Notes: generated by a model from the sequence alone, not told the origin. A stretch of DNA of 64,000 bases from Alicyclobacillus sp. (GCA_023511295.1 JAIMBT010000001.1:62001-126000); one strand, 5' to 3'; positions 1-64,000 are shown, counted from the stretch's first letter. Numbers and translations: made by a program.

Positions 1-1
1 C

Positions 2-583
2 GTGGACATTGCCGACCGGATTGACGGGCTGCTGCTGTCCGGTGGTGAAGACGTCGATCCGTTGCGTTACGGAGAACAACCGCAGCGCGGCCTCGGCAAC
101 ATCATCCCCGAGCGGGACGAGCTGGAGCTGCAGCTGATTCGGGCCGTCGTAGAGCGCCGGAAACCGATTCTCGCTATCTGTCGCGGCATCCAGGTGTTGA
201 ACGTCGCGTTTGGCGGCACCTTGTACCAGGACCTGCCGTCGCAGTGGCGCAGTCCCATCCTGCACGCTCAACACGCTCGGCGGGCACACCTGTCGCACGA
301 CGTCCGTATCGCTCCCGACAGTTTGCTCTACCGCCTTCTCGGCGAGCGCCCGTCGGTGCGCACCAACTCATTCCACCATCAAGCGGTCAAGAGCTGCGGA
401 GATGGCTTACGGCCCGTGGCATGGGACGCAGACGGTCTGATTGAGGCCGTCGAGCACGAAGCGTACCCATTCGTCGTCGGCGTGCAGTGGCACCCCGAGA
501 ACCTGTGGCGCACCGCATCCCACTTCCTCGGACTGTTTAAGGGATTGGTGGATGCGGCGGCCAACGCGTCCGGGTTGCAATAG
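2..583 (+). CDS. Gamma-glutamyl-gamma-aminobutyrate hydrolase family protein (peptidase C26), 5'-truncated
   Basis: C-terminal part of a class I glutamine amidotransferase-like hydrolase of the PuuD/C26 family; the gene enters from the left edge, so its start is not visible (about 193 residues of a family usually near 230-250). The nucleophile motif ICRGIQVLN and the His-Glu motif VGVQWHPE are both present, as is the family segment LSGGEDVDP near the left edge, so the catalytic triad looks complete. Such enzymes hydrolyse gamma-glutamyl amide bonds, as in putrescine degradation. It lies 0.5 kb upstream of a peptide-type ABC importer on the same strand, but the gap argues against one operon. 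The exact substrate cannot be told from sequence. Confidence 0.88.
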   Translation: MDIADRIDGLLLSGGEDVDPLRYGEQPQRGLGNIIPERDELELQLIRAVVERRKPILAICRGIQVLNVAFGGTLYQDLPSQWRSPILHAQHARRAHLSHDVRIAPDSLLYRLLGERPSVRTNSFHHQAVKSCGDGLRPVAWDADGLIEAVEHEAYPFVVGVQWHPENLWRTASHFLGLFKGLVDAAANASGLQ

Positions 584-1092
584 AGGGTCAGTCCCAGGTT
601 GCAGGCCCATCCGGATTTCGGTCTGAGCCCATCATGGACTTGGATCGGAGTTGGATGGGCCTGCTGCTTTCTTTTCGCGTTGACCATTCATACCGAGTGC
701 ACCAAGGAGTACGAAAACGGCGTCCGTTTTGCTGCTTGGGAGGTATTGTTAATCTCGATCCCAATCCCTTACTTGCCTAGTTCCGGGTACATGCCGCATA
801 ATTGCCACGTGTATAAAATTACACGCAATGCAGGGAACCATGCTCTGCGTTGCAGGCGCGACTGTCAGCTGTATCGAGGGCGATGGGCGTTGGGTTCGTT
901 CACGCTCGATTACCTGTTCAATGGGATGGGCTGTTTCAAGGCCCTGGACAAGCAATCATGGACAACCCGCCCCCGGAGAACCCGGCTTCCTGCGTGGATG
1001 TGACGCATGTGGCTCGCATCAATGCTGACGGTTGTATGGTTATCGGATGTTTCTCGTATCGCATGCACTTTTAACACGAGGGGGAAAATAAG
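584..1092 (+). promoter_or_regulatory. Intergenic region upstream of the ABC importer, with palindrome CGTGTA-N6-TACACG
   Basis: No convincing gene is seen in this 509-base gap. At 808-825 there is a perfect inverted repeat, CGTGTA then TAAAAT then TACACG, whose centre is AT-rich and resembles a -10 hexamer; this is a plausible operator. At 824-852 GCAATGCAG and CTGCGTTGC can form a stem with one G-U pair. The importer gene at 1093 has a purine-rich ribosome site (gaggggga) just upstream of its ATG. Confidence 0.4.
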
Positions 1093-2721
1093 ATGCCGGC
1101 AAAGACGAAGGTGGCCATCCTGGCGGTCGCGATGATAGCCGCCGCAGGAGGCATCACAGCGTGCGGTGGTTCGACGAATTCAGGCGGGAGTACGGCAGGG
1201 AATCATGCCGCGTCTGGTAGTGGGCAGAACAGCACCGGCTCCGGAACAGCCGCGGGCGGATCGAGCAATGGCGTCTTAACCGTCGCCCTGAACGGAAATC
1301 CAACCACAACAGATCCGTACGATACGCAGGATAACCTATCGTACACTATTGAGAAGACGATGTACCAGGGGTTGCTTGGATTTGACAAGAACATGAAGAT
1401 TGTGCCGGTGCTCGCTCAATCGTACACCGTCGCCCCAGATGCCAAGTCCATTACCTTCACTCTCCGTCAGGGTATTAAATTTGCGGATGGAACACCGTTT
1501 AATGCAGAAGCGGTCAAGGTCAATCTGGACCGCGCCAAGGACCCAAACAGTCACCTCAAGAGATATAGCTTGTTCTCCATGATCAGCCAGGTAAAGGTTT
1601 TGGGTGACTACAAGGTCGAGGTCGACTTAAACCAGCCTTTCGGAGCCATCGCCGGGAACTTTGCCCACCCCGCCGCGATGATGATCAGCCCGAAGGCGCT
1701 ACAGGAATACGGTTCGAAGGTGGCACAGCATCCGGATGGAACCGGTCCGTACGAGTTCGTGTACTGGAAGGACGGGAGTGACCTTCTGGTCAAGCAAAAT
1801 CCAAACTACTGGGGCACAAAGACGAACGTCAAGGAGATTGACTTCAAGTTTGTCCCTGACGAGGCGACGAGTGTTTCCATGCTGGAAAGCGGAGAGGCTC
1901 AATTCGTATTTCCGATTCCTACGGACCAGGTATCCTCGCTTCAGTCCAATTCGGACATCGTTGTCAAGCATACGCCAAGCATCGTTGTAGATTACATCGC
2001 GTTCAATACGACCGTCAAGCCATTCAACAACCCCCTGGTCCGACAGGCTATCAACTACGCCATTGATAAAAACGGCTTTGTGCAGGTCGTTGACAACGGA
2101 TTCGCACAACCGGCAACCTCCGCGATTGCGCCGAACACCTGGGGTTATGCAAAGCAGCCGCCTTACGACGCAAACATCCAGAAGGCGAAGGATTTGCTCA
2201 AACAAGCAGGGTATCCAAACGGGTTTACGGCAACGCTCGTTTCCAGCAATGCATCTGGAACAGTGAAGGCAGACCAGTTCATTCAGCAACAATTGCAACA
2301 GGTGGGTATAACCGTGAACATACAACCGCTGGACAGTGCAACGCTGGATTCAGAGATTTTTGTTCCGGCTTCGCAAAGCAAGTTGCAGATGTACTTCGGA
2401 GGATGGTCTCCGTCTACCGGTGACGCCGATTGGGGGTTACGGCCCCTGTTGACAAAGGCCGACTTCCCGCCGACCGGGTACAATCTGGGATTCTACACAG
2501 ATCCCGTCGTAGAGCAGGCCATTCAGGCCGGATTGGACACAGCTGACCCGACAAAGCGTCAGCAAGCGTACGCGACGGCGCAGGCACAAATTTGGAAGGA
2601 CGCACCGTGGGCTTTCCTGGTGGTTCCGGACAACGTCTTTGCCTATCGGTCCAATCTGCAGGGGGCATATGTAATGCCAGATAGCACGCTGTCGCTCAAC
2701 AACGCCTCGTTTACAAATTGA
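1093..2721 (+). CDS. ABC transporter substrate-binding lipoprotein, family 5 (peptide/nickel/opine type)
   Basis: Extracellular solute-binding protein of the SBP_bac_5 family, 542 residues, the usual length. The N-terminus has a lysine-containing n-region, a hydrophobic stretch and the lipobox GITAC around residue 24, so it should be lipid-anchored; a low-complexity Ser/Gly/Asn linker follows up to about residue 55. The mature part contains the family signatures LTVALNGNPTTTDPYDT and FTLRQGIKFADGTPFNAEAV. Two permease genes of the matching DppB/DppC type follow. A hairpin directly behind the gene (2738-2764) fits the common pattern of higher expression of the binding protein than of the permeases. 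The ligand is not predictable; peptides, opines and nickel chelates are all carried by this family. Confidence 0.93.
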   Translation: MPAKTKVAILAVAMIAAAGGITACGGSTNSGGSTAGNHAASGSGQNSTGSGTAAGGSSNGVLTVALNGNPTTTDPYDTQDNLSYTIEKTMYQGLLGFDKNMKIVPVLAQSYTVAPDAKSITFTLRQGIKFADGTPFNAEAVKVNLDRAKDPNSHLKRYSLFSMISQVKVLGDYKVEVDLNQPFGAIAGNFAHPAAMMISPKALQEYGSKVAQHPDGTGPYEFVYWKDGSDLLVKQNPNYWGTKTNVKEIDFKFVPDEATSVSMLESGEAQFVFPIPTDQVSSLQSNSDIVVKHTPSIVVDYIAFNTTVKPFNNPLVRQAINYAIDKNGFVQVVDNGFAQPATSAIAPNTWGYAKQPPYDANIQKAKDLLKQAGYPNGFTATLVSSNASGTVKADQFIQQQLQQVGITVNIQPLDSATLDSEIFVPASQSKLQMYFGGWSPSTGDADWGLRPLLTKADFPPTGYNLGFYTDPVVEQAIQAGLDTADPTKRQQAYATAQAQIWKDAPWAFLVVPDNVFAYRSNLQGAYVMPDSTLSLNNASFTN

Positions 2722-2737
2722 CAGGTAGGGGGGCAGG

Positions 2738-2764
2738 CGCGCCGGACGAGGTTGTTCCGGCGCG
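2738..2764 (+). terminator. Hairpin between binding protein and permease genes (attenuator-like)
   Basis: CGCGCCGGA (2738-2746) pairs perfectly with TCCGGCGCG (2756-2764) around a 9-base loop and is followed by TTTGT. It lies 17 bases after the binding-protein stop codon, typical of an intra-operon hairpin that reduces downstream transcription or protects the upstream mRNA. Confidence 0.6.
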
Positions 2765-2797
2765 TTTGTGGCATGCCAGGCCGAAGGAGGAATTCGC

Positions 2798-3718
2798 GTG
2801 GGTCAATACATCTTGCGACGGCTGTTGAACGCCATCCCTATCCTTGTGGTTGTGTCCATTATCATCTTCTTGTTTCTTCACATGATACCCGGAGATCCAG
2901 CGCGTATCGCAGCCGGGCCGGACGCCACGGCGCAGGAAATCGAATTTACCCGTGTTCGGCTAGGCTTAGATAAGCCGCTGTATGTGCAGTACTTCATCTT
3001 CATTCGAAATCTCGTGACCGGGAACCTTGGGGTCTCAAACCGCACGGGTATGTCCGTGGCATCCGAGATTGGACAACATCTCTGGCCCACAGTGCAACTC
3101 ACCATCCTCAGCATCGTTTGGGCCGTTATCATTGGTATGGTCGTTGGTGTTGTCGCCGCGCTGTATCGTAGCCGGTGGCCGGACGTCGTTGGGATGGTTG
3201 GTTCCGTCACAGGGATCAGCATACCGGATATGTGGCTTGGCATGATTTTGATTGAATTCTTCGCCGTCCGGCTCGGCTGGTTCCCGGTGGCTGGCTACGG
3301 AGGCTGGGGCCACATCATCATGCCATCATTCACGTTGGGTCTTGGCGTCGCGGCAGTTACGGCCCGGTTTGCCCGAACCAGCGTGATTGAGGTGCTCGAA
3401 GAGGACTATGTTCGTACGGCTCGGGCGAAAGGGTTGCCGCGGAGAAAAGTGATTTGGAAGCATGCTTTGCGCAACGCGCTGATACCAGTCATCACGATGA
3501 CCGGCCTACAGTTCGGGTTTCTACTCGGGGGGGCCGTGGTGACGGAGACGGTGTTCAATTGGCCGGGTATCGGTCAACTACTAGTTCAATCGGTGGAGTA
3601 CCGAGACTATCCAACTGTGCAAGCGCTGATGATGCTGTTCTCCGTTGAATTCATTCTGATCAACCTCTTGGTGGATGTCTTATACGCGGTGGTGAATCCG
3701 CGGATACAGCTTCGATAG
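2798..3718 (+). CDS. ABC transporter permease, DppB/OppB type
   Basis: Inner-membrane permease of a peptide/nickel-type importer, 306 residues. The GTG start at 2798 is chosen because AAGGAGG sits 6-8 bases upstream; an upstream ATG at 2768 has no such site. The start MGQYILRRLLNAIPILVVVS is the typical DppB N-terminus with the first membrane segment, and the cytoplasmic EAA loop is visible as EEDYVRTARAKGLPRRKVIWKH. It pairs with the DppC-type protein encoded next. Confidence 0.93.
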   Translation: MGQYILRRLLNAIPILVVVSIIIFLFLHMIPGDPARIAAGPDATAQEIEFTRVRLGLDKPLYVQYFIFIRNLVTGNLGVSNRTGMSVASEIGQHLWPTVQLTILSIVWAVIIGMVVGVVAALYRSRWPDVVGMVGSVTGISIPDMWLGMILIEFFAVRLGWFPVAGYGGWGHIIMPSFTLGLGVAAVTARFARTSVIEVLEEDYVRTARAKGLPRRKVIWKHALRNALIPVITMTGLQFGFLLGGAVVTETVFNWPGIGQLLVQSVEYRDYPTVQALMMLFSVEFILINLLVDVLYAVVNPRIQLR

Positions 3719-3756
3719 GAGCCTGCCTGAGCCGGAACTTTGGGAGGGACGACCAC

Positions 3757-4662
3757 ATGGCATCCAATGCGGCACCAGCGCCAAATTCACCCGTACCCGC
3801 GCCGCCTGTGGCCGTGGTACATCGTCCACGACCGTGGCGTGCGTTCGTACGAAAGTTTTTGCACCAGCCGGTGACAGTGGCAGCATCGGTCGTGCTACTG
3901 GCGATACTCGTTGCGGCCGTTGTCGGTGCTTCACATTATCAACTGGCACAGACGCCGGATTACAGTGCCGTTCTCAAGCCCCCGTCCGCAAAACATCTAT
4001 TTGGTACCGACGAATTTGGCCGTGACCTGTTCCAGCGAGTCCTGGCTGGGGCCCATATGTCGATTCTCGTCGGTGTCTCATCTGTGTTTGTAGGTTCCAT
4101 CATCGGCACCCTGCTCGGACTGATTGCAGGTTACTACGGCGGGTGGCGCGAAGGTCTCATCATGCGCCTGACCGACATCCTGCTCGCCTTTCCGGGTATC
4201 GTACTGGCGATCGGTATCATGGCCGTTCTAGGTAGTGGGATGATCAACGTGATCATCGCGGTGGCCATTTTTACGGTTCCGATCTTCGTTCGCCTGGTGC
4301 AGGGGACGACACTGGCTGTCAAGGAATTGACCTACATCGAGGCAGCCCGCACGGTCGGCGTGGGGGACGCTCGCATCTTGTTTCGCTACGTATTCCCGAA
4401 TGTATTGCCGACCATCGTCGTGTATTTCACGATGCGTATCGGTTCGGCGATTCTGATATCCGCAAGCCTCGGATTTCTCGGCCTCGGTGTTTCTCCGTCG
4501 GAACCCGAGTGGGGAGCGATGCTTACGTCTGCTCAGGAATATATCCGCAACGCGCCCTGGACAATCATGGCCCCCGGGCTAGCGATTCTGATCACGGTCA
4601 TCGCGTTTAACCTCGTCGGCGACGGTCTGCGGGACGCCGTAGATCCCAAGCTAAAACTGTAA
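3757..4662 (+). CDS. ABC transporter permease, DppC/OppC type
   Basis: Second permease, 301 residues. It has a Pro/Ala-rich cytoplasmic tail of about 30 residues, then membrane segments, the signature HLFGTDEFGRDLFQRVL of DppC-type proteins and an EAA loop (KELTYIEAARTVGVGDARIL). A GGGAGGG site precedes the ATG. No ATP-binding subunits follow: the operon ends at a strong terminator at 4701-4740, so the ATPases must be encoded elsewhere or shared. Confidence 0.93.
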   Translation: MASNAAPAPNSPVPAPPVAVVHRPRPWRAFVRKFLHQPVTVAASVVLLAILVAAVVGASHYQLAQTPDYSAVLKPPSAKHLFGTDEFGRDLFQRVLAGAHMSILVGVSSVFVGSIIGTLLGLIAGYYGGWREGLIMRLTDILLAFPGIVLAIGIMAVLGSGMINVIIAVAIFTVPIFVRLVQGTTLAVKELTYIEAARTVGVGDARILFRYVFPNVLPTIVVYFTMRIGSAILISASLGFLGLGVSPSEPEWGAMLTSAQEYIRNAPWTIMAPGLAILITVIAFNLVGDGLRDAVDPKLKL

Positions 4663-4700
4663 CCAAAGGCATTCCAGCCAAAACCATTTGACTTGCATCG

Positions 4701-4740
4701 AACCGATTGGGCCGGCCGCAGCCGCCTCAATCGGTTTTTT
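4701..4740 (+). terminator. Rho-independent terminator of the ABC importer operon
   Basis: AACCGATTG (4701-4709) pairs with CAATCGGTT (4727-4735), extended by GGC/GCC pairs, and is followed by a run of T to 4740. It closes the importer operon 39 bases after the last permease. Confidence 0.88.
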
Positions 4741-4984
4741 CGGCAAAAACCGGGCGTCCACGCGCAGGGGATTGCGCATAATCATCGAAATAGGAAGAGT
4801 ATTCAATGGTATGGCCGGACATATGGCGAGGCAGCGGGGTTCGCAGACAGCTGGGTACGGGCGTTTCGAGCGGACCCAAGGGAAAGTACGGTACACAGAA
4901 GCCGATATGGCCGGCGGCCAGAATGGCACAGGGGCCGGCACACGTCAGTCCGCACATCACAAGCCGGTTCCAGGAGGGATGGCC

Positions 4985-6739
4985 ATGCACGATGTCGGAT
5001 GGAAGGTCGGCGGCAAGCAGGGCGAAGGGATTGACAGCACGGGGGAGATCTACGCGATTGCCCTGCACCGCATGGGCTACTACGTGTTCACCTACCGTCA
5101 CTTCATGTCACTCATCAAAGGCGGGCACACGAATTACAAGATCCGCGTCGCGGACGAGGTGGTTCGTCACCATGGGGATCTCGTGCACGTCCTCATCGCA
5201 TTTGACCAGACCACCATCGACGAGAACTGGCGACAACTCGCGCCAGGTGCTGTGGTGATCTACGACGGCGCGACGTTCCAAGCCCATCTGCCGGACGGCC
5301 TGCAGGCGCACCTGTGTGACGTGCCGCTCACCGGCATCGCCAAGGAGGCCGGCGGCGCCATCATGAAGAACATGGTGTCCATCGGTGTCACGGCAGCTGT
5401 TCACGGAATCGACCCCACGGCGTTCCTGCCCGTCATCCAAGACAAGTTTGGCAAGAAGGGAGAGGCAGTGGTTCAGGCGAACCTGGAGGCGGTGCGTCAG
5501 GGCTACGCGTACTACCGCTCCCACTACGACGTGTCCATCCCGATGCCCCCCCTCCCGCAACAGCGCTCCAGCGACCACTTGTTCATCTCCGGCAATCAGG
5601 CGACCGGTTTCGGCGCGCTCGACGGCGGGTGCCGCATGTTGGCAGCGTACCCCATCACACCTGCGACGGAGATCATGTACTGGCTGATTGAGCACCTCCC
5701 GAAGCAGGGCGGGGTGGTGTTACAGGCCGAAGACGAGATTGCGGCTGTGAACATGGCCATCGGCGCCAACTACGCCGGCGTCCCGGCGATGACGTCGACG
5801 TCGGGACCGGGGTTCTCGTTGATGATGGAGGCGCTCGGGCTGGCGGGGATGTCGGAGACCCCGTTGGTGATTGTTGACGTGCAGCGCAGCGGTCCGTCCA
5901 CTGGTTTGCCGACCAAGACGGAGCAGAGTGACCTAAACGAGGCGCTGTACGGCACGCATGGGGAGATCCCGCGGGTGGTGTTGACGCCCCGCACGGTGGA
6001 GGAGTGTTATCGGTTCACCGCGGACGCGTTCGCGCTCGCTGAACGGTATCAGGTTCCTGTGATTGTGCTCAGTGACCTGTACATGGGAATGTCGGCCCAA
6101 TCCATCGACCGGCTGCCGCGGGAAGAGGTGACGCGCGACCGAGGACGACGGATGTCGGACGAAGATCTGCAGGCCCTTGCGCCCGGCGCGTACGTCCGGT
6201 ACGACGACTCGTCCCCGACGGGCATCTCTCCTCGCAGCATTCCGGGTCAACGGAACGGCCGGTACGTCGCGCTCGGAAATGAGCACAACGGGATTGGCCT
6301 CGAGGTGGAGGAGCAGTACATCCGCGTCGCCCAGGCGAACAAACGCCGCCGCAAGCTGGCGCACTTTGCGCATCAGAGCGGCGTGTCCGTCGACGGCGTC
6401 AAGGATGCTCCATTCGCGCTGATTGGGTTCGGAAGCACGCACGGCGTGCTGGAGGAAGCACGGGCTGCGTTGGCGCGGCAGGGACTGACCATCAAGCATA
6501 TCCATCTCTCCCGCGTGGCACCGTTTCCGGCCGAGGACATGATGGCGGCGCTTGCTGGCGTGGAGCGGGCCTTGGTGGTGGAACTGAACCAGACTGGGCA
6601 ACTGGCAGACCTCATCCGCAAGGAGGTCGGTTTCCACGACGTCCTCTCCAACTGCCTGAAGTACGACGGAGACCCGATTGAGCTGCGCGAGATCTTGGCG
6701 CGGGCGGAACAAGTCTTCCCGACGGGGGTGTTACAGTAA
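4985..6739 (+). CDS. 2-oxoacid:acceptor oxidoreductase subunit alpha (gamma-alpha fusion)
   Basis: Large subunit of a two-subunit 2-oxoacid:ferredoxin/flavodoxin oxidoreductase, 584 residues from the ATG at 4985, placed 6 bases after AGGAGGG; an ATG at 4979 abuts that site and is less likely. The N-terminal ~190 residues are the gamma domain (VGGKQGEGIDSTGEI; IKGGHTNYKIRV), followed from about residue 200 by the pyrimidine-binding alpha domain (GNQATGFGALDGGCRMLAAY, PITPATEIMYW, TSTSGPGFSLMMEALG). This fused arrangement is usual in Firmicutes and actinobacteria. With the beta subunit it oxidatively decarboxylates a 2-oxoacid to the acyl-CoA. 2-oxoglutarate (KorAB) is the most common substrate, but pyruvate or branched-chain oxoacids are possible. 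Confidence 0.92.
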   Translation: MHDVGWKVGGKQGEGIDSTGEIYAIALHRMGYYVFTYRHFMSLIKGGHTNYKIRVADEVVRHHGDLVHVLIAFDQTTIDENWRQLAPGAVVIYDGATFQAHLPDGLQAHLCDVPLTGIAKEAGGAIMKNMVSIGVTAAVHGIDPTAFLPVIQDKFGKKGEAVVQANLEAVRQGYAYYRSHYDVSIPMPPLPQQRSSDHLFISGNQATGFGALDGGCRMLAAYPITPATEIMYWLIEHLPKQGGVVLQAEDEIAAVNMAIGANYAGVPAMTSTSGPGFSLMMEALGLAGMSETPLVIVDVQRSGPSTGLPTKTEQSDLNEALYGTHGEIPRVVLTPRTVEECYRFTADAFALAERYQVPVIVLSDLYMGMSAQSIDRLPREEVTRDRGRRMSDEDLQALAPGAYVRYDDSSPTGISPRSIPGQRNGRYVALGNEHNGIGLEVEEQYIRVAQANKRRRKLAHFAHQSGVSVDGVKDAPFALIGFGSTHGVLEEARAALARQGLTIKHIHLSRVAPFPAEDMMAALAGVERALVVELNQTGQLADLIRKEVGFHDVLSNCLKYDGDPIELREILARAEQVFPTGVLQ

Positions 6740-7602
6740 TGTCGACGATGAAAGATTTCAAAGCGGAGAAGCCAACCTGGTGCCCGGGTTGCGGCGATTT
6801 CGGCGTACTCAACGCGATGCAGCGGGCTGCGGTCGCGCTCGGCCTGGAACCAGAGGATGTCGTGGTGGTCTCCGGTATCGGGTGTTCCGGGAAGATGTCG
6901 CAGCACTTTGGCGGTTACGGCCTGCACTCCCTGCACGGGCGGTCGCTGCCGACGGCGCAGGCGGTGAAACTGGCCAACCGGAACCTGACCGTGTTCGCGG
7001 CCGGCGGGGACGGAGATGGCTATGGCATCGGCATGGGACACTTTATCCATGCCATTCGACGCAACATCGATATCACGTACATCGTCATGGACAACCACAT
7101 ATACGGCCTGACGACCGGGCAAGCGTCGCCGACGAGCGACGTCGGATCTCAGACCAAAACCTCGCCGCGCGGAACCGTGGAACGGCCGATTGAACCGCTC
7201 CAGCTCGCACTTTCTGAACGGTGCGGTTTCGTAGCCCAAGCGTTTTCGGGCGACACGAAGCACATGGCCCAGGTGATAGAGCGGGCGGTGCGCCATCGCG
7301 GGTTTTCTCTGGTGAACGTGTTCAGCCCGTGTGTCACCTTCAACAAGGTGAACTCCTACGAGTTCTACAAAGAGAAACTCGTGAACCTGGATGCCGACCC
7401 GGCCTACGACTGCCATGACCGGCTCGCCGCGATGCGGCGCGTAGCCGAGGCCGACAACCTCGTGGTTGGCGTGGTCTATGAAGATACGGAACAGCCCGCG
7501 TACGACGACGCCGTGTACGGGTACCCAGAGGAGCCGCTGGCACACTTGGAACCGCGACTCTCAGACGCCATGTACGAGGAGATTCTGGCGACGTTCCGTT
7601 GA
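6739..7602 (+). CDS. 2-oxoacid:acceptor oxidoreductase subunit beta
   Basis: Thiamine-diphosphate-binding small subunit, 287 residues. The ATG overlaps the alpha subunit's TAA by one base, so the two are translationally coupled. Motifs include WCPGCGDFGVLNAM, GIGCSGKMSQHF, and the ThDP/Mg segment AGGDGDGYGIGMGHFIHA with DNHIYGLTTGQ. The residues GCGD and GDGDGYGIG fit the KorB group. No ferredoxin-type delta subunit is encoded nearby, so an external ferredoxin or flavodoxin is the presumed acceptor. Confidence 0.93.
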   Translation: MSTMKDFKAEKPTWCPGCGDFGVLNAMQRAAVALGLEPEDVVVVSGIGCSGKMSQHFGGYGLHSLHGRSLPTAQAVKLANRNLTVFAAGGDGDGYGIGMGHFIHAIRRNIDITYIVMDNHIYGLTTGQASPTSDVGSQTKTSPRGTVERPIEPLQLALSERCGFVAQAFSGDTKHMAQVIERAVRHRGFSLVNVFSPCVTFNKVNSYEFYKEKLVNLDADPAYDCHDRLAAMRRVAEADNLVVGVVYEDTEQPAYDDAVYGYPEEPLAHLEPRLSDAMYEEILATFR

Positions 7603-7915
7603 TCTCTGAGACGCGCCCGCCATCCGTCCCGCTACGGCCGCGGGCACCCTGTCGGCTCCAGTGCCTTGTCGCCAGCTTCGGCCACACGTTTGGACCTCCG
7701 CCCGCTTGTGGCCTGCAACGAACGCTCGTCACCGACCCGCGTTTTTCCTGACCGCGGATGCAGGCGCCGTGCCTGTCTGAACCCGGAGACTGGAAGAACG
7801 CGGGTCGGCTGTGTTCGGCGAGTCGGCGGATTTGTACCATTCGTTGGTGGTAGGATGGATTCATCAGGGGATGTGCACGTCGGACACTTCTCGGCAACGA
7901 CCGCGCAAAAGGGGG
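7603..7915. other. Gene-free gap holding a long imperfect palindrome
   Basis: No gene is supported here. The main content is an imperfect inverted repeat of about 77 bases at 7732-7808: the outer 12 bases CCGACCCGCGTT and AACGCGGGTCGG are perfectly complementary, a core stem CAGGC/GCCTG lies at the centre, and scattered mismatches separate them. It could act in RNA as a long hairpin ahead of the potassium-channel gene or as a dispersed palindromic repeat. It does not show the conserved boxes of the c-di-AMP or c-di-GMP riboswitches. Confidence 0.55.
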
Positions 7916-8878
7916 ATGTGCGCCGTGTTTGTCCTCTTCGCAAAGCTGCTGCAGACCATCGCCCGACGTACAGAGGTCTATCTCACTGTCACGGCGCTCG
8001 TCTGCATCGTCGTCGGTGCCGCGCTGTTTGCCCACTACGAACACCTCACATTTTTCGAATCCCTGTACTGGTCCATTGTGACGGCCGCGACCGTTGGATA
8101 CGGTGATATTTCGCCCCACACCAATGCAGGGCGCGCCATCACCATCGGTGTCATCGTGACCTGTGTGCCTTTGTTCGGCGCGGTATTCTCGATGATTGCC
8201 GCACGCATTGCAGAAGCGAAGATCAGGAGGCTGGTTGGAATGGAGAGTCCAGGGTTCTGGAAGGACCACATCGTGGTGCTCGGAGATTCCGATGAGACAT
8301 CGACGGTGATTGACGCCTTACGTGCGACCGGGCGCATCGTGTTGGTGTCGGAAAAGATCGATCCCGCGACCCTCCCTGCCGGCGTGTCGCACATCAAGGG
8401 TGACCCGAGAGACCCGAATGTGGTTGCGAAGACCCGTCCAGGTGCCGCCAGACACGCCGTGATCACGGGCGAGCGGGATGGCGACATTCTGGAGACGGCC
8501 ATCGCCCTGCGTGAGGTCGCAAAGGACTTGCCGGTGACCGTCAGCACGCGCTCTGCCCGCGCATCGCGGGCGCTTCAAGCGCTCGGCATCCATCGGACGT
8601 TGGTCTGGCAGGAACTGCTCGGCCATACGCTCGCGAAGAGCCTGCAAGCGCCTCACGCGGGCAGCTTGTTGCTCCAGATGGTGAACTCGGACGAGTTTGT
8701 CATTCAGGAGGTACCGGTGTCCCCGGAGATGGTGGGTCAGTCCTTCAAGGCGGTGCGCGCGGCCCATCCGGACTATGTGCTCGGAATGGCGCAGAACGAG
8801 GAAATTTTCTTCGGTGTCCGAAAAAACCCGCTGGTTCAGCCTGGCGCGACCCTGCTCGTTTTGAAACCGCAGGTGTAG
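7916..8878 (+). CDS. Potassium channel with cytoplasmic RCK (TrkA-N/TrkA-C) domains
   Basis: Two-helix potassium channel with a regulatory gating ring subunit, about 320 residues. The first membrane segment (TVTALVCIVVGAALFA) and the pore with selectivity filter TVGYGD near residue 60 are clear; a second helix (TIGVIVTCVPLFGAVFSM) follows. The soluble part begins with the Rossmann motif HIVVLGDSDETSTVIDALRA (an RCK/TrkA-N domain) and ends with a TrkA-C region near QEVPVSPEMVGQSFKAV. The start is uncertain between ATG 7916, next to the purine run AAAAGGGGG, and GTG 7925, which has better spacing. Similar proteins (MthK/KchA/YugO-like) open in response to ligands such as calcium or nucleotides. 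Confidence 0.9.
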   Translation: MCAVFVLFAKLLQTIARRTEVYLTVTALVCIVVGAALFAHYEHLTFFESLYWSIVTAATVGYGDISPHTNAGRAITIGVIVTCVPLFGAVFSMIAARIAEAKIRRLVGMESPGFWKDHIVVLGDSDETSTVIDALRATGRIVLVSEKIDPATLPAGVSHIKGDPRDPNVVAKTRPGAARHAVITGERDGDILETAIALREVAKDLPVTVSTRSARASRALQALGIHRTLVWQELLGHTLAKSLQAPHAGSLLLQMVNSDEFVIQEVPVSPEMVGQSFKAVRAAHPDYVLGMAQNEEIFFGVRKNPLVQPGATLLVLKPQV

Positions 8879-9037
8879 GCCAACCTGCTGTGCCGAATTG
8901 GGAAGACAGCGTGTGGGAAGCGCAGCAGCCATTCGCCTTCCGCAATGCCCCGGCGTACAATAGGAGGGACGGGGCCCTTCGCGGCAAGAGGTCCCACGCG
9001 GTGTGCCCACCGCAATACAGCTGGAGGAGGGGACGGA

Positions 9038-9487
9038 ATGGGCGCAAAGCATTGCTTTGTCTGTGGACAAGACAATCCCAAGGGACTGCACATCCACTTC
9101 GATAAGGACGGGGATGAGGTGGTGGCGCACTACGTGTGTGAGGAGACCCACGCAGGATGGCCCGGAGTCCAGCACGGTGGTATCACCAGCGCGCTGCTCG
9201 ACGAAGCGGCCGCCTACGTTCCAAACTTCATGGGACTCACGTCGGTCACGGGAGAACTGAACATCTCGTTCAAGGAACCCATCTACGTGGGGGAGCGACT
9301 CGAACTGCGGGCCAAGCCTATCCGCGTGCACCGGCGTCTGATTGAAGTGGAGTCTTGGATTGTCGGACCAGAGGGCCAGGTGAAGGCGTCGGCCCGCGCC
9401 AAGATGGCCATCCTGAACGATGCCAAGGTGGCGCGGCTCGGGATTGACAACAGCGAATTGCAGGATATGCAGTCGGAGACGCGCTGA
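9038..9487 (+). CDS. PaaI-type hotdog-fold acyl-CoA thioesterase
   Basis: 149-residue hotdog-fold protein. The ATG at 9038 follows GGAGGAGGGG at optimal distance. The core motif WPGVQHGGITSALLDEA carries the HGG and acidic residue (E) used in catalysis by the PaaI/4HBT subfamily, followed by TGELNISFKEPIYVGERLEL. An N-terminal CFVCGQDNPKGL segment is typical of a frequent subgroup with a paired-cysteine N-terminus. It probably hydrolyses an acyl- or aryl-CoA; the physiological substrate is unknown. It stands alone, convergent with an MFS gene. Confidence 0.85.
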   Translation: MGAKHCFVCGQDNPKGLHIHFDKDGDEVVAHYVCEETHAGWPGVQHGGITSALLDEAAAYVPNFMGLTSVTGELNISFKEPIYVGERLELRAKPIRVHRRLIEVESWIVGPEGQVKASARAKMAILNDAKVARLGIDNSELQDMQSETR

Positions 9488-9560
9488 CAGTGAACCGGCT
9501 GTCGCGGCTGGCTCCCATCGACCGGCGTCTACCGGCTGGCGCTGGTCAGGCCGCGCCGTT

Positions 9561-10853
9561 TCACAGCGCGCGGCTGTGCCAAGGTGCCGGTTTCGCCGCG
9601 GTCCGGGCCACCGCCATGCCGACCAGCGTGATGGCCAAACAAATCGGGATGACACTGAAACCCGCCTGCAATCCGAGCCAGTTGGCCAACCCGCCAATCA
9701 GCCAGTTCGTCACCGCGACGCCGGCGCCGGTGAAGGTGAAGAGCACACCGAGGACGCGGTTGGCGCGGCTTGGGAACTGCTCACTCGCGAGGGCGGTGAT
9801 GGTCGGGAAGACCACCGCGAAGCCGAATCCCGCCAGGACGAACCACCCGTTCCATCCCCCGCCGACCTCCCCCAACACAACCAAAACCACGGCAGCTGCC
9901 ACGCTGCCGACGATGGACCGCCGTTGCCCCACGCGATCCACCCATGCGTGCCCGGTCAGTCGACCGATGGTATACGTGAGGTAGAAGCCGGACAGGTACA
10001 CCGCACTTTGCCCAAGCGTGAGATGGCGCACGCGCAGGAGGTACGTGGGCAACCACGACCCCATGCCGGCCTCCGCCATGACGTAGGCGGTGATGGCGAG
10101 TACCAGACCGACCAGCGACGGAGTCAGGAACCCGCCACTGGACGCGGCGACAGGCTCGCCGGTGGCCCTGGAGCTCTGTGAGGCCTCGTCTGCCATGCCT
10201 GAATGAGGGATGGCAGACGCCGTATCCGACCGGGGCGCAGCGCCTGGGGCGGTCCCGGCCCCTCGCTCCGGCCGAGGGAACCGCACGGCGGCCACGGCCA
10301 GCAGCAAGACCAGCAGGACGCCGACCAGCACCGCGAACATCGGCCGCCAGCCGGACAGCAGGTGGATGAACCACGACCCAGCGACCGGGAAGATGAACGC
10401 GCCAATGCCGTAGAAGCCGTGCAGCATGTTGAACATGCCAGACTGCGGCCCTGGATTGGGCCCGAGCTGTGTCTGCTGCGCCGCGCGTCGGGCGAGGAGC
10501 GGGATGACCGCGTTCACGCCGACCTCCATCCAACTGCCGCCCAGGCCGCAGCAGAAAAAGCCCACCAGTGCACCGGCGTAGGCGTGCGCCAGCGCCGGCA
10601 GGCCGAAGCCGATGACGGTGACGCCGCCGCCGCTCAAGACCGCAGAGCGGATGCCAACGTGGTCTACCAGCCATCCGCACGTCCAACTGCCCATCAAGTA
10701 GCCAATCGAGACAGCCGCGAACAGGTAGCCCAGCTGCGCATAGTCGATGCCGAACGATTGTTGCAGCAGCGGGCCGCAGATGGATCGCGTCATGTCGAAC
10801 ACGCCGACGAAGAACATCACAGCCAGACTGATGAGAAATGCGCGCTGCCGCAC
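9561..10853 (-). CDS. Major facilitator superfamily transporter
   Basis: Twelve-helix MFS permease, 430 residues. The GTG start at 10853 is preceded by GAAGGAGGTG; longer readings would overlap the divergent aroA. The N-terminal half shows FLISLAVMFFVGVFDMTRS and a loop with GWLVDHVGIRSAVL (MFS motif A-like); the second half has YLTYTIGRLTGHAWVDRVGQ. The two halves are joined by a hydrophilic loop of about 60 residues. It resembles sugar/fucose-permease-like MFS proteins, but the substrate is not predictable. Confidence 0.85.
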   Translation of the reverse strand: MRQRAFLISLAVMFFVGVFDMTRSICGPLLQQSFGIDYAQLGYLFAAVSIGYLMGSWTCGWLVDHVGIRSAVLSGGGVTVIGFGLPALAHAYAGALVGFFCCGLGGSWMEVGVNAVIPLLARRAAQQTQLGPNPGPQSGMFNMLHGFYGIGAFIFPVAGSWFIHLLSGWRPMFAVLVGVLLVLLLAVAAVRFPRPERGAGTAPGAAPRSDTASAIPHSGMADEASQSSRATGEPVAASSGGFLTPSLVGLVLAITAYVMAEAGMGSWLPTYLLRVRHLTLGQSAVYLSGFYLTYTIGRLTGHAWVDRVGQRRSIVGSVAAAVVLVVLGEVGGGWNGWFVLAGFGFAVVFPTITALASEQFPSRANRVLGVLFTFTGAGVAVTNWLIGGLANWLGLQAGFSVIPICLAITLVGMAVARTAAKPAPWHSRAL

Positions 10854-10985
10854 CGCTGCACCTCCTTCAGGGGATCCTTCAGCGAGGCTCCGCCCGTACC
10901 CCGGGGGCATAGGGACCCGAGGATACCCGGATAGTGTATCATGAGCGTCAGGAGGGGGGTACCCCGACAGAAGGAGGAGACCGAC

Positions 10986-12428
10986 TTGACAGTCGAATCG
11001 AACCACGGCAGGGCGGACGGGGGCGGCCGGCAGCCATCGCGTCCGGGCACGCCGCCAGCCGAGCCGGCCACTGGGCGATCCCCCTGGAACCCGTGGGCGG
11101 GGGTGCAGCGCGTCCGCCTGACACCGCCGGAAGGCGTAGATGCGAACATCGAGATACCCGGCAGCAAGAGTTTGACCAACCGCGCGTTGGTGCTGGCGGC
11201 GCTCGCAGAAGGACGGTCTGAAATCCGCGGCGTCTTACAGAGCGACGACTCGTTCTGGTGCGTCGAGGCCCTCCGCGGGCTCGGGATTGAGTTGGAACAA
11301 GCCGGAAACTCGGCCGTCGTGACCGGATGCGGGGGCGCGTGGCCCGCGACGTCTGGCACGGTCTTCACGGGTTCTTCCGGTACCCTGTCGCGCTTTCTGC
11401 CGCCTGCGCTGGCCGCGACGACCGGGCACTGGACCTTTCGCGCGTCCGAGCAGATGTCGCGCCGTCCGGTCGGCCCGCTGCTCGCAGCGCTGCGGCAGTG
11501 GGGCGTTGCCATTACGGAACACGGTCAGGCGGGCTGCTATCCGTTTGACCTCGTGTCGCACGGACTCTCTGGAGGGCCGGTGGACATCCCGGGTGACGTC
11601 AGCAGCCAGTACCTGAGCGGGCTGTTGATGGCCGCGCCATACGCGGAGCGTCCCTCGGAGATCCGCGTGCGCCGCGGGCTCGTGCAACCGGCTTACATCG
11701 AGCTCACGCTGCGCCTGATGGCCGAATTCGGCGTCGAGGTCCAGCGCCTGCATCCGGTCGATCCGCCCGACGTCAGCCGTGAGCCTTTGGTCGCGCGTTT
11801 CGCCGTTGAACCGCAGCGATACCGAGGCCAGTCGGTGCAGTTGGAGGCCGATGCGTCGACCGCTGCCTACTTCTTTGCTCTGGCAGCGGTGGCGCGGGGG
11901 CGGGTGCGCGTGACGAACCTGGATGCTGGCACCCTTCAGCCGGACATCGGGTTGCTCGATATCTTGGAGCGGATGGGGGCCAGGGTGAAGCGCGGAAGCG
12001 GCTGGACCGAGGTGGTTGGCACCGGGCCGGTTCGCGGTGGGTTCACGGTCAGCCTGCACGCCTTGTCCGATCAGGCACTGACGGTGGGGGCGTTGGCGGC
12101 ACTGGCGGATAGCCCAATTACGGTGACCGACGTCGCGCACATCCGGAAGCATGAGTCGGACCGCATCGCGGCGCTGACAGAGTGCTTGTCTCGGCTGGGA
12201 CTGCGGGTCGAGGAGCGGGCGGACGGATTCACGGTGTACCCTGGACCCATTCTTCCACAGGGGCCGCTCCCAACCTTTCAAGACCACCGCGTCGCGATGT
12301 CGTTGTCCCTGATTGGCGCAGCCGTGCCTGGCATTGTACTGTCTGACCCGGGGTGTGTGGCCAAGACCTGTCCGGACTTTTTCGAGCGGTTTGCCCAAGC
12401 CGGCGTCGGGGTGGACCCGCTCGCCTGA
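10986..12428 (+). CDS. aroA: 3-phosphoshikimate 1-carboxyvinyltransferase (EPSP synthase)
   Basis: Sixth step of the shikimate pathway: transfers enolpyruvyl from PEP to shikimate-3-phosphate. TTG at 10986 is chosen because AAGGAGGA lies 7 bases upstream; the ATG at 10941 has no ribosome site. The first 45 residues are a Pro/Gly-rich extension not needed by the enzyme. Motifs: IEIPGSKSLTNRAL (substrate-binding Lys/Ser), SSGTLSRFLPPALA (the GTxxR loop), DVSSQYLSGLLMAAPY, HIRKHESDRIAAL and DHRVAMSLSLIG. The catalytic Glu and Asp/Arg of the HESDR element are present, but the preceding Lys of the usual KESDR is His, and RFLPPALA replaces the common MRPL-type loop. Both traits recall actinobacterial AroA. 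The gene is isolated from other shikimate genes. Confidence 0.94.
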   Translation: MTVESNHGRADGGGRQPSRPGTPPAEPATGRSPWNPWAGVQRVRLTPPEGVDANIEIPGSKSLTNRALVLAALAEGRSEIRGVLQSDDSFWCVEALRGLGIELEQAGNSAVVTGCGGAWPATSGTVFTGSSGTLSRFLPPALAATTGHWTFRASEQMSRRPVGPLLAALRQWGVAITEHGQAGCYPFDLVSHGLSGGPVDIPGDVSSQYLSGLLMAAPYAERPSEIRVRRGLVQPAYIELTLRLMAEFGVEVQRLHPVDPPDVSREPLVARFAVEPQRYRGQSVQLEADASTAAYFFALAAVARGRVRVTNLDAGTLQPDIGLLDILERMGARVKRGSGWTEVVGTGPVRGGFTVSLHALSDQALTVGALAALADSPITVTDVAHIRKHESDRIAALTECLSRLGLRVEERADGFTVYPGPILPQGPLPTFQDHRVAMSLSLIGAAVPGIVLSDPGCVAKTCPDFFERFAQAGVGVDPLA

Positions 12429-12438
12429 GCGGGTCCAC
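12411..12438 (+). terminator. Perfect 12-bp hairpin spanning the aroA stop codon
   Basis: GTGGACCCGCTC (12411-12422) and GAGCGGGTCCAC (12427-12438) are perfectly complementary around GCCT; the TGA stop at 12426-12428 lies between loop and right arm. No T run follows, so it is either a weak terminator or an mRNA 3'-end stabiliser. Confidence 0.55.
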
Positions 12439-12610
12439 AGGGGGCCATCGCCGCAGCCAAGCGCCGACCCGGCGCCGCCGCGCGTTCTGCTGTGCCGGGC
12501 CGATTCCTGCGGCCGTGCTTCCCGGGCCGGATTGTCCGTCTTGGCTGAACGGAATCCGCAACAGGACATGTTTTGCGGACGCCGCGCATACAGACAGAAT
12601 ATCTGAGTGT

Positions 12611-12646
12611 TTGACCGACTCATTTACATTCAATATAATGTGAATG
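12611..12646 (+). promoter_or_regulatory. Sigma-A promoter with overlapping inverted repeat, upstream of the amino-acid permease
   Basis: TTGACC (12611-12616), a 17-base spacer and a consensus TATAAT (12634-12639) form a strong promoter about 40 bases before the permease start. CATTCA (12627-12632) and TGAATG (12641-12646) form an inverted repeat framing the -10 box, where a repressor would block polymerase. Confidence 0.75.
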
Positions 12647-12677
12647 AAGTCGAATTTTATCTGAAGGGAGAGAAAGT

Positions 12678-14294
12678 ATGGCGGATTCGGGGAAATTTAA
12701 GAAAAAACTGAACCTGTTGGACCTGACCTTGCTAGGTCTCGGTTCTATCATCGGTTCGGGCTGGCTGTTCGGGGCCAGAAACGGAGCGAACATCGCTGGC
12801 AACCTGGCCTGGGTCGCCTGGGTATTCGGGGCGCTCGCCGTCATCTTCATCGGCCTCGTGTACGCAGAGCTCGCCGCCGCGATGCCGCGGGCCGGTGGAT
12901 TTGTCCGGTATCCGGAGTACACCCACGGCTCTCTGACGGGCTGGCTTATCGGGTTCGCGTCGATGCTCGCGTATTCCAGCGTCGCAGGCGTGGAAACGGA
13001 CGCGTTCCGCGAGTATGCCGCAGGTTGGTGGCCGGCGGTCGGCACCTCATCCAATCCGACGTTTGTTGGAATCCTCATCCAGGTTGGACTGCTCGTCATC
13101 TTCTTCCTCATCAACTACTGGAGTGTCAACGTATTCGGCAAGATCAACACCGTGGTTACCCTGTTCAAGTTCATCGTTCCAATTGTCATCGTCATCATGC
13201 TGTTTACGCATATGCAGCCCAGCAACTACTCCGTGGGAGGCGCGAGCCCAGGCGGTTTGACCGGGATTATGCAGGCGGTCACGGGAGCTGGCATCGTATT
13301 TGCCTACCTGGGCTTCCGGCAGGCCGTCGACTACGGCGGCGAGGCGCGCAACCCGCAACGGGACATCCCGCGGGCCGTCATCCTGTCGGTCGTTCTCGGC
13401 GCCATCATGTACCTGTTGCTGCAGTTTGCGTTCATCGGCGCCGTGCCGAAATCCGCTCTGACCCACGGCTGGGCCGGCGTCACCTCCGTCACGTTCGCAC
13501 AGCCGTACGCGGATATCGCGAAAGCTGTGGGGCTGTTCTGGCTGTCGAACCTCGTGTTCGCAGACGCCGTCATCAGCCCGACGGGTACCGGCAACATCTA
13601 CGTCTCCGCGACCGCGCGCGTGCTGTTCGCTTGGGCAAAGCGCGGCATGTTTTACAAAGTCTTCGGCCGCGTGAACTCCAAGACCGGTATTCCGCGCGCG
13701 GCTCTGTGGCTGTCACTGATTTTGTCCATCGTCTGGATTCTGCCGTTTAAGTTCCAGCTGTGGAGCGTCCTCATTGGCGCTGTCACGTCGGCGACGGTCA
13801 TGACGTACATGGTGGGTCCCATCTCGGTCATGTCCCTGCGCAAGACGGACCCGGATATGCCGCGGCCGTTCCGCCTGAAGGCGGTGCACGCCGTTGCACT
13901 GCTCGCGTTCATCTTCGCGACGTGGATCATCTACTGGTCCGGCTGGCAGACGGACGTGCTGCTGATTGGCCTGACGCTCGGCTCCTTGGTGCTGTACCTG
14001 GCCTTCATGGATCACCAGGAGCGCTACCAGAAGCTGAAGCATGACTGGAAGTCTGGCATCTGGTTGATTGTCTACTACATCTTCATCCTGGTCATGACCC
14101 GCATCGGCGCGTTCGGACCGACCGACGCGAAGGGCGTGGTTCACCCCATCATCCCGAGCCCGTGGGACACCGTGATTGTCGCCATCGGCGCCATCATCCT
14201 GTTCTACTGGGGCATTGCAAGCCGTCTGCCGAAGTCGGAGATTGATCCGGAGGACGACGAGGAAGACAAGTCGTTGAAAGCAGCTCAAGGCTGA
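12678..14294 (+). CDS. APC-family amino-acid permease
   Basis: Twelve-helix amino-acid/polyamine/organocation transporter, 538 residues, with a GAAGGGAGAG site before the ATG. The first membrane helix carries the unwound substrate-binding motif GLGSIIGSGWLFG, typical of the superfamily, followed by VYAELAAAMPRAGGFVRYPEYTHG (split here as YAELAAAMPRAGG and YPEYTHG). The C-terminus is an acidic cytosolic tail (DPEDDEEDKSLK). It stands as a single-gene unit between its own promoter and a terminator at 14320-14352. Substrate unknown. Confidence 0.9.
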   Translation: MADSGKFKKKLNLLDLTLLGLGSIIGSGWLFGARNGANIAGNLAWVAWVFGALAVIFIGLVYAELAAAMPRAGGFVRYPEYTHGSLTGWLIGFASMLAYSSVAGVETDAFREYAAGWWPAVGTSSNPTFVGILIQVGLLVIFFLINYWSVNVFGKINTVVTLFKFIVPIVIVIMLFTHMQPSNYSVGGASPGGLTGIMQAVTGAGIVFAYLGFRQAVDYGGEARNPQRDIPRAVILSVVLGAIMYLLLQFAFIGAVPKSALTHGWAGVTSVTFAQPYADIAKAVGLFWLSNLVFADAVISPTGTGNIYVSATARVLFAWAKRGMFYKVFGRVNSKTGIPRAALWLSLILSIVWILPFKFQLWSVLIGAVTSATVMTYMVGPISVMSLRKTDPDMPRPFRLKAVHAVALLAFIFATWIIYWSGWQTDVLLIGLTLGSLVLYLAFMDHQERYQKLKHDWKSGIWLIVYYIFILVMTRIGAFGPTDAKGVVHPIIPSPWDTVIVAIGAIILFYWGIASRLPKSEIDPEDDEEDKSLKAAQG

Positions 14295-14319
14295 CGGTCG
14301 CCAGGCATCCAAGAACACG

Positions 14320-14352
14320 ACAGCCACCCGCAGCATCCTGGCGGGTGGCTGT
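14320..14352. terminator. Bidirectional hairpin between convergent genes
   Basis: ACAGCCACCCGC (14320-14331) pairs with GCGGGTGGCTGT (14341-14352), 12 bp, loop AGCATCCTG. TTCCTT follows on the plus strand. It sits between the permease and the carboxylesterase, which end towards each other. Confidence 0.7.
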
Positions 14353-14355
14353 TCC

Positions 14356-15843
14356 TTATCGTAAGCAACCGGTAGGGCTTGCACCATCGTGATCGACGCA
14401 CACGAATGCGCGCTCCAAGAAGTTATTCCGCACGCTCGTTCTGGGTAGAGACCGCACGCTGCAGACCTTGTCAAAGCACATCGCGGCCCGCTCATCGAAC
14501 GTGTACACGGGCCACTTCGGCAGGTCCGGGATCTGTGGACAGCCCGATTGAACGAACGCGATGAGAGCCCTGTGCATCGCGTCGGCAAGTGAAGCGGCTG
14601 TCGGAGGAACGATGAAGGGGTCTGCGGGGCCGCTCTGGTTCCAGAAGAACGGGATGTCCTGGGCGTGACACGGCCCGTGCACCCCCTCCCAGTCGAACCG
14701 ATACCGCCACACGGGAATTCCCTGCTTGGCGAGTTCATCGGCGAATCGCTCGGTCCCAAGCCCATAAAGGCATTCGCTGAGCACCTCGACGGCAGCCGCC
14801 TCCGGGTCCATGCGGCGCCTGCGTTCATGGTACGCCGCCAGCACTGCGCCCGTGTTTGTGCCAAACAGCCGGCGCAGGACGGCCTCGTCCATCGCTTTGA
14901 GGAGCGGATCTGCGTCCGTATAGATCTGGGCCTCGCGGCGCGTTGACCCGAGAAGGACCCGCACGTCTCGCGATGTTGGCCGTCCAGCCCAAGCCAGCCG
15001 CTCCGACGACAAGGTGACGCCGTCGAGGACGGGGCCGAACAGGTGCAGCCCGCGTGCACCGGTCCCGAGCCGCTCTTGTGCACCGAGCAGGCGCTCGAGC
15101 GGCAGACCCCGCAGGGTCTCCAGGTCGGCGTGATCAAGTTCCAGTTCGCGAAGGAAGGCGCGCGTGACAGCCTGTGCCGTGCCTGCATCGCGCACCGTCT
15201 GGGCCGCGCCGCTCTGCAGCACCGCCTGGCGGAACAACCCGTCCGCCTGCGGCGCCGCGAAGAGGGCGGCGACCAGTTTGGCACCCGCAGACACGCCGCC
15301 CACGGTCACGCGGCCAGGATCTCCCCCGAACGCTGCGATGTTCTCCTGCACCCACCGCAGCGCCGCGATGACGTCCAGCAGCCCGCAGTTTCCGGACGTC
15401 GCAAGGGATGGGGTCGCCAGGTGCAAAAAGCCGAGCGCGCCGAGCCGGTAGTTCATCGAGACGAAGACAAGGTCGCCGTTCTCTGCCAAGCGCGCCCCGT
15501 CGCTGTAGACGTCTGCGCTCGATCCGCTCGTTAAACCACCCCCATGCACCCAAACCAGGACGGGGCGCGCACCGCTGTCCGCCGCCGGTGTCCACACGTT
15601 CAGTGTCAGGCAGTCTTCCGACTGCGGCAGGTCCGCCCGCGGCAGCAGTGGAGGGGCCGCGGGCTGCGGCGCCATGGGGCCGAACGCAACCGCCGAACGG
15701 AGACCGGTCCAGGGGATGGGCGGCGCGGGCGGCTGGAAGCGCCGGGGGCCGACGGGAGGTGCGGCGTAGGGGATACCGGCGAACCGCCAGACGGCCCCCG
15801 CTCGCGCACCTTGCACCACTCCGCAACGCGTCTCAACCTTCAT
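14356..15843 (-). CDS. Type B carboxylesterase
   Basis: Alpha/beta-hydrolase of the carboxylesterase type B (PnbA-like) family, 495 residues. It shows GIPYAAPPVGPRRFQPPAP near the start, SEDCLTLNVWTP, oxyanion segment WVHGGGLTSGSS and nucleophile elbow VTVGGVSAGAKLVA with the catalytic Ser. An Asp/Glu partner and the late His (GPCHAQDIPFFW) complete the expected triad. No signal peptide is seen, so it is cytosolic. Hydrolyses carboxylic esters; natural substrate unknown. It ends convergently with the amino-acid permease and starts 93 bases downstream of the FMN reductase on the same strand, so the two could be cotranscribed. Confidence 0.92.
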   Translation of the reverse strand: MKVETRCGVVQGARAGAVWRFAGIPYAAPPVGPRRFQPPAPPIPWTGLRSAVAFGPMAPQPAAPPLLPRADLPQSEDCLTLNVWTPAADSGARPVLVWVHGGGLTSGSSADVYSDGARLAENGDLVFVSMNYRLGALGFLHLATPSLATSGNCGLLDVIAALRWVQENIAAFGGDPGRVTVGGVSAGAKLVAALFAAPQADGLFRQAVLQSGAAQTVRDAGTAQAVTRAFLRELELDHADLETLRGLPLERLLGAQERLGTGARGLHLFGPVLDGVTLSSERLAWAGRPTSRDVRVLLGSTRREAQIYTDADPLLKAMDEAVLRRLFGTNTGAVLAAYHERRRRMDPEAAAVEVLSECLYGLGTERFADELAKQGIPVWRYRFDWEGVHGPCHAQDIPFFWNQSGPADPFIVPPTAASLADAMHRALIAFVQSGCPQIPDLPKWPVYTFDERAAMCFDKVCSVRSLPRTSVRNNFLERAFVCVDHDGASPTGCLR

Positions 15844-15935
15844 CGCAAAACCTCCCGTCTATCGCAGTTTCAACCGACTGCGGCGTGGCTCCACCGGCCG
15901 GTCGCCGTAGGGGGCGACGCAAGCCGTCGCCCGTC

Positions 15936-16472
15936 TCAGACAAAGGCGACAAACTTCTCCACGACGCCGTCCAGGAACGCGAGCGTCGGCGCGTCCACCA
16001 GCCGTCCCGCGCCGTCGAACTTGTCCTCCGCGAAGGTGACCAACACCTCATTCCCCCCGGGCGGCAGCATGCGGCAGGCCAGGCCCGGGCTGCTCAGCAC
16101 CTGGCGCAGATGGATCTGCGCGCGCAGCGTTCCCGCAATCCCGGTGGACGCCCCGACCACCAGGACGGGTTTGCCGATGAGCACCTTGTCTCCGCGGGAG
16201 AGCCAATCGAGGGCGTTCTTCAAGATACCAGGGATGGACCAGTTGTACTCCGGCGTCGCAATCACAACGCCGTCCGCGGCCCGGATGTCGTCTTTGAAGC
16301 CGCGCACCACGGGAGGCGGCGACAGTTCTTCGTCCTGATTGAAGTAGGGTAACTTCGAGATATCCCACGGGGTCAGTGTGAACAGATCCCGGTACCGCTC
16401 GGTCATCGTTGCGACGAGCCCTGCGTTGTACGAGCCTTTGCGGAGGCTTCCTGTCAGCGCAATCAGTTGCAT
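15936..16472 (-). CDS. NADPH-dependent FMN reductase family protein
   Basis: Flavodoxin-fold oxidoreductase, 178 residues. The ATG at 16472 has GGAGGA 7 bases upstream. Motifs: LTGSLRKGSYN (phosphate loop for FMN) at the start and TPEYNWSIPGILKNALDW, the hallmark of the NADPH-dependent FMN reductase/azoreductase family. It is transcribed divergently from the GntR regulator at 16561 with only 88 bases between, so they probably share control. Could supply reduced flavin to an oxygenase or reduce quinones/azo compounds. Confidence 0.9.
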   Translation of the reverse strand: MQLIALTGSLRKGSYNAGLVATMTERYRDLFTLTPWDISKLPYFNQDEELSPPPVVRGFKDDIRAADGVVIATPEYNWSIPGILKNALDWLSRGDKVLIGKPVLVVGASTGIAGTLRAQIHLRQVLSSPGLACRMLPPGGNEVLVTFAEDKFDGAGRLVDAPTLAFLDGVVEKFVAFV

Positions 16473-16499
16473 GTCTTCATCCTCCTGTATTGACTGATA

Positions 16500-16519
16500 A
16501 ATCATTTCATATTATGATT
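16500..16519. promoter_or_regulatory. Candidate operator between FMN reductase and GntR regulator
   Basis: AATCAT (16500-16505) and ATGATT (16514-16519) form an inverted repeat around an AT-rich 8-base centre in the 88-base divergent intergenic region. A site here would let the GntR regulator control itself and the FMN reductase. Inferred from position and symmetry only. Confidence 0.4.
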
Positions 16520-16560
16520 GCATCGACCTCGAAGAATTGCAAGATCAAAGGAGTATCGAG

Positions 16561-17277
16561 ATGCAATCAGGCAAGTTGAGCCGGCAGTTGCTGCACGCGC
16601 TGGGCCGTGAAATTGTCGGCGGCGAGCTGAAGTCGGGCGACGTGTTGCCGACGGTGGAGGCGCTCAGCGAGCAAAAGGGCGTCAGCCGGACGGTCACTCG
16701 GGAGGCCCTGAAAGGGCTTTCTGCCTTGGGGCTGGTGAAGTCCCAGCCAAAGGTGGGCACGGTGGTGCGCGAGCGGTCCGAGTGGCAGTGGTGGAATCCG
16801 GATGTGCTGCGTTGGTCCATCGACGCAGAGGACTCGGAGTTTCTGGTGCAGTTGGTGGAGGTCCGCCGCGTGATTGAGCCTGCGGCAGTCGCTCTCGCTG
16901 CCAAGAACGCGAACGAAGAGGACTTCGTCGAACTACGGGCTGCACTGAAGCAACTGCGCGCGTCGCTCGACAACGACGAAGCGTGGGCAGCGGCGGACTA
17001 CGCCCTGCACGACCGCATCATCGCGGCGGCCCACAACGAGTTGATGCTCCACCTGGTGCGGGTGTTGCGGGATGCGCTGATGTACAGCCGCCAGCGGACG
17101 ATTTCCGTCCTCCGACACGAAAGTGGCCAGCCATCGAACGACGCGTTCGCCCTGCACGCCGCCGTGGTCGACGCCATCTGCCAGCGGAACGAAATCGTCG
17201 CGTACCAACGGATGGTCGACCTCCTGCAGAGTGTCCGTGAACTCATCGAGAAAAGCAGAGAGAGGGGAGAGGGCTAG
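16561..17277 (+). CDS. GntR-family transcriptional regulator (FadR/FCD subfamily)
   Basis: 238-residue regulator; ATG at 16561 follows AAAGGAG. An N-terminal winged helix-turn-helix (GDVLPTVEALSEQKGVSRTVTREALKGLSALGL) is shown by LPTVEALSEQKGVSRT and VTREALKGLSALGLV, and the C-terminal helical FCD domain contains the metal-binding-type His residues in DYALHDRIIAAAHNELM and NDAFALHAAVVDAI. Members bind small carboxylates and repress neighbouring catabolic genes. Its stop overlaps the next gene's start by one base, so it heads the catabolic operon with the FAH-family protein, dioxygenase and amidohydrolase. Confidence 0.9.
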   Translation: MQSGKLSRQLLHALGREIVGGELKSGDVLPTVEALSEQKGVSRTVTREALKGLSALGLVKSQPKVGTVVRERSEWQWWNPDVLRWSIDAEDSEFLVQLVEVRRVIEPAAVALAAKNANEEDFVELRAALKQLRASLDNDEAWAAADYALHDRIIAAAHNELMLHLVRVLRDALMYSRQRTISVLRHESGQPSNDAFALHAAVVDAICQRNEIVAYQRMVDLLQSVRELIEKSRERGEG

Positions 17278-18254
17278 TGGGAATTCACGTCCTTCGCTAT
17301 CAGCACAACGCCGGCGCACACTGGGGAGTGATCGCCGAGGACGGGTTTGTCCACGAAATTGAAGGAGCGCATGCGTCGCTCGGTTCGCTGCTCACGGGCG
17401 GGCGGGCCGCCGTCCGTCGCGCCGCAGAGGCTGCGGCAGGCGGCCGGAACGCGGGCGCGGTGCGGTTGGAAGCGGTGCGGGTGCTGTCACCCGTGACCAG
17501 GCCGGCACGCATCGTCTGCCAAGGGGCCAACTACGCCAGTCACCGTCAGGAAGCGGGTATGCAGCCGCAGCGGCCGGACTTCAACCTCATCTTCAGCAAG
17601 TCGGACACCTCGCTCTGTGGTCCGACGGACGACATCGTCCGGCCGAAGGGCGTCCAACTGTTGGATTACGAGATTGAGGTCGGGCTGGTGATGGGGCGGC
17701 CCATCACCGCGCCGGTCCAGGTTACGCCGGAGAACTTTACGGAGTTCGTCGCGGGTTTGGTGATCTGCAACGACGTCTCCGCGCGGGACGTGCAACTCGC
17801 ACAGGGTCAGTGGTTCAAGGGCAAGAGCTACCGCACCTTCTGCCCGGCCGGACCGTTCCTCTACCTGCTCGACCCGGACGAGGCGGATGTGGTCCACCAC
17901 CTCGAACTGACCCTCACCGTCAACGGTACCGTCCGCCAGTCCGCGAACACAGAACAGCTCCTGTTCAAACCGGAGGAGACGCTGACGGAGCTCACGGAGA
18001 TTCAGGACTTTTCTCCGGGAGACCTGGTCCTGACCGGCACACCGGGCGGCGTGGCCCTGAACCTGAACCCGGACGAGATGGCCGCCATGTCGAATCCGTC
18101 CCTGCCCGGACGCGAGAAGGTCGCGCGGTTGCTCCAGAGCCAAGGCGGGCGGGACGCGTACCTTCGGGACGGCGACGTGGTGGTTGCGACGGTGCGGAGT
18201 GCAGATGGGACGGTGGACCTGGGGACTCAGCGCAACCGAATCGTCGCGGGTTGA
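17277..18254 (+). CDS. Fumarylacetoacetate hydrolase family protein
   Basis: 325-residue member of the FAH superfamily; GTG at 17277 overlaps the regulator's TAG. The catalytic domain begins around residue 80 with ARIVCQGANYASH, then metal-binding acids in LLDYEIEVGLVMG and VICNDVSARDVQL, and WFKGKSYRTFCPAGPFL. The C-terminal part has the conserved FSPGDLVLTGTPGGVALNL. Such enzymes act as hydrolases, decarboxylases or isomerases on products of aromatic ring cleavage (HpaG/HpcE- or fumarylpyruvate hydrolase-like). Its place next to an extradiol dioxygenase supports a role after meta-cleavage. Confidence 0.92.
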   Translation: MGIHVLRYQHNAGAHWGVIAEDGFVHEIEGAHASLGSLLTGGRAAVRRAAEAAAGGRNAGAVRLEAVRVLSPVTRPARIVCQGANYASHRQEAGMQPQRPDFNLIFSKSDTSLCGPTDDIVRPKGVQLLDYEIEVGLVMGRPITAPVQVTPENFTEFVAGLVICNDVSARDVQLAQGQWFKGKSYRTFCPAGPFLYLLDPDEADVVHHLELTLTVNGTVRQSANTEQLLFKPEETLTELTEIQDFSPGDLVLTGTPGGVALNLNPDEMAAMSNPSLPGREKVARLLQSQGGRDAYLRDGDVVVATVRSADGTVDLGTQRNRIVAG

Positions 18255-18376
18255 TAAGGTACGTATCCAGAGTTCAAGGCGCACGGCTTCCGCGCGACCG
18301 GCACCGCGTGACCTCTGCAGCGAGCGCCCTGCGCGGAAGCGACGACGTGCGACGAGACAGTTTGGGGGGGAGCAGC

Positions 18377-19252
18377 ATGCTGAAGGTATTTCGACTCGCT
18401 TTCGTCCACTTTGACACGACGGACGTGGACCGCCTGGTCCGCTACTACACGGATGTGCTGGGCCTGTCTGTGACCCGGCAGGACGGCGACGCAGCGTATG
18501 TAAGCACTTCCATTGACCATCACAACCTGTTGGTCACGCGGGCGGCGGAGGCAGGCGTTCGCGGCTTTGGACTACAGCTGGCGCCCGGTATCTCTGTAGA
18601 GGACGCAGCCGCTGAACTGGGACGCCTCGGCCTAACTCACGAGGTCCAGGAGCACCCGACTCCGGGAATTCCGTCCTGGGTCCAGTTTAGAGATCTCGAC
18701 GGCTACACGGTCTACCTGTTTTCCGAGATGGAGATGGTTGGCCGCGGATTCGGGGCGCGCGGGGTCTGCCCGAACAAGGTCGGCCACCTCTCCCTGCGCG
18801 TGCGCGACGCGAAGCAGTCCGTGGAATTCTACAAGTCGTTTGGCTTCATCAACACGGACTGGATTGAGGACTTCTTCGGCTTCATGACCTGTAACCGAGA
18901 TCACCACGTGCTCAACTTCTGCACTTCAGACCGGAAGGCCCTCCACCACGTAGCGTTCGAGTTGCGCGACTACAGTCACCTGGTTCGCTCGATGGATGAT
19001 CTCGGCCGCCACCAGATACCGGTGCTGTGGGGCCCGTCCCGCCATGGAGCCGGTCACAACATCGCCACCTACCACCGAGATCCGGACGGAAACATGGTGG
19101 AGCTGTTCACGGATGCGGACGTCTTCATTCCCGAGTTGAACATGTTTGAACCCCGCCCGTGGCACGAGCAATTTCCGCAGCGTCCGAGGGTTTGGGGGAC
19201 GGACGAGTGCATCACTCGGTGGGGTACAGCGTTTGAACAATCGCTGGTCTAA
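18377..19252 (+). CDS. Type I extradiol dioxygenase (VOC family, catechol 2,3-dioxygenase-like)
   Basis: Two-domain vicinal-oxygen-chelate protein, 291 residues, from ATG 18377 behind a long G-rich site. The first domain begins LAFVHFDTTDVDRLVRYYTD. The second, metal-binding domain carries the three expected ligands: His in VGHLSLRVRD, His in LHHVAFELRDYSH, and Glu in GNMVELFTD near residue 250. This fits Fe(II)/Mn(II)-dependent cleavage of a catechol-type ring next to a hydroxyl. The substrate cannot be set from sequence. It lies 122 bases after the FAH-family gene and 38 bases before the amidohydrolase. Confidence 0.88.
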   Translation: MLKVFRLAFVHFDTTDVDRLVRYYTDVLGLSVTRQDGDAAYVSTSIDHHNLLVTRAAEAGVRGFGLQLAPGISVEDAAAELGRLGLTHEVQEHPTPGIPSWVQFRDLDGYTVYLFSEMEMVGRGFGARGVCPNKVGHLSLRVRDAKQSVEFYKSFGFINTDWIEDFFGFMTCNRDHHVLNFCTSDRKALHHVAFELRDYSHLVRSMDDLGRHQIPVLWGPSRHGAGHNIATYHRDPDGNMVELFTDADVFIPELNMFEPRPWHEQFPQRPRVWGTDECITRWGTAFEQSLV

Positions 19253-19290
19253 CCGCCAGCGAAGCATCACCATCAAAGGAGGACGAGGAC

Positions 19291-20679
19291 ATGGCGAACA
19301 GGCTGCTCATCAAAGGCGGGCGCGTATTGACGATGGACCCCGCGCTCGGCAACTTCGAGCAGGCGGACGTGTTGGTCGAAGGGGAGACGATTGTCGCGGT
19401 CGGGCGGAACCTGGAGGCTGACGACTGTGAGGTGGTGGACGCTGGGGGACAGATTGTCATCCCTGGATTCGTCGACACCCACCGCCATGTGTGGGAAGCG
19501 GTGATTCGCAACGTCGGCCCGGACTGGACCCTACCGACCTACCTCCACCACCTGTACTTCAACGGCCTCGGCGGCACACTGCGTCCGGAAGACGTCTACA
19601 TCGGCAATCTGCTCGGCGCGCTCGAAGCGCTGGATGCGGGCGTCACCACGCTCCTCGACTGGTCGATGGTCAACTCGCCGGAGCATGCAGACGAGATGGT
19701 CCGGGGGTTGCAGGAAGCGGGCATCCGCGCCGTATTCGCGTACGGTACTCCGCTTCGCGGCGCCGGAGCGTACTGGTCTCGAGACAGTCTGTTGAAACAG
19801 CAAGATGACGCCATCCGCGTGAAGAAACAGTACTTCTCCTCGAAGGACCAGTTGTTGACCTACGGGTTGGCCATCCGCGGGCCGGAGTTCTCCTCGTGGG
19901 AATCGACGCTGTACGACATGAACCTGGCGCAGGAGTTGGACGCCATCTGTACCATGCACGTCGGCTTTGGGTCGTGGGGTTCGGTGGACCGGTCCATCGA
20001 GAAGATGACGCAGGCGGGACTGCTCAACCCGTCCGTGAACTTGGTACACGTCAACTCCATCAGTGACGAGGAGTACAAGATGATTGCGGACACCGGCGCC
20101 TCGGTGTCGGTCACGCCGGAAGTGGAAATGATGATGGGCCACGGCTATCCGCTGACGGGGAAACTGACCAAGTACGGCGGGCGTCCGACCCTTGGGGTAG
20201 ACGTTGTCACCTCGACCGGCGGCGATATGTTCGCGCAGATGAAGTTCATGATGCAGGCGGAGCGGTCGCGCGTCAATGAGACTGTGCTCGCCCGCGGCGA
20301 GATGCCGGAATCTCTGCCTCTCTCGGCGTACGACGTCCTGTCCTTCGCGACCATTGACGGCGCGCGGGCACTCGGGCTCGGGGACCGGACCGGGTCACTC
20401 ACGCCCGGCAAGCAGGCGGACATCGTCCTCATCCGCGCGACGGACATCAACCTGACACCGGTGAATGATCCCGTGTGCGCTGTCACCCTCTGCGCCCACA
20501 CTGGAAACGTGGACGCCGTATTCGTCGCAGGCAAGGCGGTCAAGCGCAACGGGCGCCTGGTGAACGTCGACCTGGAGCGAATCCGCACCTTGGCGGAGCG
20601 CTCGCGGGACTACATCTTTGGAGAATACGGGGTGCCAGACAGTGCCTCGAACGCCGTGAAGTCGCCGGCCAAGGCCTGA
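19291..20679 (+). CDS. Amidohydrolase of the chlorohydrolase/deaminase group
   Basis: 462-residue metal-dependent amidohydrolase; ATG preceded by AAAGGAGGA. The N-terminus has the usual small beta-sandwich (LLIKGGRVLTMDPALG) and PGFVDTHRHVWE with the HxH metal pair. Further ligands are His in TMHVGFGS, His in LVHVNSIS and Asp in GVDVVTSTGGDM; the C-terminal segment TGSLTPGKQADIVLI closes the fold. It resembles the TrzN/AtzA/SsnA-like group that deaminates or dechlorinates N-heterocycles. Last gene of the regulator-led catabolic operon; it may release an amine or halide from the compound whose ring is then opened. Confidence 0.9.
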   Translation: MANRLLIKGGRVLTMDPALGNFEQADVLVEGETIVAVGRNLEADDCEVVDAGGQIVIPGFVDTHRHVWEAVIRNVGPDWTLPTYLHHLYFNGLGGTLRPEDVYIGNLLGALEALDAGVTTLLDWSMVNSPEHADEMVRGLQEAGIRAVFAYGTPLRGAGAYWSRDSLLKQQDDAIRVKKQYFSSKDQLLTYGLAIRGPEFSSWESTLYDMNLAQELDAICTMHVGFGSWGSVDRSIEKMTQAGLLNPSVNLVHVNSISDEEYKMIADTGASVSVTPEVEMMMGHGYPLTGKLTKYGGRPTLGVDVVTSTGGDMFAQMKFMMQAERSRVNETVLARGEMPESLPLSAYDVLSFATIDGARALGLGDRTGSLTPGKQADIVLIRATDINLTPVNDPVCAVTLCAHTGNVDAVFVAGKAVKRNGRLVNVDLERIRTLAERSRDYIFGEYGVPDSASNAVKSPAKA

Positions 20680-20691
20680 TTTCGGAGCCGA

Positions 20692-20720
20692 ACGGCGGAA
20701 CCCTGTGAGGGTTCCGCCGT
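20692..20720. terminator. Hairpin between convergent amidohydrolase and Nudix genes
   Basis: ACGGCGGAACCC (20692-20703) and GGGTTCCGCCGT (20709-20720) form a perfect 12-bp stem with loop TGTGA. T runs are absent on both sides, so termination strength is uncertain. Confidence 0.6.
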
Positions 20721-20780
20721 CGCCTCGCGACCACACCGGGGATGAAGTCCACGGGGTCCATGGACTGGTGCGGATGCGCT

Positions 20781-21302
20781 TCACACCCGTTTCACGGGAT
20801 GGGGCAGCATGTGAACGTCTACGAGCTGTTGGCCGCGGTACGTACAGTGGATGTGAATCGGTTCGACGGCGGCCATAAGCTTGGGCAGGCAGTAGGGGAG
20901 GTTGGGTGTCACACCCTGGTTGCGGCTGTCCAGAATCCAGTCGAGGGGTTTCCAATCGAGGACCCCTTCCTCCGTCCTGCACGGTGTGGGGTACGGCGTA
21001 TCGGCCGGGAGGGGGGCGACGAAGGCGTACATGCCGCCCGGCGGATGAGCGTCCGTCTCCCACGTAATCCGTCCGGCGGGGCGGACGAGCGGAAGCGTAA
21101 GCCCCGTCTCCTCCCAGATCTCGCGTTCGACGCTCTCCAAGGGGGCTTCGCCTGGTTCAATCTTGCCGCCGACGCCGTTCCACATGCCCATCCAGGGGGG
21201 CTTGACGCGGTTCAACAGGAGGAACTCGGGAGCTGGCGGGATGCGCCCTTGCTCACCTTTGTCTTCCCGATAAATGAAGCAGATGGTATACGTGAGTTCC
21301 AC
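20781..21302 (-). CDS. Nudix hydrolase (8-oxo-dGTP diphosphatase-like)
   Basis: 173-residue Nudix protein. GTG at 21302 is chosen for the GGAGGAGGG site 8 bases upstream; an ATG at 21368 would add 22 residues without one. The Nudix box is complete: GGKIEPGEAPLESVEREIWEETGL, seen as GKIEPGE then REIWEETGL with all acidic metal ligands. The preceding LLNRVKPPWMGMWNGVGG is characteristic of MutT/8-oxo-dGTP-type enzymes. Single gene, divergent from the osmolyte importer leader. Confidence 0.88.
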   Translation of the reverse strand: MELTYTICFIYREDKGEQGRIPPAPEFLLLNRVKPPWMGMWNGVGGKIEPGEAPLESVEREIWEETGLTLPLVRPAGRITWETDAHPPGGMYAFVAPLPADTPYPTPCRTEEGVLDWKPLDWILDSRNQGVTPNLPYCLPKLMAAVEPIHIHCTYRGQQLVDVHMLPHPVKRV

Positions 21303-21464
21303 CTCTGATTCCCTCCTCCGCCCTGCTTCGGCTTGCGGATACCCCTTGTTGAGGCCGAAATGGTACATGGCCGCAGGCTCGCTGTTCACCTCATTATAGC
21401 CTTTGGGGCAGGAGGGCGCGGGACAGCTGGGTGAAAGTTGGGCTCGTTTGAACCCGGCCAGGGT

Positions 21465-21493
21465 TTGACATACCGAGTGAACCTTTCTATAAT
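21465..21493 (+). promoter_or_regulatory. Sigma-A promoter of the osmolyte importer operon
   Basis: Consensus TTGACA (21465-21470), 17-base spacer, consensus TATAAT (21488-21493). It feeds directly into the riboswitch leader. Confidence 0.85.
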
Positions 21494-21529
21494 CGAAACG
21501 TAAGCTGACAACTGAATAGGACATAACGT

Positions 21530-21660
21530 GTCCGCTACTGCTGAATTCCCGAAAGGGAAACGGGGGAACCAACTCTGGGGTGAATCTGGTCGCGACCACG
21601 CGGCCGGACGGGTACTCTTAAGCCCGAACCCGACAGCTAACTTCGTAAGCATTTAGGAGA
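21530..21660 (+). ncRNA. c-di-AMP riboswitch (ydaO/yuaA leader)
   Basis: The leader carries the highly conserved blocks of the ydaO-yuaA class: CGGGGGAACCA (21561-21571), GGGGTGAATC (21577-21586) and AGCCCGAACCCGACAGCTAA near 21620-21640, ending CGTAAGCA. It is followed at 21715-21746 by an intrinsic terminator, giving a transcriptional OFF switch when c-di-AMP is high. The downstream genes encode a glycine betaine/carnitine/choline-type importer, matching the known role of c-di-AMP in limiting osmolyte and potassium uptake. The exact ends of the aptamer are approximate. Confidence 0.9.
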
Positions 21661-21714
21661 GTAGTGCTGTGCGCTTTGGCACATGGCACCGTGTTTGTCA
21701 TCTATGCAGGAGTT

Positions 21715-21746
21715 CCCCGTAGGCAAGTTTGCCTATGGGGTTTTTT
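21715..21746 (+). terminator. Riboswitch-controlled intrinsic terminator
   Basis: CCCCGTAGGCAA (21715-21726) pairs with TTGCCTATGGGG (21729-21740) over 12 positions including one G-U type pair, followed by six T. It lies between the c-di-AMP aptamer and the ATPase start and is the expression platform. Confidence 0.88.
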
Positions 21747-21829
21747 GCGTGGAGGCAGCGCGAGGATGTCCGGCTGGACACCAGTTTGGACACGGTACGT
21801 CTAACAATCCCAATGGAGGTGGTGCGCAC

Positions 21830-22984
21830 GTGCTGACATTCTCCCATTTGGGGAAGACCTATCCGGACGGGACGGACGCCGTGGTCGATTTTAACCTGGA
21901 GGTAGCCCGTGGCGAACTGATTGCCCTGATTGGGCCGTCCGGGTGTGGAAAATCGACCACGCTGCGCATGGTGAATCGGCTGATTGAACCGACCTCTGGC
22001 ACCGTGATGCTGGACGGCCAGGACTACAAGTCGATGGATCCTGTGGAACTGCGAAGGCGACTCGGGTACGTGATTCAGCAGATTGGTCTCATCCCCCATC
22101 TCACCATCGCGGAGAACATCTCCTTTGTCCTGCGGCTGCAAGGTGTGAACAAGCAGAAACGGCGGGAGCGCGCGAGCGAGTTGATGGCACTCGCCGGTCT
22201 TCCGGCAGATCAGTACCTCGACCGCTACCCGAGGGAACTGAGTGGCGGGCAGCAGCAACGGATTGGCGTTCTGCGGGCACTCGCACATGACCCCGAGATT
22301 ATCCTCATGGACGAACCGTTCGGCGCACTCGACCCCCTCATGCGTGAGCAACTGCAGGACGAACTCAAGCGGTTGCAGCAGGCGGTGCAAAAGACGATTA
22401 TCTTCGTCACCCACGACATGGATGAGGCGCTCCGCATTGCAGACCGAATTGTCATCATGCGAGCGGGGCGCGTCATCCAGGTCGCGACACCGGAAGAGAT
22501 GCTGCGTAACCCGGCCGACGAGTTTGTCGCCGAGTTCATCGGCCGCCAGCGCTTGTTGCGCCAGGCGAGCGAGGTCGCGGTGCGAGAGATCATGCTCGAT
22601 AATCCGGCGATGGTCAGCGCCGACACCGGTCTGGCGCAGTCCCTTGAATTCATGCGCCGGCGAAAGGTCGACTCGGTGTTGGTCAAAGGCCCGAACGACG
22701 TGTTTGTCGGCGCGGCGCGGGCTCGCGACGTGCAGCGCGCCTTGGAGGCGCGCGAGCAGTCGAAGATCAGCGCCTATGCGCGCCACGGCAGCGTATTTGT
22801 CGGCCCGGACGACCCGGCGATGAACGCCATCCACCACATGCTGGCGTATGGATTGGACGCCATCCCGGTGCTCGGCCCCGGCAAGGTGGTGGTCGGGATT
22901 GTCACGCGCGGTACGCTGGCGGGTGTGTTGGACGACGCCCTGCGCACCAGCGCGGCGGCACCGGCCCTCGAGGCAAACGCATGA
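21830..22984 (+). CDS. Osmoprotectant (glycine betaine/carnitine/choline) ABC transporter ATP-binding protein with CBS domains
   Basis: ATPase of an OpuC/OpuB-type importer, 384 residues; GTG at 21830 lies 9 bases after GGAGGT. Walker A IGPSGCGKST, signature LSGGQQQR, Walker B IILMDEPFGALD and H-loop VTHDMDEAL are intact. The C-terminal ~120 residues form two CBS modules (REIMLDNPAMVSADTGLAQS and the later YGLDAIPVLGPGKVVVGIV), which sense ionic strength or c-di-AMP in related systems. First gene of a three-gene operon. Confidence 0.93.
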   Translation: MLTFSHLGKTYPDGTDAVVDFNLEVARGELIALIGPSGCGKSTTLRMVNRLIEPTSGTVMLDGQDYKSMDPVELRRRLGYVIQQIGLIPHLTIAENISFVLRLQGVNKQKRRERASELMALAGLPADQYLDRYPRELSGGQQQRIGVLRALAHDPEIILMDEPFGALDPLMREQLQDELKRLQQAVQKTIIFVTHDMDEALRIADRIVIMRAGRVIQVATPEEMLRNPADEFVAEFIGRQRLLRQASEVAVREIMLDNPAMVSADTGLAQSLEFMRRRKVDSVLVKGPNDVFVGAARARDVQRALEAREQSKISAYARHGSVFVGPDDPAMNAIHHMLAYGLDAIPVLGPGKVVVGIVTRGTLAGVLDDALRTSAAAPALEANA

Positions 22985-23026
22985 CGTCGATTCACATTCC
23001 TCGCAACGGAAAGGAGGTCGCTCTGC

Positions 23027-23671
23027 ATGCTGTCTGAGCTTTGGCAGTACACACTGACGCACGGTGCGGACATCTGGAGTCTGACCGTGCAGCAATTATA
23101 CCTGGTGGCCATCCCGATGGCGTGTGCGATTGTGATTGCCGTACCGCTCACGATTCTCTCCACCCGCGTCAAACGGCTGTATCCCTGGATCATCGGCTTC
23201 AGCAACGCGATGCAGACGATTCCCAGCCTCGCGCTCTTGGTCCTGATGATCACGATTGGCCTCGGCATCGGCATCGTGCCGGCGACGGTCGCACTGTTCG
23301 TTTACGCCTTGATGCCGATTGTCCGCAACACCCACGTCGGTATTTCAGGCGTGCCGAACGAGGTGAAGGACGCCGCCATCGGCATGGGCGCCACCAAGTG
23401 GCAGTTGCTCTGGCTGGTGGAACTGCCCATGGCGCTGAAGGTGATTGTCGCCGGCATCCGGTCTGCGTTGGTGATGACCATCGGCTTCGCGACGCTCGCT
23501 GCCCTGATTGGTGCCGGCGGTCTCGGCTCGCTCATCATGCAGGGGCTCGGCATGGCGGACAACGCCATCGTGTTGGCCGGCACGATTCCGGCTGTCATCC
23601 TCGCTTTCCTCGCCGAGTTCTTGATGGGGCGATTGGAGCGGCTTCTGACGCCGAAGGGGCTGCGTGTCTGA
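23027..23671 (+). CDS. Osmoprotectant ABC transporter permease (OpuCB/OpuCD-like)
   Basis: 214-residue membrane protein; AAAGGAGG precedes the ATG. It has about five or six hydrophobic helices and the EAA loop around KDAAIGMGATKWQLLWLVELP, typical of OpuBB/OpuCB/ProW-like permeases. Only one permease gene is present, whereas opuC operons usually contain two; this one may form a homodimer or pair with a distant partner. Confidence 0.9.
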   Translation: MLSELWQYTLTHGADIWSLTVQQLYLVAIPMACAIVIAVPLTILSTRVKRLYPWIIGFSNAMQTIPSLALLVLMITIGLGIGIVPATVALFVYALMPIVRNTHVGISGVPNEVKDAAIGMGATKWQLLWLVELPMALKVIVAGIRSALVMTIGFATLAALIGAGGLGSLIMQGLGMADNAIVLAGTIPAVILAFLAEFLMGRLERLLTPKGLRV

Positions 23672-23725
23672 GCGTTTGTGTGAATCTTGCAACCGTCAGA
23701 CTATCGAAATTCTGGGAGGCGAATC

Positions 23726-24673
23726 ATGAAGAAGACACAGATGGCTGGAATGGTCGCAGCTTCCGTCGCGTTGGTCGGAATCCTCGCTGGTTGCGGTGCG
23801 GGGGCAGGGAGCGGATCGAACACTGCGAGCAGCGGGAAGAAGCCGATGCAGATCACCATCGCGACGCAGGATTTTTCGGAACCGGTGATTGACGACTACA
23901 TGATTAAGGACCTCATCGAGGCGAAGACGCCTGTGAAAGTGACCATCAAACAGACGAGTGGCGCGTCCGGTCTGATGCACACGATGATGATGAGCAACGC
24001 CATCCAGATCTACACCGGTTGGGACGGGACGGAGTTTAGCGGCCCGCTGAAACAGAGCTACACAGGCTCGTTCAAGGGTCACCCGAACAAGGTCTACAAT
24101 TATGTGAAGGACCAGGAGATGAAGCAGTTCAATGTCTGGGTCTCACCGTCGCTCGGGTACGAGGACACCTACGCGCTCACGGTCACCCAGGCGACAGCGG
24201 ATAAGTACCACCTGAAGACGGTTTCCGATGCCATCCCGTACGCGAAGAATTGGGTGCTCGGTACGGATACCACCTTCCAGAGCCGGGTCGGGGACGGATT
24301 GGCGGACTTTGAGAAAGCGTACGGCATCCAGTTCAAGAGCACGAAGGCGATGTCGTATGACCTCATGTACCCAGCTCTTGCGAATGGCGCGATTCAAGCC
24401 GGGGTTGCCTATTCGACAGACGGGCGGTTGAAGAAACTGCACGAGGTCCCGCTGACAGACGACAAGCACTTCTTCCCGCCCTACCATGCCGTGATCTTGA
24501 TCAACGCGGACGTCGAAAAGGCGTGGAACCTGGACCAGGTGTTGAAGCCGCTGTACGGGCTCATCACCACGGCTGACCAGACGGAGTTGAACTACGAGGT
24601 GGACGTGCTGAAGAAGGACCCCGCAACGGTGGCACACGACTTCCTCGTGCAAAAAGGCGTGTTGAAAAACTGA
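23726..24673 (+). CDS. Osmoprotectant-binding lipoprotein (OpuCC-like)
   Basis: 315-residue substrate-binding lipoprotein; ATG at 23726 follows GGGAGG. N-terminus MKKTQMAGMVAASVALVG is followed by lipobox ILAGC. The mature region begins with IATQDFSEPVIDDYMIKDLIE, typical of the OpuAC type II family of quaternary ammonium binders, and contains IQIYTGWDGTEFSG. Aromatic residues (Trp/Tyr) for caging a quaternary amine are abundant, but the cage cannot be assigned without alignment. Last gene of the operon. Confidence 0.9.
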   Translation: MKKTQMAGMVAASVALVGILAGCGAGAGSGSNTASSGKKPMQITIATQDFSEPVIDDYMIKDLIEAKTPVKVTIKQTSGASGLMHTMMMSNAIQIYTGWDGTEFSGPLKQSYTGSFKGHPNKVYNYVKDQEMKQFNVWVSPSLGYEDTYALTVTQATADKYHLKTVSDAIPYAKNWVLGTDTTFQSRVGDGLADFEKAYGIQFKSTKAMSYDLMYPALANGAIQAGVAYSTDGRLKKLHEVPLTDDKHFFPPYHAVILINADVEKAWNLDQVLKPLYGLITTADQTELNYEVDVLKKDPATVAHDFLVQKGVLKN

Positions 24674-24678
24674 CCCAA

Positions 24679-24708
24679 CGAGCTCCGGGGACTCAACCCC
24701 GGAGCTCG
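24679..24708. terminator. Hairpin at convergent ends of the osmolyte operon and aminotransferase
   Basis: CGAGCTCCGGGG (24679-24690) and CCCCGGAGCTCG (24697-24708) pair perfectly around ACTCAA. The minus-strand aminotransferase stop lies in the loop. There is no T run, so it may mainly separate the two converging transcripts. Confidence 0.6.
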
Positions 24709-25823
24709 CGGTCCACTTGCGCCCAGATCTCCGCGAACTGAGACAGCTGTTCACGGGTGCCGATGGTGACCCGCAGGCCTTCGTCGAGCGGTGCGACACC
24801 AGGTACCCGGATGAATACGCCCCTCTGCAAGAGCGCCTCGGCAGTACGCGCCGCGCGGTCTGCAGATCCCACCGGGATGAACAGGAAGCTGGCCGCTGAC
24901 GGGACCGGTCGGTAACCGAGTCTGTGAGCCACTTCGGTCAGTTGCGCCTGTCCAGCGGCGACCTGGCGCCGCACATCGGCCAAGAACACGGTGTCCTCGA
25001 GGGCGGCCAAAGCGCCGGCCTGGGCGACTCGGTTCACGCCGAAGTGATTCCGCACCTTGTCGAATGCGGCCACGGTGTCGGGGTGCGTTACCGCGTAGCC
25101 GATGCGCGCCCCAGCCAGGCCGTAGGCTTTGGAGAACGTGCGAAGGCGAATCACGCGGTTCATGCAGTGGGACATCGGCAGCGTCTGCAGCCCGGCTGCA
25201 AATTCCACGTACGCTTCATCGAGGACGAGCGTGGTCTGCTCGGGAAGTGCGTCGATGAACGCCGCCAACTGTGCTGCGCCGAAAACGGTGCCGGTCGGGT
25301 TGTCCGGATTCGCCAAGTAGACCAGCTTTGCGGACGTGCGGTGCGCCGCTTCCGCCAGCCCGTCGAGGTCGTTCTGCCAAGCGTCGGTGTACGGAACGAA
25401 GTGCAGGGTTCCGCCATAGCCCGCGACGTGATAGTTGAACGTTGGGTAGCCACCCAGCGAGGTAACCACCGCATCGCCCGGATTCAGGAACACGCGCGCG
25501 ATGAGGCCGAGCAGTTCGTCAATCCCGGACCCGACGGAGATGGCCTCAAACGGCACACCATGGCGGTTGGCCAGCACGAGGCGCAGGTCGCGGCTCTCCG
25601 GGTCGCCGTACCAAGCTGTGCCGGAGGCTGCCTCGCGCATCGCCGCGACCGCCTTCGGCGACGAGCCGAACGGACTCTCGTTCGCACCAAGGCGCAGGCG
25701 AATGGGTACGCCGCTCATGCGTTCCAAGGCTTCCGGTGCGATGAACGGGACGGTTGCCGGGAGTTCTGCCACCAAGCGCGCGTATCCGCCGGCTGGTGCG
25801 GTTCGTTCTCGTTGCTCGGCCAT
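24693..25823 (-). CDS. HisC-like class I/II aminotransferase (candidate for last step of methionine salvage)
   Basis: PLP-dependent aminotransferase, 376 residues, histidinol-phosphate-aminotransferase-like. The ATG follows AAGGAGATT. Key elements: LRLGANESPFG at the N-terminus, LANPDNPTGTVF, LDEAYVEFA and the PLP-binding Lys in TFSKAYGLAGARIGYA. It starts 13 bases after the mtnD stop in the same direction. Known methionine salvage ends with transamination of 2-oxo-4-methylthiobutyrate, the product of MtnD, so this may be the enzyme for that step rather than a histidine-biosynthesis gene; no other his genes are nearby. That assignment is inference. Confidence 0.82.
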   Translation of the reverse strand: MAEQRERTAPAGGYARLVAELPATVPFIAPEALERMSGVPIRLRLGANESPFGSSPKAVAAMREAASGTAWYGDPESRDLRLVLANRHGVPFEAISVGSGIDELLGLIARVFLNPGDAVVTSLGGYPTFNYHVAGYGGTLHFVPYTDAWQNDLDGLAEAAHRTSAKLVYLANPDNPTGTVFGAAQLAAFIDALPEQTTLVLDEAYVEFAAGLQTLPMSHCMNRVIRLRTFSKAYGLAGARIGYAVTHPDTVAAFDKVRNHFGVNRVAQAGALAALEDTVFLADVRRQVAAGQAQLTEVAHRLGYRPVPSAASFLFIPVGSADRAARTAEALLQRGVFIRVPGVAPLDEGLRVTIGTREQLSQFAEIWAQVDRELRG

Positions 25824-25836
25824 GCGTCAATCTCCT

Positions 25837-26382
25837 TTACGACTGTCCCTCGAAGCTCGGGTCTGCATACGGATGGGCGACCCACCCTGACGGGTCAATG
25901 AACAGACGCACGGCGACGACCTGGCGTTCGTCCGTGAGGGTGAAGAAGTGGGGTTGGTTCTCGGGGACCGAGATGACATCGCCCGCCGTCAGGTGGACCT
26001 CAAAGTAACCGACGTCCTCGCCGCCCTTGATGATGAACACCCCACTGCCGGCGGTGATGGCGCGAACCTCGTCCTCGGTGTGCGTATGCACTTGCTCAAA
26101 CTTGCGCAGCAGGCTATCGAGGTCCGGCGTGGCGGAGGAGAGAGCAATCACGTCCCACTTGACGTAACCGCGGGTCTGCGCCAGGCGTTCGATGTCGTCC
26201 TTGAGGCTGTCGAGGATGGCCTCTTTATCTGCCTCCGTCAAGGTGAAGACGTTTTGCAAACGGGACGGCACTTTGTCCGTGTCCCAGTGCTCGTAATAGA
26301 CGTTGTTGGCCGTCAAAAAGTCGCGGACGGCAGCTTCCCCTTCAATCCGCTCGCCAGTGTTGCGGATGGTCACAAATGCCAT
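25837..26382 (-). CDS. mtnD: Acireductone dioxygenase
   Basis: Cupin enzyme of the methionine salvage pathway, 181 residues. It converts acireductone (1,2-dihydroxy-5-methylthiopentene-3-one) and O2 to 2-oxo-4-methylthiobutyrate and formate with Fe(II), or in an off-pathway reaction with Ni(II). The ATG at 26382 follows AAAAGGGGG. The metal-binding cupin motif is visible as EQVHTHTEDEVRAI (two His and Glu) with the last His in ENQPHFFTL. It is divergent from mtnW-mtnX-mtnB with about 250 bases between and forms a unit with the aminotransferase gene. Confidence 0.94.
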   Translation of the reverse strand: MAFVTIRNTGERIEGEAAVRDFLTANNVYYEHWDTDKVPSRLQNVFTLTEADKEAILDSLKDDIERLAQTRGYVKWDVIALSSATPDLDSLLRKFEQVHTHTEDEVRAITAGSGVFIIKGGEDVGYFEVHLTAGDVISVPENQPHFFTLTDERQVVAVRLFIDPSGWVAHPYADPSFEGQS

Positions 26383-26456
26383 ACGGCGTTTCCCCCTTTT
26401 GGGCGGGCGCTCCAAGGTCCACATCGGCGACGAAAAGCCGGTGCCGATGTGGTGAT

Positions 26457-26485
26457 TTGACAACCTCTACGCACCTTTGTATAGT
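26457..26485 (+). promoter_or_regulatory. Sigma-A promoter of mtnWXB
   Basis: TTGACA (26457-26462), 17-base spacer, TATAGT (26480-26485). Predicted transcript start is near 26492, leaving a leader of about 140 bases before mtnW. Confidence 0.8.
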
Positions 26486-26491
26486 AACACT

Positions 26492-26634
26492 AATTCACAG
26501 GCTCCCAACAATCAAGAGGGAGACACGGTACACGGGACACCCTGTTCCGGCTTGGGCGACCGTGCCGTCCGCCAACAGGCGACGGAGGGCGCAAGCCAGG
26601 TCCGAACGGTGTTCCTTTTTGTGGGGTGACGGGA
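26492..26634 (+). ncRNA. Structured, unassigned 5' leader of the mtnWXB operon
   Basis: The leader can form several stems: GGGACA/TGTTCC near 26538-26552, GGCTTG (near 26555) with CAAGCC (near 26592), and inside it CCGTCCGCC with GGCGACGG around AACA. It begins with AATCAAGAGGGAG, reminiscent of the first bases of the S-box (SAM-I) motif, but the other S-box consensus blocks are absent. It is not a T-box (no GGTGG-ACCGCG). A SAM- or thio-metabolite sensing element would make sense for this pathway, but the class is not recognised. Confidence 0.4.
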
Positions 26635-27849
26635 ATGACGGGGCACGTGGTGGCGACGTACCGCGTGGTCGACAGCGCCGCATCGCTCGGGAAGCGCGCA
26701 GAGGGGATTGCCGTCGGCTTGACGGTCGGTAGTTGGACAGACCTTCCAGCGGCGCGCCAGGATGCGGTTCGCGCCTACGCGGGCCGGGTCGAATCGATTC
26801 AGGTGCTAGAGGACGCGGGACCTGGCCGCGTGGTGGCGGACATCTCCATCGGATACCCTGCGGCCACCTTCACGGGAACGTTCGCGTCGTTGCTGACCAT
26901 CGTCTTCGGCAAGTTGTCGATGGACGGGGAGATTCGGCTGGTGGACCTGTCGCTGCCCGACCGATTTGCGAGTGGTTTCCCCGGGCCGAAGTTCGGAGCG
27001 GTCGGCGTCCGCCAGCGCACGGGAGTGGCGGACCGGCCGCTGTTGATGAGTATCTTCAAGGCTTGTGTGGGGCGGGACGTCGCGGACCTCACGGCGCACT
27101 TCCGGGCGCAGGCTGCCGGCGGCGCAGACCTCATCAAGGACGACGAGATCTTCTTCAATGAAGACTGCGCTCCTCCAGAGGCCCGGGTGCCTGCATTCGC
27201 GGAGGCGGCGCGCCAGGTGTACGAGGAGACCGGCCACCGCGCGCATTACGCGGTCAACCTGACGGGGCCGGTCTACGGTTTGCGCGAGCGAGCGAAGCGT
27301 CTCGCGGAACTCGGTGCCGATGCGTTGCTCTTCAACGCCATCCCGTACGGACTGGACGTGCTGCGCGAACTGGCTGAAGACCCGGACATCCAGGTACCTC
27401 TGCTCATCCACCCTGCGACATCGGGCGCTATCTACGCCGCCCCGCACCATGGCATGGCCGCGAACATCCTGCTCGGAGAGCTGTTGCGGTTGGCCGGGGG
27501 AGACATCGCCATCTACCCGTCTCCGTACGGAACGGTGACGCTCGACCGGGCGGAAGGGCTGAGACTGGTGGACGCCTTGCGGCGGCCGGGACCGCACAGG
27601 GCCGTGCTACCGGCGCCGTCTGCCGGCATCTTTCCAGGCCTGGTTCCGCGACTTGTCGAGGACCTCGGAGTGGACTGTGTGGTGAACGCTGGCGGGGCGA
27701 TTCACGGACATCCCGGCGGAGCCACGGCGGGGGCTGCGGCGTTCCGGTCGGCGATTGCTGCGGTCGTCGCGGGCCAGGACTTGGCGGATGCGGCGCAGGC
27801 CAGCGAACCACTCGCTGTCGCTCTTGAGAAATGGGGGCGCGGTGTGTGA
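26635..27849 (+). CDS. mtnW: 2,3-diketo-5-methylthiopentyl-1-phosphate enolase (RuBisCO-like protein)
   Basis: RuBisCO-like protein of the methionine salvage pathway, 404 residues from ATG 26635 (GGGGTG 6 bases upstream; a GTG at 26626 is possible). It enolises 2,3-diketo-5-methylthiopentyl-1-phosphate. The active-site element GGADLIKDDEIFF keeps the Lys to be carbamylated and the two magnesium-binding acids of the RuBisCO superfamily. Other conserved parts are FPGPKFGAVGVRQ and INAGGAIHGHPGGATAG-like VVNAGGAIHGHPGG. First gene of mtnW-mtnX-mtnB; its stop overlaps the next start. Confidence 0.93.
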   Translation: MTGHVVATYRVVDSAASLGKRAEGIAVGLTVGSWTDLPAARQDAVRAYAGRVESIQVLEDAGPGRVVADISIGYPAATFTGTFASLLTIVFGKLSMDGEIRLVDLSLPDRFASGFPGPKFGAVGVRQRTGVADRPLLMSIFKACVGRDVADLTAHFRAQAAGGADLIKDDEIFFNEDCAPPEARVPAFAEAARQVYEETGHRAHYAVNLTGPVYGLRERAKRLAELGADALLFNAIPYGLDVLRELAEDPDIQVPLLIHPATSGAIYAAPHHGMAANILLGELLRLAGGDIAIYPSPYGTVTLDRAEGLRLVDALRRPGPHRAVLPAPSAGIFPGLVPRLVEDLGVDCVVNAGGAIHGHPGGATAGAAAFRSAIAAVVAGQDLADAAQASEPLAVALEKWGRGV

Positions 27850-28568
27850 CGAAAGCACCAGTTGGGGTGTTCTGCGACTTCGACGGCACCATCTCGGAGA
27901 GCGACCTCATCGTATCCATCGGCGAGGTCTTCGGCGGAGAGCCGGCGAGGGCTCTGATTCGCCGCGTGCAGACCGGGGACCTCACGGTGCGCCAAGGTGT
28001 CGAGGCGCTGTTCCGGTTGATTCCGTCCCACCGGTTTCCCGAGGTGGTGCAGTACGCGCGTTCGCGCACGTGCATTCGGCCAGGGTTTGCCGATTTCGTG
28101 GAGGACGTGCGTCGGCGGGGTTGGCGCTTTGCCGTTGTCAGCGGCGGCTTCGACTTCTTCGTGGAGCCCGCGTTGGCACCGTTCTTGGCTGGGTCGGCCG
28201 ACCGACCCGGTTCATCTGTGGACGTGTACTGTAACCGGATTCGCACGGATGGTCCGTTCCTGCAAGTCGTCTGGGCCGTTCCCTGCGACGAGGATTGCGA
28301 CGGGGCGTGCGGGCTCTGCAAGCCGACGGTGATGCGGCGGTACGATGGCCTGGTGGAACGGCGAGTGGTCGTCGGCGACGGTGTGACAGATATCAAGGCG
28401 GCGCGGCTGGCAGACCTGGTGATGGCGCGCGCATCGCTCCTGACCGCGTGCGTCGCCGAGGGCCTGCCGCACCGACCGTTTACGACGTTTACCCACATGG
28501 GCGACCGGATTGCGGACGCGCTAGGGTTCGGTTTGGGACCGGGAAGGGCGGGGTTCACGGATGTCTGA
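27846..28568 (+). CDS. mtnX: 2-hydroxy-3-keto-5-methylthiopentenyl-1-phosphate phosphatase
   Basis: HAD-superfamily phosphatase, 240 residues; GTG at 27846 overlaps the mtnW stop in the pattern GTGA. HAD motif I is VFCDFDGTISESD, motif II VVSGGFDFFV, and motif IV VVGDGVTDIKAA. Removes phosphate from the MtnW product to give acireductone, the substrate of MtnD. A Cys cluster CDEDCDGACGLCK in the middle is typical of MtnX and probably binds a metal. Confidence 0.92.
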   Translation: MTKAPVGVFCDFDGTISESDLIVSIGEVFGGEPARALIRRVQTGDLTVRQGVEALFRLIPSHRFPEVVQYARSRTCIRPGFADFVEDVRRRGWRFAVVSGGFDFFVEPALAPFLAGSADRPGSSVDVYCNRIRTDGPFLQVVWAVPCDEDCDGACGLCKPTVMRRYDGLVERRVVVGDGVTDIKAARLADLVMARASLLTACVAEGLPHRPFTTFTHMGDRIADALGFGLGPGRAGFTDV

Positions 28569-29187
28569 GCAAGTGGCAGTGGCGAAAGCGCAGGTCGTGG
28601 AGTTGGCGGATCGGTTCGCGCGAAAGGGCTGGCTCCCAGCGACGAGCGGCAACCTCAGTGTACGAGTCAGCGGGACCACGGACTTCTGCGTGACCCGCAG
28701 TGGCGCCGACAAACAGCGCTTGGCGACGGCGGACGTGCTGTGGCTGGACGCTTCTGGCCAACCCCGTGAAGCGACGGCATATCGCCCGTCCGCCGAGACC
28801 GTCGTGCATCAGCGACTGTATGCAGCGCTGGACTGCGGCGCCATTGTGCATGTACACACGGTGTTCAACAACCTCGCCTCAGAGCTGTGGTTCCAGCGCG
28901 GGGGCGTGGATCTGGCAGAACACGAGCTGCTGAAGGCGCTCGGGCACTGGCGGGAGGGTGCGCGTATCCGCGTCCCGATTGTCGAGAACTACGCAGATCT
29001 CGACCGGCTGGCGGAGGCCGTCTGTTCGGCCGTCACCGACGGTTGTCCGGCCGTGCTGGTGCGCAACCACGGAATCTACGCATGGGGTGCCGATGGGATG
29101 GCTGCAGTGCGTCACCTCGAAGCGTTCGAATTCCTGTTTGAGTACCGGTGTCGATTGGCGCAGTTTCGAGGAGAATTTTGCGGTTGA
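28561..29187 (+). CDS. mtnB: Methylthioribulose-1-phosphate dehydratase
   Basis: Class II aldolase-fold enzyme, 208 residues, overlapping mtnX by 8 bases. It dehydrates methylthioribulose-1-phosphate to diketo-methylthiopentyl phosphate, the MtnW substrate. Motifs: WLPATSGNLSVRV near the start, CGAIVHVHTVFNN with the zinc-binding HVH, and LVRNHGIYAWG with the third His. The upstream enzymes MtnN, MtnK and MtnA are not in the window. Confidence 0.93.
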   Translation: MSEQVAVAKAQVVELADRFARKGWLPATSGNLSVRVSGTTDFCVTRSGADKQRLATADVLWLDASGQPREATAYRPSAETVVHQRLYAALDCGAIVHVHTVFNNLASELWFQRGGVDLAEHELLKALGHWREGARIRVPIVENYADLDRLAEAVCSAVTDGCPAVLVRNHGIYAWGADGMAAVRHLEAFEFLFEYRCRLAQFRGEFCG

Positions 29188-29262
29188 TTGCCGCTCCGGC
29201 CTGCAGGAACGGGGCGGATCGTGTACACTTTTCACAGAACCAGGCGGTGGCAAGCTGACGAG

Positions 29263-29943
29263 ATGGAGGAGTTTACGATAGCGCCCTTGCGATTCAAGGT
29301 GAGCGGACGGGCCCTGTTTCGGGCCTTGGGTGGGTATCGCACCGTGGTGGTCTACGGGTTTGTGGTGGCGCTCGCGGTATGGGTGCTGTACCTAGACCGG
29401 ACCGGTGTCATCACTCAGGTGGTCCGCTCCTGGGGAACGGCCGGGATTGCGCTGGCCATCTTGTTGATGCTCCTGCTTTGCCTCACCCCCATCCCATCGG
29501 AAGGCTTGCTCGTCATCTACATGAAAGTCTACGGCGTCTGGTGGGGCGTGTTCTACTCCTGGATAGGCGCCGTCGGCAGTGCATTGCTCATCTTTCCGAT
29601 TGCGCGCCGCTACGGGCAGGCGGTGATGCGCCGTTTTGTAACCGAAGACACGTTCTCCGAGATTGACCAGTGGGTGCAGTCGAAAGGCACCGGTGGCCTG
29701 CTGGTGGCGCGATTGCTCCCCGTTCCGGGCTTCGCCATCAACTACGTCGCGGGCGTGCTGCCCTCCATTCGCCTCTGGTCTTACACGTGGACCGCCGCCG
29801 TGTCGATGGTCCCGTACTACATCGCAGCCTCTCTGGTGTTCCTTGGCATTACAACACGATTGACCTCAATTCTGGTGGTTGGCGCCATCGCACTGGCTGT
29901 GCTGTGGGCCGCCGGCTACTGGTTTCGCCGGAGGTACAAGTGA
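29263..29943 (+). CDS. VTT/DedA-like (TVP38/TMEM64) membrane protein
   Basis: Integral membrane protein of the VTT (SNARE-associated/DedA/TVP38) family, about 226 residues. It contains the family core TPIPSEGLLVIYMKVYGVWWG, GAVGSALLIFPIARRYG and VARLLPVPGFAINYVAGVLP, with 5-6 hydrophobic segments. Members are scramblase/flippase-like lipid transporters. Start uncertain: ATG 29263 lacks a strong ribosome site, while GGAGGA at 29266-29271 would suit a start near 29278, where only an ATA codon is available. Followed 12 bases later by a YkoP-like gene and then a glycolipid-type glycosyltransferase, suggesting an envelope lipid role. Confidence 0.85.
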   Translation: MEEFTIAPLRFKVSGRALFRALGGYRTVVVYGFVVALAVWVLYLDRTGVITQVVRSWGTAGIALAILLMLLLCLTPIPSEGLLVIYMKVYGVWWGVFYSWIGAVGSALLIFPIARRYGQAVMRRFVTEDTFSEIDQWVQSKGTGGLLVARLLPVPGFAINYVAGVLPSIRLWSYTWTAAVSMVPYYIAASLVFLGITTRLTSILVVGAIALAVLWAAGYWFRRRYK

Positions 29944-29955
29944 GGGGGTGACGAG

Positions 29956-30531
29956 ATGAACCGCACATTCCGCCGGATGTGGATGGCGTGGGAAGCCGTC
30001 TTCCGCAAGCTCGCGCACCTTGAGACCATCGGAGACGACCGCGAATACCTCTTTTACGTAGCCAAGCACCGATACATCGGCAAACCGTTTCAAGTCGACG
30101 GGGTGGATGTCCGCCGGTTTGACCCCGTGATTGAGATCCACATGAACAACGACCTGCTGGCGAAGGTGTTGAACGAGGAGCAGAGCTCGATGCGCCTCGG
30201 CGTTCGGCTGTTGAACGAGGCGAAGCAGTCGCTGCCGGCGCTGGCCCGGCATGTGAGTGGCCCCGAATTTGCCCGCGAACAGGTGCTGTACGGCGCGACA
30301 TTCATCCATCGCAGCGTGGAGCGGTTCGGCTGGACGTCGTTCCCCATCCGTCAGCAGTGGATCTCCACCTACTTCACCCGCTATCTGCAGATTGTATTCA
30401 AGGTCGTCAATCCACACGCGGCCAGCATCCTGCAGACGCACGCCGAAGACTTCGTGCCCCGCGTGGTCGCCATCTCGAAGGCGAAGTTGTTGGCCCGTTA
30501 CGCGGTACGTGAGGCGGCGGACCCGCAGTGA
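29956..30531 (+). CDS. YkoP-like conserved protein of unknown function
   Basis: 191-residue soluble protein; GAGGGGGTGACGAG precedes the ATG. No catalytic motif is recognised. Conserved-looking parts are LEYLFYVAKHRYIGKP-like REYLFYVAKHRYIGKPF, VIEIHMNNDLLAKVL and VNPHAASILQ. It resembles the Bacillus YkoP family, which also lies beside glycosyltransferase genes; this is from memory of the family. Its stop overlaps the following glycosyltransferase start (GTGA), so the two proteins are likely made together. Function unknown. Confidence 0.75.
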   Translation: MNRTFRRMWMAWEAVFRKLAHLETIGDDREYLFYVAKHRYIGKPFQVDGVDVRRFDPVIEIHMNNDLLAKVLNEEQSSMRLGVRLLNEAKQSLPALARHVSGPEFAREQVLYGATFIHRSVERFGWTSFPIRQQWISTYFTRYLQIVFKVVNPHAASILQTHAEDFVPRVVAISKAKLLARYAVREAADPQ

Positions 30532-31673
30532 GGCTGCGACAGGACGGCGACTCGGCTCGCGTCTTGCTTTGCACCGCTCACTTTGGGGATGGACACCAGC
30601 AGGTGGCCGCCGCGCTGACGGCCGCTTACGAGGCAGAAGGCTGCGCGGTTCAGGTTGTGGACTGTCTGCGCTCCGCGCATCCCCAGCTGTCTCGCTGGAG
30701 TGAGACCACGTTCCATCTTCTCACGCAACACGCGCCGGTTGTATACGGATGGAGTCACAACTGGACCCGCCGCATCCCCAACGACCACTGGTTCTGGGCC
30801 TCCCTGGCCCACGGCGCGGCAGAGGCAGCGGCGAAGGCGGTTCAGTCGTTCCGGCCGCACATCGTGTTGCAACTCTTTCCGGACCAAACCCTGCGCGGGC
30901 CGTTTGCGCCGTGGCGCCCGCAGGTTACCGGGATGGTGTTGACGGATTTCAGCCTGCACGCGCGCTGGTTTTGCCCGGGTGTGGATGTGTACTACCTGCC
31001 GCACGACAGCCTGCTGTCTTCCGCGCGCCGATTTGTGAGAGACCGGCGCCGTGCATCGTTCCGGGCAACGGGCATTCCCCTGCGTCGCCAATTCGAGACA
31101 TCTGCATCGGACGTGTCGCGCCCAGATACAGCTCCCCGCACCCGCGTGGTGATTGCCACCGGCGGTCGGGGCGTGTTTCCGCATCTGGATGACGTCCTCG
31201 AGCGCATTCTGGAAGCAGACGCCACATGGGCCGTTGAGGTCCTGTGCGGCCGCAACGAGGCCATGCGTGTACGCGTAGAGGACTTTGCGCAGGCATGGCG
31301 GGCGGGTGCGGCGGCAGATCGCGTGAAGGCGATCCCGTTTGTCGAACGGGTGGTGGATCACCTGCGACAAGCGCGGTTTGCGGTCGTGAAACCGGGCGGT
31401 GTCACCGTCGCGGAGTGTCTCGCCAGCGCCTGTCCGATGGTGTTTTGGCAAGCGGCGGCGGGGCAGGAGCGGGACAACGCGGCGTTTGTCGAGCGGATGG
31501 GTGCCGGCTGGATGGCGGACGACATCGCAGGACTGGAACGTGCGCTGGCGCGGCTGGCGCAACAGGAGGTAGCGCTGGAGGCCAGCCGGACCGCGGCCTG
31601 GTTGGGACGGCCAGATGCGACCGCCCGGCTGGTGGCCGACACCCTGGGGCGCCTGGCGGCGGATCGAACGTGA
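30528..31673 (+). CDS. Glycosyltransferase of the MGDG synthase/UgtP-like family
   Basis: GT-B fold glycosyltransferase, 381 residues, GTG start overlapping the previous stop. The N-terminal acceptor-binding domain shows VLLCTAHFGDGHQQVAAAL, typical of MGDG-synthase/diacylglycerol glucosyltransferases, and MVLTDFSLHARWF (the H/W element seen in UgtP/MurG relatives). The C-terminal domain binds the sugar nucleotide with FAVVKPGGVTVAECLASACP. It probably glycosylates a lipid in the membrane. Last gene of the VTT-YkoP-GT unit. Confidence 0.85.
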   Translation: MRLRQDGDSARVLLCTAHFGDGHQQVAAALTAAYEAEGCAVQVVDCLRSAHPQLSRWSETTFHLLTQHAPVVYGWSHNWTRRIPNDHWFWASLAHGAAEAAAKAVQSFRPHIVLQLFPDQTLRGPFAPWRPQVTGMVLTDFSLHARWFCPGVDVYYLPHDSLLSSARRFVRDRRRASFRATGIPLRRQFETSASDVSRPDTAPRTRVVIATGGRGVFPHLDDVLERILEADATWAVEVLCGRNEAMRVRVEDFAQAWRAGAAADRVKAIPFVERVVDHLRQARFAVVKPGGVTVAECLASACPMVFWQAAAGQERDNAAFVERMGAGWMADDIAGLERALARLAQQEVALEASRTAAWLGRPDATARLVADTLGRLAADRT

Positions 31674-31710
31674 CCGCCGCCACGGTGTCTGGCGCCTCCT
31701 CCCAGGTCCA

Positions 31711-31752
31711 CACCAAGATGGAAGGTGTCAGGGCGTTGTTCCGGTCTTGGTG
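31711..31752. terminator. Possible hairpin between convergent genes
   Basis: CACCAAGA (31711-31718) and TCTTGGTG (31745-31752) are complementary across a 26-base loop, at the convergent ends of the glycosyltransferase and the S53 protease. No T run; weak evidence for termination. Confidence 0.35.
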
Positions 31753-31753
31753 A

Positions 31754-32926
31754 TCACGGTGCGGCGATGAGGGATTGCACCAACTGGTTGAACTTCGGCG
31801 TGCCGATCCCGGTGACCAGGTCATAGCCGGGTTCAGCAGGGTTGCCGTTACTGCCACTCGTGATGTCGTGGTAGTTATTGGTATAGCCGCTGCTGTTCGT
31901 GGTCCCGGCCACACTGTACAGCTGATTGAGCACCTGGGAACTGGACAAAGGTCCGGCACTGCCGCGGCCTTGGTCAGCAAGCGCGATGAGTGCTGCCCAA
32001 CTCGGCGCACCGACACTCGTACCGCCGACTTCGAACCACCCAGCTTGCCCCTGGTCGCGCGTGCTGTCGTAGACGGCGACACCGGTGTTGGGGTCTGCAT
32101 CCCAAGCGATATCTGGAACGCCTCTCTGGGTGCCGACCACGGACGTCCACGCGTCTTGGTAGCTCGGAGTGGATTCGTACGCACTCAGATCTCCCCCCGA
32201 ACTGGACCAGGCCGACTCGCTTTCCCAGGTGCCACTGGATGTCGTCGTCAATGAGGTTCCACCGACGGATACGACGTAGGGCGATACGGCTGGCCACTCG
32301 GCTTGGGCGCCGCTGTCTCCCGCGGACGCGGTGTAGACCACACCCGTGTGGTTGAAGTGACTGTCATCACTCGTTTCAGAAGAGAACTCCGACCCGCCCC
32401 AACTGTTCGACACAACTTGGGCTCCATGCGCGGTGGCATAGTCGATGGCGGAGAGGAGGTCCGATGTGGACGCGGACTTGGCCACGACCAACAGGATGGT
32501 TGCACCGGGGGCGAGCGCGTGCGCCCATTCGACGTCGAGCGACGTCTCGAGGGCCCAGCCCCCGTCGCTCTTCGAAGGCTTACCGGACGGATACGCAATC
32601 TGCACCGTCGTCTGAGGCAGGCCGAATTGAGCGTCGAAGGTGTTCAGGTCGCTCTGAATGGTGGGACTGCCATAGGCGTCGACAATCGCAATGGTCTCTC
32701 CTTGCCCTGTCTGGCTCACCTGGTTCAAGCCGTACGCGGTTCGAATCTGCGACGGCTGGTAGCCATACTGGTACGTCGACGTTGCGTTGCCTTTGATGTG
32801 AATCGGCGGATGCGCCTCCCACACCGGTTTCCCGGCGAACGCGGTGGGCGTCAGAGCGACGCCCATGACGAGGACCGTCGAGCTTCCTGCAAGCCATGCC
32901 TTGCCCTTGTTCATCACCTTTTCCAT
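31754..32926 (-). CDS. Secreted S53 (sedolisin/kumamolisin-type) serine-carboxyl protease lacking a prodomain
   Basis: 390-residue sedolisin. ATG 32926 has GGGAGGT just upstream. A signal peptide is evident (MEKVMNKGKAWLAG, hydrophobic core, TAFAG). All catalytic elements are visible: Glu127 and Asp131 in ALETSLDVEW, oxyanion Asp204 in SAGDSGA and Ser304 in GGTSVGAPSW; the C-terminal calcium-site segment GYDLVTGIGTP is present. Related kumamolisins have a prodomain of about 190 residues that folds the enzyme and is cut off in acid; here mature catalytic sequence begins within 50 residues of the signal peptide. The family works at acidic pH, fitting an acidophile. Folding without a prodomain is unexplained. 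Confidence 0.9.
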   Translation of the reverse strand: MEKVMNKGKAWLAGSSTVLVMGVALTPTAFAGKPVWEAHPPIHIKGNATSTYQYGYQPSQIRTAYGLNQVSQTGQGETIAIVDAYGSPTIQSDLNTFDAQFGLPQTTVQIAYPSGKPSKSDGGWALETSLDVEWAHALAPGATILLVVAKSASTSDLLSAIDYATAHGAQVVSNSWGGSEFSSETSDDSHFNHTGVVYTASAGDSGAQAEWPAVSPYVVSVGGTSLTTTSSGTWESESAWSSSGGDLSAYESTPSYQDAWTSVVGTQRGVPDIAWDADPNTGVAVYDSTRDQGQAGWFEVGGTSVGAPSWAALIALADQGRGSAGPLSSSQVLNQLYSVAGTTNSSGYTNNYHDITSGSNGNPAEPGYDLVTGIGTPKFNQLVQSLIAAP

Positions 32927-32951
32927 CCGACCTCCCGGTGAAGACGTATGG

Positions 32952-33007
32952 TGCTGTCTGCGAAGCATTCGTTCGCCGCGATGACCGGCGATGCTGCACA
33001 GACAGCA
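32952..33007. repeat. Inverted repeat upstream of the S53 protease
   Basis: TGCTGTCTG (32952-32960) and CAGACAGCA (32999-33007) are perfectly complementary, separated by 38 bases that themselves hold short complementary pieces. It lies in the divergent gap between the S53 and S9 peptidase genes and could form a leader hairpin for the protease transcript. Role unknown. Confidence 0.45.
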
Positions 33008-33214
33008 AACAGTATGTCGTCCGCGCGCGAATCATGACGGCGAGGCCCGTCCTTCGTCGAACGCGCATGACACGGCTCTGCCAAGGCCACAACCGTTGCG
33101 GCGTGCGCCCTGCTGCCTTCCAATTCAGAAAAAAGACTGGCCGTCTGTGCGGCCATACGGTAGGCTGGAACTGTACGCTTGCACAGACCGTATGGTCGAA
33201 GGAGGCACGGCCAG

Positions 33215-35044
33215 ATGGCAGCACAAAACCGCATCCGCGTCGAGGACCTTGCTCAGCTTCAGGGCTTCTACGCCGTCACGGTCGCCTGGGACGGGCGGCA
33301 AATCGCCTACTACTCCGATGTCACGGGCCGAATGGAACTGTACTGGAAGGACCTCGAGACCGGCGACACCCGACAATTGACTCATGGGGAAGCACCGACG
33401 GCTCCGCGTGCGGGGCTCGTTTGGACGCGCGACAGCGCAGCCGTCATCTTCACGAAAGACAACGACGGCGACGAGCAGCACAACCTGTTCCTGGTGGCGG
33501 TGGACAGCGGCGGAATCCGACAACTCGTGGATAGTCCCAAGTCGCAGGAGTACGCCGTCCAGGTCTCGCCAGACAACCGCAGGCTGGCAATCACCTCCAC
33601 CAAGACAGGGCAGATGAACCTGCACGAGCTCGACCTCGAAACGCTCGCGTGGAGGCAGCTCACCGATTTCTCCCGCCCGGTGCACGGTGTCGGCTACAGT
33701 CCCGACGGGCGGTGGATAGCCTGTAACAGCAACGAGACCGCCAACCTGGTGAATACCGACGGGTACCTTGTCTCGGTGCAGAGCGGTGCGGTGAAGCGGG
33801 TGTTCTCGGTGACCGACCACAGCCAGGACCACCTCGTCGCCTGGCATCCGGACGGCCGTCGTCTCGCCGTCACTTCGGACGCCGAAGGCCATGGCCGCGC
33901 CGGGATCTTCGACCTGGAGACTGGGCAGACCCGCTGGTTCAGCCCCCCCGGCGTGGAGGAATCGGCGCAGAACATCTCTCCCGATGGCGCGTATCTGGTG
34001 ACTGTGCGCAATCGCGACGCCTGCTTGATGCCGGTTCTGTACCGGATCGACACCGGTGAAGAAGTGCCCGTCCCGTTCCCGCCCGGCGTCGCTATGGGTG
34101 CACAGTTCGCCGATGGCGGGCGGAAGTTGCTGGTGCAGTTCACGACGCCGACGAGCCGGGCCGAGCTGGTCGCCCACGCCATCGAGACGGGTGAACGACA
34201 GACCGTTATCCCGGCCGCGTACGGGAATCTGTCGCCGGCCTGGTTCGTGCCCTGCGAGCACATCCGCTACCCGTCGTTCGACGGTCAACGAGTCCCGGCG
34301 CTGCTCTACAAGCCGCGGGACGTCGCACCGGGGGAGCGGCTGCCCGCGATTGTCGCTGCCCACGGGGGCCCGACGGCACAGTGGTTTCAGTCGTTCGACC
34401 CCTACGCACAGCTGCTGGTCGACCGCGGGTTCGTCGTGCTGGCGCCGAACGTCCGGGGGTCAACGGGTTACGGCGTCGCCTGGCGGGATACCAACATCGG
34501 CGACTGGGGGGGCGGCGACCTGGAGGACATCGCGTCCGGCGTCGAGTACCTGAAGGGTCTGGACTTTGTCGACCCCGAGCGGATTGGCATCTGGGGCGGG
34601 TCCTACGGCGGGTACATGTCGTTCATCGCCGTCGCGCGGAAGCCGCGCCTGTTCAAGGCTGCCGCTCCGATTGTCGGAATCACCGACTTGCTGCTCCTGT
34701 ACGAGGAGGATATGCCGCACTTCCAGTACTACCTCCGTCAACAGATGGGAGATCCGGAAGAGAACGCGGACCTGTGGCGGGAACGCAGCGCCATCACGTA
34801 CGTCGACGACGTGCAAGCGAAACTGCTCATTGTGCACGGGGTGAACGACCCGCGCTGCCCGATTCGCCAGGCGCGCAACTTCCGCGACGCCCTGCTCGCC
34901 CGCGGCAAGACGGAAGGGACGGCGCCGGAGAACGACTTCGAATACTACGAGTTCGAAGATGAGGGTCACGGCGGCGGCGCGGATTCCGCACAACGGCTGC
35001 GGCACTACCGCCTGTTGGAAGACTTCTTCGTTCGGCGGCTGTGA
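33215..35044 (+). CDS. S9-family (prolyl oligopeptidase/acylaminoacyl-type) serine peptidase
   Basis: 609-residue cytosolic peptidase; ATG 33215 follows GAAGGAGG. The first ~340 residues form a beta-propeller with repeated VSPDNRRLAI- and SPDGRWIA-type strands. The C-terminal alpha/beta-hydrolase contains nucleophile motif GIWGGSYGGYMSFI, Asp in HGVNDPRCPI and His in EDEGHGGG. Such enzymes trim short peptides, often removing acylated or proline-containing N-terminal residues. It is divergent from the secreted S53 protease; a joint role in peptide use is possible but not shown. Confidence 0.92.
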   Translation: MAAQNRIRVEDLAQLQGFYAVTVAWDGRQIAYYSDVTGRMELYWKDLETGDTRQLTHGEAPTAPRAGLVWTRDSAAVIFTKDNDGDEQHNLFLVAVDSGGIRQLVDSPKSQEYAVQVSPDNRRLAITSTKTGQMNLHELDLETLAWRQLTDFSRPVHGVGYSPDGRWIACNSNETANLVNTDGYLVSVQSGAVKRVFSVTDHSQDHLVAWHPDGRRLAVTSDAEGHGRAGIFDLETGQTRWFSPPGVEESAQNISPDGAYLVTVRNRDACLMPVLYRIDTGEEVPVPFPPGVAMGAQFADGGRKLLVQFTTPTSRAELVAHAIETGERQTVIPAAYGNLSPAWFVPCEHIRYPSFDGQRVPALLYKPRDVAPGERLPAIVAAHGGPTAQWFQSFDPYAQLLVDRGFVVLAPNVRGSTGYGVAWRDTNIGDWGGGDLEDIASGVEYLKGLDFVDPERIGIWGGSYGGYMSFIAVARKPRLFKAAAPIVGITDLLLLYEEDMPHFQYYLRQQMGDPEENADLWRERSAITYVDDVQAKLLIVHGVNDPRCPIRQARNFRDALLARGKTEGTAPENDFEYYEFEDEGHGGGADSAQRLRHYRLLEDFFVRRL

Positions 35045-35089
35045 CAGGCCGTCTCCTGGTCCGCAGCACGATGCCGAAACGGACTGGGC

Positions 35090-35123
35090 GGACCGGGCAA
35101 GCCCAGCAGGACCTGCCCGGTCC
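35090..35123 (+). terminator. Terminator downstream of the S9 peptidase
   Basis: GGACCGGGCA (35090-35099) pairs with TGCCCGGTCC (35114-35123), followed by T-rich sequence TGTTCTGTTGATTTGTTTT. Confidence 0.75.
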
Positions 35124-35154
35124 TGTTCTGTTGATTTGTTTTGAACATTGATAA

Positions 35155-35207
35155 TTGACCGTCGGATGGTCTCGATGTATCTTTGTATACAAACATACAT
35201 GGGTACA
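35155..35207 (+). promoter_or_regulatory. Promoter and operator of the GntR regulator gene
   Basis: TTGACC (35155-35160), 17-base spacer, TATCTT (35178-35183). Overlapping the -10 box is a perfect palindrome TTTGTATACAAA (35182-35193), followed by ATACATGGGTACA (35195-35207). The 24-base block 35184-35207 recurs with one mismatch at 36801-36824. Position over the promoter suggests repression, presumably by the regulator encoded next. Confidence 0.75.
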
Positions 35208-35250
35208 CGCCCGCGTATGGAATCGACGAGTGCCGAGGAGGTGGGACGGG

Positions 35251-35925
35251 GTGCAGGGACAACGAATACTCACTCGGGACTTGTTGTATCAGGCGATTCG
35301 CGACGCCGTGATTACCGGCGAGTTGGCACCTGGGCTGCGCGTGACCGAGACGACGTTGGCGGAGCGCTTCGGTATGAGCCGGACACCGCTGCGGGAGGCC
35401 ATCGCACGGCTCGAAAGCGAGCAGTTGGTGATTCGGCAACCCAACGGTGCGCTCTCCATCGCACCGCTCGACATGGGTCAGCTCGCCGAGATCTACGACA
35501 TCCAGGAGCGCGTGGAGGGCTTGGTCGTCTCCACCCTGGCGCGGATGAAAGATGCCGCGGTCGTACACCGGCTCGACCTTGTATTGCACACGGAAGAAGG
35601 ATTGGTCGAGCTCGCGGATTTCCACGCCATCGCCGCACAGGACTTCGTGTTTCACGAGACCTTGTGGGACGCCAGCGAGTTGGTGCAGGCGGCGTCCATC
35701 TTGCGGGGGTTTGTCGGCCTGTTCGAGTGGTACACGCGACTGGCTCCACTGGTCGAAGCGGACCGGGGACGGATGCGTGCCATGCACGCAGAGCATGTCA
35801 TCATTCGCAACGCGATTGCCGAGGGCGACTCCGTCTGGGCAGAAATGGCGTTGAAGACGCACGTCCGAAACTCGAAGCGCTTCTTGCTTCAGGTGTATCG
35901 CCGAGGGGAGGAGGGGTCACCGTGA
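35251..35925 (+). CDS. GntR-family transcriptional regulator (FCD subfamily)
   Basis: 224-residue regulator; GTG 35251 follows GAGGAGGTGGGA. N-terminal winged helix: LAERFGMSRTPLREAIARLE; C-terminal FCD helical domain with the metal/ligand His residues near DFVFHETLWDAS and MHAEHVIIRNAI. Its GTGA stop overlap with the following lyase-family gene indicates an operon. Two copies of the same operator-like element, before itself and before the Liv transporter, suggest it controls both. The inducer is probably the carboxylate imported or processed here. Confidence 0.9.
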   Translation: MQGQRILTRDLLYQAIRDAVITGELAPGLRVTETTLAERFGMSRTPLREAIARLESEQLVIRQPNGALSIAPLDMGQLAEIYDIQERVEGLVVSTLARMKDAAVVHRLDLVLHTEEGLVELADFHAIAAQDFVFHETLWDASELVQAASILRGFVGLFEWYTRLAPLVEADRGRMRAMHAEHVIIRNAIAEGDSVWAEMALKTHVRNSKRFLLQVYRRGEEGSP

Positions 35926-36788
35926 CCGGGGACCGTCTGCAGCCTTGGTTGGGTGACGAATTGTTGGTGGTGCCGGGTGTACATAACGCGCTTTCGGCGT
36001 TGCTCGCGGAAACGGCGGGCTTTCGCGCCGTCTTCGTCACCGGTGCCGGTGTCAGCAACAACTTTCTCGGCGAGCCAGACCTCGGATTGCTGACGTTTGA
36101 TCAATTGCGCGCCCACGTTGAGCAGATTCGCCTGAAGGTTTCCATTCCGGTTTTGGTCGACCTCGACGCAGGGTATGGCGATGTCAAGCTGGTTTACCGC
36201 CAAGGTCGCCAGCTGCGAGACCTCGGAGTGAACGGGGTGTTCATTGAGGACCAGGCGCAGCCCGCCCGTTGCAGTTGCGGACGTGCTCCAGAAGTGGGGT
36301 CTCTGGCCGAAACGGCCGCCAAGATTCAGGTTCTTCGCGAACTCAGCGATGAGTGGTTGATTGTCGGACGGACGGACGCGCTGGCTGCGGAGGGGGAGGA
36401 GGGCGCCATCCGGCGAGCTCGCGCCTACCACGAGGCCGGTGCGGACGTGACCTTGATTGACGGCCCGGCGGACCTCGCGCAGATGGAGCGCTTTGCGGCG
36501 CTGCCGTGGCCGCAGGCTGCCAATGTGGTGGAAGGGAGTCGCGCTCCGCTGCTCTCCGCGTCCGAGATGGAGCGACTCGGGTTTCGCCTCGTGGTCTATG
36601 CGAACTTTGCATCGCGCATGGCGATGCGTGCGATGAAGGTCGCGTACATGAGCCTGCGGATGCAGGGCGACACCAGTGTACTGTTGGACGAGATGATGTC
36701 ATTTGAGGAGCGCCAGTCCATCGTCGGTCTCCCACGCTGGCAGCGGTTCGAGGAAGCGGTGATGCGGCGACAGATTCCGGGCACATAG
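35922..36788 (+). CDS. Isocitrate lyase/PEP mutase family protein (methylisocitrate lyase- or oxaloacetate decarboxylase-like)
   Basis: 288-residue TIM-barrel enzyme with GTG start overlapping the regulator stop. The magnesium-binding part VLVDLDAGYGD and the following GVFIEDQAQP are typical of the ICL/PEPM superfamily. The mobile catalytic loop reads PARCSCGRAPEV instead of the KRCGH/KKCGH found in methylisocitrate and isocitrate lyases, so the reaction may differ; C-C lyase, decarboxylase or oxaloacetate hydrolase activities all occur in the superfamily. Its neighbour PrpD-like protein would favour a methylcitrate-type substrate, but no methylcitrate synthase is present. Confidence 0.82.
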   Translation: MTGDRLQPWLGDELLVVPGVHNALSALLAETAGFRAVFVTGAGVSNNFLGEPDLGLLTFDQLRAHVEQIRLKVSIPVLVDLDAGYGDVKLVYRQGRQLRDLGVNGVFIEDQAQPARCSCGRAPEVGSLAETAAKIQVLRELSDEWLIVGRTDALAAEGEEGAIRRARAYHEAGADVTLIDGPADLAQMERFAALPWPQAANVVEGSRAPLLSASEMERLGFRLVVYANFASRMAMRAMKVAYMSLRMQGDTSVLLDEMMSFEERQSIVGLPRWQRFEEAVMRRQIPGT

Positions 36789-36800
36789 AGGCCGTCTGGC

Positions 36801-36824
36801 TGTATACAAAAATACATGGGTACA
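36801..36824 (+). promoter_or_regulatory. Second copy of the GntR operator-like element, upstream of the Liv-type importer
   Basis: TGTATACAAA (36801-36810) and ATACATGGGTACA (36812-36824) repeat the block at 35184-35207 with one difference in 24 bases. It lies 88 bases before the first permease start, so the transporter genes probably have their own regulated promoter. No clear -35/-10 pair is seen. Confidence 0.7.
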
Positions 36825-36911
36825 GGGTGTCGGCCCAACCGCGTGTCCATGGAACCGCTTTCGAGGCACGCCGAACTGGACGCAGAGAAGTCGGAAAAGG
36901 GGGAACAGAAC

Positions 36912-37787
36912 GTGAGTTTGCTGCTCAGCGGCATCGTCTTTGGACTGATTACAGCGTCCGTGCTCTCCATCGCTTCCGTCGGGTTGACGATGCAGTTCGG
37001 GGTCACGAACTTCGTGAACTTCGCGTACGGCGAACTGTTGACCAGCGGCGCGTACTTCGCCTTGGTGTTCAACCAGTCTTTGAACATGAACATCTGGGTT
37101 GCGCTCGTCCTCGCGGCCCTCATCGTGGCGGTGGAATCGTATCTCGTCAATCGGGTGGTGATTCAGCCCTTTATCAAGCGTAAGGCGCGGCTCCTCATCC
37201 TCCTCGTCGTGACGATTGGTTTGCAATTGTTCTTGGAAAACGCCATTCAGGCCATCTGGGGGGCCGGCTTTCAGCAGTACAAGACCAGCCCTGGCTCGCT
37301 CCTGCACCTGGGTCCGGTGCTGATTACGGTACAGCAGCTCGTCATCATCGTTGTCGCCGCGTGCATCATGGTCGCGACGCACATGCTGCTGAAGTTCACG
37401 AAACTCGGCAAAGCCATGCGGGCGATGTCGGATGACCCCGAGTTGGCGCGGGTGAGCGGGATTGCGGTGAAGCGCGTCACAGATATCACATGGCTCATCA
37501 GCGGGTTGCTCGCCGGGGCCGCCGGCGTCATCCTCGCCATCAACACCAACAGTTTCACGCCGGCCCTCGGCGCCAACTTCCTGTTCGTCATTTTTGCCGC
37601 CGTGATCAGCGGAGGCATCGGCAACCCGTACGGGGCCATCGCGGGCGCGGTGGTGATTGGCGTGGTCATGGAGGTGTCCGCCTCCTACATCGACTCCGCG
37701 TACAAGACGGTCGTCGCGTTTGCCATCCTCATCCTCGTGTTGTTGGTGCGTCCACAAGGCATCTTCCGTTCAAGGGGGCGTGTGTAG
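36912..37787 (+). CDS. livH: Branched-chain amino-acid-type ABC transporter permease (LivH)
   Basis: 291-residue membrane protein of the LivH family; GTG 36912 follows AAAAGGGGGA. It has about eight hydrophobic helices, the motif SVGLTMQFGVTNFVNFAYGE near residue 20-40 typical of LivH, and an EAA-like loop GKAMRAMSDDPELARVSGI. Works with LivM, LivG and LivF encoded downstream and a binding lipoprotein. Liv-type systems also carry amides, urea and aromatic or short carboxylates, so branched-chain amino acids should not be assumed. Confidence 0.9.
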   Translation: MSLLLSGIVFGLITASVLSIASVGLTMQFGVTNFVNFAYGELLTSGAYFALVFNQSLNMNIWVALVLAALIVAVESYLVNRVVIQPFIKRKARLLILLVVTIGLQLFLENAIQAIWGAGFQQYKTSPGSLLHLGPVLITVQQLVIIVVAACIMVATHMLLKFTKLGKAMRAMSDDPELARVSGIAVKRVTDITWLISGLLAGAAGVILAINTNSFTPALGANFLFVIFAAVISGGIGNPYGAIAGAVVIGVVMEVSASYIDSAYKTVVAFAILILVLLVRPQGIFRSRGRV

Positions 37788-38792
37788 GTGAACGGATTGC
37801 TCTACTATCTCTTGATTGCCGCCGTGTACTTCTGTATCTACTGCATCTATTGCTGGGGCATCAATTTGCAGTTCGGCGTTGCAGGCATCCTGAACTTCAC
37901 GTTCATCACCTTCGTCGCTGTCGGCGCGTACTTCGCCGGGGTCACTGCGCTCGGCGCGCCAGACGGAGGCCTGTCCGGCCAGTACATTCTGGGATGGCAC
38001 CTCCCGTTTCCCATCCCCCCGGTGCTCGGCGGCATCGCAGCGGCAATCTTGGCAGTGCTGGTCGGAATCGTTGGGCTGCGTCGGTTGCGCAGTGACTACC
38101 TCGCGATTGTGACGGTGTCGGTGGGGCAGATTGCTTGGTTCATCGCCGGGAACAACGTCCACCTCTTCAACGGATGGGATGGCATCAGCCAGGTCCCGCA
38201 ACCGTGGAACTCGGTGTTTCACTTGAGCTTCACGAACTACGGCTGGGTGTTCCTCGTCATTTGTATTGTACTGGCCATCATCGGGTACATCGTCTCGCAG
38301 GCGTTGTACCGTTCACCGTACGGCCGCGTGTTGCGTGCCATTCGAGACGACGAGGACGTGGCCGCGGCACTTGGCAAGAACGTCTTCGCCTACAAGATGA
38401 GCGCGTTCATCATCGGGTCCGTCTTTGCGGGAATTGGCGGGGCGTTGACGGTCGAGTTCGTTGGGGCCTTCAACCCAAGCGGGTGGACGACGCCGGAGAC
38501 ATTCATCATCTGGGCCGCCATGCTCATCGGTGGACAAGGCAATAACAAGGGGATGATTCTCGGCGCCTTTGTCGTGCCGGTGGTGTTCAACGAGATTACG
38601 CGATTCCTCCCGAACATTCCGGGACATCCGCAGCTCATCGACTCGTTCCGCGGGATGGCGATTGGTCTGCTGCTGATCTTGGCCGTTCGCTTCCGGCCAT
38701 CGGGGCTGCTGCCGGAGCGAAAGACCTTGTTTTCACTCGTGCCGACAGTGAAGGGGAGTGAGGGGGATGACCGTCATGTCCTTCAGGGGTAA
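37788..38792 (+). CDS. livM: Branched-chain amino-acid-type ABC transporter permease (LivM)
   Basis: 334-residue permease starting directly after the livH stop (TAG then GTG). It contains CWGINLQFGVAGILNFTFI, the LivM counterpart of the LivH motif, and a loop YGRVLRAIRDDEDVAAALGKN for contact with the ATPases. Overlaps livG by 26 bases. Confidence 0.9.
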   Translation: MNGLLYYLLIAAVYFCIYCIYCWGINLQFGVAGILNFTFITFVAVGAYFAGVTALGAPDGGLSGQYILGWHLPFPIPPVLGGIAAAILAVLVGIVGLRRLRSDYLAIVTVSVGQIAWFIAGNNVHLFNGWDGISQVPQPWNSVFHLSFTNYGWVFLVICIVLAIIGYIVSQALYRSPYGRVLRAIRDDEDVAAALGKNVFAYKMSAFIIGSVFAGIGGALTVEFVGAFNPSGWTTPETFIIWAAMLIGGQGNNKGMILGAFVVPVVFNEITRFLPNIPGHPQLIDSFRGMAIGLLLILAVRFRPSGLLPERKTLFSLVPTVKGSEGDDRHVLQG

Positions 38793-39543
38793 CCTCTTGA
38801 CGGTTTCCGACGTACGCAAGGCCTATGGCGGTGTCCAAGCCGTGAACGGTGCTTCGTTCAGCGTACGCGAAGGCACCATCACTGGGTTGATTGGGCCGAA
38901 TGGCGCGGGAAAGTCGACGATGGTCAACTTGATCTCTGGGGCGGAGCGAGCTCAGAGTGGCTCTATCCACTTCGCGAATCAAGATATTACGAGGCTGCCG
39001 ACGCACCGGATTGCCCACCTGGGTTTGGTTCGTACGTTCCAAATCTCGCGGGAACTTCAGCGTCTCACGGTGCTCGAGAATTTGCTGCTCGCGCCGCAGC
39101 ATCAGTTCGGCGAAAAGTCGTGGGCGGCGCTGTTCGCTCGCCGCCGCATTCAAGAAGAAGAACAACGTCATCTGCGCAAGGCGCTGGAGATGCTCGACCG
39201 ATTCTCCCTCCTGCCGCTCAAGGACGAGTATGCAGGGAACCTCAGCGGCGGTCAAAAGAAGTTGCTGGATCTCGCCCGGGCCCTGATGGCGGAACCAAAA
39301 ATGCTCCTTCTCGACGAGCCGATGGCCGGGGTGAACCCGACCTTGACCAGATCCCTGCAAGAACACATCGCGGCGCTCAACAAAGAGGGCATGACGTTTC
39401 TGTTGATTGAGCACAACCTGTCGGTCGTCGAGTCCATCTGCGACCACGTGGTGGTGATGGCCGAGGGCCGCGTGCTGGCGGAAGGCAAAATGGACACGCT
39501 CCGAGACAACGAGGCCGTTGTCTCGGCATACCTGGGAGGCTGA
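38767..39543 (+). CDS. livG: Branched-chain amino-acid-type ABC transporter ATP-binding protein (LivG)
   Basis: 258-residue ATPase. Walker A GPNGAGKST, LivG/LivF-type signature LSGGQKKLLDLARAL, Walker B MLLLDEPMAGVNP, and LLIEHNLSVVESICDHVVVM. Start codon ATG 38767 or 38776 (purine runs suit both). All motifs intact. Confidence 0.92.
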   Translation: MTVMSFRGNLLTVSDVRKAYGGVQAVNGASFSVREGTITGLIGPNGAGKSTMVNLISGAERAQSGSIHFANQDITRLPTHRIAHLGLVRTFQISRELQRLTVLENLLLAPQHQFGEKSWAALFARRRIQEEEQRHLRKALEMLDRFSLLPLKDEYAGNLSGGQKKLLDLARALMAEPKMLLLDEPMAGVNPTLTRSLQEHIAALNKEGMTFLLIEHNLSVVESICDHVVVMAEGRVLAEGKMDTLRDNEAVVSAYLGG

Positions 39544-39547
39544 GGAG

Positions 39548-40256
39548 ATGGACGCCGTACTGGAGGTACAGGGCCTGACAGCGGGCTACGGAAACGCGCC
39601 CATCATTCACGATGTGAATATGAGCGCCGCGGCCGGCCAGACGGTCGTGATTGTCGGCCCGAACGGGGCCGGAAAGTCCACGTTGCTCAAGTCGATTGTC
39701 GGCCTGTTAACGGTGTTTTCCGGGGTCGTCAAGCTCCAAGGTCAGGAGGGTCAAAGGTGTCTCGCCGGAGCGCCTGGTGGACCTCGGGCTCGGGTACGTT
39801 CCCCAGAATCGCAACGTGTTTCCGTCGCTGACCATCCAAGAGAATCTGGAGATTGGTGCCTACCTCCGCCCAAAGGCGATGAAAGAGCGGATGGAGCAGG
39901 TGTACCTGATGTTCCCAGACCTGAAGGTCGCCGCAAAGCGACAAGCGGGGACCCTCAGCGGTGGCCAGCGCAACATGCTGGCAGTCGGCCGGGCGTTGAT
40001 GGCAGACCCGTCGGTGCTGTTACTTGACGAGCCGACGGCTGGGCTGTCGCCCGCATACACCAAGACGGTATGGGAGCACATCCTCCGGATTGCCGAACTC
40101 GGCAAGGCGGTCGTCGTTGTCGAGCAGAACGCGACGACAGCGCTGTCGTCTGCGGACTGGGGCTACGTACTTGTCGCGGGCCGCAACCGGGACGAAGGGC
40201 CCGCACAAGAACTGTTGCTGCGCCCTGATATTGGGAAAATGTTCCTCGGCCGCTGA
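39548..40256 (+). pseudogene. livF: Branched-chain amino-acid-type ABC transporter ATP-binding protein (LivF), frameshifted
   Basis: The gene is complete in sequence but split over two frames. From ATG 39548 (GAGGAG just upstream, overlapping the livG end region) the first frame gives VLEVQGLTAGYGNAPI and Walker A GPNGAGKST up to LQGQE. It then becomes nonsense, while the frame entered by dropping one base of the GGAGGG run at 39745-39750 continues as VKGVSPERLVDLGLGYVPQN, signature LSGGQRNMLAVGRAL, Walker B VLLLDEPTAGLSP, to the stop at 40256. One extra G explains everything. Either a real inactivating mutation or a sequencing/assembly error; no classical slippery site is seen. Confidence 0.85.
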
Positions 40257-40346
40257 GGTGGGGCGGATGCAGGGGAACCGTGTCGCGACTCGGCTTCAAA
40301 GGCACTGACATCATAGAGAACACGAATGGAAAAGGGGGAAAAGACG

Positions 40347-41690
40347 TTGAAACTCAACAAGTCGGTGATGGCGGTCGCTCTGTTGGTGATGGCTGGCGGC
40401 GTGCTCACGGCGTGCGGGAATACCGGTGGGGGGAACAACTCGGCGGGCCAGTCCGGGAATGCGGCCGGGAATGCCAGCAATGCAGTCGGAAGTGCGGCAT
40501 CCAACGCAACCGGCGGATCGCAGGCGGGATCAAGCGGGAGTTCGTCCGGGGACATCGTCATTGCGGTCGCAGCGCCCTTCAGCGGCAACGAGTCGTTCAT
40601 CGGGCCGCGGTTCTTGAACGGTGTCAAGGTTGCCGTCCAGGAGATCAACGCGGACGGCGGTGTGCTTGGCCACCAGCTGAAGATTGTGACCGCTGACACG
40701 GCCGGTGACCCAGTGGACGCAGTGCCGGCCATCAGTCAAATCATCAGCACGCAGCACCCGGCGGCGATGATTGGTCCGTCGTCTCTCACCATCACCAGCG
40801 TCATCCAGCAACTCAACTCGGACCAACTCGTCACGGACACACTCGGCGGTACGACGCAACTGGATAAAATGAACTTCAAGTACATCTTCCGGACCACGCC
40901 GTCGGACTCCCAGTTGGGCGTGGCGATGGCCTATTACGGCAACCACAAAGGCTACAAGAAGGTCGCCTTGGCGTTCACGTCGGACGACGCGGCGCAGACC
41001 TTGGTGCCGCCCATTGAGCAGGAGGTTCAGGCCCACGGCGGGCAGGTGGTGGCGAACGTTCAGTTGGCGCCCGACCAGAGCTCGTATCGCAGCGAGATTG
41101 AAAAGATCCTCGCCAGCAAGCCGGACGTCGTCTACACCCAGATGGACCCGCAGACGGCGGGCACCTTCATCTCGGAGTGGCAACAACTCGGGGGTGGCAA
41201 CATCCCCTTCATCGGCAGTGACGTGACGGCAGCGGCGGACTTCCAAAAAGCGGTCACGCCCGCCTGGTCGGCCCAGCACCTGACCTCCATCCAGGGCAGC
41301 ACACAGGGCGGCACAGCGGCCACGGAATACGCGCAGTTCTATGAACAGGTGTTCAATGGACAGCAGCCCGTCACCCTGTCCAACGACGCCTACGACGGGA
41401 TGAACATCATCGCGCTCGCCATGTTGGAGGCCAAATCGACAGACCCGACGAAGTATGTGGACTACATCATGAAGGTGGCCAACGGTCCCGGGACCAAGGT
41501 GTACGACTTCAAGACCGGCGCTGCGGACATCGCCAAGGGAGAGTCCATCAACTACGAGGGCGCAGGCGGGCCGGACGACTTCAACCAGTACCACAACGTG
41601 ACCGGTGCGTTCGAGGCGGTTCAGAACGACGGAAACGGCAACGAGAAGTCGCTGGCCCAGATCACGCCGCAGCAACTGCTCGGGTACTGA
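40347..41690 (+). CDS. ABC transporter substrate-binding lipoprotein, family 6 (LivJ/amide-binding-like)
   Basis: 447-residue periplasmic-binding-protein type 1 lipoprotein. TTG 40347 is chosen because AAAAGGGGGA lies 8 bases upstream; ATG 40326 lacks a ribosome site. Signal: KLNKSVMAVALLVMAGG then lipobox VLTAC. A Gly/Ser/Asn-rich linker of about 45 residues precedes the mature fold, which starts IVIAVAAPFSGNESFIGPRFL and has GVKVAVQEINADGGVLGHQL. Supplies substrate to the Liv-type importer encoded upstream. Ligand unknown. Confidence 0.9.
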   Translation: MKLNKSVMAVALLVMAGGVLTACGNTGGGNNSAGQSGNAAGNASNAVGSAASNATGGSQAGSSGSSSGDIVIAVAAPFSGNESFIGPRFLNGVKVAVQEINADGGVLGHQLKIVTADTAGDPVDAVPAISQIISTQHPAAMIGPSSLTITSVIQQLNSDQLVTDTLGGTTQLDKMNFKYIFRTTPSDSQLGVAMAYYGNHKGYKKVALAFTSDDAAQTLVPPIEQEVQAHGGQVVANVQLAPDQSSYRSEIEKILASKPDVVYTQMDPQTAGTFISEWQQLGGGNIPFIGSDVTAAADFQKAVTPAWSAQHLTSIQGSTQGGTAATEYAQFYEQVFNGQQPVTLSNDAYDGMNIIALAMLEAKSTDPTKYVDYIMKVANGPGTKVYDFKTGAADIAKGESINYEGAGGPDDFNQYHNVTGAFEAVQNDGNGNEKSLAQITPQQLLGY

Positions 41691-41697
41691 CCGATTC

Positions 41698-41726
41698 GCG
41701 GCGGCGCACGGTACCTGCGCCGCCGC
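41698..41726 (+). terminator. Hairpin between binding protein and MmgE/PrpD gene
   Basis: GCGGCGGCGCA (41698-41708) and TGCGCCGCCGC (41716-41726) form an 11-bp GC-rich stem. No T run follows, so it probably attenuates rather than ends transcription. Confidence 0.5.
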
Positions 41727-41757
41727 TGCAGAAATTGCGTCGGGGAGGGTTGGCTGA

Positions 41758-43212
41758 ATGGAATCTGGATTGACGGTGAACCAACCCAGCGTAGACGAAG
41801 TGATGGACGAGATTGTGACGTATGCGCTGGACTCGGCCTCACCATCCGGAGCCGCGATGGAGACGGCGCGCCTGGCGGTGCTGGACACAGTGGGATGCGC
41901 CTTGGCGGCACTGGCCTACCCGGCGTGCACGCGGCTGTTGGGCCCGCCGGTACCCGGGACGCACGTGCCGAACGGAGCGCGAGTGCCCGGGACGACGGAG
42001 GTGGTGGACCCGGTCCAAGCGGCGTTCGACTTCGGCGCCTTGCTTCGGTGGCTGGACTACAACGACACCTGGCTTGCAGCGGAGTGGGGGCATCCCTCTG
42101 ACAACCTCGGCGCCATCTTGCCGGTCGCAGACGCGCTGTGCCGAGGGTCGCTCGTTCGTCCGGCCGGCACTGAACGACCGCGGATGCAGGACGTCCTCGA
42201 CGCGCTCGTGCGCGCCTACGAGATTCAGGGAGTGCTGTCTCTCGACAACAGTCTGAACCAGCGCGGTCTGGACCACGTGTTGTTCGTCAAGATCGCTTCC
42301 GCTGCCGCGTGCGCCCGGTTGCTTGGGGCCAACCGAGACCAGATGATGAGCGCGGTATCGAACGCGTTCCTCGACAACGCGCCGCTGCGGACGTACCGCC
42401 ACGCGCCGAATACCGGGTCACGTAAGTCGTGGGCAGCAGCCGACGCGTGCAGTCGCGGCGTGCGGTTTGCCCTGCTGGCGATGCGCGGGGAGCCCGGCTA
42501 TGCCCGCGCGCTCTCGGCACCAACCTGGGGCTTTGAGGACGTCGTGTTCGGCGGAAACCAGCTCACCCTGTCTCGACCGCTTCAGTCCTACGTCATGGAG
42601 CACGTGTTGTTCAAGGTGTCGTATCCGGCGGAGTTTCACGCCCAAACCGCCCTGGAGGCGGCGATTTTGCTTCATCCGGAAGTCGGACATCGCTGGGGCG
42701 ACGTGGCCAAAATCCGGATTGAGACACACGCGTCGGCCATTCGCATCATCGATAAGCGGGGGCCGCTGCGCAATCCGGCGGACCGGGACCACTGCATCCA
42801 GTACATCGTTGCGGTGGGGTTGCTGAAGGGGGGCTTGACGGCCCTCGATTACGAGGACGCAGCAGCGGCGGACGAGCGGATTGACCGCTTGCGCGGCTGC
42901 ACGGAGGTGGTGGAGGAACCACAGTATTCAGCGGACTACCTGGACCCGCAAAAACGCTCCGTCGCGAGTGCCGTCACGGTCCAGTTTGCGGACGGCACCG
43001 CGACGCGCCGCGTCGCGGTGGAGTATCCGCTCGGCCACCCGTTCCGCAGGGCAGAGGCTCTGCCGGCACTGCGGTCGAAGTTTCTCACGAACGCAGCGGG
43101 GGCGCTGGGGCATGACCGGGCGGTGGCGCTGGCGGATCGGTTTTGGGAAACGCGTGACTGGCTGGGAATGCCTGTATCCGAGTGGGTGGACGAGTTTCTG
43201 CCGATTCAGTGA
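41758..43212 (+). CDS. MmgE/PrpD family protein (2-methylcitrate dehydratase-like)
   Basis: 484-residue MmgE/PrpD protein; GGGGAGGG precedes the ATG. N-terminal helical part shows the family start ARLAVLDTVGCALAAL and RWLDYNDTWLAAEWGHPSDN, with the conserved LDYNDT-WGHPSDN pattern of PrpD. The C-terminal half has FKVSYPAEFHAQTALEAA and YIVAVGLLKG. PrpD/MmgE dehydrates 2-methylcitrate in propionate degradation; other members act on related tricarboxylates. Here it ends the Liv-type operon and is paired with an ICL/PEPM enzyme but without a methylcitrate synthase, so the substrate may be an imported acid. Confidence 0.88.
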   Translation: MESGLTVNQPSVDEVMDEIVTYALDSASPSGAAMETARLAVLDTVGCALAALAYPACTRLLGPPVPGTHVPNGARVPGTTEVVDPVQAAFDFGALLRWLDYNDTWLAAEWGHPSDNLGAILPVADALCRGSLVRPAGTERPRMQDVLDALVRAYEIQGVLSLDNSLNQRGLDHVLFVKIASAAACARLLGANRDQMMSAVSNAFLDNAPLRTYRHAPNTGSRKSWAAADACSRGVRFALLAMRGEPGYARALSAPTWGFEDVVFGGNQLTLSRPLQSYVMEHVLFKVSYPAEFHAQTALEAAILLHPEVGHRWGDVAKIRIETHASAIRIIDKRGPLRNPADRDHCIQYIVAVGLLKGGLTALDYEDAAAADERIDRLRGCTEVVEEPQYSADYLDPQKRSVASAVTVQFADGTATRRVAVEYPLGHPFRRAEALPALRSKFLTNAAGALGHDRAVALADRFWETRDWLGMPVSEWVDEFLPIQ

Positions 43213-43236
43213 GCTTCGGAAGGCGACCTGCAGGAA

Positions 43237-43271
43237 AAGGGCCGAGGCGTGGTTTCGCCGCCTCGGCCCTT
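43237..43271. terminator. Terminator between convergent prpD-like and trxB genes
   Basis: AAGGGCCGAGGC (43237-43248) pairs with GCCTCGGCCCTT (43260-43271), 12 bp. Short T stretch on the plus side; on the minus side TTTTCC follows. Likely bidirectional. Confidence 0.75.
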
Positions 43272-43334
43272 CCCTCGATGATGGGCGGTTCAGGCTCTCG
43301 CACGCCAGGTGAGCGCCAGCGCCACCGAGACACC

Positions 43335-44300
43335 TCAGGCCAACGTCTCGGCGAGTTGCGCCCAGTCCTGGAATGCGGAACCCTCCAGGAACTTCTCGAC
43401 GTCCATGGCCGCTTTGCAGCCGCTGCCGGCGGCTGTGATGGCCTGCCGGTAGTGCGAGTCCATCACATCCCCGCAGGCGAATACGCCTTCCACGCTGGTG
43501 GCGGTGGTGGTGCCAATGGTCTGAATATACCCCACGGCATCGAGCTTGACCTGGCCGTTCAGAAAACCGGTGTTCGGCTGGTGGCCAATCGCCACGAACA
43601 CGCCTTCCGTGGGGATCACGCGCGTCTCCCCTGTCTCGTTGTCCCGTACCTCCAAGCCGCTCACCTTGCCGCTCTCGGACTGCACTGACACCGGCGTCAC
43701 ATTCAGGACCCACTTGATCTTCGGGTTGTTGCGCGCCCGATCTTGCATCACTTTCGACGCCCGCAACTCGTTTCTGCGGTGCACAATGGTGACCTCTGAC
43801 GCGAATTTGGTCAGGAACGTGGCTTCCTCCATGGCGGAGTCGCCGCCGCCAACCACTACAATGGGCTTGTTCCGGAAGAAGAAGCCGTCACAGGTGGCGC
43901 AGGTGGAAACGCCACGGCCCAGCAGGTCGCTCTCACCTGGGATGCCGAGCATCTTCGCGGATGCTCCGGTCGAGACGATGAGCGTCTCGGAGACGTACGT
44001 CGTCTGTTCGTCCACGACCACCTGGAACGGTCGCTGACTCAAATCGACGCTGCTCACCCAACCGCGAACGAACGTTGCGCCGAACTTCTCCGCCTGTTTG
44101 CGCATACTTTCCATTAACTCGGGTCCCATGATGCCGTCGGGGAAGCCCGGGAAGTTTTCCACCTCGGTGGTCAGCGTGAGCTGTCCGCCGGGTTCATTGC
44201 CTTCGACCACCACGGGGTTGAGGTTGGCTCGCGCCGCGTAGATGGCAGCGGTCAATCCGGCCGGCCCGGTACCGAGAATCATCACTTTGTGTCGCTCCAT
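43335..44300 (-). CDS. trxB: Thioredoxin-disulfide reductase
   Basis: 321-residue flavoprotein that reduces thioredoxin with NADPH. ATG 44300 follows AGGGTGAG. FAD-binding ILGTGPAGLTAAIYAARA, redox-active CATCDG, NADPH-binding VVVGGGDSAMEEATFL with the HRR motif IVHRRNELRA, and C-terminal FAD segment GVFACGDVMD are all present. Length and motifs fit bacterial TrxB. Single gene. Confidence 0.95.
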   Translation of the reverse strand: MERHKVMILGTGPAGLTAAIYAARANLNPVVVEGNEPGGQLTLTTEVENFPGFPDGIMGPELMESMRKQAEKFGATFVRGWVSSVDLSQRPFQVVVDEQTTYVSETLIVSTGASAKMLGIPGESDLLGRGVSTCATCDGFFFRNKPIVVVGGGDSAMEEATFLTKFASEVTIVHRRNELRASKVMQDRARNNPKIKWVLNVTPVSVQSESGKVSGLEVRDNETGETRVIPTEGVFVAIGHQPNTGFLNGQVKLDAVGYIQTIGTTTATSVEGVFACGDVMDSHYRQAITAAGSGCKAAMDVEKFLEGSAFQDWAQLAETLA

Positions 44301-44423
44301 GGCTATCTCACCCTTTCCACGTCCACTCCCCTTATTATACAACCCGCCGTCCAGCGCATGTTCCATCGGCGCAGGCACCGCGGTTCAATGAGATGTTGTG
44401 AAAAATCTGCCACAACTGTCGCC

Positions 44424-44453
44424 TTGACGTCCAACCATTTTAGATACTAAAAT
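44424..44453 (+). promoter_or_regulatory. Promoter with palindromic operator, upstream of the DHA2-type MFS gene
   Basis: TTGACG (44424-44429) and TAAAAT (44448-44453), 18-base spacer. A perfect palindrome ATTTTAG-ATA-CTAAAAT (44437-44453) covers the -10 region. This resembles MarR- or related repressor sites that control drug pumps; the regulator is not adjacent. Confidence 0.65.
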
Positions 44454-44524
44454 AAACCCTGTTGGATGAAGCGAAATCCGGACACCCTGTGTCCGAGTGA
44501 AACACATTGGGGAGTGGAGAAACG

Positions 44525-46210
44525 TTGGCAAACAGCAGCACGGCGGTGCAGCGCACCAACCAGATTACCGGGAGCCGCAAGTGGTGGGCGCTGGCGACCG
44601 TCCTGTTGACGATGTTCTTCTCGTCGATGGACCAGACCGTGGTTTCCACCGCGATGCCGACCATCATTGGCGACCTGAACGGCCTGAACCTGTACGCTTG
44701 GGTGTTCAGCGCCTACATGATGACTTCGGCGGTCACCGTGCCCATCTACGGCAAGTTGTCGGACGTGTACGGGCGCAAGCCGTTCTACCTGCTCGGTCTC
44801 ATTCTGTTCGGGGCCGGGTCAGCGGTCAGCGGCGCGACGCACAGCATGCTGGCGTTGGTCATCGCTCGGGCCTTCCAGGGAATCGGTGCCGGCGCCATGA
44901 TGAGCATGCCCCGGGCGACGGTCGGCGACATCTTCAATCCAAAGGAACGCGGGCGCTGGATGGGTGTCATGGGCGCCGTGTTTGGCGTGTCCAGCATCGT
45001 GGGACCGACCCTCGGCGGATGGATTACCGACTCTTTCAGCTGGCGGTGGGTGTTCTACATCAACCTGCCGTTTGCGGTGCTGGCCATCATCGGCGTGCTC
45101 GTCACCCTGCCCAAGGTGCGCGTAGATCATCAGGTGAAGATCGACTGGTGGGGGACGTTCCTCCTCGTGGTGGGACTCGTTCCCATCCTGCTGGGGTTCA
45201 CCTGGGCCGGCACGAAGTACCCGTGGGGTGCGTGGGAGACCATCGCTCTGTTCGCAGGCGGCGTGGTGCTCCTCGCTGTGTGGATTTTGGTTGAGCGGAA
45301 GGCGGCAGATCCGGTCGTCGCACCTTGGCTGTTCAAAAACCGCATCTTCTCGACCTCTCTTATCCTCGGCGTGCTGGTCGGGATGGCGATGTTCGGGAGC
45401 CTGATGTACCTGCCGGTTTACGTGCAGGGCGTCATCGGCCTCAATGCGCAGCACAGCGGCCTCATCATGTCGCCGATGATGATTAGCTTCATTGTCGGCA
45501 GCATGGTTTCCGGCCAGGTCATGACGCGCACGGGCCGCTACAAGGTGCTCGCTGTGGTCAGCGCGCTGGTCGGCGTCCTCGCGCTGTTCCTGTTCACGCG
45601 GCTGAATGTGCACACGCACTACGCCACGGTGATGGTCGACATGATTGTCCTCGGCCTCGGCATCGGGTCCTTGATGCCGCTGCTGAACGTCGCCGTTCAA
45701 AACGCGTTTCCTTATAAAATGATGGGAACGGTGAACTCGACGCAGCAGTTCGTGGGGTCGCTCGGCGGCGTGATTGCCTCACCCATCTTCGGAAGTGTCC
45801 TGAACGCGCGCTTCTCGCACGTGATTGGCCAGCACTTGCCAAAGCAGCTCGGCCCGATGGCCGCGGCGATTCAGAAGATCAATCCGCAAGACCTCCTGAC
45901 GGCGGAGGCGCAGCAGAAGTTGAGCGCGGCTTTCAGCCAGTTTGGCCAGGCGGGCCATCAACTGTACCTGCAAGTGCTGGATGCGGTCAAGATTGCCCTC
46001 ACAGCCGGCGTCAATCGCCTGTTCTACGTCGGGCTGGCGTTCGCCATTGCGATGTTTATCGGGACGTTCTTCCTGCCGGAGTCGCGGCTCAAGGGCGAGG
46101 AGTACTTCGAGGAACACAGTGCCGATTCAGCGGGGGATGGGGCGAACCATCACGGCGAGTCCGCTCCTGGCGCTGGCGTGCACGCGGCTCCGGAGGGTTC
46201 GGGTCGCTGA
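44525..46210 (+). CDS. DHA2-family MFS drug/proton antiporter (14 helices, EmrB/QacA-like)
   Basis: 561-residue exporter. TTG 44525 follows GGGGAGTGGAG. The first helix region KWWALATVLLTMFFSSMDQTVVSTAMPTI (pieces LLTMFFSSMDQTVVS and AMPTIIGDL) carries the DHA2 signature, with motif A as GKLSDVYGRKPFYL and motif C-like PTLGGWITDSFSWRWVFYIN. A long loop of about 50 residues separates the last two helices. Probably exports toxic organic compounds; control by the palindrome at 44437-44453 is likely. Confidence 0.92.
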   Translation: MANSSTAVQRTNQITGSRKWWALATVLLTMFFSSMDQTVVSTAMPTIIGDLNGLNLYAWVFSAYMMTSAVTVPIYGKLSDVYGRKPFYLLGLILFGAGSAVSGATHSMLALVIARAFQGIGAGAMMSMPRATVGDIFNPKERGRWMGVMGAVFGVSSIVGPTLGGWITDSFSWRWVFYINLPFAVLAIIGVLVTLPKVRVDHQVKIDWWGTFLLVVGLVPILLGFTWAGTKYPWGAWETIALFAGGVVLLAVWILVERKAADPVVAPWLFKNRIFSTSLILGVLVGMAMFGSLMYLPVYVQGVIGLNAQHSGLIMSPMMISFIVGSMVSGQVMTRTGRYKVLAVVSALVGVLALFLFTRLNVHTHYATVMVDMIVLGLGIGSLMPLLNVAVQNAFPYKMMGTVNSTQQFVGSLGGVIASPIFGSVLNARFSHVIGQHLPKQLGPMAAAIQKINPQDLLTAEAQQKLSAAFSQFGQAGHQLYLQVLDAVKIALTAGVNRLFYVGLAFAIAMFIGTFFLPESRLKGEEYFEEHSADSAGDGANHHGESAPGAGVHAAPEGSGR

Positions 46211-46222
46211 GTCCCGCAGGTG

Positions 46223-46251
46223 TTGCGCTCGGTGGTCGACTCTCCTATACT
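46223..46251 (+). promoter_or_regulatory. Promoter of the cobalamin-riboswitch operon
   Basis: TTGCGC (46223-46228), 17-base spacer, TATACT (46246-46251). Predicted start near 46258, giving a leader of about 440 bases. A strong hairpin CCGACGCCC/GGGCGTCGG (46265-46298) follows at the start of the leader; it could also end the MFS transcript, but has no T run. Confidence 0.65.
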
Positions 46252-46304
46252 CGTTCTTGTAAACCCGACGCCCGGCGGCATGCGCCGCAGGGCGTCGGAC
46301 CAAC

Positions 46305-46545
46305 TTCATGTGAACTGCGGCCTCACACGTTGAGTGCAGGGCCCGGTGTGGTCGCTCCGGCGAAGAGTGGGCGACGCGCCAGAGGCCTGCATTGGGAATC
46401 CGGTGGAAGTCCGGAACAGCCCCCGCTACTGTGAGTGAACACGAAATCTCAAGTGCCACGGCGGACGGCGGTCCGCGGGAAGGCGAGAGAGTAGGCCGAG
46501 GCGTGTCCGTCGCGCCCAAGTCACGAGTCAGGAGACCAGTCGCAG
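46305..46545 (+). ncRNA. Cobalamin (B12) riboswitch
   Basis: The leader contains the class hallmarks: GGGAATCCGGTGGAAGTCC (near 46393-46411), CCCCCGCTACTGTGA (46421-46435), the GCCAC region, GGGAAGGCGAGAG and the B12 box AGTCAGGAGACCAG (46526-46539). A following intrinsic terminator gives transcriptional OFF control by adenosylcobalamin. It precedes a DUF4430 protein, an ECF transporter and a transcobalamin-like protein. Ends are approximate. Confidence 0.93.
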
Positions 46546-46635
46546 TTCCGAACGAGATCCACTTCGGAGGGAAGTGATGGGCACTCGTCACGGTCGGTCT
46601 CGCCCGCGAGCGGCAGACAACACGCCGGATGCATC

Positions 46636-46662
46636 GGCTTCCCCTTGCGGGAGGCCTTTTTT
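46636..46662 (+). terminator. Terminator of the cobalamin riboswitch
   Basis: GGCTTCCC (46636-46643) pairs with GGGAGGCC (46649-46656, one G-U) and is followed by six T. Lies 36 bases before the first start codon of the operon. Confidence 0.85.
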
Positions 46663-46697
46663 GCGCACGTTGACGGAACCGCGGAGGTGAAGGTCCT

Positions 46698-47609
46698 TTG
46701 AAGCCGAGGAACTGGCTCCGCCTTGGCCTGTTGCTGGTGGCGGTGCTGGCGGTCTGCTTCGGTGTCGCGCGGTACACGCACCGGGCGGCCACCCCTGCGC
46801 CCGCCAACTGGGTGGCGGCGGTCGACAACCGGGCTGGCGCCGGAGCGGCGGCGAATGCGGCGAACAACGTGGGGAACGCCGGAGGTGTCCCGGCGAACCG
46901 CGTCTCGAACAACGGGAGAGGAAGCGCGTCGACGAACGCGTCCGGACTGACCGCAGTCAACCGGACCGGCGCGGGGACGCAAGCGGGTGGCGCCACCCGT
47001 CCCGGCGCTGCGTCCGCCAACCGGACCCCTGGGCATGGCTCTGGCGGGTCGGCGCCGGCGGTGGACGGTAACGGGTCGCACGCCGCAACGAACGATGCCG
47101 CTCGCAGCGGTGCCAACGCGCGGAAGGCCGGTTCCACAGGCAACAGCACCTCCGACGGCGCAGGGACCCCGTCGTCCGCATCCAGTCGTTCGGACGCGTC
47201 GAACCGTGCTGCGGGACCGTCCGGTTCATTCGGGAGCGGGTCGACCAACACCGCGTCCAGCGGGGGGAGCGGCGCCAGCGGATCGTTCACCGTCGTCGTC
47301 AGTGAGAACCAGGGCGCAACCCTGCTCGAGAAGAAAGTGTTGCCGATTCACGCTGGCGAGAATCTGATGCAGTACATGGAGCAGAATTTCCAGATTGAAA
47401 CCGCCTACGGCGGCGGCTTTATCGTGAGTATCGACGGAGTCAAGTCGCAGTGGACCGGTGTCCCGGTGAGCCAGCGTCAGCCGGTCGATTGGTTCCTCTA
47501 CATCAACGGTCAGGAGGCGCCGGTGGGCGCTGCGAGCATCATCCCGCGGAACGGAGACGTGGACACATGGGACTATCACCGGTGGGATCCGAGCACGGGG
47601 AAGGGTTGA
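46698..47609 (+). CDS. Membrane-anchored or secreted DUF4430 protein (transcobalamin beta-domain-like)
   Basis: 303-residue protein, TTG start 8 bases after GGAGGTGA. N-terminus: basic KPRNWLR then a hydrophobic helix (LGLLLVAVLAVCFGVARY), a signal or anchor without a clear lipobox. Residues ~35-195 are a low-complexity linker of Ala, Gly, Asn, Ser and Thr. Residues ~195-300 match a DUF4430 domain: SFTVVVSENQGATLLEKKV, ENLMQYMEQNF, GGFIVSIDGV, VDWFLYINGQEAPVGAAS and GDVDTWDYHRW. DUF4430 is the fold of the C-terminal beta domain of animal transcobalamin and intrinsic factor. Position behind a B12 riboswitch supports corrinoid capture outside the membrane. The long linker would let it span the cell wall. 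Confidence 0.85.
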   Translation: MKPRNWLRLGLLLVAVLAVCFGVARYTHRAATPAPANWVAAVDNRAGAGAAANAANNVGNAGGVPANRVSNNGRGSASTNASGLTAVNRTGAGTQAGGATRPGAASANRTPGHGSGGSAPAVDGNGSHAATNDAARSGANARKAGSTGNSTSDGAGTPSSASSRSDASNRAAGPSGSFGSGSTNTASSGGSGASGSFTVVVSENQGATLLEKKVLPIHAGENLMQYMEQNFQIETAYGGGFIVSIDGVKSQWTGVPVSQRQPVDWFLYINGQEAPVGAASIIPRNGDVDTWDYHRWDPSTGKG

Positions 47610-48526
47610 TGAGCGGATGGAGCGGACGCCACCGGTATCGGCGCAAGGCCCGCGAGACACACCCAGTGACCTGGTTGGTTGCGATGGCGGCGTGGGTGTG
47701 GGCGGTGTACCGGTTGCAGAGCCTGTCGGCGCTCGCCGCGTACGCAGCGCTCGGCGTGGGGCTGCAGGCCCTGCTGAACCGTGATCCCCTCGGCCGGCGC
47801 GTGCTGATGCGGGCGCTGTCGGCAGCCTTCGCTGCGGCAGCGATGGTGGCTCTGTTCGCCCTGGTGTCGGCTCTGTTCGCGGACGGCGGCCGGGTCTGGT
47901 GGCGGGGTCCACACATCCCAGGCCTCGGCACGCTGCAACTCACGTCCAGCGGTGTGGCACTCGGACTGTCGCGGGCGCTGCGCATCTGGGGCCTGCTGCT
48001 CGGGGTCGCGGCGTGGGCCAGCCACGTCCGCCCAGACGACGTCACGGTGTGGCTCGGACGCCGGTTCGCTCGGGCAGGATTGACGCTCGCGATGATCTTC
48101 ACGTTTCTGCCCACCGTCCGCCGCGAGTACCAGCGCCTCGGCGAGTACGTGCGGACGCGCACTGGTCTCGACGCAATCCGTTCCCGCCGCGCCCGCCTGC
48201 GCGCGATGGGGGTCATCCTGCAGGCCCTGTTGGCGAATGCACTCGAGCGGTCGTGGATTTTGGCAGAGTCGATGTACGTGCGCGGGTACTCCGCCCAAGG
48301 TCGGTCCCGCTACCGCCAAACTCGCTGGTCTGCGGTCGATGCGGTGTTTGCGGGGGCGCTCGCCGCAGCCCTCGCCGCGGCGCTGACGGCTGCGCTGGTC
48401 GCTCGCAGCTCGTCTGCGGGGGGCGTGGCAGAACACCCGACAGTGCAGGGTGCGGTGTCGGTGTTCCTATGGTGCATCCTGTGCGGATTGGGGGTGGTTG
48501 CGCGTGTGGGCGGTCGAGATGCATGA
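47609..48526 (+). CDS. ECF transporter T component (EcfT)
   Basis: 305-residue membrane scaffold of an energy-coupling factor importer; its ATG shares one base with the preceding TGA. Several hydrophobic helices, then the cytoplasmic coupling region with VRREYQRLGEYVRTRTGLD and ALERSWILAESMYVRGYSAQ, the second fitting the Ala-Arg-Gly type motif of EcfT that contacts the ATPases. A dedicated T subunit within the operon suggests a group I ECF transporter for a single vitamin. Confidence 0.88.
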   Translation: MSGWSGRHRYRRKARETHPVTWLVAMAAWVWAVYRLQSLSALAAYAALGVGLQALLNRDPLGRRVLMRALSAAFAAAAMVALFALVSALFADGGRVWWRGPHIPGLGTLQLTSSGVALGLSRALRIWGLLLGVAAWASHVRPDDVTVWLGRRFARAGLTLAMIFTFLPTVRREYQRLGEYVRTRTGLDAIRSRRARLRAMGVILQALLANALERSWILAESMYVRGYSAQGRSRYRQTRWSAVDAVFAGALAAALAAALTAALVARSSSAGGVAEHPTVQGAVSVFLWCILCGLGVVARVGGRDA

Positions 48527-50159
48527 CGTGACCTACACCTATCCAGAGGCGGAACAGCCGGCGCTGGTCGACGTGCAACTGCAGGTGCCAGAGGGTGCTT
48601 GGGTGCTGCTGCAGGGCCCGACGGGATCAGGCAAGTCGACCCTGCTCAAGTGCTTGACCGGTGCGTGTCCCGAGTTCTACGGCGGCCGCCTCGCCGGGCG
48701 CGTCACGGTGGCGGGCTTCGACACGGCGGCCTGGTCCCCGGCACAACGCGCCGCAGCCATCGGGTACGTCGCCCAAGATCCCGAGGCGGTGGCCGTTTAC
48801 GACGTGGTGGAGCGAGAAGTGGCATTCGCGCTCGAGAACCTCGGCGTACCGAGGTCTGAGATGGCCTGGCGCGTCGCCGAGGCGCTGGAAATGGTCGGCC
48901 TCTCCGCGCACGCGCGCGACTCGGTCGAGACGCTGTCCGGCGGCGCGCGGCAGCGGCTGGCACTCGCCGGCGCACTGGTCCACCAGCCGCGTGTCCTGTT
49001 GCTCGACGAACCGGCTTCTCAGCTCGATCCGGTGGCGGCCGACGAACTGCTCGACTGCCTGCAGCGCCTGCACCAAGACTTCGGCCTGACGCTTCTCATC
49101 GCCGAGCACCGGTTGGACGCACTGTACCCGCGCGTCGACACCGTCGCCTACCTGGAAGCAGGCCGCATTCGAAAGACCGCCCCACCGCAGGAGATGGCCG
49201 AGTGGCTGCGCGAGGAGCGACCAGACCAGGTTCCTTTGCTCGCACGCCTGTTCCCGGAACACGCGCCGGTCCTGACGGTGCACGCCGTGCGCCAGCGGCT
49301 TGCGGAGGCCGTTTCACCGCGCCCCACCGCGGCGGCCGAAGCGGCCGAAGCGGCCGAAGCGGCCGCTCCCCGCTCGGCGACGGACGCGGCAGGGTTCGCT
49401 GGCGCAGAGCCCATCCGCACGGAGCGCGTTCGTGTGCACTACCGCGGGGCGCGCGATGCCGCGTTGGACCGCCTCACGGCCACCATCGCGCGCAACCGGT
49501 TGACGGCGGTGATAGGACCGAACGGATCTGGAAAAACCACCCTGTTGCGGGTGCTCGCCGGGTTGCAGCCGCCGGACGGCGGGCGCGTGGTGTGGCCGGG
49601 CAGAGCAGGCGGTCGGTTACGTGTGGGCTACCTGCCACAGAAGCCGTCCGACCTGTTCAGCCAGCTCACCATTCGCGACGAGTTGGCCTACGGTCTCGAG
49701 TTGCAGGGCGTTCCGCGGAGGGACGCCGCCGCCCGCGTGGCGGACGCGGCGCTGCGGTTCGACCTCACAAGCCAGATGGAACGCTCGCCGCGTGACGTGT
49801 CCGGCGGCGAACAGGTGCGCGTCGCCATCGCCAGCCTGTGGTTGACGTCTCCGGACATCCTCCTGCTGGACGAGCCCACGCGCGGCCTCGATGCCGCCCA
49901 GAAGCGAGGTCTCGGAGAGATGTTGGCGGGACTGGAGGGTGTGACGGTCGTGCTCGTGACACACGACCTCGAGTTTGTCGCTGAGCACGCGGGCCAGGTG
50001 CTGTTTCTGTACCGCGGCGAGGTGGTTCTGTCCGGCGCCCCGAAACAGGTGTTTGACAAAGCACTCGCGTTCGCGCCACTGTTCGCCCGGGCGTTCCGAG
50101 GGGTTGATCCGTCCGTGCACTGCCTCTCCGACGCGGTTCGGGCGGGGTGGGGGCGGTGA
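48504..50159 (+). CDS. ECF transporter ATPase, two ATP-binding domains fused
   Basis: 551-residue protein; GTG 48504 follows GGGGGTGG and overlaps ecfT by 23 bases. Domain 1: Walker A GPTGSGKST, signature LSGGARQRLALAGAL, Walker B VLLLDEPASQLD. Domain 2 (from about residue 310): Walker A GPNGSGKTT, signature VSGGEQVRVAIASL, Walker B ILLLDEPTRGLD. It corresponds to EcfA1 and EcfA2 joined in one chain. The linker contains AEAAEAAEAA, encoded by three identical GCGGCCGAA units plus a variant (49332-49367). Confidence 0.93.
   Translation: MWAVEMHDVTYTYPEAEQPALVDVQLQVPEGAWVLLQGPTGSGKSTLLKCLTGACPEFYGGRLAGRVTVAGFDTAAWSPAQRAAAIGYVAQDPEAVAVYDVVEREVAFALENLGVPRSEMAWRVAEALEMVGLSAHARDSVETLSGGARQRLALAGALVHQPRVLLLDEPASQLDPVAADELLDCLQRLHQDFGLTLLIAEHRLDALYPRVDTVAYLEAGRIRKTAPPQEMAEWLREERPDQVPLLARLFPEHAPVLTVHAVRQRLAEAVSPRPTAAAEAAEAAEAAAPRSATDAAGFAGAEPIRTERVRVHYRGARDAALDRLTATIARNRLTAVIGPNGSGKTTLLRVLAGLQPPDGGRVVWPGRAGGRLRVGYLPQKPSDLFSQLTIRDELAYGLELQGVPRRDAAARVADAALRFDLTSQMERSPRDVSGGEQVRVAIASLWLTSPDILLLDEPTRGLDAAQKRGLGEMLAGLEGVTVVLVTHDLEFVAEHAGQVLFLYRGEVVLSGAPKQVFDKALAFAPLFARAFRGVDPSVHCLSDAVRAGWGR
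49332..49367 (+). repeat. Short tandem repeat in the ECF ATPase linker
   Basis: Nine-base unit GCGGCCGAA three times, then GCGGCCGCT. It encodes Ala-Glu-Ala repeats between the two ATPase domains and may vary in copy number between strains. Confidence 0.85.
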
Positions 50160-50842
50160 AGCGCTGGGTCACTGCGGGCGCGGTGCTGGCGGCGCTGGCA
50201 GTGCTCGTCGTCGGGAGCGCGCAGGCGTGGCCGTGGTGGGTGACCGTGATTGGCCTCCTCGCGCTCGGGGGCTATGCGCTGTTGGAGTGGTACGAGCGGT
50301 TCGCAGTGGACCCGAAGCGGATTGCCCTCGTCGCGACGCTCTCCGCCGCCGCCTCGATTGGGCGTACGGCGGTACAAGGGATACCTGGGGTTCAGCCGGC
50401 AACGTTCATCGTCATCCTCAGCGGCTATGCGTTCGGCCCCGCGATGGGGGCGGCGGTCGGGGCGTTTACGGCCGTCGGCTCCGACTTCTTTCTCGGCGAA
50501 GGCGGCTGGACGCCGTGGCACGTGGTGGCGTGGGGTCTCGCGGGCTGGACGGCCGGGTTGCTGCGCCGGGTCTTGCCGCGGTACCGCACACGGTTCATGG
50601 TGTCGTTCGGGCTGGCGTGGGGGTATGTGTTCGGGTGGATCATGAACACCTGGTCGCTGCTCGGCGGGTCCGTGCGTGATGTTCACGCATTTATCCTCTT
50701 GTGCGTTGCGAGTTTCTGGTTTGATACCCTGCACGCAGTCGCGACGGGTGGGCTGTTGTGGGTTGCAGGGAAGGCGGTGTTCGCCGTATTCGAGCGGTTT
50801 CGCCGCCGCATGGAGGTTGCGCGCGTGAACTCCGCTGGCTAA
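50156..50842 (+). CDS. ECF transporter S component (predicted cobalamin/cobinamide specificity subunit)
   Basis: 228-residue membrane protein with about six helices; GTG 50156 overlaps the ATPase stop (GTGA). Features typical of S components include ATLSAAASIGRTAVQGIPG, VILSGYAFGPAMGAAVGAF and a GLAGWTAGLLRR end of helix. It gives substrate specificity. Linkage to the B12 riboswitch and transcobalamin-like proteins suggests a CbrT-like corrinoid transporter. Assignment is by context; the sequence alone only shows an ECF-type S subunit. Confidence 0.82.
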   Translation: MKRWVTAGAVLAALAVLVVGSAQAWPWWVTVIGLLALGGYALLEWYERFAVDPKRIALVATLSAAASIGRTAVQGIPGVQPATFIVILSGYAFGPAMGAAVGAFTAVGSDFFLGEGGWTPWHVVAWGLAGWTAGLLRRVLPRYRTRFMVSFGLAWGYVFGWIMNTWSLLGGSVRDVHAFILLCVASFWFDTLHAVATGGLLWVAGKAVFAVFERFRRRMEVARVNSAG

Positions 50843-50931
50843 AGCTGGCAGCTTACGCGGGGTGGACGACCGGTGCGGCGGGGGTCGCATCATTCCGTCG
50901 GGCGTTGTCCGACGATGGGGGGAGAAACTTC

Positions 50932-52197
50932 GTGAAGAAAGCGATTTGGACGACAGGGTTGATGGTGTTGGTGAGTGTGTCGGCGGCGCCGGCAGCGTTT
51001 GCCGCGAGCAGCACCGGGGCGAGCGGTCAGGTGACCGGGGCGGTGCCGACCGTTTCCACGGCAAAGGTGCAGTCGGACCTCAAGGCGGCAGTCGCGTGGA
51101 TGAACAAGAACGGCGCGTCCAGCCTGCCGTTTTGGGTGGACGTCGCGGACTTTGCGGCGACCGGATCGTTCACCAAAGAGACGTGGACGAAGGCCTCGTT
51201 TGCCAAACTGTCGGCCAGCACCGACTACGCGAAAGCCATCCTCGGCGTCCTCGCGTCCGGCCAGGACCCGCACGACGTGGCGGGCATCAACCTCGTGGCC
51301 AAGCTGGCAGCGTCGCAGCTGACCTCCGGCGACAATACGGGCAAGTTCGCGGACAACATCGACGGGACCGGCACCGACCTCATCAACAATCAGGCGTGGG
51401 CCATCATCGCGCTGGAGGACGCGGGCGGCGCGCACTACAACCGCGCAGCCGCGGCCATGTGGCTGCTGTCCAAACAGAACCAGGATGGCGGGTTCGGCTA
51501 TTCGACGCAGTACAGCACGAGTGATCCCGATGATACGGCCGCCGCGTTGGTCGCCCTGCGGTTGCTCGGGTTTGGCCAAGGAGATCCCGCTGTTGCGAAG
51601 GCACTTGCGTACCTGAAGACGCAACAGGCGAAGGACGGCGGCTTTGAGAACGGCGCGACGACGTCCAACTCGGATTCGACCGGCGTGACCATCGACGCAC
51701 TGACCGCGTACGGTATTCCGGCGTCCAGCTGGACGGTGGCTTCCGGCACACCGGTCACCGCGCTTCTCGCCGACTTCAACGCCGCGAGCGGCGGCTTCAA
51801 CTACGACAACACCGGCGGCGAATACTCCGGTGTGTCTGCGATGTCGACCCGCGACGCCATCTTCGGGCTCGCGGCGTTCGCGACGAGTCAGTCGGTGTAC
51901 CAGCGGCTTCAGGCGAAACCACTCACCTATCTCAACCCGTATTGGACGAAGATCTACGAGGCTGGCGGCGGCTGGGCGAACCACCACTGGGAGACCTGGG
52001 CCGAGCTGCGCCCGATGGCGATTGCCGGCAGCTACCTGTCCGACTTGACGCCCGCTTGGCAGAAGGTGGTCAAGGACCGCGGCATGTACGTGGAACAGGG
52101 TGGAAAGCGCGTCTTCGAGGCGTGGGATGCCAAGCTCGCAACGGAGGCGTTGACCGCCAGCTTTGGGCTGGACACGGCGCACTTGAACCAGATCTGA
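50932..52197 (+). CDS. Secreted alpha/alpha-barrel protein with prenyltransferase-like repeats (transcobalamin alpha-domain-like)
   Basis: 421-residue secreted protein; GTG 50932 follows GGGGGGAG. Signal peptide KKAIWTTGLMVLVSVSAA with cleavage after AFA. The body carries regularly spaced motifs: QNQDGGFGY (~184), QQAKDGGFEN (~235), ASGGFNYDNTGGE (~285), each in a helix-hairpin pattern as in prenyltransferase/squalene-cyclase repeats. The N-terminal alpha6/alpha6 barrel of animal transcobalamin and intrinsic factor has this same fold, and bacterial relatives occur with DUF4430 under B12 control. No Asp-rich cyclase motif (DXDD) is seen, and it is exported, so a terpene cyclase is unlikely. 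Likely a corrinoid-binding partner of the DUF4430 protein. Confidence 0.82.
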   Translation: MKKAIWTTGLMVLVSVSAAPAAFAASSTGASGQVTGAVPTVSTAKVQSDLKAAVAWMNKNGASSLPFWVDVADFAATGSFTKETWTKASFAKLSASTDYAKAILGVLASGQDPHDVAGINLVAKLAASQLTSGDNTGKFADNIDGTGTDLINNQAWAIIALEDAGGAHYNRAAAAMWLLSKQNQDGGFGYSTQYSTSDPDDTAAALVALRLLGFGQGDPAVAKALAYLKTQQAKDGGFENGATTSNSDSTGVTIDALTAYGIPASSWTVASGTPVTALLADFNAASGGFNYDNTGGEYSGVSAMSTRDAIFGLAAFATSQSVYQRLQAKPLTYLNPYWTKIYEAGGGWANHHWETWAELRPMAIAGSYLSDLTPAWQKVVKDRGMYVEQGGKRVFEAWDAKLATEALTASFGLDTAHLNQI

Positions 52198-52261
52198 CGG
52201 TGCGAAGACGGCAGAGAGTGGTCCGGGCGACACAGGCTGGATGAATCCCGGACAGCGCAAC

Positions 52262-52290
52262 GGGCCGGCGAGAAGATCTCGCCGGCCCTT
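52262..52290 (+). terminator. Terminator of the B12 uptake operon
   Basis: GGGCCGGCGA (52262-52271) pairs with TCGCCGGCCC (52279-52288), loop GAAGATC, followed by only TT. It lies 65 bases after the last operon gene. Confidence 0.7.
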
Positions 52291-52353
52291 GACATGTTTC
52301 CAACGGTTTCCGCGCACCCTATCCGTGTAAAACGGGCGAAACGGGGTGTTGGG

Positions 52354-52932
52354 ATGAAGCAGTGGCTGTTCCTTCCTGGGGTGTTGATCTGCACTCTGTT
52401 CACTGCGGGGTGCGGCCCGCGCGGGTCGATGCAACACGCGTACAACCAGGCTGGGGCCGCTGCCTGGAACGCGGTCAATGTCACGCAGTGGCCGGGGCGG
52501 GGAGCGGTCCCCGCCCGGACGGCGCCGGGGTATGCCGGGTCCATGCCGGAAGGTGTCACCGCCCCGCTGCCGCGCGCCATCGCTGGTCCGCCGCAAAACC
52601 TGGACCTCCCCCACAAGCGGGAACTGGTGCAGGTGATGGGGGAATACAGGGGGCGCGGCATCCACGTCGCGGCACACGTGCGCATGCGGGGCAGCCGGGT
52701 GACGGTGTACTACCTGCCGGCCGGGAACCTGGTGCACCGCGGGACGCATTATGATCTCGCCAGTGCCCGCGACGTCCAGTTCATCGGCACCTACCCGACG
52801 GATGCACGGGGCCATTGGCGCGCCTCGTGGAACATGCGCGACTATCCCCGGCCTGGCCACCAGCCGCTGTTCTTCATCGCCGTCAGCGACGGCGGAAGTG
52901 TCGTGCTCATCCGGACCGACACCATCAGCTGA
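52354..52932 (+). CDS. Small lipoprotein of unknown function
   Basis: 192-residue predicted lipoprotein: MKQWLFLPGVLICTL then lipobox FTAGC. Mature part is Pro/Ala/Gly-rich up to about residue 85, followed by a beta-strand-rich region (VQVMGEYRGRGIHVAAHV, VTVYYLPAGNLVHRG, LFFIAVSDGGSVVLIRTD) that suggests a small extracellular beta domain. Not recognised. It follows the B12 operon on the same strand but behind a hairpin; TTGACA at 52289-52294 may be part of its own promoter, though no good -10 is seen. Confidence 0.7.
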   Translation: MKQWLFLPGVLICTLFTAGCGPRGSMQHAYNQAGAAAWNAVNVTQWPGRGAVPARTAPGYAGSMPEGVTAPLPRAIAGPPQNLDLPHKRELVQVMGEYRGRGIHVAAHVRMRGSRVTVYYLPAGNLVHRGTHYDLASARDVQFIGTYPTDARGHWRASWNMRDYPRPGHQPLFFIAVSDGGSVVLIRTDTIS

Positions 52933-52991
52933 CAAGCGCCGCGTCCGCCGCGTTGAGGCGATTCAATACGATGCGGATGCTCATCTGCGGC

Positions 52992-53870
52992 TCACTGAAT
53001 GACGCGCCGCGCAAACACGAGGTTTCGGCCGAGCCAAGTGCCGTTCAGCGGCTCGATGGTGACCTTGCCCCAGCCGCCGCCTTCCTGAATCACTTTGCCG
53101 TTCCCCATGTAGATGCCGACGTGTCCGCCTCCCGTCGGGTTGTTCGACGTGGCGAAAAACAACAGGTCGCCTTCCCGGATGTCACCGAGCGCAACCGGGG
53201 TTCCGACCGAATTTCGCTGCGTGACGGAGGAACTCGAGAACTGAATGCCAAGGGCCGTCCTGTAGCACCAAGACGTGAAGTTACTGCAGTCAAATCCGAC
53301 GCCTGGAACCTGGTGTCCCCACCAGTACGGTACCCCCAGCTGCGACTTGGCTGCGGCAATCACCTTGTCCGCTTCCACCTGCCACGCGGGTTCTGCGTTC
53401 GCGCTGCCGGTTCCGGAAGTGCTGGTCCCGCTCGCGGTGGACCCGGCGCTGGATGCGCTGGTGCTGCCGTTGCTCCCCGTGCCGGTCGACCCGGCCGCGG
53501 TCAATCCGCCGGTGGTCGTTCCGCCCGCCGACACGCCCGTCCCGGCGCCTTGCTGTGGCGAAGTGGACGTCGACGATACGGGTTCGGTCACGACCTTCGT
53601 GTATTTCGGGTTGGTGGTGATGTATACGTCCTTGCCGTTCAGTTGGATCTCGTACCACCAGGCGTTGGCTTTTGCGATGAGCGGGGCCTTTTCACCCAGC
53701 AGCAGACGTCCGACAATGGGGCTCGAGAGCTTGGCAGCGGTGTGAACGGATACCCATCCGTGATCTGTCTCGACGTACGTCGCGGAGCTCGAGGTCGACG
53801 CGAACACGGAGGGCGTCGCGAGTGCCATCGCCAGGGTGCCTGCCATCAGGGTTCGGGCCATCTTGTTCAC
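52992..53870 (-). CDS. Secreted NlpC/P60 endopeptidase with SH3-like domain
   Basis: 292-residue cell-wall hydrolase. GTG 53870 follows AAGGAGAT. Signal peptide (MARTLMAGTLAMALATPSVFA, here pieces NKMARTLMAGTL and PSVFA). An SH3-type domain follows (VSVHTAAKLSSPIVGRLLLGEKAPLI in part), then a Gly/Ser/Thr-rich linker of about 75 residues and the C-terminal NlpC/P60 domain with catalytic Cys in GFDCSNFTSWCY and His in GGGHVGIYMGNGKV. Cleaves peptidoglycan stem peptides. It is one of two wall-remodelling genes here with the L,D-transpeptidase upstream. Confidence 0.9.
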   Translation of the reverse strand: MNKMARTLMAGTLAMALATPSVFASTSSSATYVETDHGWVSVHTAAKLSSPIVGRLLLGEKAPLIAKANAWWYEIQLNGKDVYITTNPKYTKVVTEPVSSTSTSPQQGAGTGVSAGGTTTGGLTAAGSTGTGSNGSTSASSAGSTASGTSTSGTGSANAEPAWQVEADKVIAAAKSQLGVPYWWGHQVPGVGFDCSNFTSWCYRTALGIQFSSSSVTQRNSVGTPVALGDIREGDLLFFATSNNPTGGGHVGIYMGNGKVIQEGGGWGKVTIEPLNGTWLGRNLVFARRVIQ

Positions 53871-54298
53871 GGAACCATCTCCTTCATGTGGTGTCGAGCT
53901 TGTCCCATCGCAGTGCCAACAGGAGCTTGTCCGGTCTACCGTGGTCATGGCGGGGTTTCCAGCCGTCGACTGAAGCAGGGGGTCTTCCCCTGTACATGCA
54001 CAATTCTTGCACCGGTGGGAGATCCCTTCCGGTAAAACTTACCGAGGCTTCCGGCATCCCGGGTGGAGGGGGTCCAGTAAGGCGAGGCAAAGGGGGGAGG
54101 TCCGTTCGCGCACAAACCGGAGAATGGCGGTTTCTGATGGATATGAAAGCGGATTCATTTCATGCCGAGAGGATGTCCGCTATCGAACGTGGATGGATGT
54201 GCGGATACAAGCGCTACAGCAAGATCCGCACGTCCAACCAGTCCGTCCCGCCAGACGCCGGTGGCGCGTGCGGGCCACTGGGAAGCCGCGCTGTGGGC
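53871..54298. other. Gene-free gap between two cell-wall genes
   Basis: 428 bases without a credible gene. It should hold the promoter and leader of the minus-strand NlpC/P60 gene. CGGTAA/TTACCG near 54031-54044 lies within a larger imperfect stem. I tested it by eye for c-di-AMP and c-di-GMP riboswitch blocks, which often precede wall hydrolases, and did not find them. Confidence 0.5.
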
Positions 54299-55285
54299 CT
54301 ACGCATCCGACGCGGATGAGATCTGAACGAGCGTTCCCAGGTGCATGTAGGGCCAGACCTGCTGCGCCGCGGAAATCGGCAGTTCCACGCACCCGAGGCT
54401 CTGCGGGTACCCGTACGCCGACCGCACAAACCCATGCACGGCCTCGCCGCCGTAGAAGTAGCTGACGTAGGGGACACCGGGATCGCGGTAGGGATGTCCA
54501 GATGGATCGACACCGGACATCGTCTGGGACCGATACTGCAGGTATACGGGATAGGTCCCCGTCACCGTGGGACTGGCCGGAATGCCGGTATTGACAGGGG
54601 TCTTGACGACCACTGCGCCATTGTGCCAGAGCTCCAACTGCTCGGGCAGGTGGGTCGAGACCATGACGAATGTGAAACCGTAGGGCGACTTGCGGTGTGC
54701 CGAGAGGTCGTGCATCAGCGCGCCGAGCACCTTCGGTCCGGCAATGCCATCCACAGCGAGTCCGTGGACCTGCTCAAAAGTCATGACCGCCGATTCCGTC
54801 AACACGGTGAACGTCGTCGGGTTCCACAACTGTGCCAGACCGCGGGGGATAGCTGGATAGGTCCACGTCCATCGCCCCCCGAGCTGTGTGGGTTCACCGC
54901 CCGTTGGCGGGGTATACGTCAACGGCAAATATCCCGTTTCTGCCAATTCAATCTGGAGTTGTTCCACCTTCTGTCCCGAACTTCCCAGCTTGTACATGGG
55001 TGGGGGTGGTGGAGGAGGTGGCGGAGCCGCCTGTACGCTGCCAGCTGGTCCGCTCAATCCGCCGACTCCGGAGGTACCCACGCTGTTGGACCCACTTTGG
55101 TCCCGCTGCGTCCTGCTCGATGCGCTCGTTTGGTTCGCTGAACTCGCAACGGCGACCGTGTTGTTGACGGGACTGGGGCCAGGACCCGAGCTGGCATCAC
55201 CGGACGTGAACGGTGTGACGCCGCAACCGGTACACGCCAGCACGGCCAGTGTCAACGATGTTGCGACAACGGGCGCGTATTTCAT
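54299..55285 (-). CDS. L,D-transpeptidase (YkuD) lipoprotein with peptidoglycan-binding domain
   Basis: 328-residue envelope protein; ATG 55285 follows AAGGCAGG. Signal and lipobox VLACTGC. After a Ser/Asn-rich linker comes a run of nine prolines, then a PG-binding-type domain (MYKLGSSGQKVEQLQIELAE ... VDGIAGPKVLGAL) and the YkuD domain with catalytic Cys in YPQSLGCVELP preceded by HGFVRSAYG. Cross-links peptidoglycan by 3-3 bonds or attaches proteins; cation-independent beta-lactam-resistant type of cross-linking. The linker likely spans the cell wall. Confidence 0.88.
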   Translation of the reverse strand: MKYAPVVATSLTLAVLACTGCGVTPFTSGDASSGPGPSPVNNTVAVASSANQTSASSRTQRDQSGSNSVGTSGVGGLSGPAGSVQAAPPPPPPPPPMYKLGSSGQKVEQLQIELAETGYLPLTYTPPTGGEPTQLGGRWTWTYPAIPRGLAQLWNPTTFTVLTESAVMTFEQVHGLAVDGIAGPKVLGALMHDLSAHRKSPYGFTFVMVSTHLPEQLELWHNGAVVVKTPVNTGIPASPTVTGTYPVYLQYRSQTMSGVDPSGHPYRDPGVPYVSYFYGGEAVHGFVRSAYGYPQSLGCVELPISAAQQVWPYMHLGTLVQISSASDA

Positions 55286-55381
55286 GGCCGCCACCTGCCT
55301 TCCGGCGATGCAAAATGCCGCCGGTTTACCCTATGGTGGTGGCAGGAAAATATGACCGACCCGTGCCCAGAAACGGCGCAT

Positions 55382-55411
55382 AAAAAAAGCGCCGACCGAT
55401 TCGGACGACGC
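55382..55411 (-). terminator. Terminator of the HxlR gene
   Basis: Read on the minus strand, GCGTCGTCCG and CGGTCGGCGC pair (one G-U, one mismatch) around AAT, followed by seven U. It lies about 70 bases past the HxlR stop. Confidence 0.75.
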
Positions 55412-55481
55412 ACTTTGCACAGCGAGGCAGCAACGACCGCCCCCTCGCGTCAAACCACGGAAATTGGCGCGTTGAACGGAA

Positions 55482-55814
55482 TCAGTTTTCGTGGGTTCCG
55501 ACGGGTACCCACTCGTCCGCCCACGACTGGACCGCATCCATGACCGGACCGAGGGCACGCCCTTTGGCGGTCAGGTCGTATTCAATCCGCACCGGCGTCT
55601 CTGGATACACTGTCCGCGTGAGGATGCCAGCCGCCTCCAACTCGCGGAACCGCTCCGCCAACATGCGGTCGCTCATGTTCGGAATCAGACTGGATATGTC
55701 CTTGAACCGTTTCGGGCCAGACATCAACACCCGAATGATGAGCCCCGTCCACCGCTTGCCCAGCAGTTCGAACGCGTACTCGAACCGCGGGCACAGTTGC
55801 TCCTGCTGGTTCAT
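55482..55814 (-). CDS. HxlR-family transcriptional regulator
   Basis: 110-residue winged-helix protein. The N-terminus has the conserved Cys (QLCPRFEYAFELLGKRWTGL) used for thiol or aldehyde sensing in HxlR/HypR/YodB proteins, followed by MSGPKRFKDISSLIPNMSDRM and ELEAAGILTRTVYPETPVRIEY, LTAKGRAL. It lies 139 bases downstream of the MFS exporter gene on the same strand and may regulate it or itself. Confidence 0.92.
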   Translation of the reverse strand: MNQQEQLCPRFEYAFELLGKRWTGLIIRVLMSGPKRFKDISSLIPNMSDRMLAERFRELEAAGILTRTVYPETPVRIEYDLTAKGRALGPVMDAVQSWADEWVPVGTHEN

Positions 55815-55953
55815 CTCCGATCATCTCCAACCCCATGGTAACACATATGTTTCGTATGCAGGAACCAACTTATCACGGGTGGTCGCAAAGGCGGCGTCCA
55901 AACGCGCCGACCCGGCCTGGTCGTACCCGGGCGGTCGATGACGGGCGCGGGCG

Positions 55954-57216
55954 TCAGGTCGACGCGTCTGCCGACAGTTCCTGACCCGCAGCGGCTACCT
56001 CTGCCGCCACCGCGCCCCCGCGGCGAATACTCGGGAACAGGAAGGCCGCAAACCCCGTCAGCATTCCACATGCCCCAATTCCAGAAATCAAGAATCCAGC
56101 GGGCAGGAGCGCCGCCATGGCACCGAAAAACATCTGCGACAGCGGCGTGACGCTGTCAAACACGGATAACAGCAGCACGGAGACGCGGCCGAGGGCATCG
56201 GACGGTACCATCAATTGGATGTTGGTGAAGAACAGCACATTGATAATTGTGATGCAGAATCCTGCGACGAACAGCAACCCGCCCATCACGTAAATCGAAC
56301 GTGTGAAGTCAATCCAGAAGAATGCAAAGGACGCGACGAGCATGCAGAGTACGAACACGCGCTGGTCCTTGACGAATCGGTTCAGCAGAGACATGGCCAG
56401 CCCCGAGACCAGCTCTCCGACGGCGATGCACGTACTCATGGCGCCGACGGCGACGACTCCGAGGTGGAGTACGTTTGACACGAACTGCACAATCAACAGG
56501 TTTTCGAGCCCGCAGGCGAAAAAGTTGTACACCAACATCACCGGCGTCAGTGCGCGCAGCAGCGGGATGTCGACCAGGATCCGCGCGCCCTGTCGGATGT
56601 CCCGCATCACGGTGACCTTGCCGCTCACCCGCGGCGGCTCCTGGAAGTGGACGAAGAGCAGCGAGGCGGCCGATACCAGGAATGTTCCTGCGTCGACGGC
56701 GTACGCAGAGCCGAGTCCGCAGAATCCGATGATGAAACCCGCCAGGGAAGGGCCTGCAATCTGAGAAATGTTCGTGCTGACCTGGCGCAGTGCGTTGGCT
56801 TGAAGAAGTGCGTCCCCCGTGACCACGGCCTTCTGAGCCACGACGTAGGCGGGAGAGAACAGGGTCGCCGCCGTGGCCAAAACGAAACTCAGGAGCAGCA
56901 CCAGCCAGGGTGGCGTGTGGTGAAGGAAGGTCAGGATGGAGAACGGAATCAGCAGGCCCGCGCGGACCAGGTCGGTCACGATAAGCGTCGTCCGCTTGGG
57001 CCACCGATCTACGAACACGCCGATGACGGGGCCAAAGAAGATTCGCGGGATGACCCCGACCGCCAGCGTCAAGGATAACAGGATGGCTGAATTGGTGAGG
57101 ACGTGCATCATCCAGACCAACGCGAGCGTGTAGATGCCGTCCCCCAGCTTGGAGATGAGTTGTCCGCTGAAGAAAAAGATGAAGCTGCGGTTCTTCCAGA
57201 TGGATGTTGCCCCCAA
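55954..57216 (-). CDS. MFS exporter (MFS_3/macrolide-efflux-like)
   Basis: 420-residue 12-helix transporter; TTG 57216 follows AAGGAG by 8 bases (GTG 57225 is possible). N-terminus SIWKNRSFIFFFSGQLISKLGDGIYTLAL (parts FFFSGQLISKLGDG and TLALVWMMHVL) is typical of the MefA/YfiS-type MFS_3 group, with motif A-like VIGVFVDRWPKRTTL. Probably exports a drug or small metabolite. Confidence 0.88.
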   Translation of the reverse strand: MGATSIWKNRSFIFFFSGQLISKLGDGIYTLALVWMMHVLTNSAILLSLTLAVGVIPRIFFGPVIGVFVDRWPKRTTLIVTDLVRAGLLIPFSILTFLHHTPPWLVLLLSFVLATAATLFSPAYVVAQKAVVTGDALLQANALRQVSTNISQIAGPSLAGFIIGFCGLGSAYAVDAGTFLVSAASLLFVHFQEPPRVSGKVTVMRDIRQGARILVDIPLLRALTPVMLVYNFFACGLENLLIVQFVSNVLHLGVVAVGAMSTCIAVGELVSGLAMSLLNRFVKDQRVFVLCMLVASFAFFWIDFTRSIYVMGGLLFVAGFCITIINVLFFTNIQLMVPSDALGRVSVLLLSVFDSVTPLSQMFFGAMAALLPAGFLISGIGACGMLTGFAAFLFPSIRRGGAVAAEVAAAGQELSADAST

Positions 57217-57548
57217 TACGGTCACTCCTTGTTAACCGATGATGGGGTAGTGGAGCTCTGCGCCGCCGCTGTTCTGTCTGTGAACCCCTTCGGCGCATGG
57301 CGTCGAGCGGCGGGGTACGGCGCGGGGTGGAAGCCGTCTAGGCAGTGAAGGGTTGCGTTACGGCCAGCGGCTGGCCGAACGCTGGGTTTTGATACGTATC
57401 CATTTCGACACGTGCTGTCATTTCCCTGCACACAATTGTGAATCCGGTGAAGATGCGAAGCATCACGTGGCGGAAACTGCGTGTATACGCTCGTTCCAGT
57501 TGGGGGACCGAGCTGCATCAGCCGCGCTGGCTTTCCCGGGCGTTTCAC
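57217..57548. other. Gene-free gap between MFS exporter and DUF420 gene
   Basis: 332 bases with no credible gene. A perfect stem CGGCCAG/CTGGCCG at 57361-57377 with loop CGG is followed on the plus strand by AACGCTGGGTTTTG. It may terminate minus- or plus-strand transcripts weakly. Confidence 0.5.
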
Positions 57549-58007
57549 TCAATGCCCCAGCCAAGCGTGAAACACGTTCGCGGTCGCCCCAGACGGGAAG
57601 ATGACGTACAGCAGGAGAAACACGGTGAACCCGGTTGCGGCCGTGATAAACCAAGTGACGGCCGTCCAGGGGCCGACGCGCCGGTGCGTGCGGAACCGGC
57701 TCCGAAAAGCCAGGACGAGCGTGATGACGCCGAGGATTGCGGCCACCGTAGCGAGTATGGAGTGCACCTGTAGGAAAATTTGGTACGGTGTGCGCCAAAG
57801 CTTCGGCCCGCCAAAGGTCGTATCGCCGTAGAGAACTGTCTTCAGAATGTAGGAAATGAAAAACAAGGCGGCCAATACCGAACCGGTCAACATCAACCGC
57901 CTGTGAACCTCGACGTTTCGGCGCCGGATAAAGTACCAACCGAACGCCATCACAACGGCGCTCACGACGATAAAGGCTTCATTCAGGTAGGCGAGAGCAA
58001 TCCCCAT
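57549..58007 (-). CDS. DUF420 membrane protein (CtaM/YozB-like)
   Basis: 152-residue protein with four to five membrane helices; motifs HRRLMLTGSVLAALFFISY and VHSILATVAAILGVITL contain the conserved His and Ser/His residues of the DUF420 family, whose Firmicute members (CtaM/YozB) are needed for heme-copper oxidase maturation. GGAAGGAGCGCT lies just upstream of the ATG. No oxidase genes are adjacent. Confidence 0.85.
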   Translation of the reverse strand: MGIALAYLNEAFIVVSAVVMAFGWYFIRRRNVEVHRRLMLTGSVLAALFFISYILKTVLYGDTTFGGPKLWRTPYQIFLQVHSILATVAAILGVITLVLAFRSRFRTHRRVGPWTAVTWFITAATGFTVFLLLYVIFPSGATANVFHAWLGH

Positions 58008-58263
58008 GAAAGCGCTCCTTCCGGCATGTCCGACTTGAGTCGAATTCTACCAAGAAGACACGGCTACCGCAATGCGGTTCCGCTGGGTTGTCGGAGCCAC
58101 AACTGCCGTCGTTTCACAGCGGCCCGCACGCGTAGCCGCGTGTGCAGGCGACACACTACACGACAGCGCGATACCCAGCATCCTGGGGCGCGGGTGTGTA
58201 CACAACGGCAGGAGTCCGCCAGGACCATCCGTTTCGACCACCAACGTGGGAGGGAATGAGCAC

Positions 58264-58818
58264 ATGCCGCTCAAAACACATGAAGTGTGCGAACTGAACG
58301 AGTTGCTGGCCAGTTGTACGAACAGCATCAACTGTATGGGCCTGTTTCTCAGCCAGGTGAAATGTCAGGAGTTAAAGGGCATCATCGAGAAACACATGGC
58401 GGCGCATATCCAAGACTACAACATGAAGGTCGAATGGGTGGAAAAGGGGACCAGTTCGCAGAAGCTCGCGGTTCCACCGATGCCGAGCAAGTCCTCCGTG
58501 GGGACGCACGCCTTGCCGCAGGCCGTGCAGCCCGATCCGCACCGCACGTCGCTCGATGACCGGGCGATTGCGACGTCTTACCTGTTGACGCTCAAACGCG
58601 CGGGGCGCGATTACGCGTGGGCCGCGTTCGAGACCACGGAACCGCAACTCCGGCAGTTTTTGGAGGATGCGTTTACGATGTGCTCGCGGCACGCGTTTGA
58701 AGTGAGCGAGTACATGATGAAAAAGGGCTGGTACCCGATGGAGGATGCGTCGACCACGTATCTGCAGAAGGTGGCGCAGACCTACACGCCGGTTCGCGAA
58801 ATGGCCGCTGTGCACTGA
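58264..58818 (+). CDS. CotF-family spore coat protein
   Basis: 184-residue protein of the spore coat CotF family; ATG 58264 follows GGGAGGGAATG. Helical C-terminal half with the ferritin-like pattern DDRAIATSYLLTLKRAGRDYAWAAFETTEPQLRQFLEDAFTMC (pieces DDRAIATSYLLTLKRAGRDY and QLRQFLEDAFTMCSRHAFEV) and the C-terminal MMKKGWYP typical of CotF. Made late in sporulation in the mother cell. Not in an operon with the germination genes, 190 bases away. Confidence 0.9.
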   Translation: MPLKTHEVCELNELLASCTNSINCMGLFLSQVKCQELKGIIEKHMAAHIQDYNMKVEWVEKGTSSQKLAVPPMPSKSSVGTHALPQAVQPDPHRTSLDDRAIATSYLLTLKRAGRDYAWAAFETTEPQLRQFLEDAFTMCSRHAFEVSEYMMKKGWYPMEDASTTYLQKVAQTYTPVREMAAVH

Positions 58819-59005
58819 CCCCCAGACGTTCGAGATGCCCCGATGCCCCATCCGGTCACGGTCCGCATACGTGGCGGCGGTGGCAAGATCGGTTCTTTGT
58901 GCGGATTGCCGTTTCCCGCAAGCATGGGGCGCATACCACGCGCCCCTCGCGGGGTAACCTGAAGGGTGCGGGGCGGGCGTGTCGATGCCCGGAGATGAGG
59001 GGCGG

Positions 59006-60616
59006 ATGGACGTGTTCCACTTTCGGCGAAGCGGCTATCGAAATCAGACGGCGGATCGATTGAAACCGAAGACCCCGGATTATCGCGATGCGCCGCACAT
59101 CACCGGCGACCTCCAGAAGACCCTGTCTTACCTGAAGGACACCGCCGGGCGAAGTTCGGATTTCGTCATGCGTTACACCGACATCGCGGGTCGCGACGCA
59201 GCTTTGGTCTACTATCTCACGGTGACAGATCAGCACACCATTGAGATCATCCTGCGGGCGCTGCAGACGCACCGCTATCCGCGGAGAATGCCGCGACACC
59301 GCATGGCCGAATACCTGTCCCGGCATGTGCTGCCGAACTCGAACATCGTGTTTGTCACAAACCTCTGGGAGCTGCGCGAACTCGCTACTGGCGGTCAAGT
59401 GATCTTGCTGGTTGACGGACTGACGGTCGCCATCACCGTCGGCGCCCTGTCCGTACCGCACCGGACACCGGATACCCCGCTGTTGGAGGCGAGTACGCGC
59501 GGCCCGCAACTGGCGTTTGTGGAGAACCTTGAGGTGAACATCGGCCTGATGCGGCGCAGCCTGAACAGTGACAGCTTAACCGTGCGCCAACTGGTTGTCG
59601 GCTACCGCAGCCGGACGCGCGTCGCGCTACTGTATTTACACGACGTCGCCAACCCAAACGTCGTCGAGACCGCATTGAAGCGAATCGAAGCCGTGCACGT
59701 CGACAAACTCACCGGCAGTGCCACGCTCGAGCAGCGCATCGTCGACTCGCATTGGACCATCTTTCCCCTGTCGAGGTCGACCGCGCGGCTCGACAACTGT
59801 GTGAAGGAAGTGGGTCAAGGCAAGGTCCTGATTCTGGTCGACGGCGACCCGACCGCCCTCCTCATTCCGGGCACCATCATCGATTTCTTTCAGACGATGG
59901 AGGACGACCAGCACAACTACGTCGAGGCGACGCTCATCCGTTGGTTGCGAATCTTCTCGTTCTTCCTCGGCGCCTACCTGCCCGCGTTGTATGTGGCGTT
60001 CACAGACTTTACCCCGTCGCTGATGCCGCAGATCTTAGCGCTTCAGATTGCTCGGTCGCGAGAAGGCGTCCCGTTCCCGGCAGTGGTGGAAGTGCTGATT
60101 ATGCAGACCGTCATTGAAATTTTGCGTGAAGCCGCGCTTCGGCTGCCCAAGGTGATGGGGCAGACCATCGGTATCGTGGGCGGTCTCGTCCTAGGCGAGG
60201 CGTCCGTGCAAGCTGGGCTGGTCAGCAACATCCTGATTGTCGTGATTGCCTTGGCGGCGCTGTCCATCTTCGTGATGCCGAGCATCGATTTCTCGGCGGT
60301 CATCCGCATCATCAGCGTCTGCAACATCTTGGTATCCGCCTTGTTCGGCCTGTACGGAATCGTCTTGCTCGCCGTCCTGGTGTTGTACCACCTCGCCTCG
60401 CTCAAATCGTTCGGCGTCGAGTACATCGCACCACTCGGAGGGCAGAACGTGCGCGATGCTGTGCTTGACGGTCTGCTGCGCGTACCGTTGCCTCTGCTCG
60501 ACCGCCGCGCGAGTCACCTGCAGCCGCAGGAGGACACGCGAAGTGCGGACTACACGAACCCCGTGCAGCACACGATGCTCGAGAAACCTCGGCGGGGAAA
60601 ACGGAGAAAGCGGTGA
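59006..60616 (+). CDS. Spore germination receptor subunit A (GerA family)
   Basis: About 536 residues. ATG 59006 follows GGAGATGAGG; GTG 58979 is an alternative. The N-terminal ~290 residues form the cytoplasmic domain with FVMRYTDIAGRDAALVYY and QVILLVDGLTVAITV; the C-terminal half has the membrane helices and the conserved LPALYVAFTDFTPSLMP and MGQTIGIVGGLVLGEASVQAG. The tail of ~50 residues is basic. Subunit A of a nutrient germinant receptor in the spore inner membrane; the receptor operon order is A-C-B. Confidence 0.93.
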   Translation: MDVFHFRRSGYRNQTADRLKPKTPDYRDAPHITGDLQKTLSYLKDTAGRSSDFVMRYTDIAGRDAALVYYLTVTDQHTIEIILRALQTHRYPRRMPRHRMAEYLSRHVLPNSNIVFVTNLWELRELATGGQVILLVDGLTVAITVGALSVPHRTPDTPLLEASTRGPQLAFVENLEVNIGLMRRSLNSDSLTVRQLVVGYRSRTRVALLYLHDVANPNVVETALKRIEAVHVDKLTGSATLEQRIVDSHWTIFPLSRSTARLDNCVKEVGQGKVLILVDGDPTALLIPGTIIDFFQTMEDDQHNYVEATLIRWLRIFSFFLGAYLPALYVAFTDFTPSLMPQILALQIARSREGVPFPAVVEVLIMQTVIEILREAALRLPKVMGQTIGIVGGLVLGEASVQAGLVSNILIVVIALAALSIFVMPSIDFSAVIRIISVCNILVSALFGLYGIVLLAVLVLYHLASLKSFGVEYIAPLGGQNVRDAVLDGLLRVPLPLLDRRASHLQPQEDTRSADYTNPVQHTMLEKPRRGKRRKR

Positions 60617-61827
60617 TGACAGGCCGATCTCGATTCGCCTTCTCGTCCTGGCAAGCGGTTCAGCGCTGGGTGGTGACGGGGGTATCCGTCGGTACGTTGC
60701 TCGCTGTCCCTGGCTGCTGGGATTACCAGTCCATCAACACCCGCGCCACCGTGCTCGGAATGGCGATTGACCCAGCACCGAACCACCCGGACCAGATTCA
60801 AGTCACGGCTCAGTTCGCTGTGTTGCACGCGGACCCGTCCGGGGGCGGAGGTTCCGGAGCGATGATGGGGTCCCAAGCCAGCGGCAGCGTCCCCTTCGAG
60901 AACCTGACGGCGGAGGCTCACTCCATCACGGAGGGGATGCGGCGTCTGCAGCTCAACCTCAGCCGGAGTGTGGACTCGACGCAGGTGCGCTGCGTCGTGT
61001 TCAGCGAACGGCTGTCCCCCCTTCAGTTGCAGAGCGCGCTTCAGGAGTTAACCCGGCAGACGCAAATCAACCGAGCGGCCTACGTTGCGGCCGTTCCCGA
61101 TTCAGCAGCGGATCTACTCGCGCAACCCCTGTCCGACGAAGCCCCGGCGGATGCCGTGGCCAAAAAGTTCGGCGTGGCCGTCAAACAATACGGCTACTAC
61201 GTGCGTCGACAACTGTGGGAGTTTTGGCGGGACTCGGCGCAACTCGGGTTGTCTCCGTCGCTGCCGGAGCTCACCGCGACAGACGCTGTGCCGAGCGAGG
61301 GGAAGCCGCGCGTCGTGGATGTGTCCGGGCTCTGTATCTACAAAGGGGCTCGCGTCGCCGCGCGGTTGAACAGGAGCGACACGTTGATGTTCAACATCCT
61401 GAGCGGGCGCGTGCGGGACATGGGTCTCGACATCCCCGTCCAAGAAGGTCTGGTGTCGTTGGGTGACGTGCGTGTGAAGAGCCGACTGTGGACGATGGCT
61501 GACGGACACCGCGTTCGCATCGTGGCGCGGATACGGCTACAGGGGACGATGGCACGGCGGCCTGATGCGGATCAAATGGCGGACGACCCGGCGCCGTTAA
61601 CAAAGATGGAGGAGCAGGCCAACCAGTATCTGGAGCAGGCACTGCTGTCCACCGTGCGGAAGATGCAGCAGGCTGGCGTGGACCCATGGGGGTTTGGCCG
61701 ATTCTACCTGCACGCCCACCCCGAGCAAAGCGAGCTCGTGAAGTATCACTGGGCCGATGTCTTTCGCACAGCGACATGCGACACACACGTCCGCGTCCGC
61801 ATCATCAGCCGGGGTGAGCTGGTGTAG
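60616..61827 (+). CDS. Spore germination receptor subunit C (Ger(x)C lipoprotein)
   Basis: 403 residues; ATG 60616 (or in-frame GTG 60613) overlaps the gerA stop. Signal region with lipobox LAVPGC near residue 35, followed by WDYQSINTRATVLGMAID, the typical start of GerC proteins (CWD motif). The C-terminal domain includes LMFNILSGRVRDMGLDIP-like region and GFGRFYLHAHPEQSELVKYH. Lipid-anchored on the outer face of the spore inner membrane. Confidence 0.92.
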   Translation: MTGRSRFAFSSWQAVQRWVVTGVSVGTLLAVPGCWDYQSINTRATVLGMAIDPAPNHPDQIQVTAQFAVLHADPSGGGGSGAMMGSQASGSVPFENLTAEAHSITEGMRRLQLNLSRSVDSTQVRCVVFSERLSPLQLQSALQELTRQTQINRAAYVAAVPDSAADLLAQPLSDEAPADAVAKKFGVAVKQYGYYVRRQLWEFWRDSAQLGLSPSLPELTATDAVPSEGKPRVVDVSGLCIYKGARVAARLNRSDTLMFNILSGRVRDMGLDIPVQEGLVSLGDVRVKSRLWTMADGHRVRIVARIRLQGTMARRPDADQMADDPAPLTKMEEQANQYLEQALLSTVRKMQQAGVDPWGFGRFYLHAHPEQSELVKYHWADVFRTATCDTHVRVRIISRGELV

Positions 61828-61933
61828 GCAGGCGCGGTCGACTCGGCGGCCCCTGCAGTCTGGGGGGTCTGCCGAACTCGTCGGAGGATGCGTGAACCCG
61901 CACACGGTTGCGGACGAGAGTGGAGGGGCAGAG

Positions 61934-63034
61934 GTGCGGAAGCTTTCCATGTTTCAAGTCATCATGTTAACCTGCGGCAGTTACGTGCCGCTCTTGTTCT
62001 GGGTGTACCCGCGGTACGCAACGCAGTATGCCGGCATCGATGGACAGTGGGCAGTCCTCGGCACGTGCTTGATTGGGTTGGTGATAGCGTGGCTGCACGG
62101 ACAGTTGTGCCGCCGACTGCGCCGAGTGCCAGGAGAGTATATGGCCGACGTCGCATTCGGGCGCGTGGTGGGGCGCGTCACAGCGTTTCTGTTCCTTCCG
62201 GGCTACCTGCTGTTTCTCGGCGTGAGCGTCTATTCGTTCTCCATCACCATGCAGTCCGTGTTGCCGGCGACGCCGAGGCTCGCCACCGTGACCGCCTTGA
62301 CCTTGGTCGCCGTCGTCGGCGCCCTGTACGGTCTGGAGGCGTTGGGCCGTGTCGCGGTTCTGATTCTTCCGCTCACGTTGGTCATCCTGTACACCACCTG
62401 TCTGTACATGGTGATCTCGGGCAACATGGTGGGCATCTACCTGCACCCTGTCGACATCGGCGCGTCTGCTGTCGCTGCGGTCCGTCTCGTCCCCATCTTC
62501 TTTGGAATCAACATCTTCCTGATGTTCAACACGCACTTCGACCACCGCGGCAACAACCCTGTGACATTGGCTGTTTTATCCATGGTCTTCTCCAGTGTGA
62601 GTCTGTTGCTGGTGTACGTCACGGTCATGATGTCGGTCGGTTGGGAAGGCACGAGGACCTTGGCGCACCCGATTGAATTCGTCCTGCAGGCAGCTCAGGT
62701 CCAGGGCAACATCGTCCAGCGTTTCGGCATCCTGTTTGTATTCCTGGTGACGTCGTTTGAGACGCTGTTCCTCAGCAACCACCTGTGGGCGCTCTCCGAA
62801 TTGACAGCGGGTGTGTTTGGTGCCGGAGACCAGCGCCGCGCTTGGCCGACCTTTCTCTTGGCGCTGTTGGTCATCTGCATTTACCTGTTCATCCCCAACC
62901 AACAAGCGGCGGACTGGATGGTGAACTGGATGCTGCTGCCGCTCTCCTGGCTGTACCTGTTTGTGGAGCCGGCCGTCAAACTGGCGACCATCTGGCTCCG
63001 TCGGCTTGACCCAGAACGGACGGTGTATCGGTGA
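61934..63034 (+). CDS. Spore germination receptor subunit B (GerB family, APC-like)
   Basis: 366-residue, ten-helix membrane protein; GTG 61934 follows GGAGGGG (GTG 61892 is an alternative). N-terminus KLSMFQVIMLTCGSYVPLL resembles GerAB/GerBB. It is a structural relative of amino-acid permeases and is thought to bind the germinant. Last gene of gerA-gerC-gerB; 107 bases separate it from gerC. Confidence 0.92.
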   Translation: MRKLSMFQVIMLTCGSYVPLLFWVYPRYATQYAGIDGQWAVLGTCLIGLVIAWLHGQLCRRLRRVPGEYMADVAFGRVVGRVTAFLFLPGYLLFLGVSVYSFSITMQSVLPATPRLATVTALTLVAVVGALYGLEALGRVAVLILPLTLVILYTTCLYMVISGNMVGIYLHPVDIGASAVAAVRLVPIFFGINIFLMFNTHFDHRGNNPVTLAVLSMVFSSVSLLLVYVTVMMSVGWEGTRTLAHPIEFVLQAAQVQGNIVQRFGILFVFLVTSFETLFLSNHLWALSELTAGVFGAGDQRRAWPTFLLALLVICIYLFIPNQQAADWMVNWMLLPLSWLYLFVEPAVKLATIWLRRLDPERTVYR

Positions 63035-63088
63035 CGGTGTCAGGTTTGCGTCCATGGGGGGCTGACACATGTATGGCGATATCTCTTC

Positions 63089-63130
63089 AAAAAAAAGCCG
63101 GCTTCCCTCCTGACATCTCAGGGGAACCGG
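63089..63130 (-). terminator. Terminator downstream of tRNA-Pro (also facing gerB)
   Basis: On the minus strand, CCGGTTCCC pairs with GGGAAGCCGG with an inner CTGA/TCAG stem, followed by eight U. It ends the tRNA transcript and lies 55 bases past gerB, so it may work in both directions. Confidence 0.85.
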
Positions 63131-63213
63131 TTGTTCGTGTCCACAGGTGCCGCAGCACCTCGCTTGAGCATCTCACGGACGAAACGCGTTCACGTTGCTT
63201 TACAAAGAAACGA

Positions 63214-63289
63214 TGGTCGGAATGACAGGACTCGAACCTGCGACCTCACGGTCCCGAACCGTGCGCTCTACCACCTGAGCTACATTCCG
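63214..63289 (-). tRNA. tRNA-Pro (anticodon CGG)
   Basis: 76 bases including encoded CCA. Acceptor stem CGGAATG/CATTCCG, D-loop AGCTCAGGTGGTAGAGC, anticodon stem-loop CACGG-TTCGGGA-CCGTG with anticodon CGG, T-loop GGTTCGAGTCC. Reads proline codon CCG, common in this GC-rich genome. Confidence 0.95.
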
Positions 63290-63352
63290 ATGAGAGGTCG
63301 TCTGCGGTAAAACCGGGCGGTGCAACCGCCACCGTCGAATTCGACAGGAGCT

Positions 63353-63382
63353 ACTATACCACGGCGGAAAATCATCCGTCAA
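63353..63382 (-). promoter_or_regulatory. Sigma-A promoter of tRNA-Pro
   Basis: On the minus strand TTGACG (63382-63377), 18-base spacer, TATAGT (63358-63353), about 64 bases before the tRNA 5' end. A palindrome GTCGAATTCGAC (63334-63345) lies in the short leader. Confidence 0.75.
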
Positions 63383-63498
63383 CCGCACAGCCCGGGCGCC
63401 CAGAACTTTACATCCATCGGCGGCGGTCAGCCGGCGGGATCAGACGTACTTGAATGGACTATAATGAAAAGACATCAACCGGAGGGGTGGAGGCACGG

Positions 63499-64000
63499 GT
63501 GGAGTTCAGAGCGTACGCGGACACTGGACAGGCCGCGACCGAGATTGTCGCGGGTCTGAACCCGCAGCAGCGGGCCGCTGTGGAGCAGACGGAAGGCCCA
63601 CTGCTGGTGATGGCCGGGGCGGGCAGCGGCAAGACCAACGTCTTGACGCGCCGGATTGCATACCTGATTCAGGTCCGCCGTGTCCCGCCCTGGGCCATCC
63701 TGGCCATCACGTTCACCAACAAGGCGGCCCGCGAGATGCAGGAGCGGATCTCCCGGCTGATTGGGCCCTCCGCCATGGACGTGTGGGCGATGACGTTTCA
63801 CGCCATGTGCGTCCGCATCTTGCGCAGGTCAGGTGGGGAAATGGGGCTGGATCGAAACTTCACCATCCTCGACGACACCGACCAACTGGCGGTCGTCAAG
63901 CGCGTGATGGAGGGGCTCAATGTCGACCCGAAGCGGTACGACCCGCGGGCCGTCCTGTACGCCATCGGCCAGGCGAAAAACGAGCTGGTGACGCCGGAAA
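63499..64000 (+). CDS. pcrA: ATP-dependent DNA helicase, UvrD/PcrA family (3'-truncated by window end)
   Basis: The reading frame is open to the right edge (167 codons seen). GTG 63499 follows GTGGAGG. It begins [20 protein letters not shown], then the Q-motif [15 protein letters not shown], Walker [17 protein letters not shown], motif Ia [16 protein letters not shown] and motif Ib-like [16 protein letters not shown]. These fit superfamily 1 helicases PcrA/UvrD, acting in repair and plasmid or transcription conflicts. TATAAT at 63460-63465 may be its -10 box, without a clear -35. Confidence 0.92.

Follow-up and report, generated by a model that had tools for sequence, protein, structure and literature searches.

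What does a five-gene operon behind a cobalamin riboswitch import into an Alicyclobacillus cell, and do the two exported proteins that it encodes act together? The operon lies in a stretch of 64,000 nucleotides (JAIMBT010000001.1:62001-126000), referred to here as the window. A preliminary description of the window had proposed that the two exported proteins resemble the two domains of animal transcobalamin, trap vitamin B12 or cobinamide at the cell surface and hand it to an ECF importer. The features of the locus, in window coordinates, are the following:

46344-46558, plus strand: cobalamin riboswitch aptamer (RF00174; full-length model match by cmscan, 80.5 bits, E 3.2e-18)
46636-46656, plus strand: terminator-like hairpin of 8 bp followed by TTTTTT (pattern scan)
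46698-47609, plus strand: DUF4430/SLBB protein of 303 aa, membrane-tethered (PF14478)
47609-48526, plus strand: EcfT, CbiQ-type transmembrane coupling subunit (PF02361, E 1.2e-8)
48504-50159, plus strand: EcfA, two ABC ATPase domains fused in one chain (ABC_tran, TIGR04520)
50147-50842, plus strand: CbrT-family S subunit with an N-terminal extension of about 50 aa (match to 6fnp_A)
50932-52197, plus strand: exported alpha/alpha-toroid protein of 421 aa (Prenyltrans/SQHop repeats)

The riboswitch scored far above the RF00174 gathering score of 31.5 bits, and the hairpin at 46636-46656 is its probable expression platform; the cobalamin riboswitch with terminator first described ahead of the operon is borne out by these two features. 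Two overlapping terminator-like matches were found by the pattern scan compared to 0.3 in shuffled sequence, and the RNA fold of the expression platform was uninformative against shuffles (z 0.14). By analogy with its family, the predicted riboswitch would bind cobalamin and regulate the genes downstream. These five genes occupy one strand with overlapping or closely spaced ends, the EcfT start ATG at 47609 overlapping the stop codon of the DUF4430 gene. The preliminary description was also right about the overlaps between genes, the DGGF motifs and the membrane or signal segments at the N-termini. An MFS gene at 44507-46210 was excluded as a member of the system, as it adjoins the operons of only some relatives.

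The strongest single argument for a corrinoid substrate is the assignment of the S subunit to the CbrT family, an argument from family membership rather than from an assay. In a single-sequence phmmer search, the only credible PDB relative of this subunit was 6fnp_A (E 6e-8), which we take to be the ECF-CbrT complex of Lactobacillus delbrueckii. A profile built from 16 homologues reached 6fnp_A at E 4e-42, with the next S component at E 0.14, and this similarity, far above that to other S subunits, places the protein among CbrT-type S subunits. ECF-CbrT of L. delbrueckii uses ATP to import both cobalamin and cobinamide (Santos et al. 2018, PMC5997447); transport of either ligand by the S subunit of the window is predicted from this protein, the only CbrT for which it was demonstrated. 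EcfA contains two ABC_tran stretches (E 1.4e-55, Pfam) and passes the NCBIfam cut-off of TIGR04520 (ECF ATPase). Pfam and NCBIfam agree on the identities originally given to EcfT, the fused EcfA and the S subunit, and EcfT, two ATPase domains and an S subunit within one operon make up a dedicated ECF module.

Pfam names the EcfT CbiQ, and cobalamin riboswitches also govern cobalt transporters (PMC11477304), both of which would suit an operon that imports cobalt or another ion in the manner of CbiMNQO behind such riboswitches. This is highly improbable, given that the S subunit is of the CbrT family and was not matched by CbiM in the Pfam domain search, and that a transcobalamin-like trap would be needless for a cobalt ion. 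Moreover, CbiC, the one marker of corrin-ring synthesis that was searched for, is absent from the genome, which makes synthesis of the corrin ring de novo improbable.

All five genes were found in the same order in the eight closest operon-bearing relatives, and those relatives with names are Alicyclobacillus species, with the genome of the window in their family. Seven of the eight carry a cobalamin riboswitch upstream, and in the eighth, the operon of A. montanus (L057), no riboswitch match was obtained even at a lax threshold. Because gene order is kept in eight relatives and the riboswitch in seven, the operon is not a chance arrangement. The tie to cobalamin extends to a wider sample of 40 genomes, each represented by its best DUF4430 gene: in 27 cases a same-strand cobalamin riboswitch lies at most 10 kb upstream, with 0.38 expected at random. 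On a Streptomyces plasmid, an operon next to metE begins with a cobalamin riboswitch and encodes a toroid, a hypothetical protein, EcfT, EcfA and S, and a Lactiplantibacillus plasmid has the gene row nrdJ, cob(I)alamin adenosyltransferase, DUF4430 and CbrT. The riboswitch of another vitamin in relatives had been named at the outset as a finding that would refute the B12 proposal; upstream of the relatives' operons of this kind, only cobalamin-class riboswitches were found, and where TPP riboswitches occur, in L146 and L150, they are downstream of the S gene. The CbrT-family S subunit, the riboswitch and the riboswitch linkage in relatives all support a corrinoid as the ligand, and corrinoid uptake by the operon is regarded as nearly certain.

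The first of the two exported proteins consists of a single, strongly hydrophobic N-terminal helix (Kyte-Doolittle mean 2.3), a linker of about 145-170 aa rich in A, G, S, T and N, and a C-terminal transcobalamin beta-type domain (aa 195-303), within which PF14478 (DUF4430) matched aa 220-294 (E 2e-12, 47.7 bits against a cut-off of 23.8). This plan of hydrophobic segment, linker and DUF4430 domain is kept in 9/9 orthologues. The AF2 model of the domain has a mean pLDDT of 92. Its best 15 rows in VIA-align were taken by transcobalamin, haptocorrin and intrinsic factor together with 3u7z, a structural-genomics protein of Ruminococcus gnavus, at Z 12.1-13.4; alignments to the three animal proteins span 93-98 residues, and other folds reached Z 7.1 at most. 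The transcobalamin beta-domain fold originally claimed for this protein therefore stands. The DUF4430 sequence profile gave no match among PDB chains, the tie to transcobalamin coming from fold comparison only. From the modelled fold, the DUF4430 domain is predicted to bind a corrinoid.

The second exported protein carries a Sec-type signal ending in AFA and a toroid at about aa 40-330, followed by some 100 final residues that, in the alignment, are common only to Alicyclobacillus-type sequences. Judged by its AF2 model (pLDDT 87), it is a genuine alpha/alpha toroid. The best fold matches in VIA-align were squalene-hopene cyclases (Z 24.8), prenyltransferases and sugar epimerases, with single-domain type II cyclases also among them. 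Transcobalamin was not among the best 50 VIA-align rows, in which cyclases and prenyltransferases stand higher, but is listed by Foldseek (E 3.6e-5, TM 0.44). The sequence profile of the toroid reached cyclases, complement C4 and prenyltransferases in the PDB and did not reach transcobalamin, and PF01122 (eukaryotic cobalamin-binding protein) matched neither the toroid of the window nor 11 homologues at E up to 1. The transcobalamin alpha-domain fold given to this protein in the preliminary description consequently holds at the level of fold class and, as cyclases rank higher and PF01122 is unmatched, is doubtful as a family assignment.

With squalene-hopene and single-domain type II cyclases as its best folds and a DXDD-like motif, SDPDDTA, in its sequence, the toroid could be an exported class II terpene cyclase or a prenyl-binding protein with no role in B12 metabolism. 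A class II terpene cyclase would keep DXDD across orthologues, yet homologues in operons of this type have SDSNDT or DVDST in its place, and this loss of the motif speaks against a cyclase. Together with the Sec-type signal, the control by a cobalamin riboswitch and the homologues fused to DUF4430 and surface anchors, it leaves this explanation a very small probability. Instead, the toroid may bind a corrinoid.

How the two proteins relate is indicated by their arrangement in other genomes. The toroid gene is present in 9/9 examined operons of this operon family. In other Bacilli, seven of eight sampled toroid operons encode toroid and DUF4430 in a single chain, with the fused toroid domains recognised by their match to the profile of the window's toroid, and such chains also occur in Clostridia-type genomes. 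The fusions of the sampled Bacilli measure 682-1638 aa, have the domains in either order and in some cases carry SLH or LPXTG-type surface anchors. Where an operon has a fusion, a second, free DUF4430 gene adjoins EcfT, as the DUF4430 gene of the window does; in L152, toroid and DUF4430 occur as separate chains too. Since the two are fused in some lineages and separate in others, the separate chains probably cooperate, and the single-chain fusions uphold the partnership first proposed from the window. Contact between DUF4430 and toroid is thus predicted, and it is likely, on balance, that the two exported proteins form one joint clamp.

To place this operon among CbrT systems, 20 loci (L136-L155), one per family, were hand-chosen among those that a scan for CbrT across 399 Bacilli had found. 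Eleven of them have a short CbrT (open frames of 167-190 aa), and neither a toroid nor EcfT/EcfA occurs in some 13 kb; in ten of the eleven, a DUF4430 gene is adjacent. In another eight, a long CbrT is accompanied by EcfT, EcfA, toroid and DUF4430; L155 is intermediate between the two architectures. A cobalamin riboswitch lies upstream in seven of the eight long-CbrT loci; in the remaining one, L154, the operon starts near the end of the fetched stretch. Over 45 S genes, 27 of the 28 extended by about 50 aa at the N-terminus were accompanied by EcfA, compared to 0/17 of the short ones, although the Fisher p of 2e-11 is only indicative because this set includes loci from the toroid search and related loci are non-independent; L136-L155 form the less biased subset. 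At L047, a Lactobacillus plasmid locus, a long S and a dedicated module occur, but the fetched 12 kb contain neither toroid nor DUF4430; presence of the extension thus follows that of the dedicated module more closely than that of the toroid. Among the 30 best CbrT-family genes of Bacilli, 25 have a DUF4430 gene next to them, and DUF4430 occurs in 121/398 sampled genomes of the phylum. CbrT-linked systems thus come in two forms, one with a short S and DUF4430 alone and one with a long S and EcfT/EcfA, usually with a toroid, a division that is new here.

The many CbrT systems with DUF4430 and without a toroid nearby mean that the toroid may be accessory. DUF4430 alone could then be the extracytoplasmic partner of the S subunit, with the toroid serving elsewhere, for example as a wall tether, in capturing corrinoids from environmental binders or as an enzyme in cobamide remodelling. 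The 11 short-CbrT loci, the isolated transcobalamin beta domain crystallised with bound cyanocobalamin (PDB 5np4) and the lipoprotein-like DUF4430 proteins of L049 and L050, in which a Cys follows the signal segment, favour such a division of labour. It is nevertheless considered rather unlikely in view of the single toroid-DUF4430 chains in many operons and of the toroid gene that accompanies every examined operon of this family.

The remaining genome was surveyed for the demand for B12 and for other routes of uptake. It encodes MetH, a fused isobutyryl-CoA mutase IcmF, lysine 5,6-aminomutase and a protein with the C-terminal domain of methylmalonyl-CoA mutase, and it contains three further cobalamin riboswitches. 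Two of these, on contig C11, belong to a locus with PduO, a CobT-BluB fusion, a BtuF-like lipoprotein and a BtuD-like ATPase, at which CobU, CbiB, CobD and CobQ are also found; the third lies ahead of a ribonucleotide reductase of class I type. Judging from this gene inventory, the organism needs B12, probably cannot make the corrin ring, can complete corrinoid precursors and owns a second importer. The statement that no BtuB/BtuF-type genes are present is accordingly true within the window only, as the genome has a riboswitch-controlled BtuF-like gene and a BtuD-like ATPase in the salvage locus elsewhere. With this locus present, uptake may be redundant or partitioned by ligand. A possible, though doubtful, refinement is that the operon of the window serves only part of the corrinoid range, be it cobinamide, incomplete corrinoids or particular cobamides, and the BtuF locus others. 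It would fit the pairing of precursor salvage (CobU, CbiB, CobQ and the CobT-BluB fusion) with a second importer at the BtuF/BtuD-like locus, and CbrT takes cobinamide too (PMC5997447).

Taken together, the operon is very probably a riboswitch-repressed importer of cobalamin and/or cobinamide, that is, a system for corrinoid capture and import. Low intracellular cobalamin would, as in other members of the riboswitch family, permit read-through of the terminator. The DUF4430 domain would be held outside the membrane on its flexible linker and, with the secreted toroid, would close on a corrinoid like the two domains of transcobalamin. The trap would then pass its corrinoid to the CbrT-type S subunit, from which the dedicated EcfT and double EcfA would drive release into the cytoplasm. 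While the first and last of these steps rest on well-studied families, we infer the middle steps from fold, fusion and neighbourhood. The fullest form of the proposal, in which an ECF transporter uses a two-chain extracellular clamp of toroid and membrane-tethered DUF4430 as a transcobalamin-like trap with hand-over to CbrT, and in which the toroid belongs to the distinct architecture of long CbrT with its own EcfT/EcfA, is put at even chances.

To our knowledge, the usual view of ECF transporters is that the membrane S subunit captures the substrate without a soluble binding protein. If the proposal is true, some ECF transporters have, contrary to this view, an extracytoplasmic binding-protein stage. 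The split form in a single operon would be a clean experimental system for the opening and closing of a transcobalamin-type clamp and for its cargo release, and it would bear on the proposal that animals obtained transcobalamin and intrinsic factor from Gram-positive bacteria. As DUF4430 is common and often found behind cobalamin riboswitches, the answer would also give a testable function to many uncharacterised surface proteins.

Several known systems resemble parts of this operon. In animal transcobalamin, intrinsic factor and haptocorrin, as here, a toroid is combined with a beta-grasp domain; in the animal proteins, the ligand is sandwiched between the two. The animal family has both domains in one chain, whereas the window has two separate genes, a distantly similar toroid and predicted corrinoid binding, and is not classed as a member. 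BtuF/BtuCD likewise joins extracytoplasmic capture, proposed here for the window, to ATP-driven import, but its folds and families differ, and the BtuF- and BtuD-like genes of this genome lie at a separate locus.

ECF-CbrT of L. delbrueckii (PMC5997447; PDB 6FNP) shares the S-subunit family, which there gives ECF-driven uptake of cobalamin and cobinamide. Its CbrT is short and works with an ECF module common to other S subunits (PMC5997447); the S subunit of the window is N-terminally extended and has its own EcfT and EcfA and two exported proteins beside it. CbrT/CbrU/CbrV of Lactobacillus plasmids (PMC6722938) come closer, in that one cluster holds a long CbrT together with its dedicated EcfT and EcfA, although the L. 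kefiri plasmid copy (L047) differs from the window by the absence of toroid and DUF4430 noted above.

The nearest precedent is the proposal of B12 scavenging for transcobalamin-like SLBB proteins in CbiO/CbiQ operons by Burroughs, Balaji, Iyer and Aravind (2007, PMC1796856), a reviewer of which remarked that the ligands of the SLBB clade may vary. The B12 trap put forward in the preliminary description was therefore already known as a prediction; in the open-licence literature, neither DUF4430 in connection with cobalamin, nor SCO2322, nor the combination of prenyltransferase, cobalamin riboswitch and ECF led to an experiment on a bacterial member. Both the earlier systems and the window have a secreted SLBB/DUF4430 protein, an association with an alpha/alpha toroid, EcfA- and EcfT-like genes and a proposed role in B12 scavenging. 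In the passages of that paper that deal with these systems, toroid-SLBB fusions and paralogous SLBB pairs are described, and neither a CbrT S subunit nor a riboswitch, both present in the window operon, is mentioned. The window, by comparison, has one SLBB protein and one toroid that are entirely separate chains, encoded first and last in the operon, and what is new here is this fully split DUF4430/toroid pair, together with the counted ties to the CbrT family and to cobalamin riboswitches.

CbrT-family S subunits fell into two types among the sampled loci (L047, on the L. kefiri plasmid, L063-L067, L069-L081, and L136-L155, from the scan of Bacilli). The short type is accompanied by DUF4430 only, and the long type carries an N-terminal extension of about 50 aa and occurs with dedicated EcfT/EcfA and usually the toroid protein. 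All five operon genes are present in A. montanus (L057), with no cobalamin riboswitch detectable upstream of them.

The C-terminal part of the toroid protein, about 100 aa, is within the alignment common to Alicyclobacillus-type orthologues only and contains no recognised domain. It may serve for docking or for attachment to the wall. This segment and the exported proteins encoded next to the operon lie in the window as follows, the last two being named from sequence by eye:
51930-52194, toroid protein C-terminus
52294-52932, unassigned lipoprotein-like protein
52992-53948, NlpC/P60-like cell-wall hydrolase
54299-55294, peptidoglycan-binding and L,D-transpeptidase-like protein

Two further cobalamin-riboswitch loci of the same genome contain:
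L096 (contig C11) 15820-17739 (-), CobT-BluB fusion, a single 640-aa open frame
L097 about 14264-14462 (-), cobalamin riboswitch
L097 11716-14139 (-), class I-type ribonucleotide reductase alpha subunit, behind this riboswitch

The fusion sits within a cobalamin salvage locus that also has BtuF/BtuD-like genes and is under riboswitch control. The reductase is presumably a B12-independent isozyme that is turned off by B12.

Elsewhere in the window, a c-di-AMP riboswitch immediately precedes a transporter identified by eye, an arrangement that looks ordinary:
21529-21666, c-di-AMP riboswitch
21683-24673, OpuC-like ABC transporter (ATPase, permease, substrate-binding protein)
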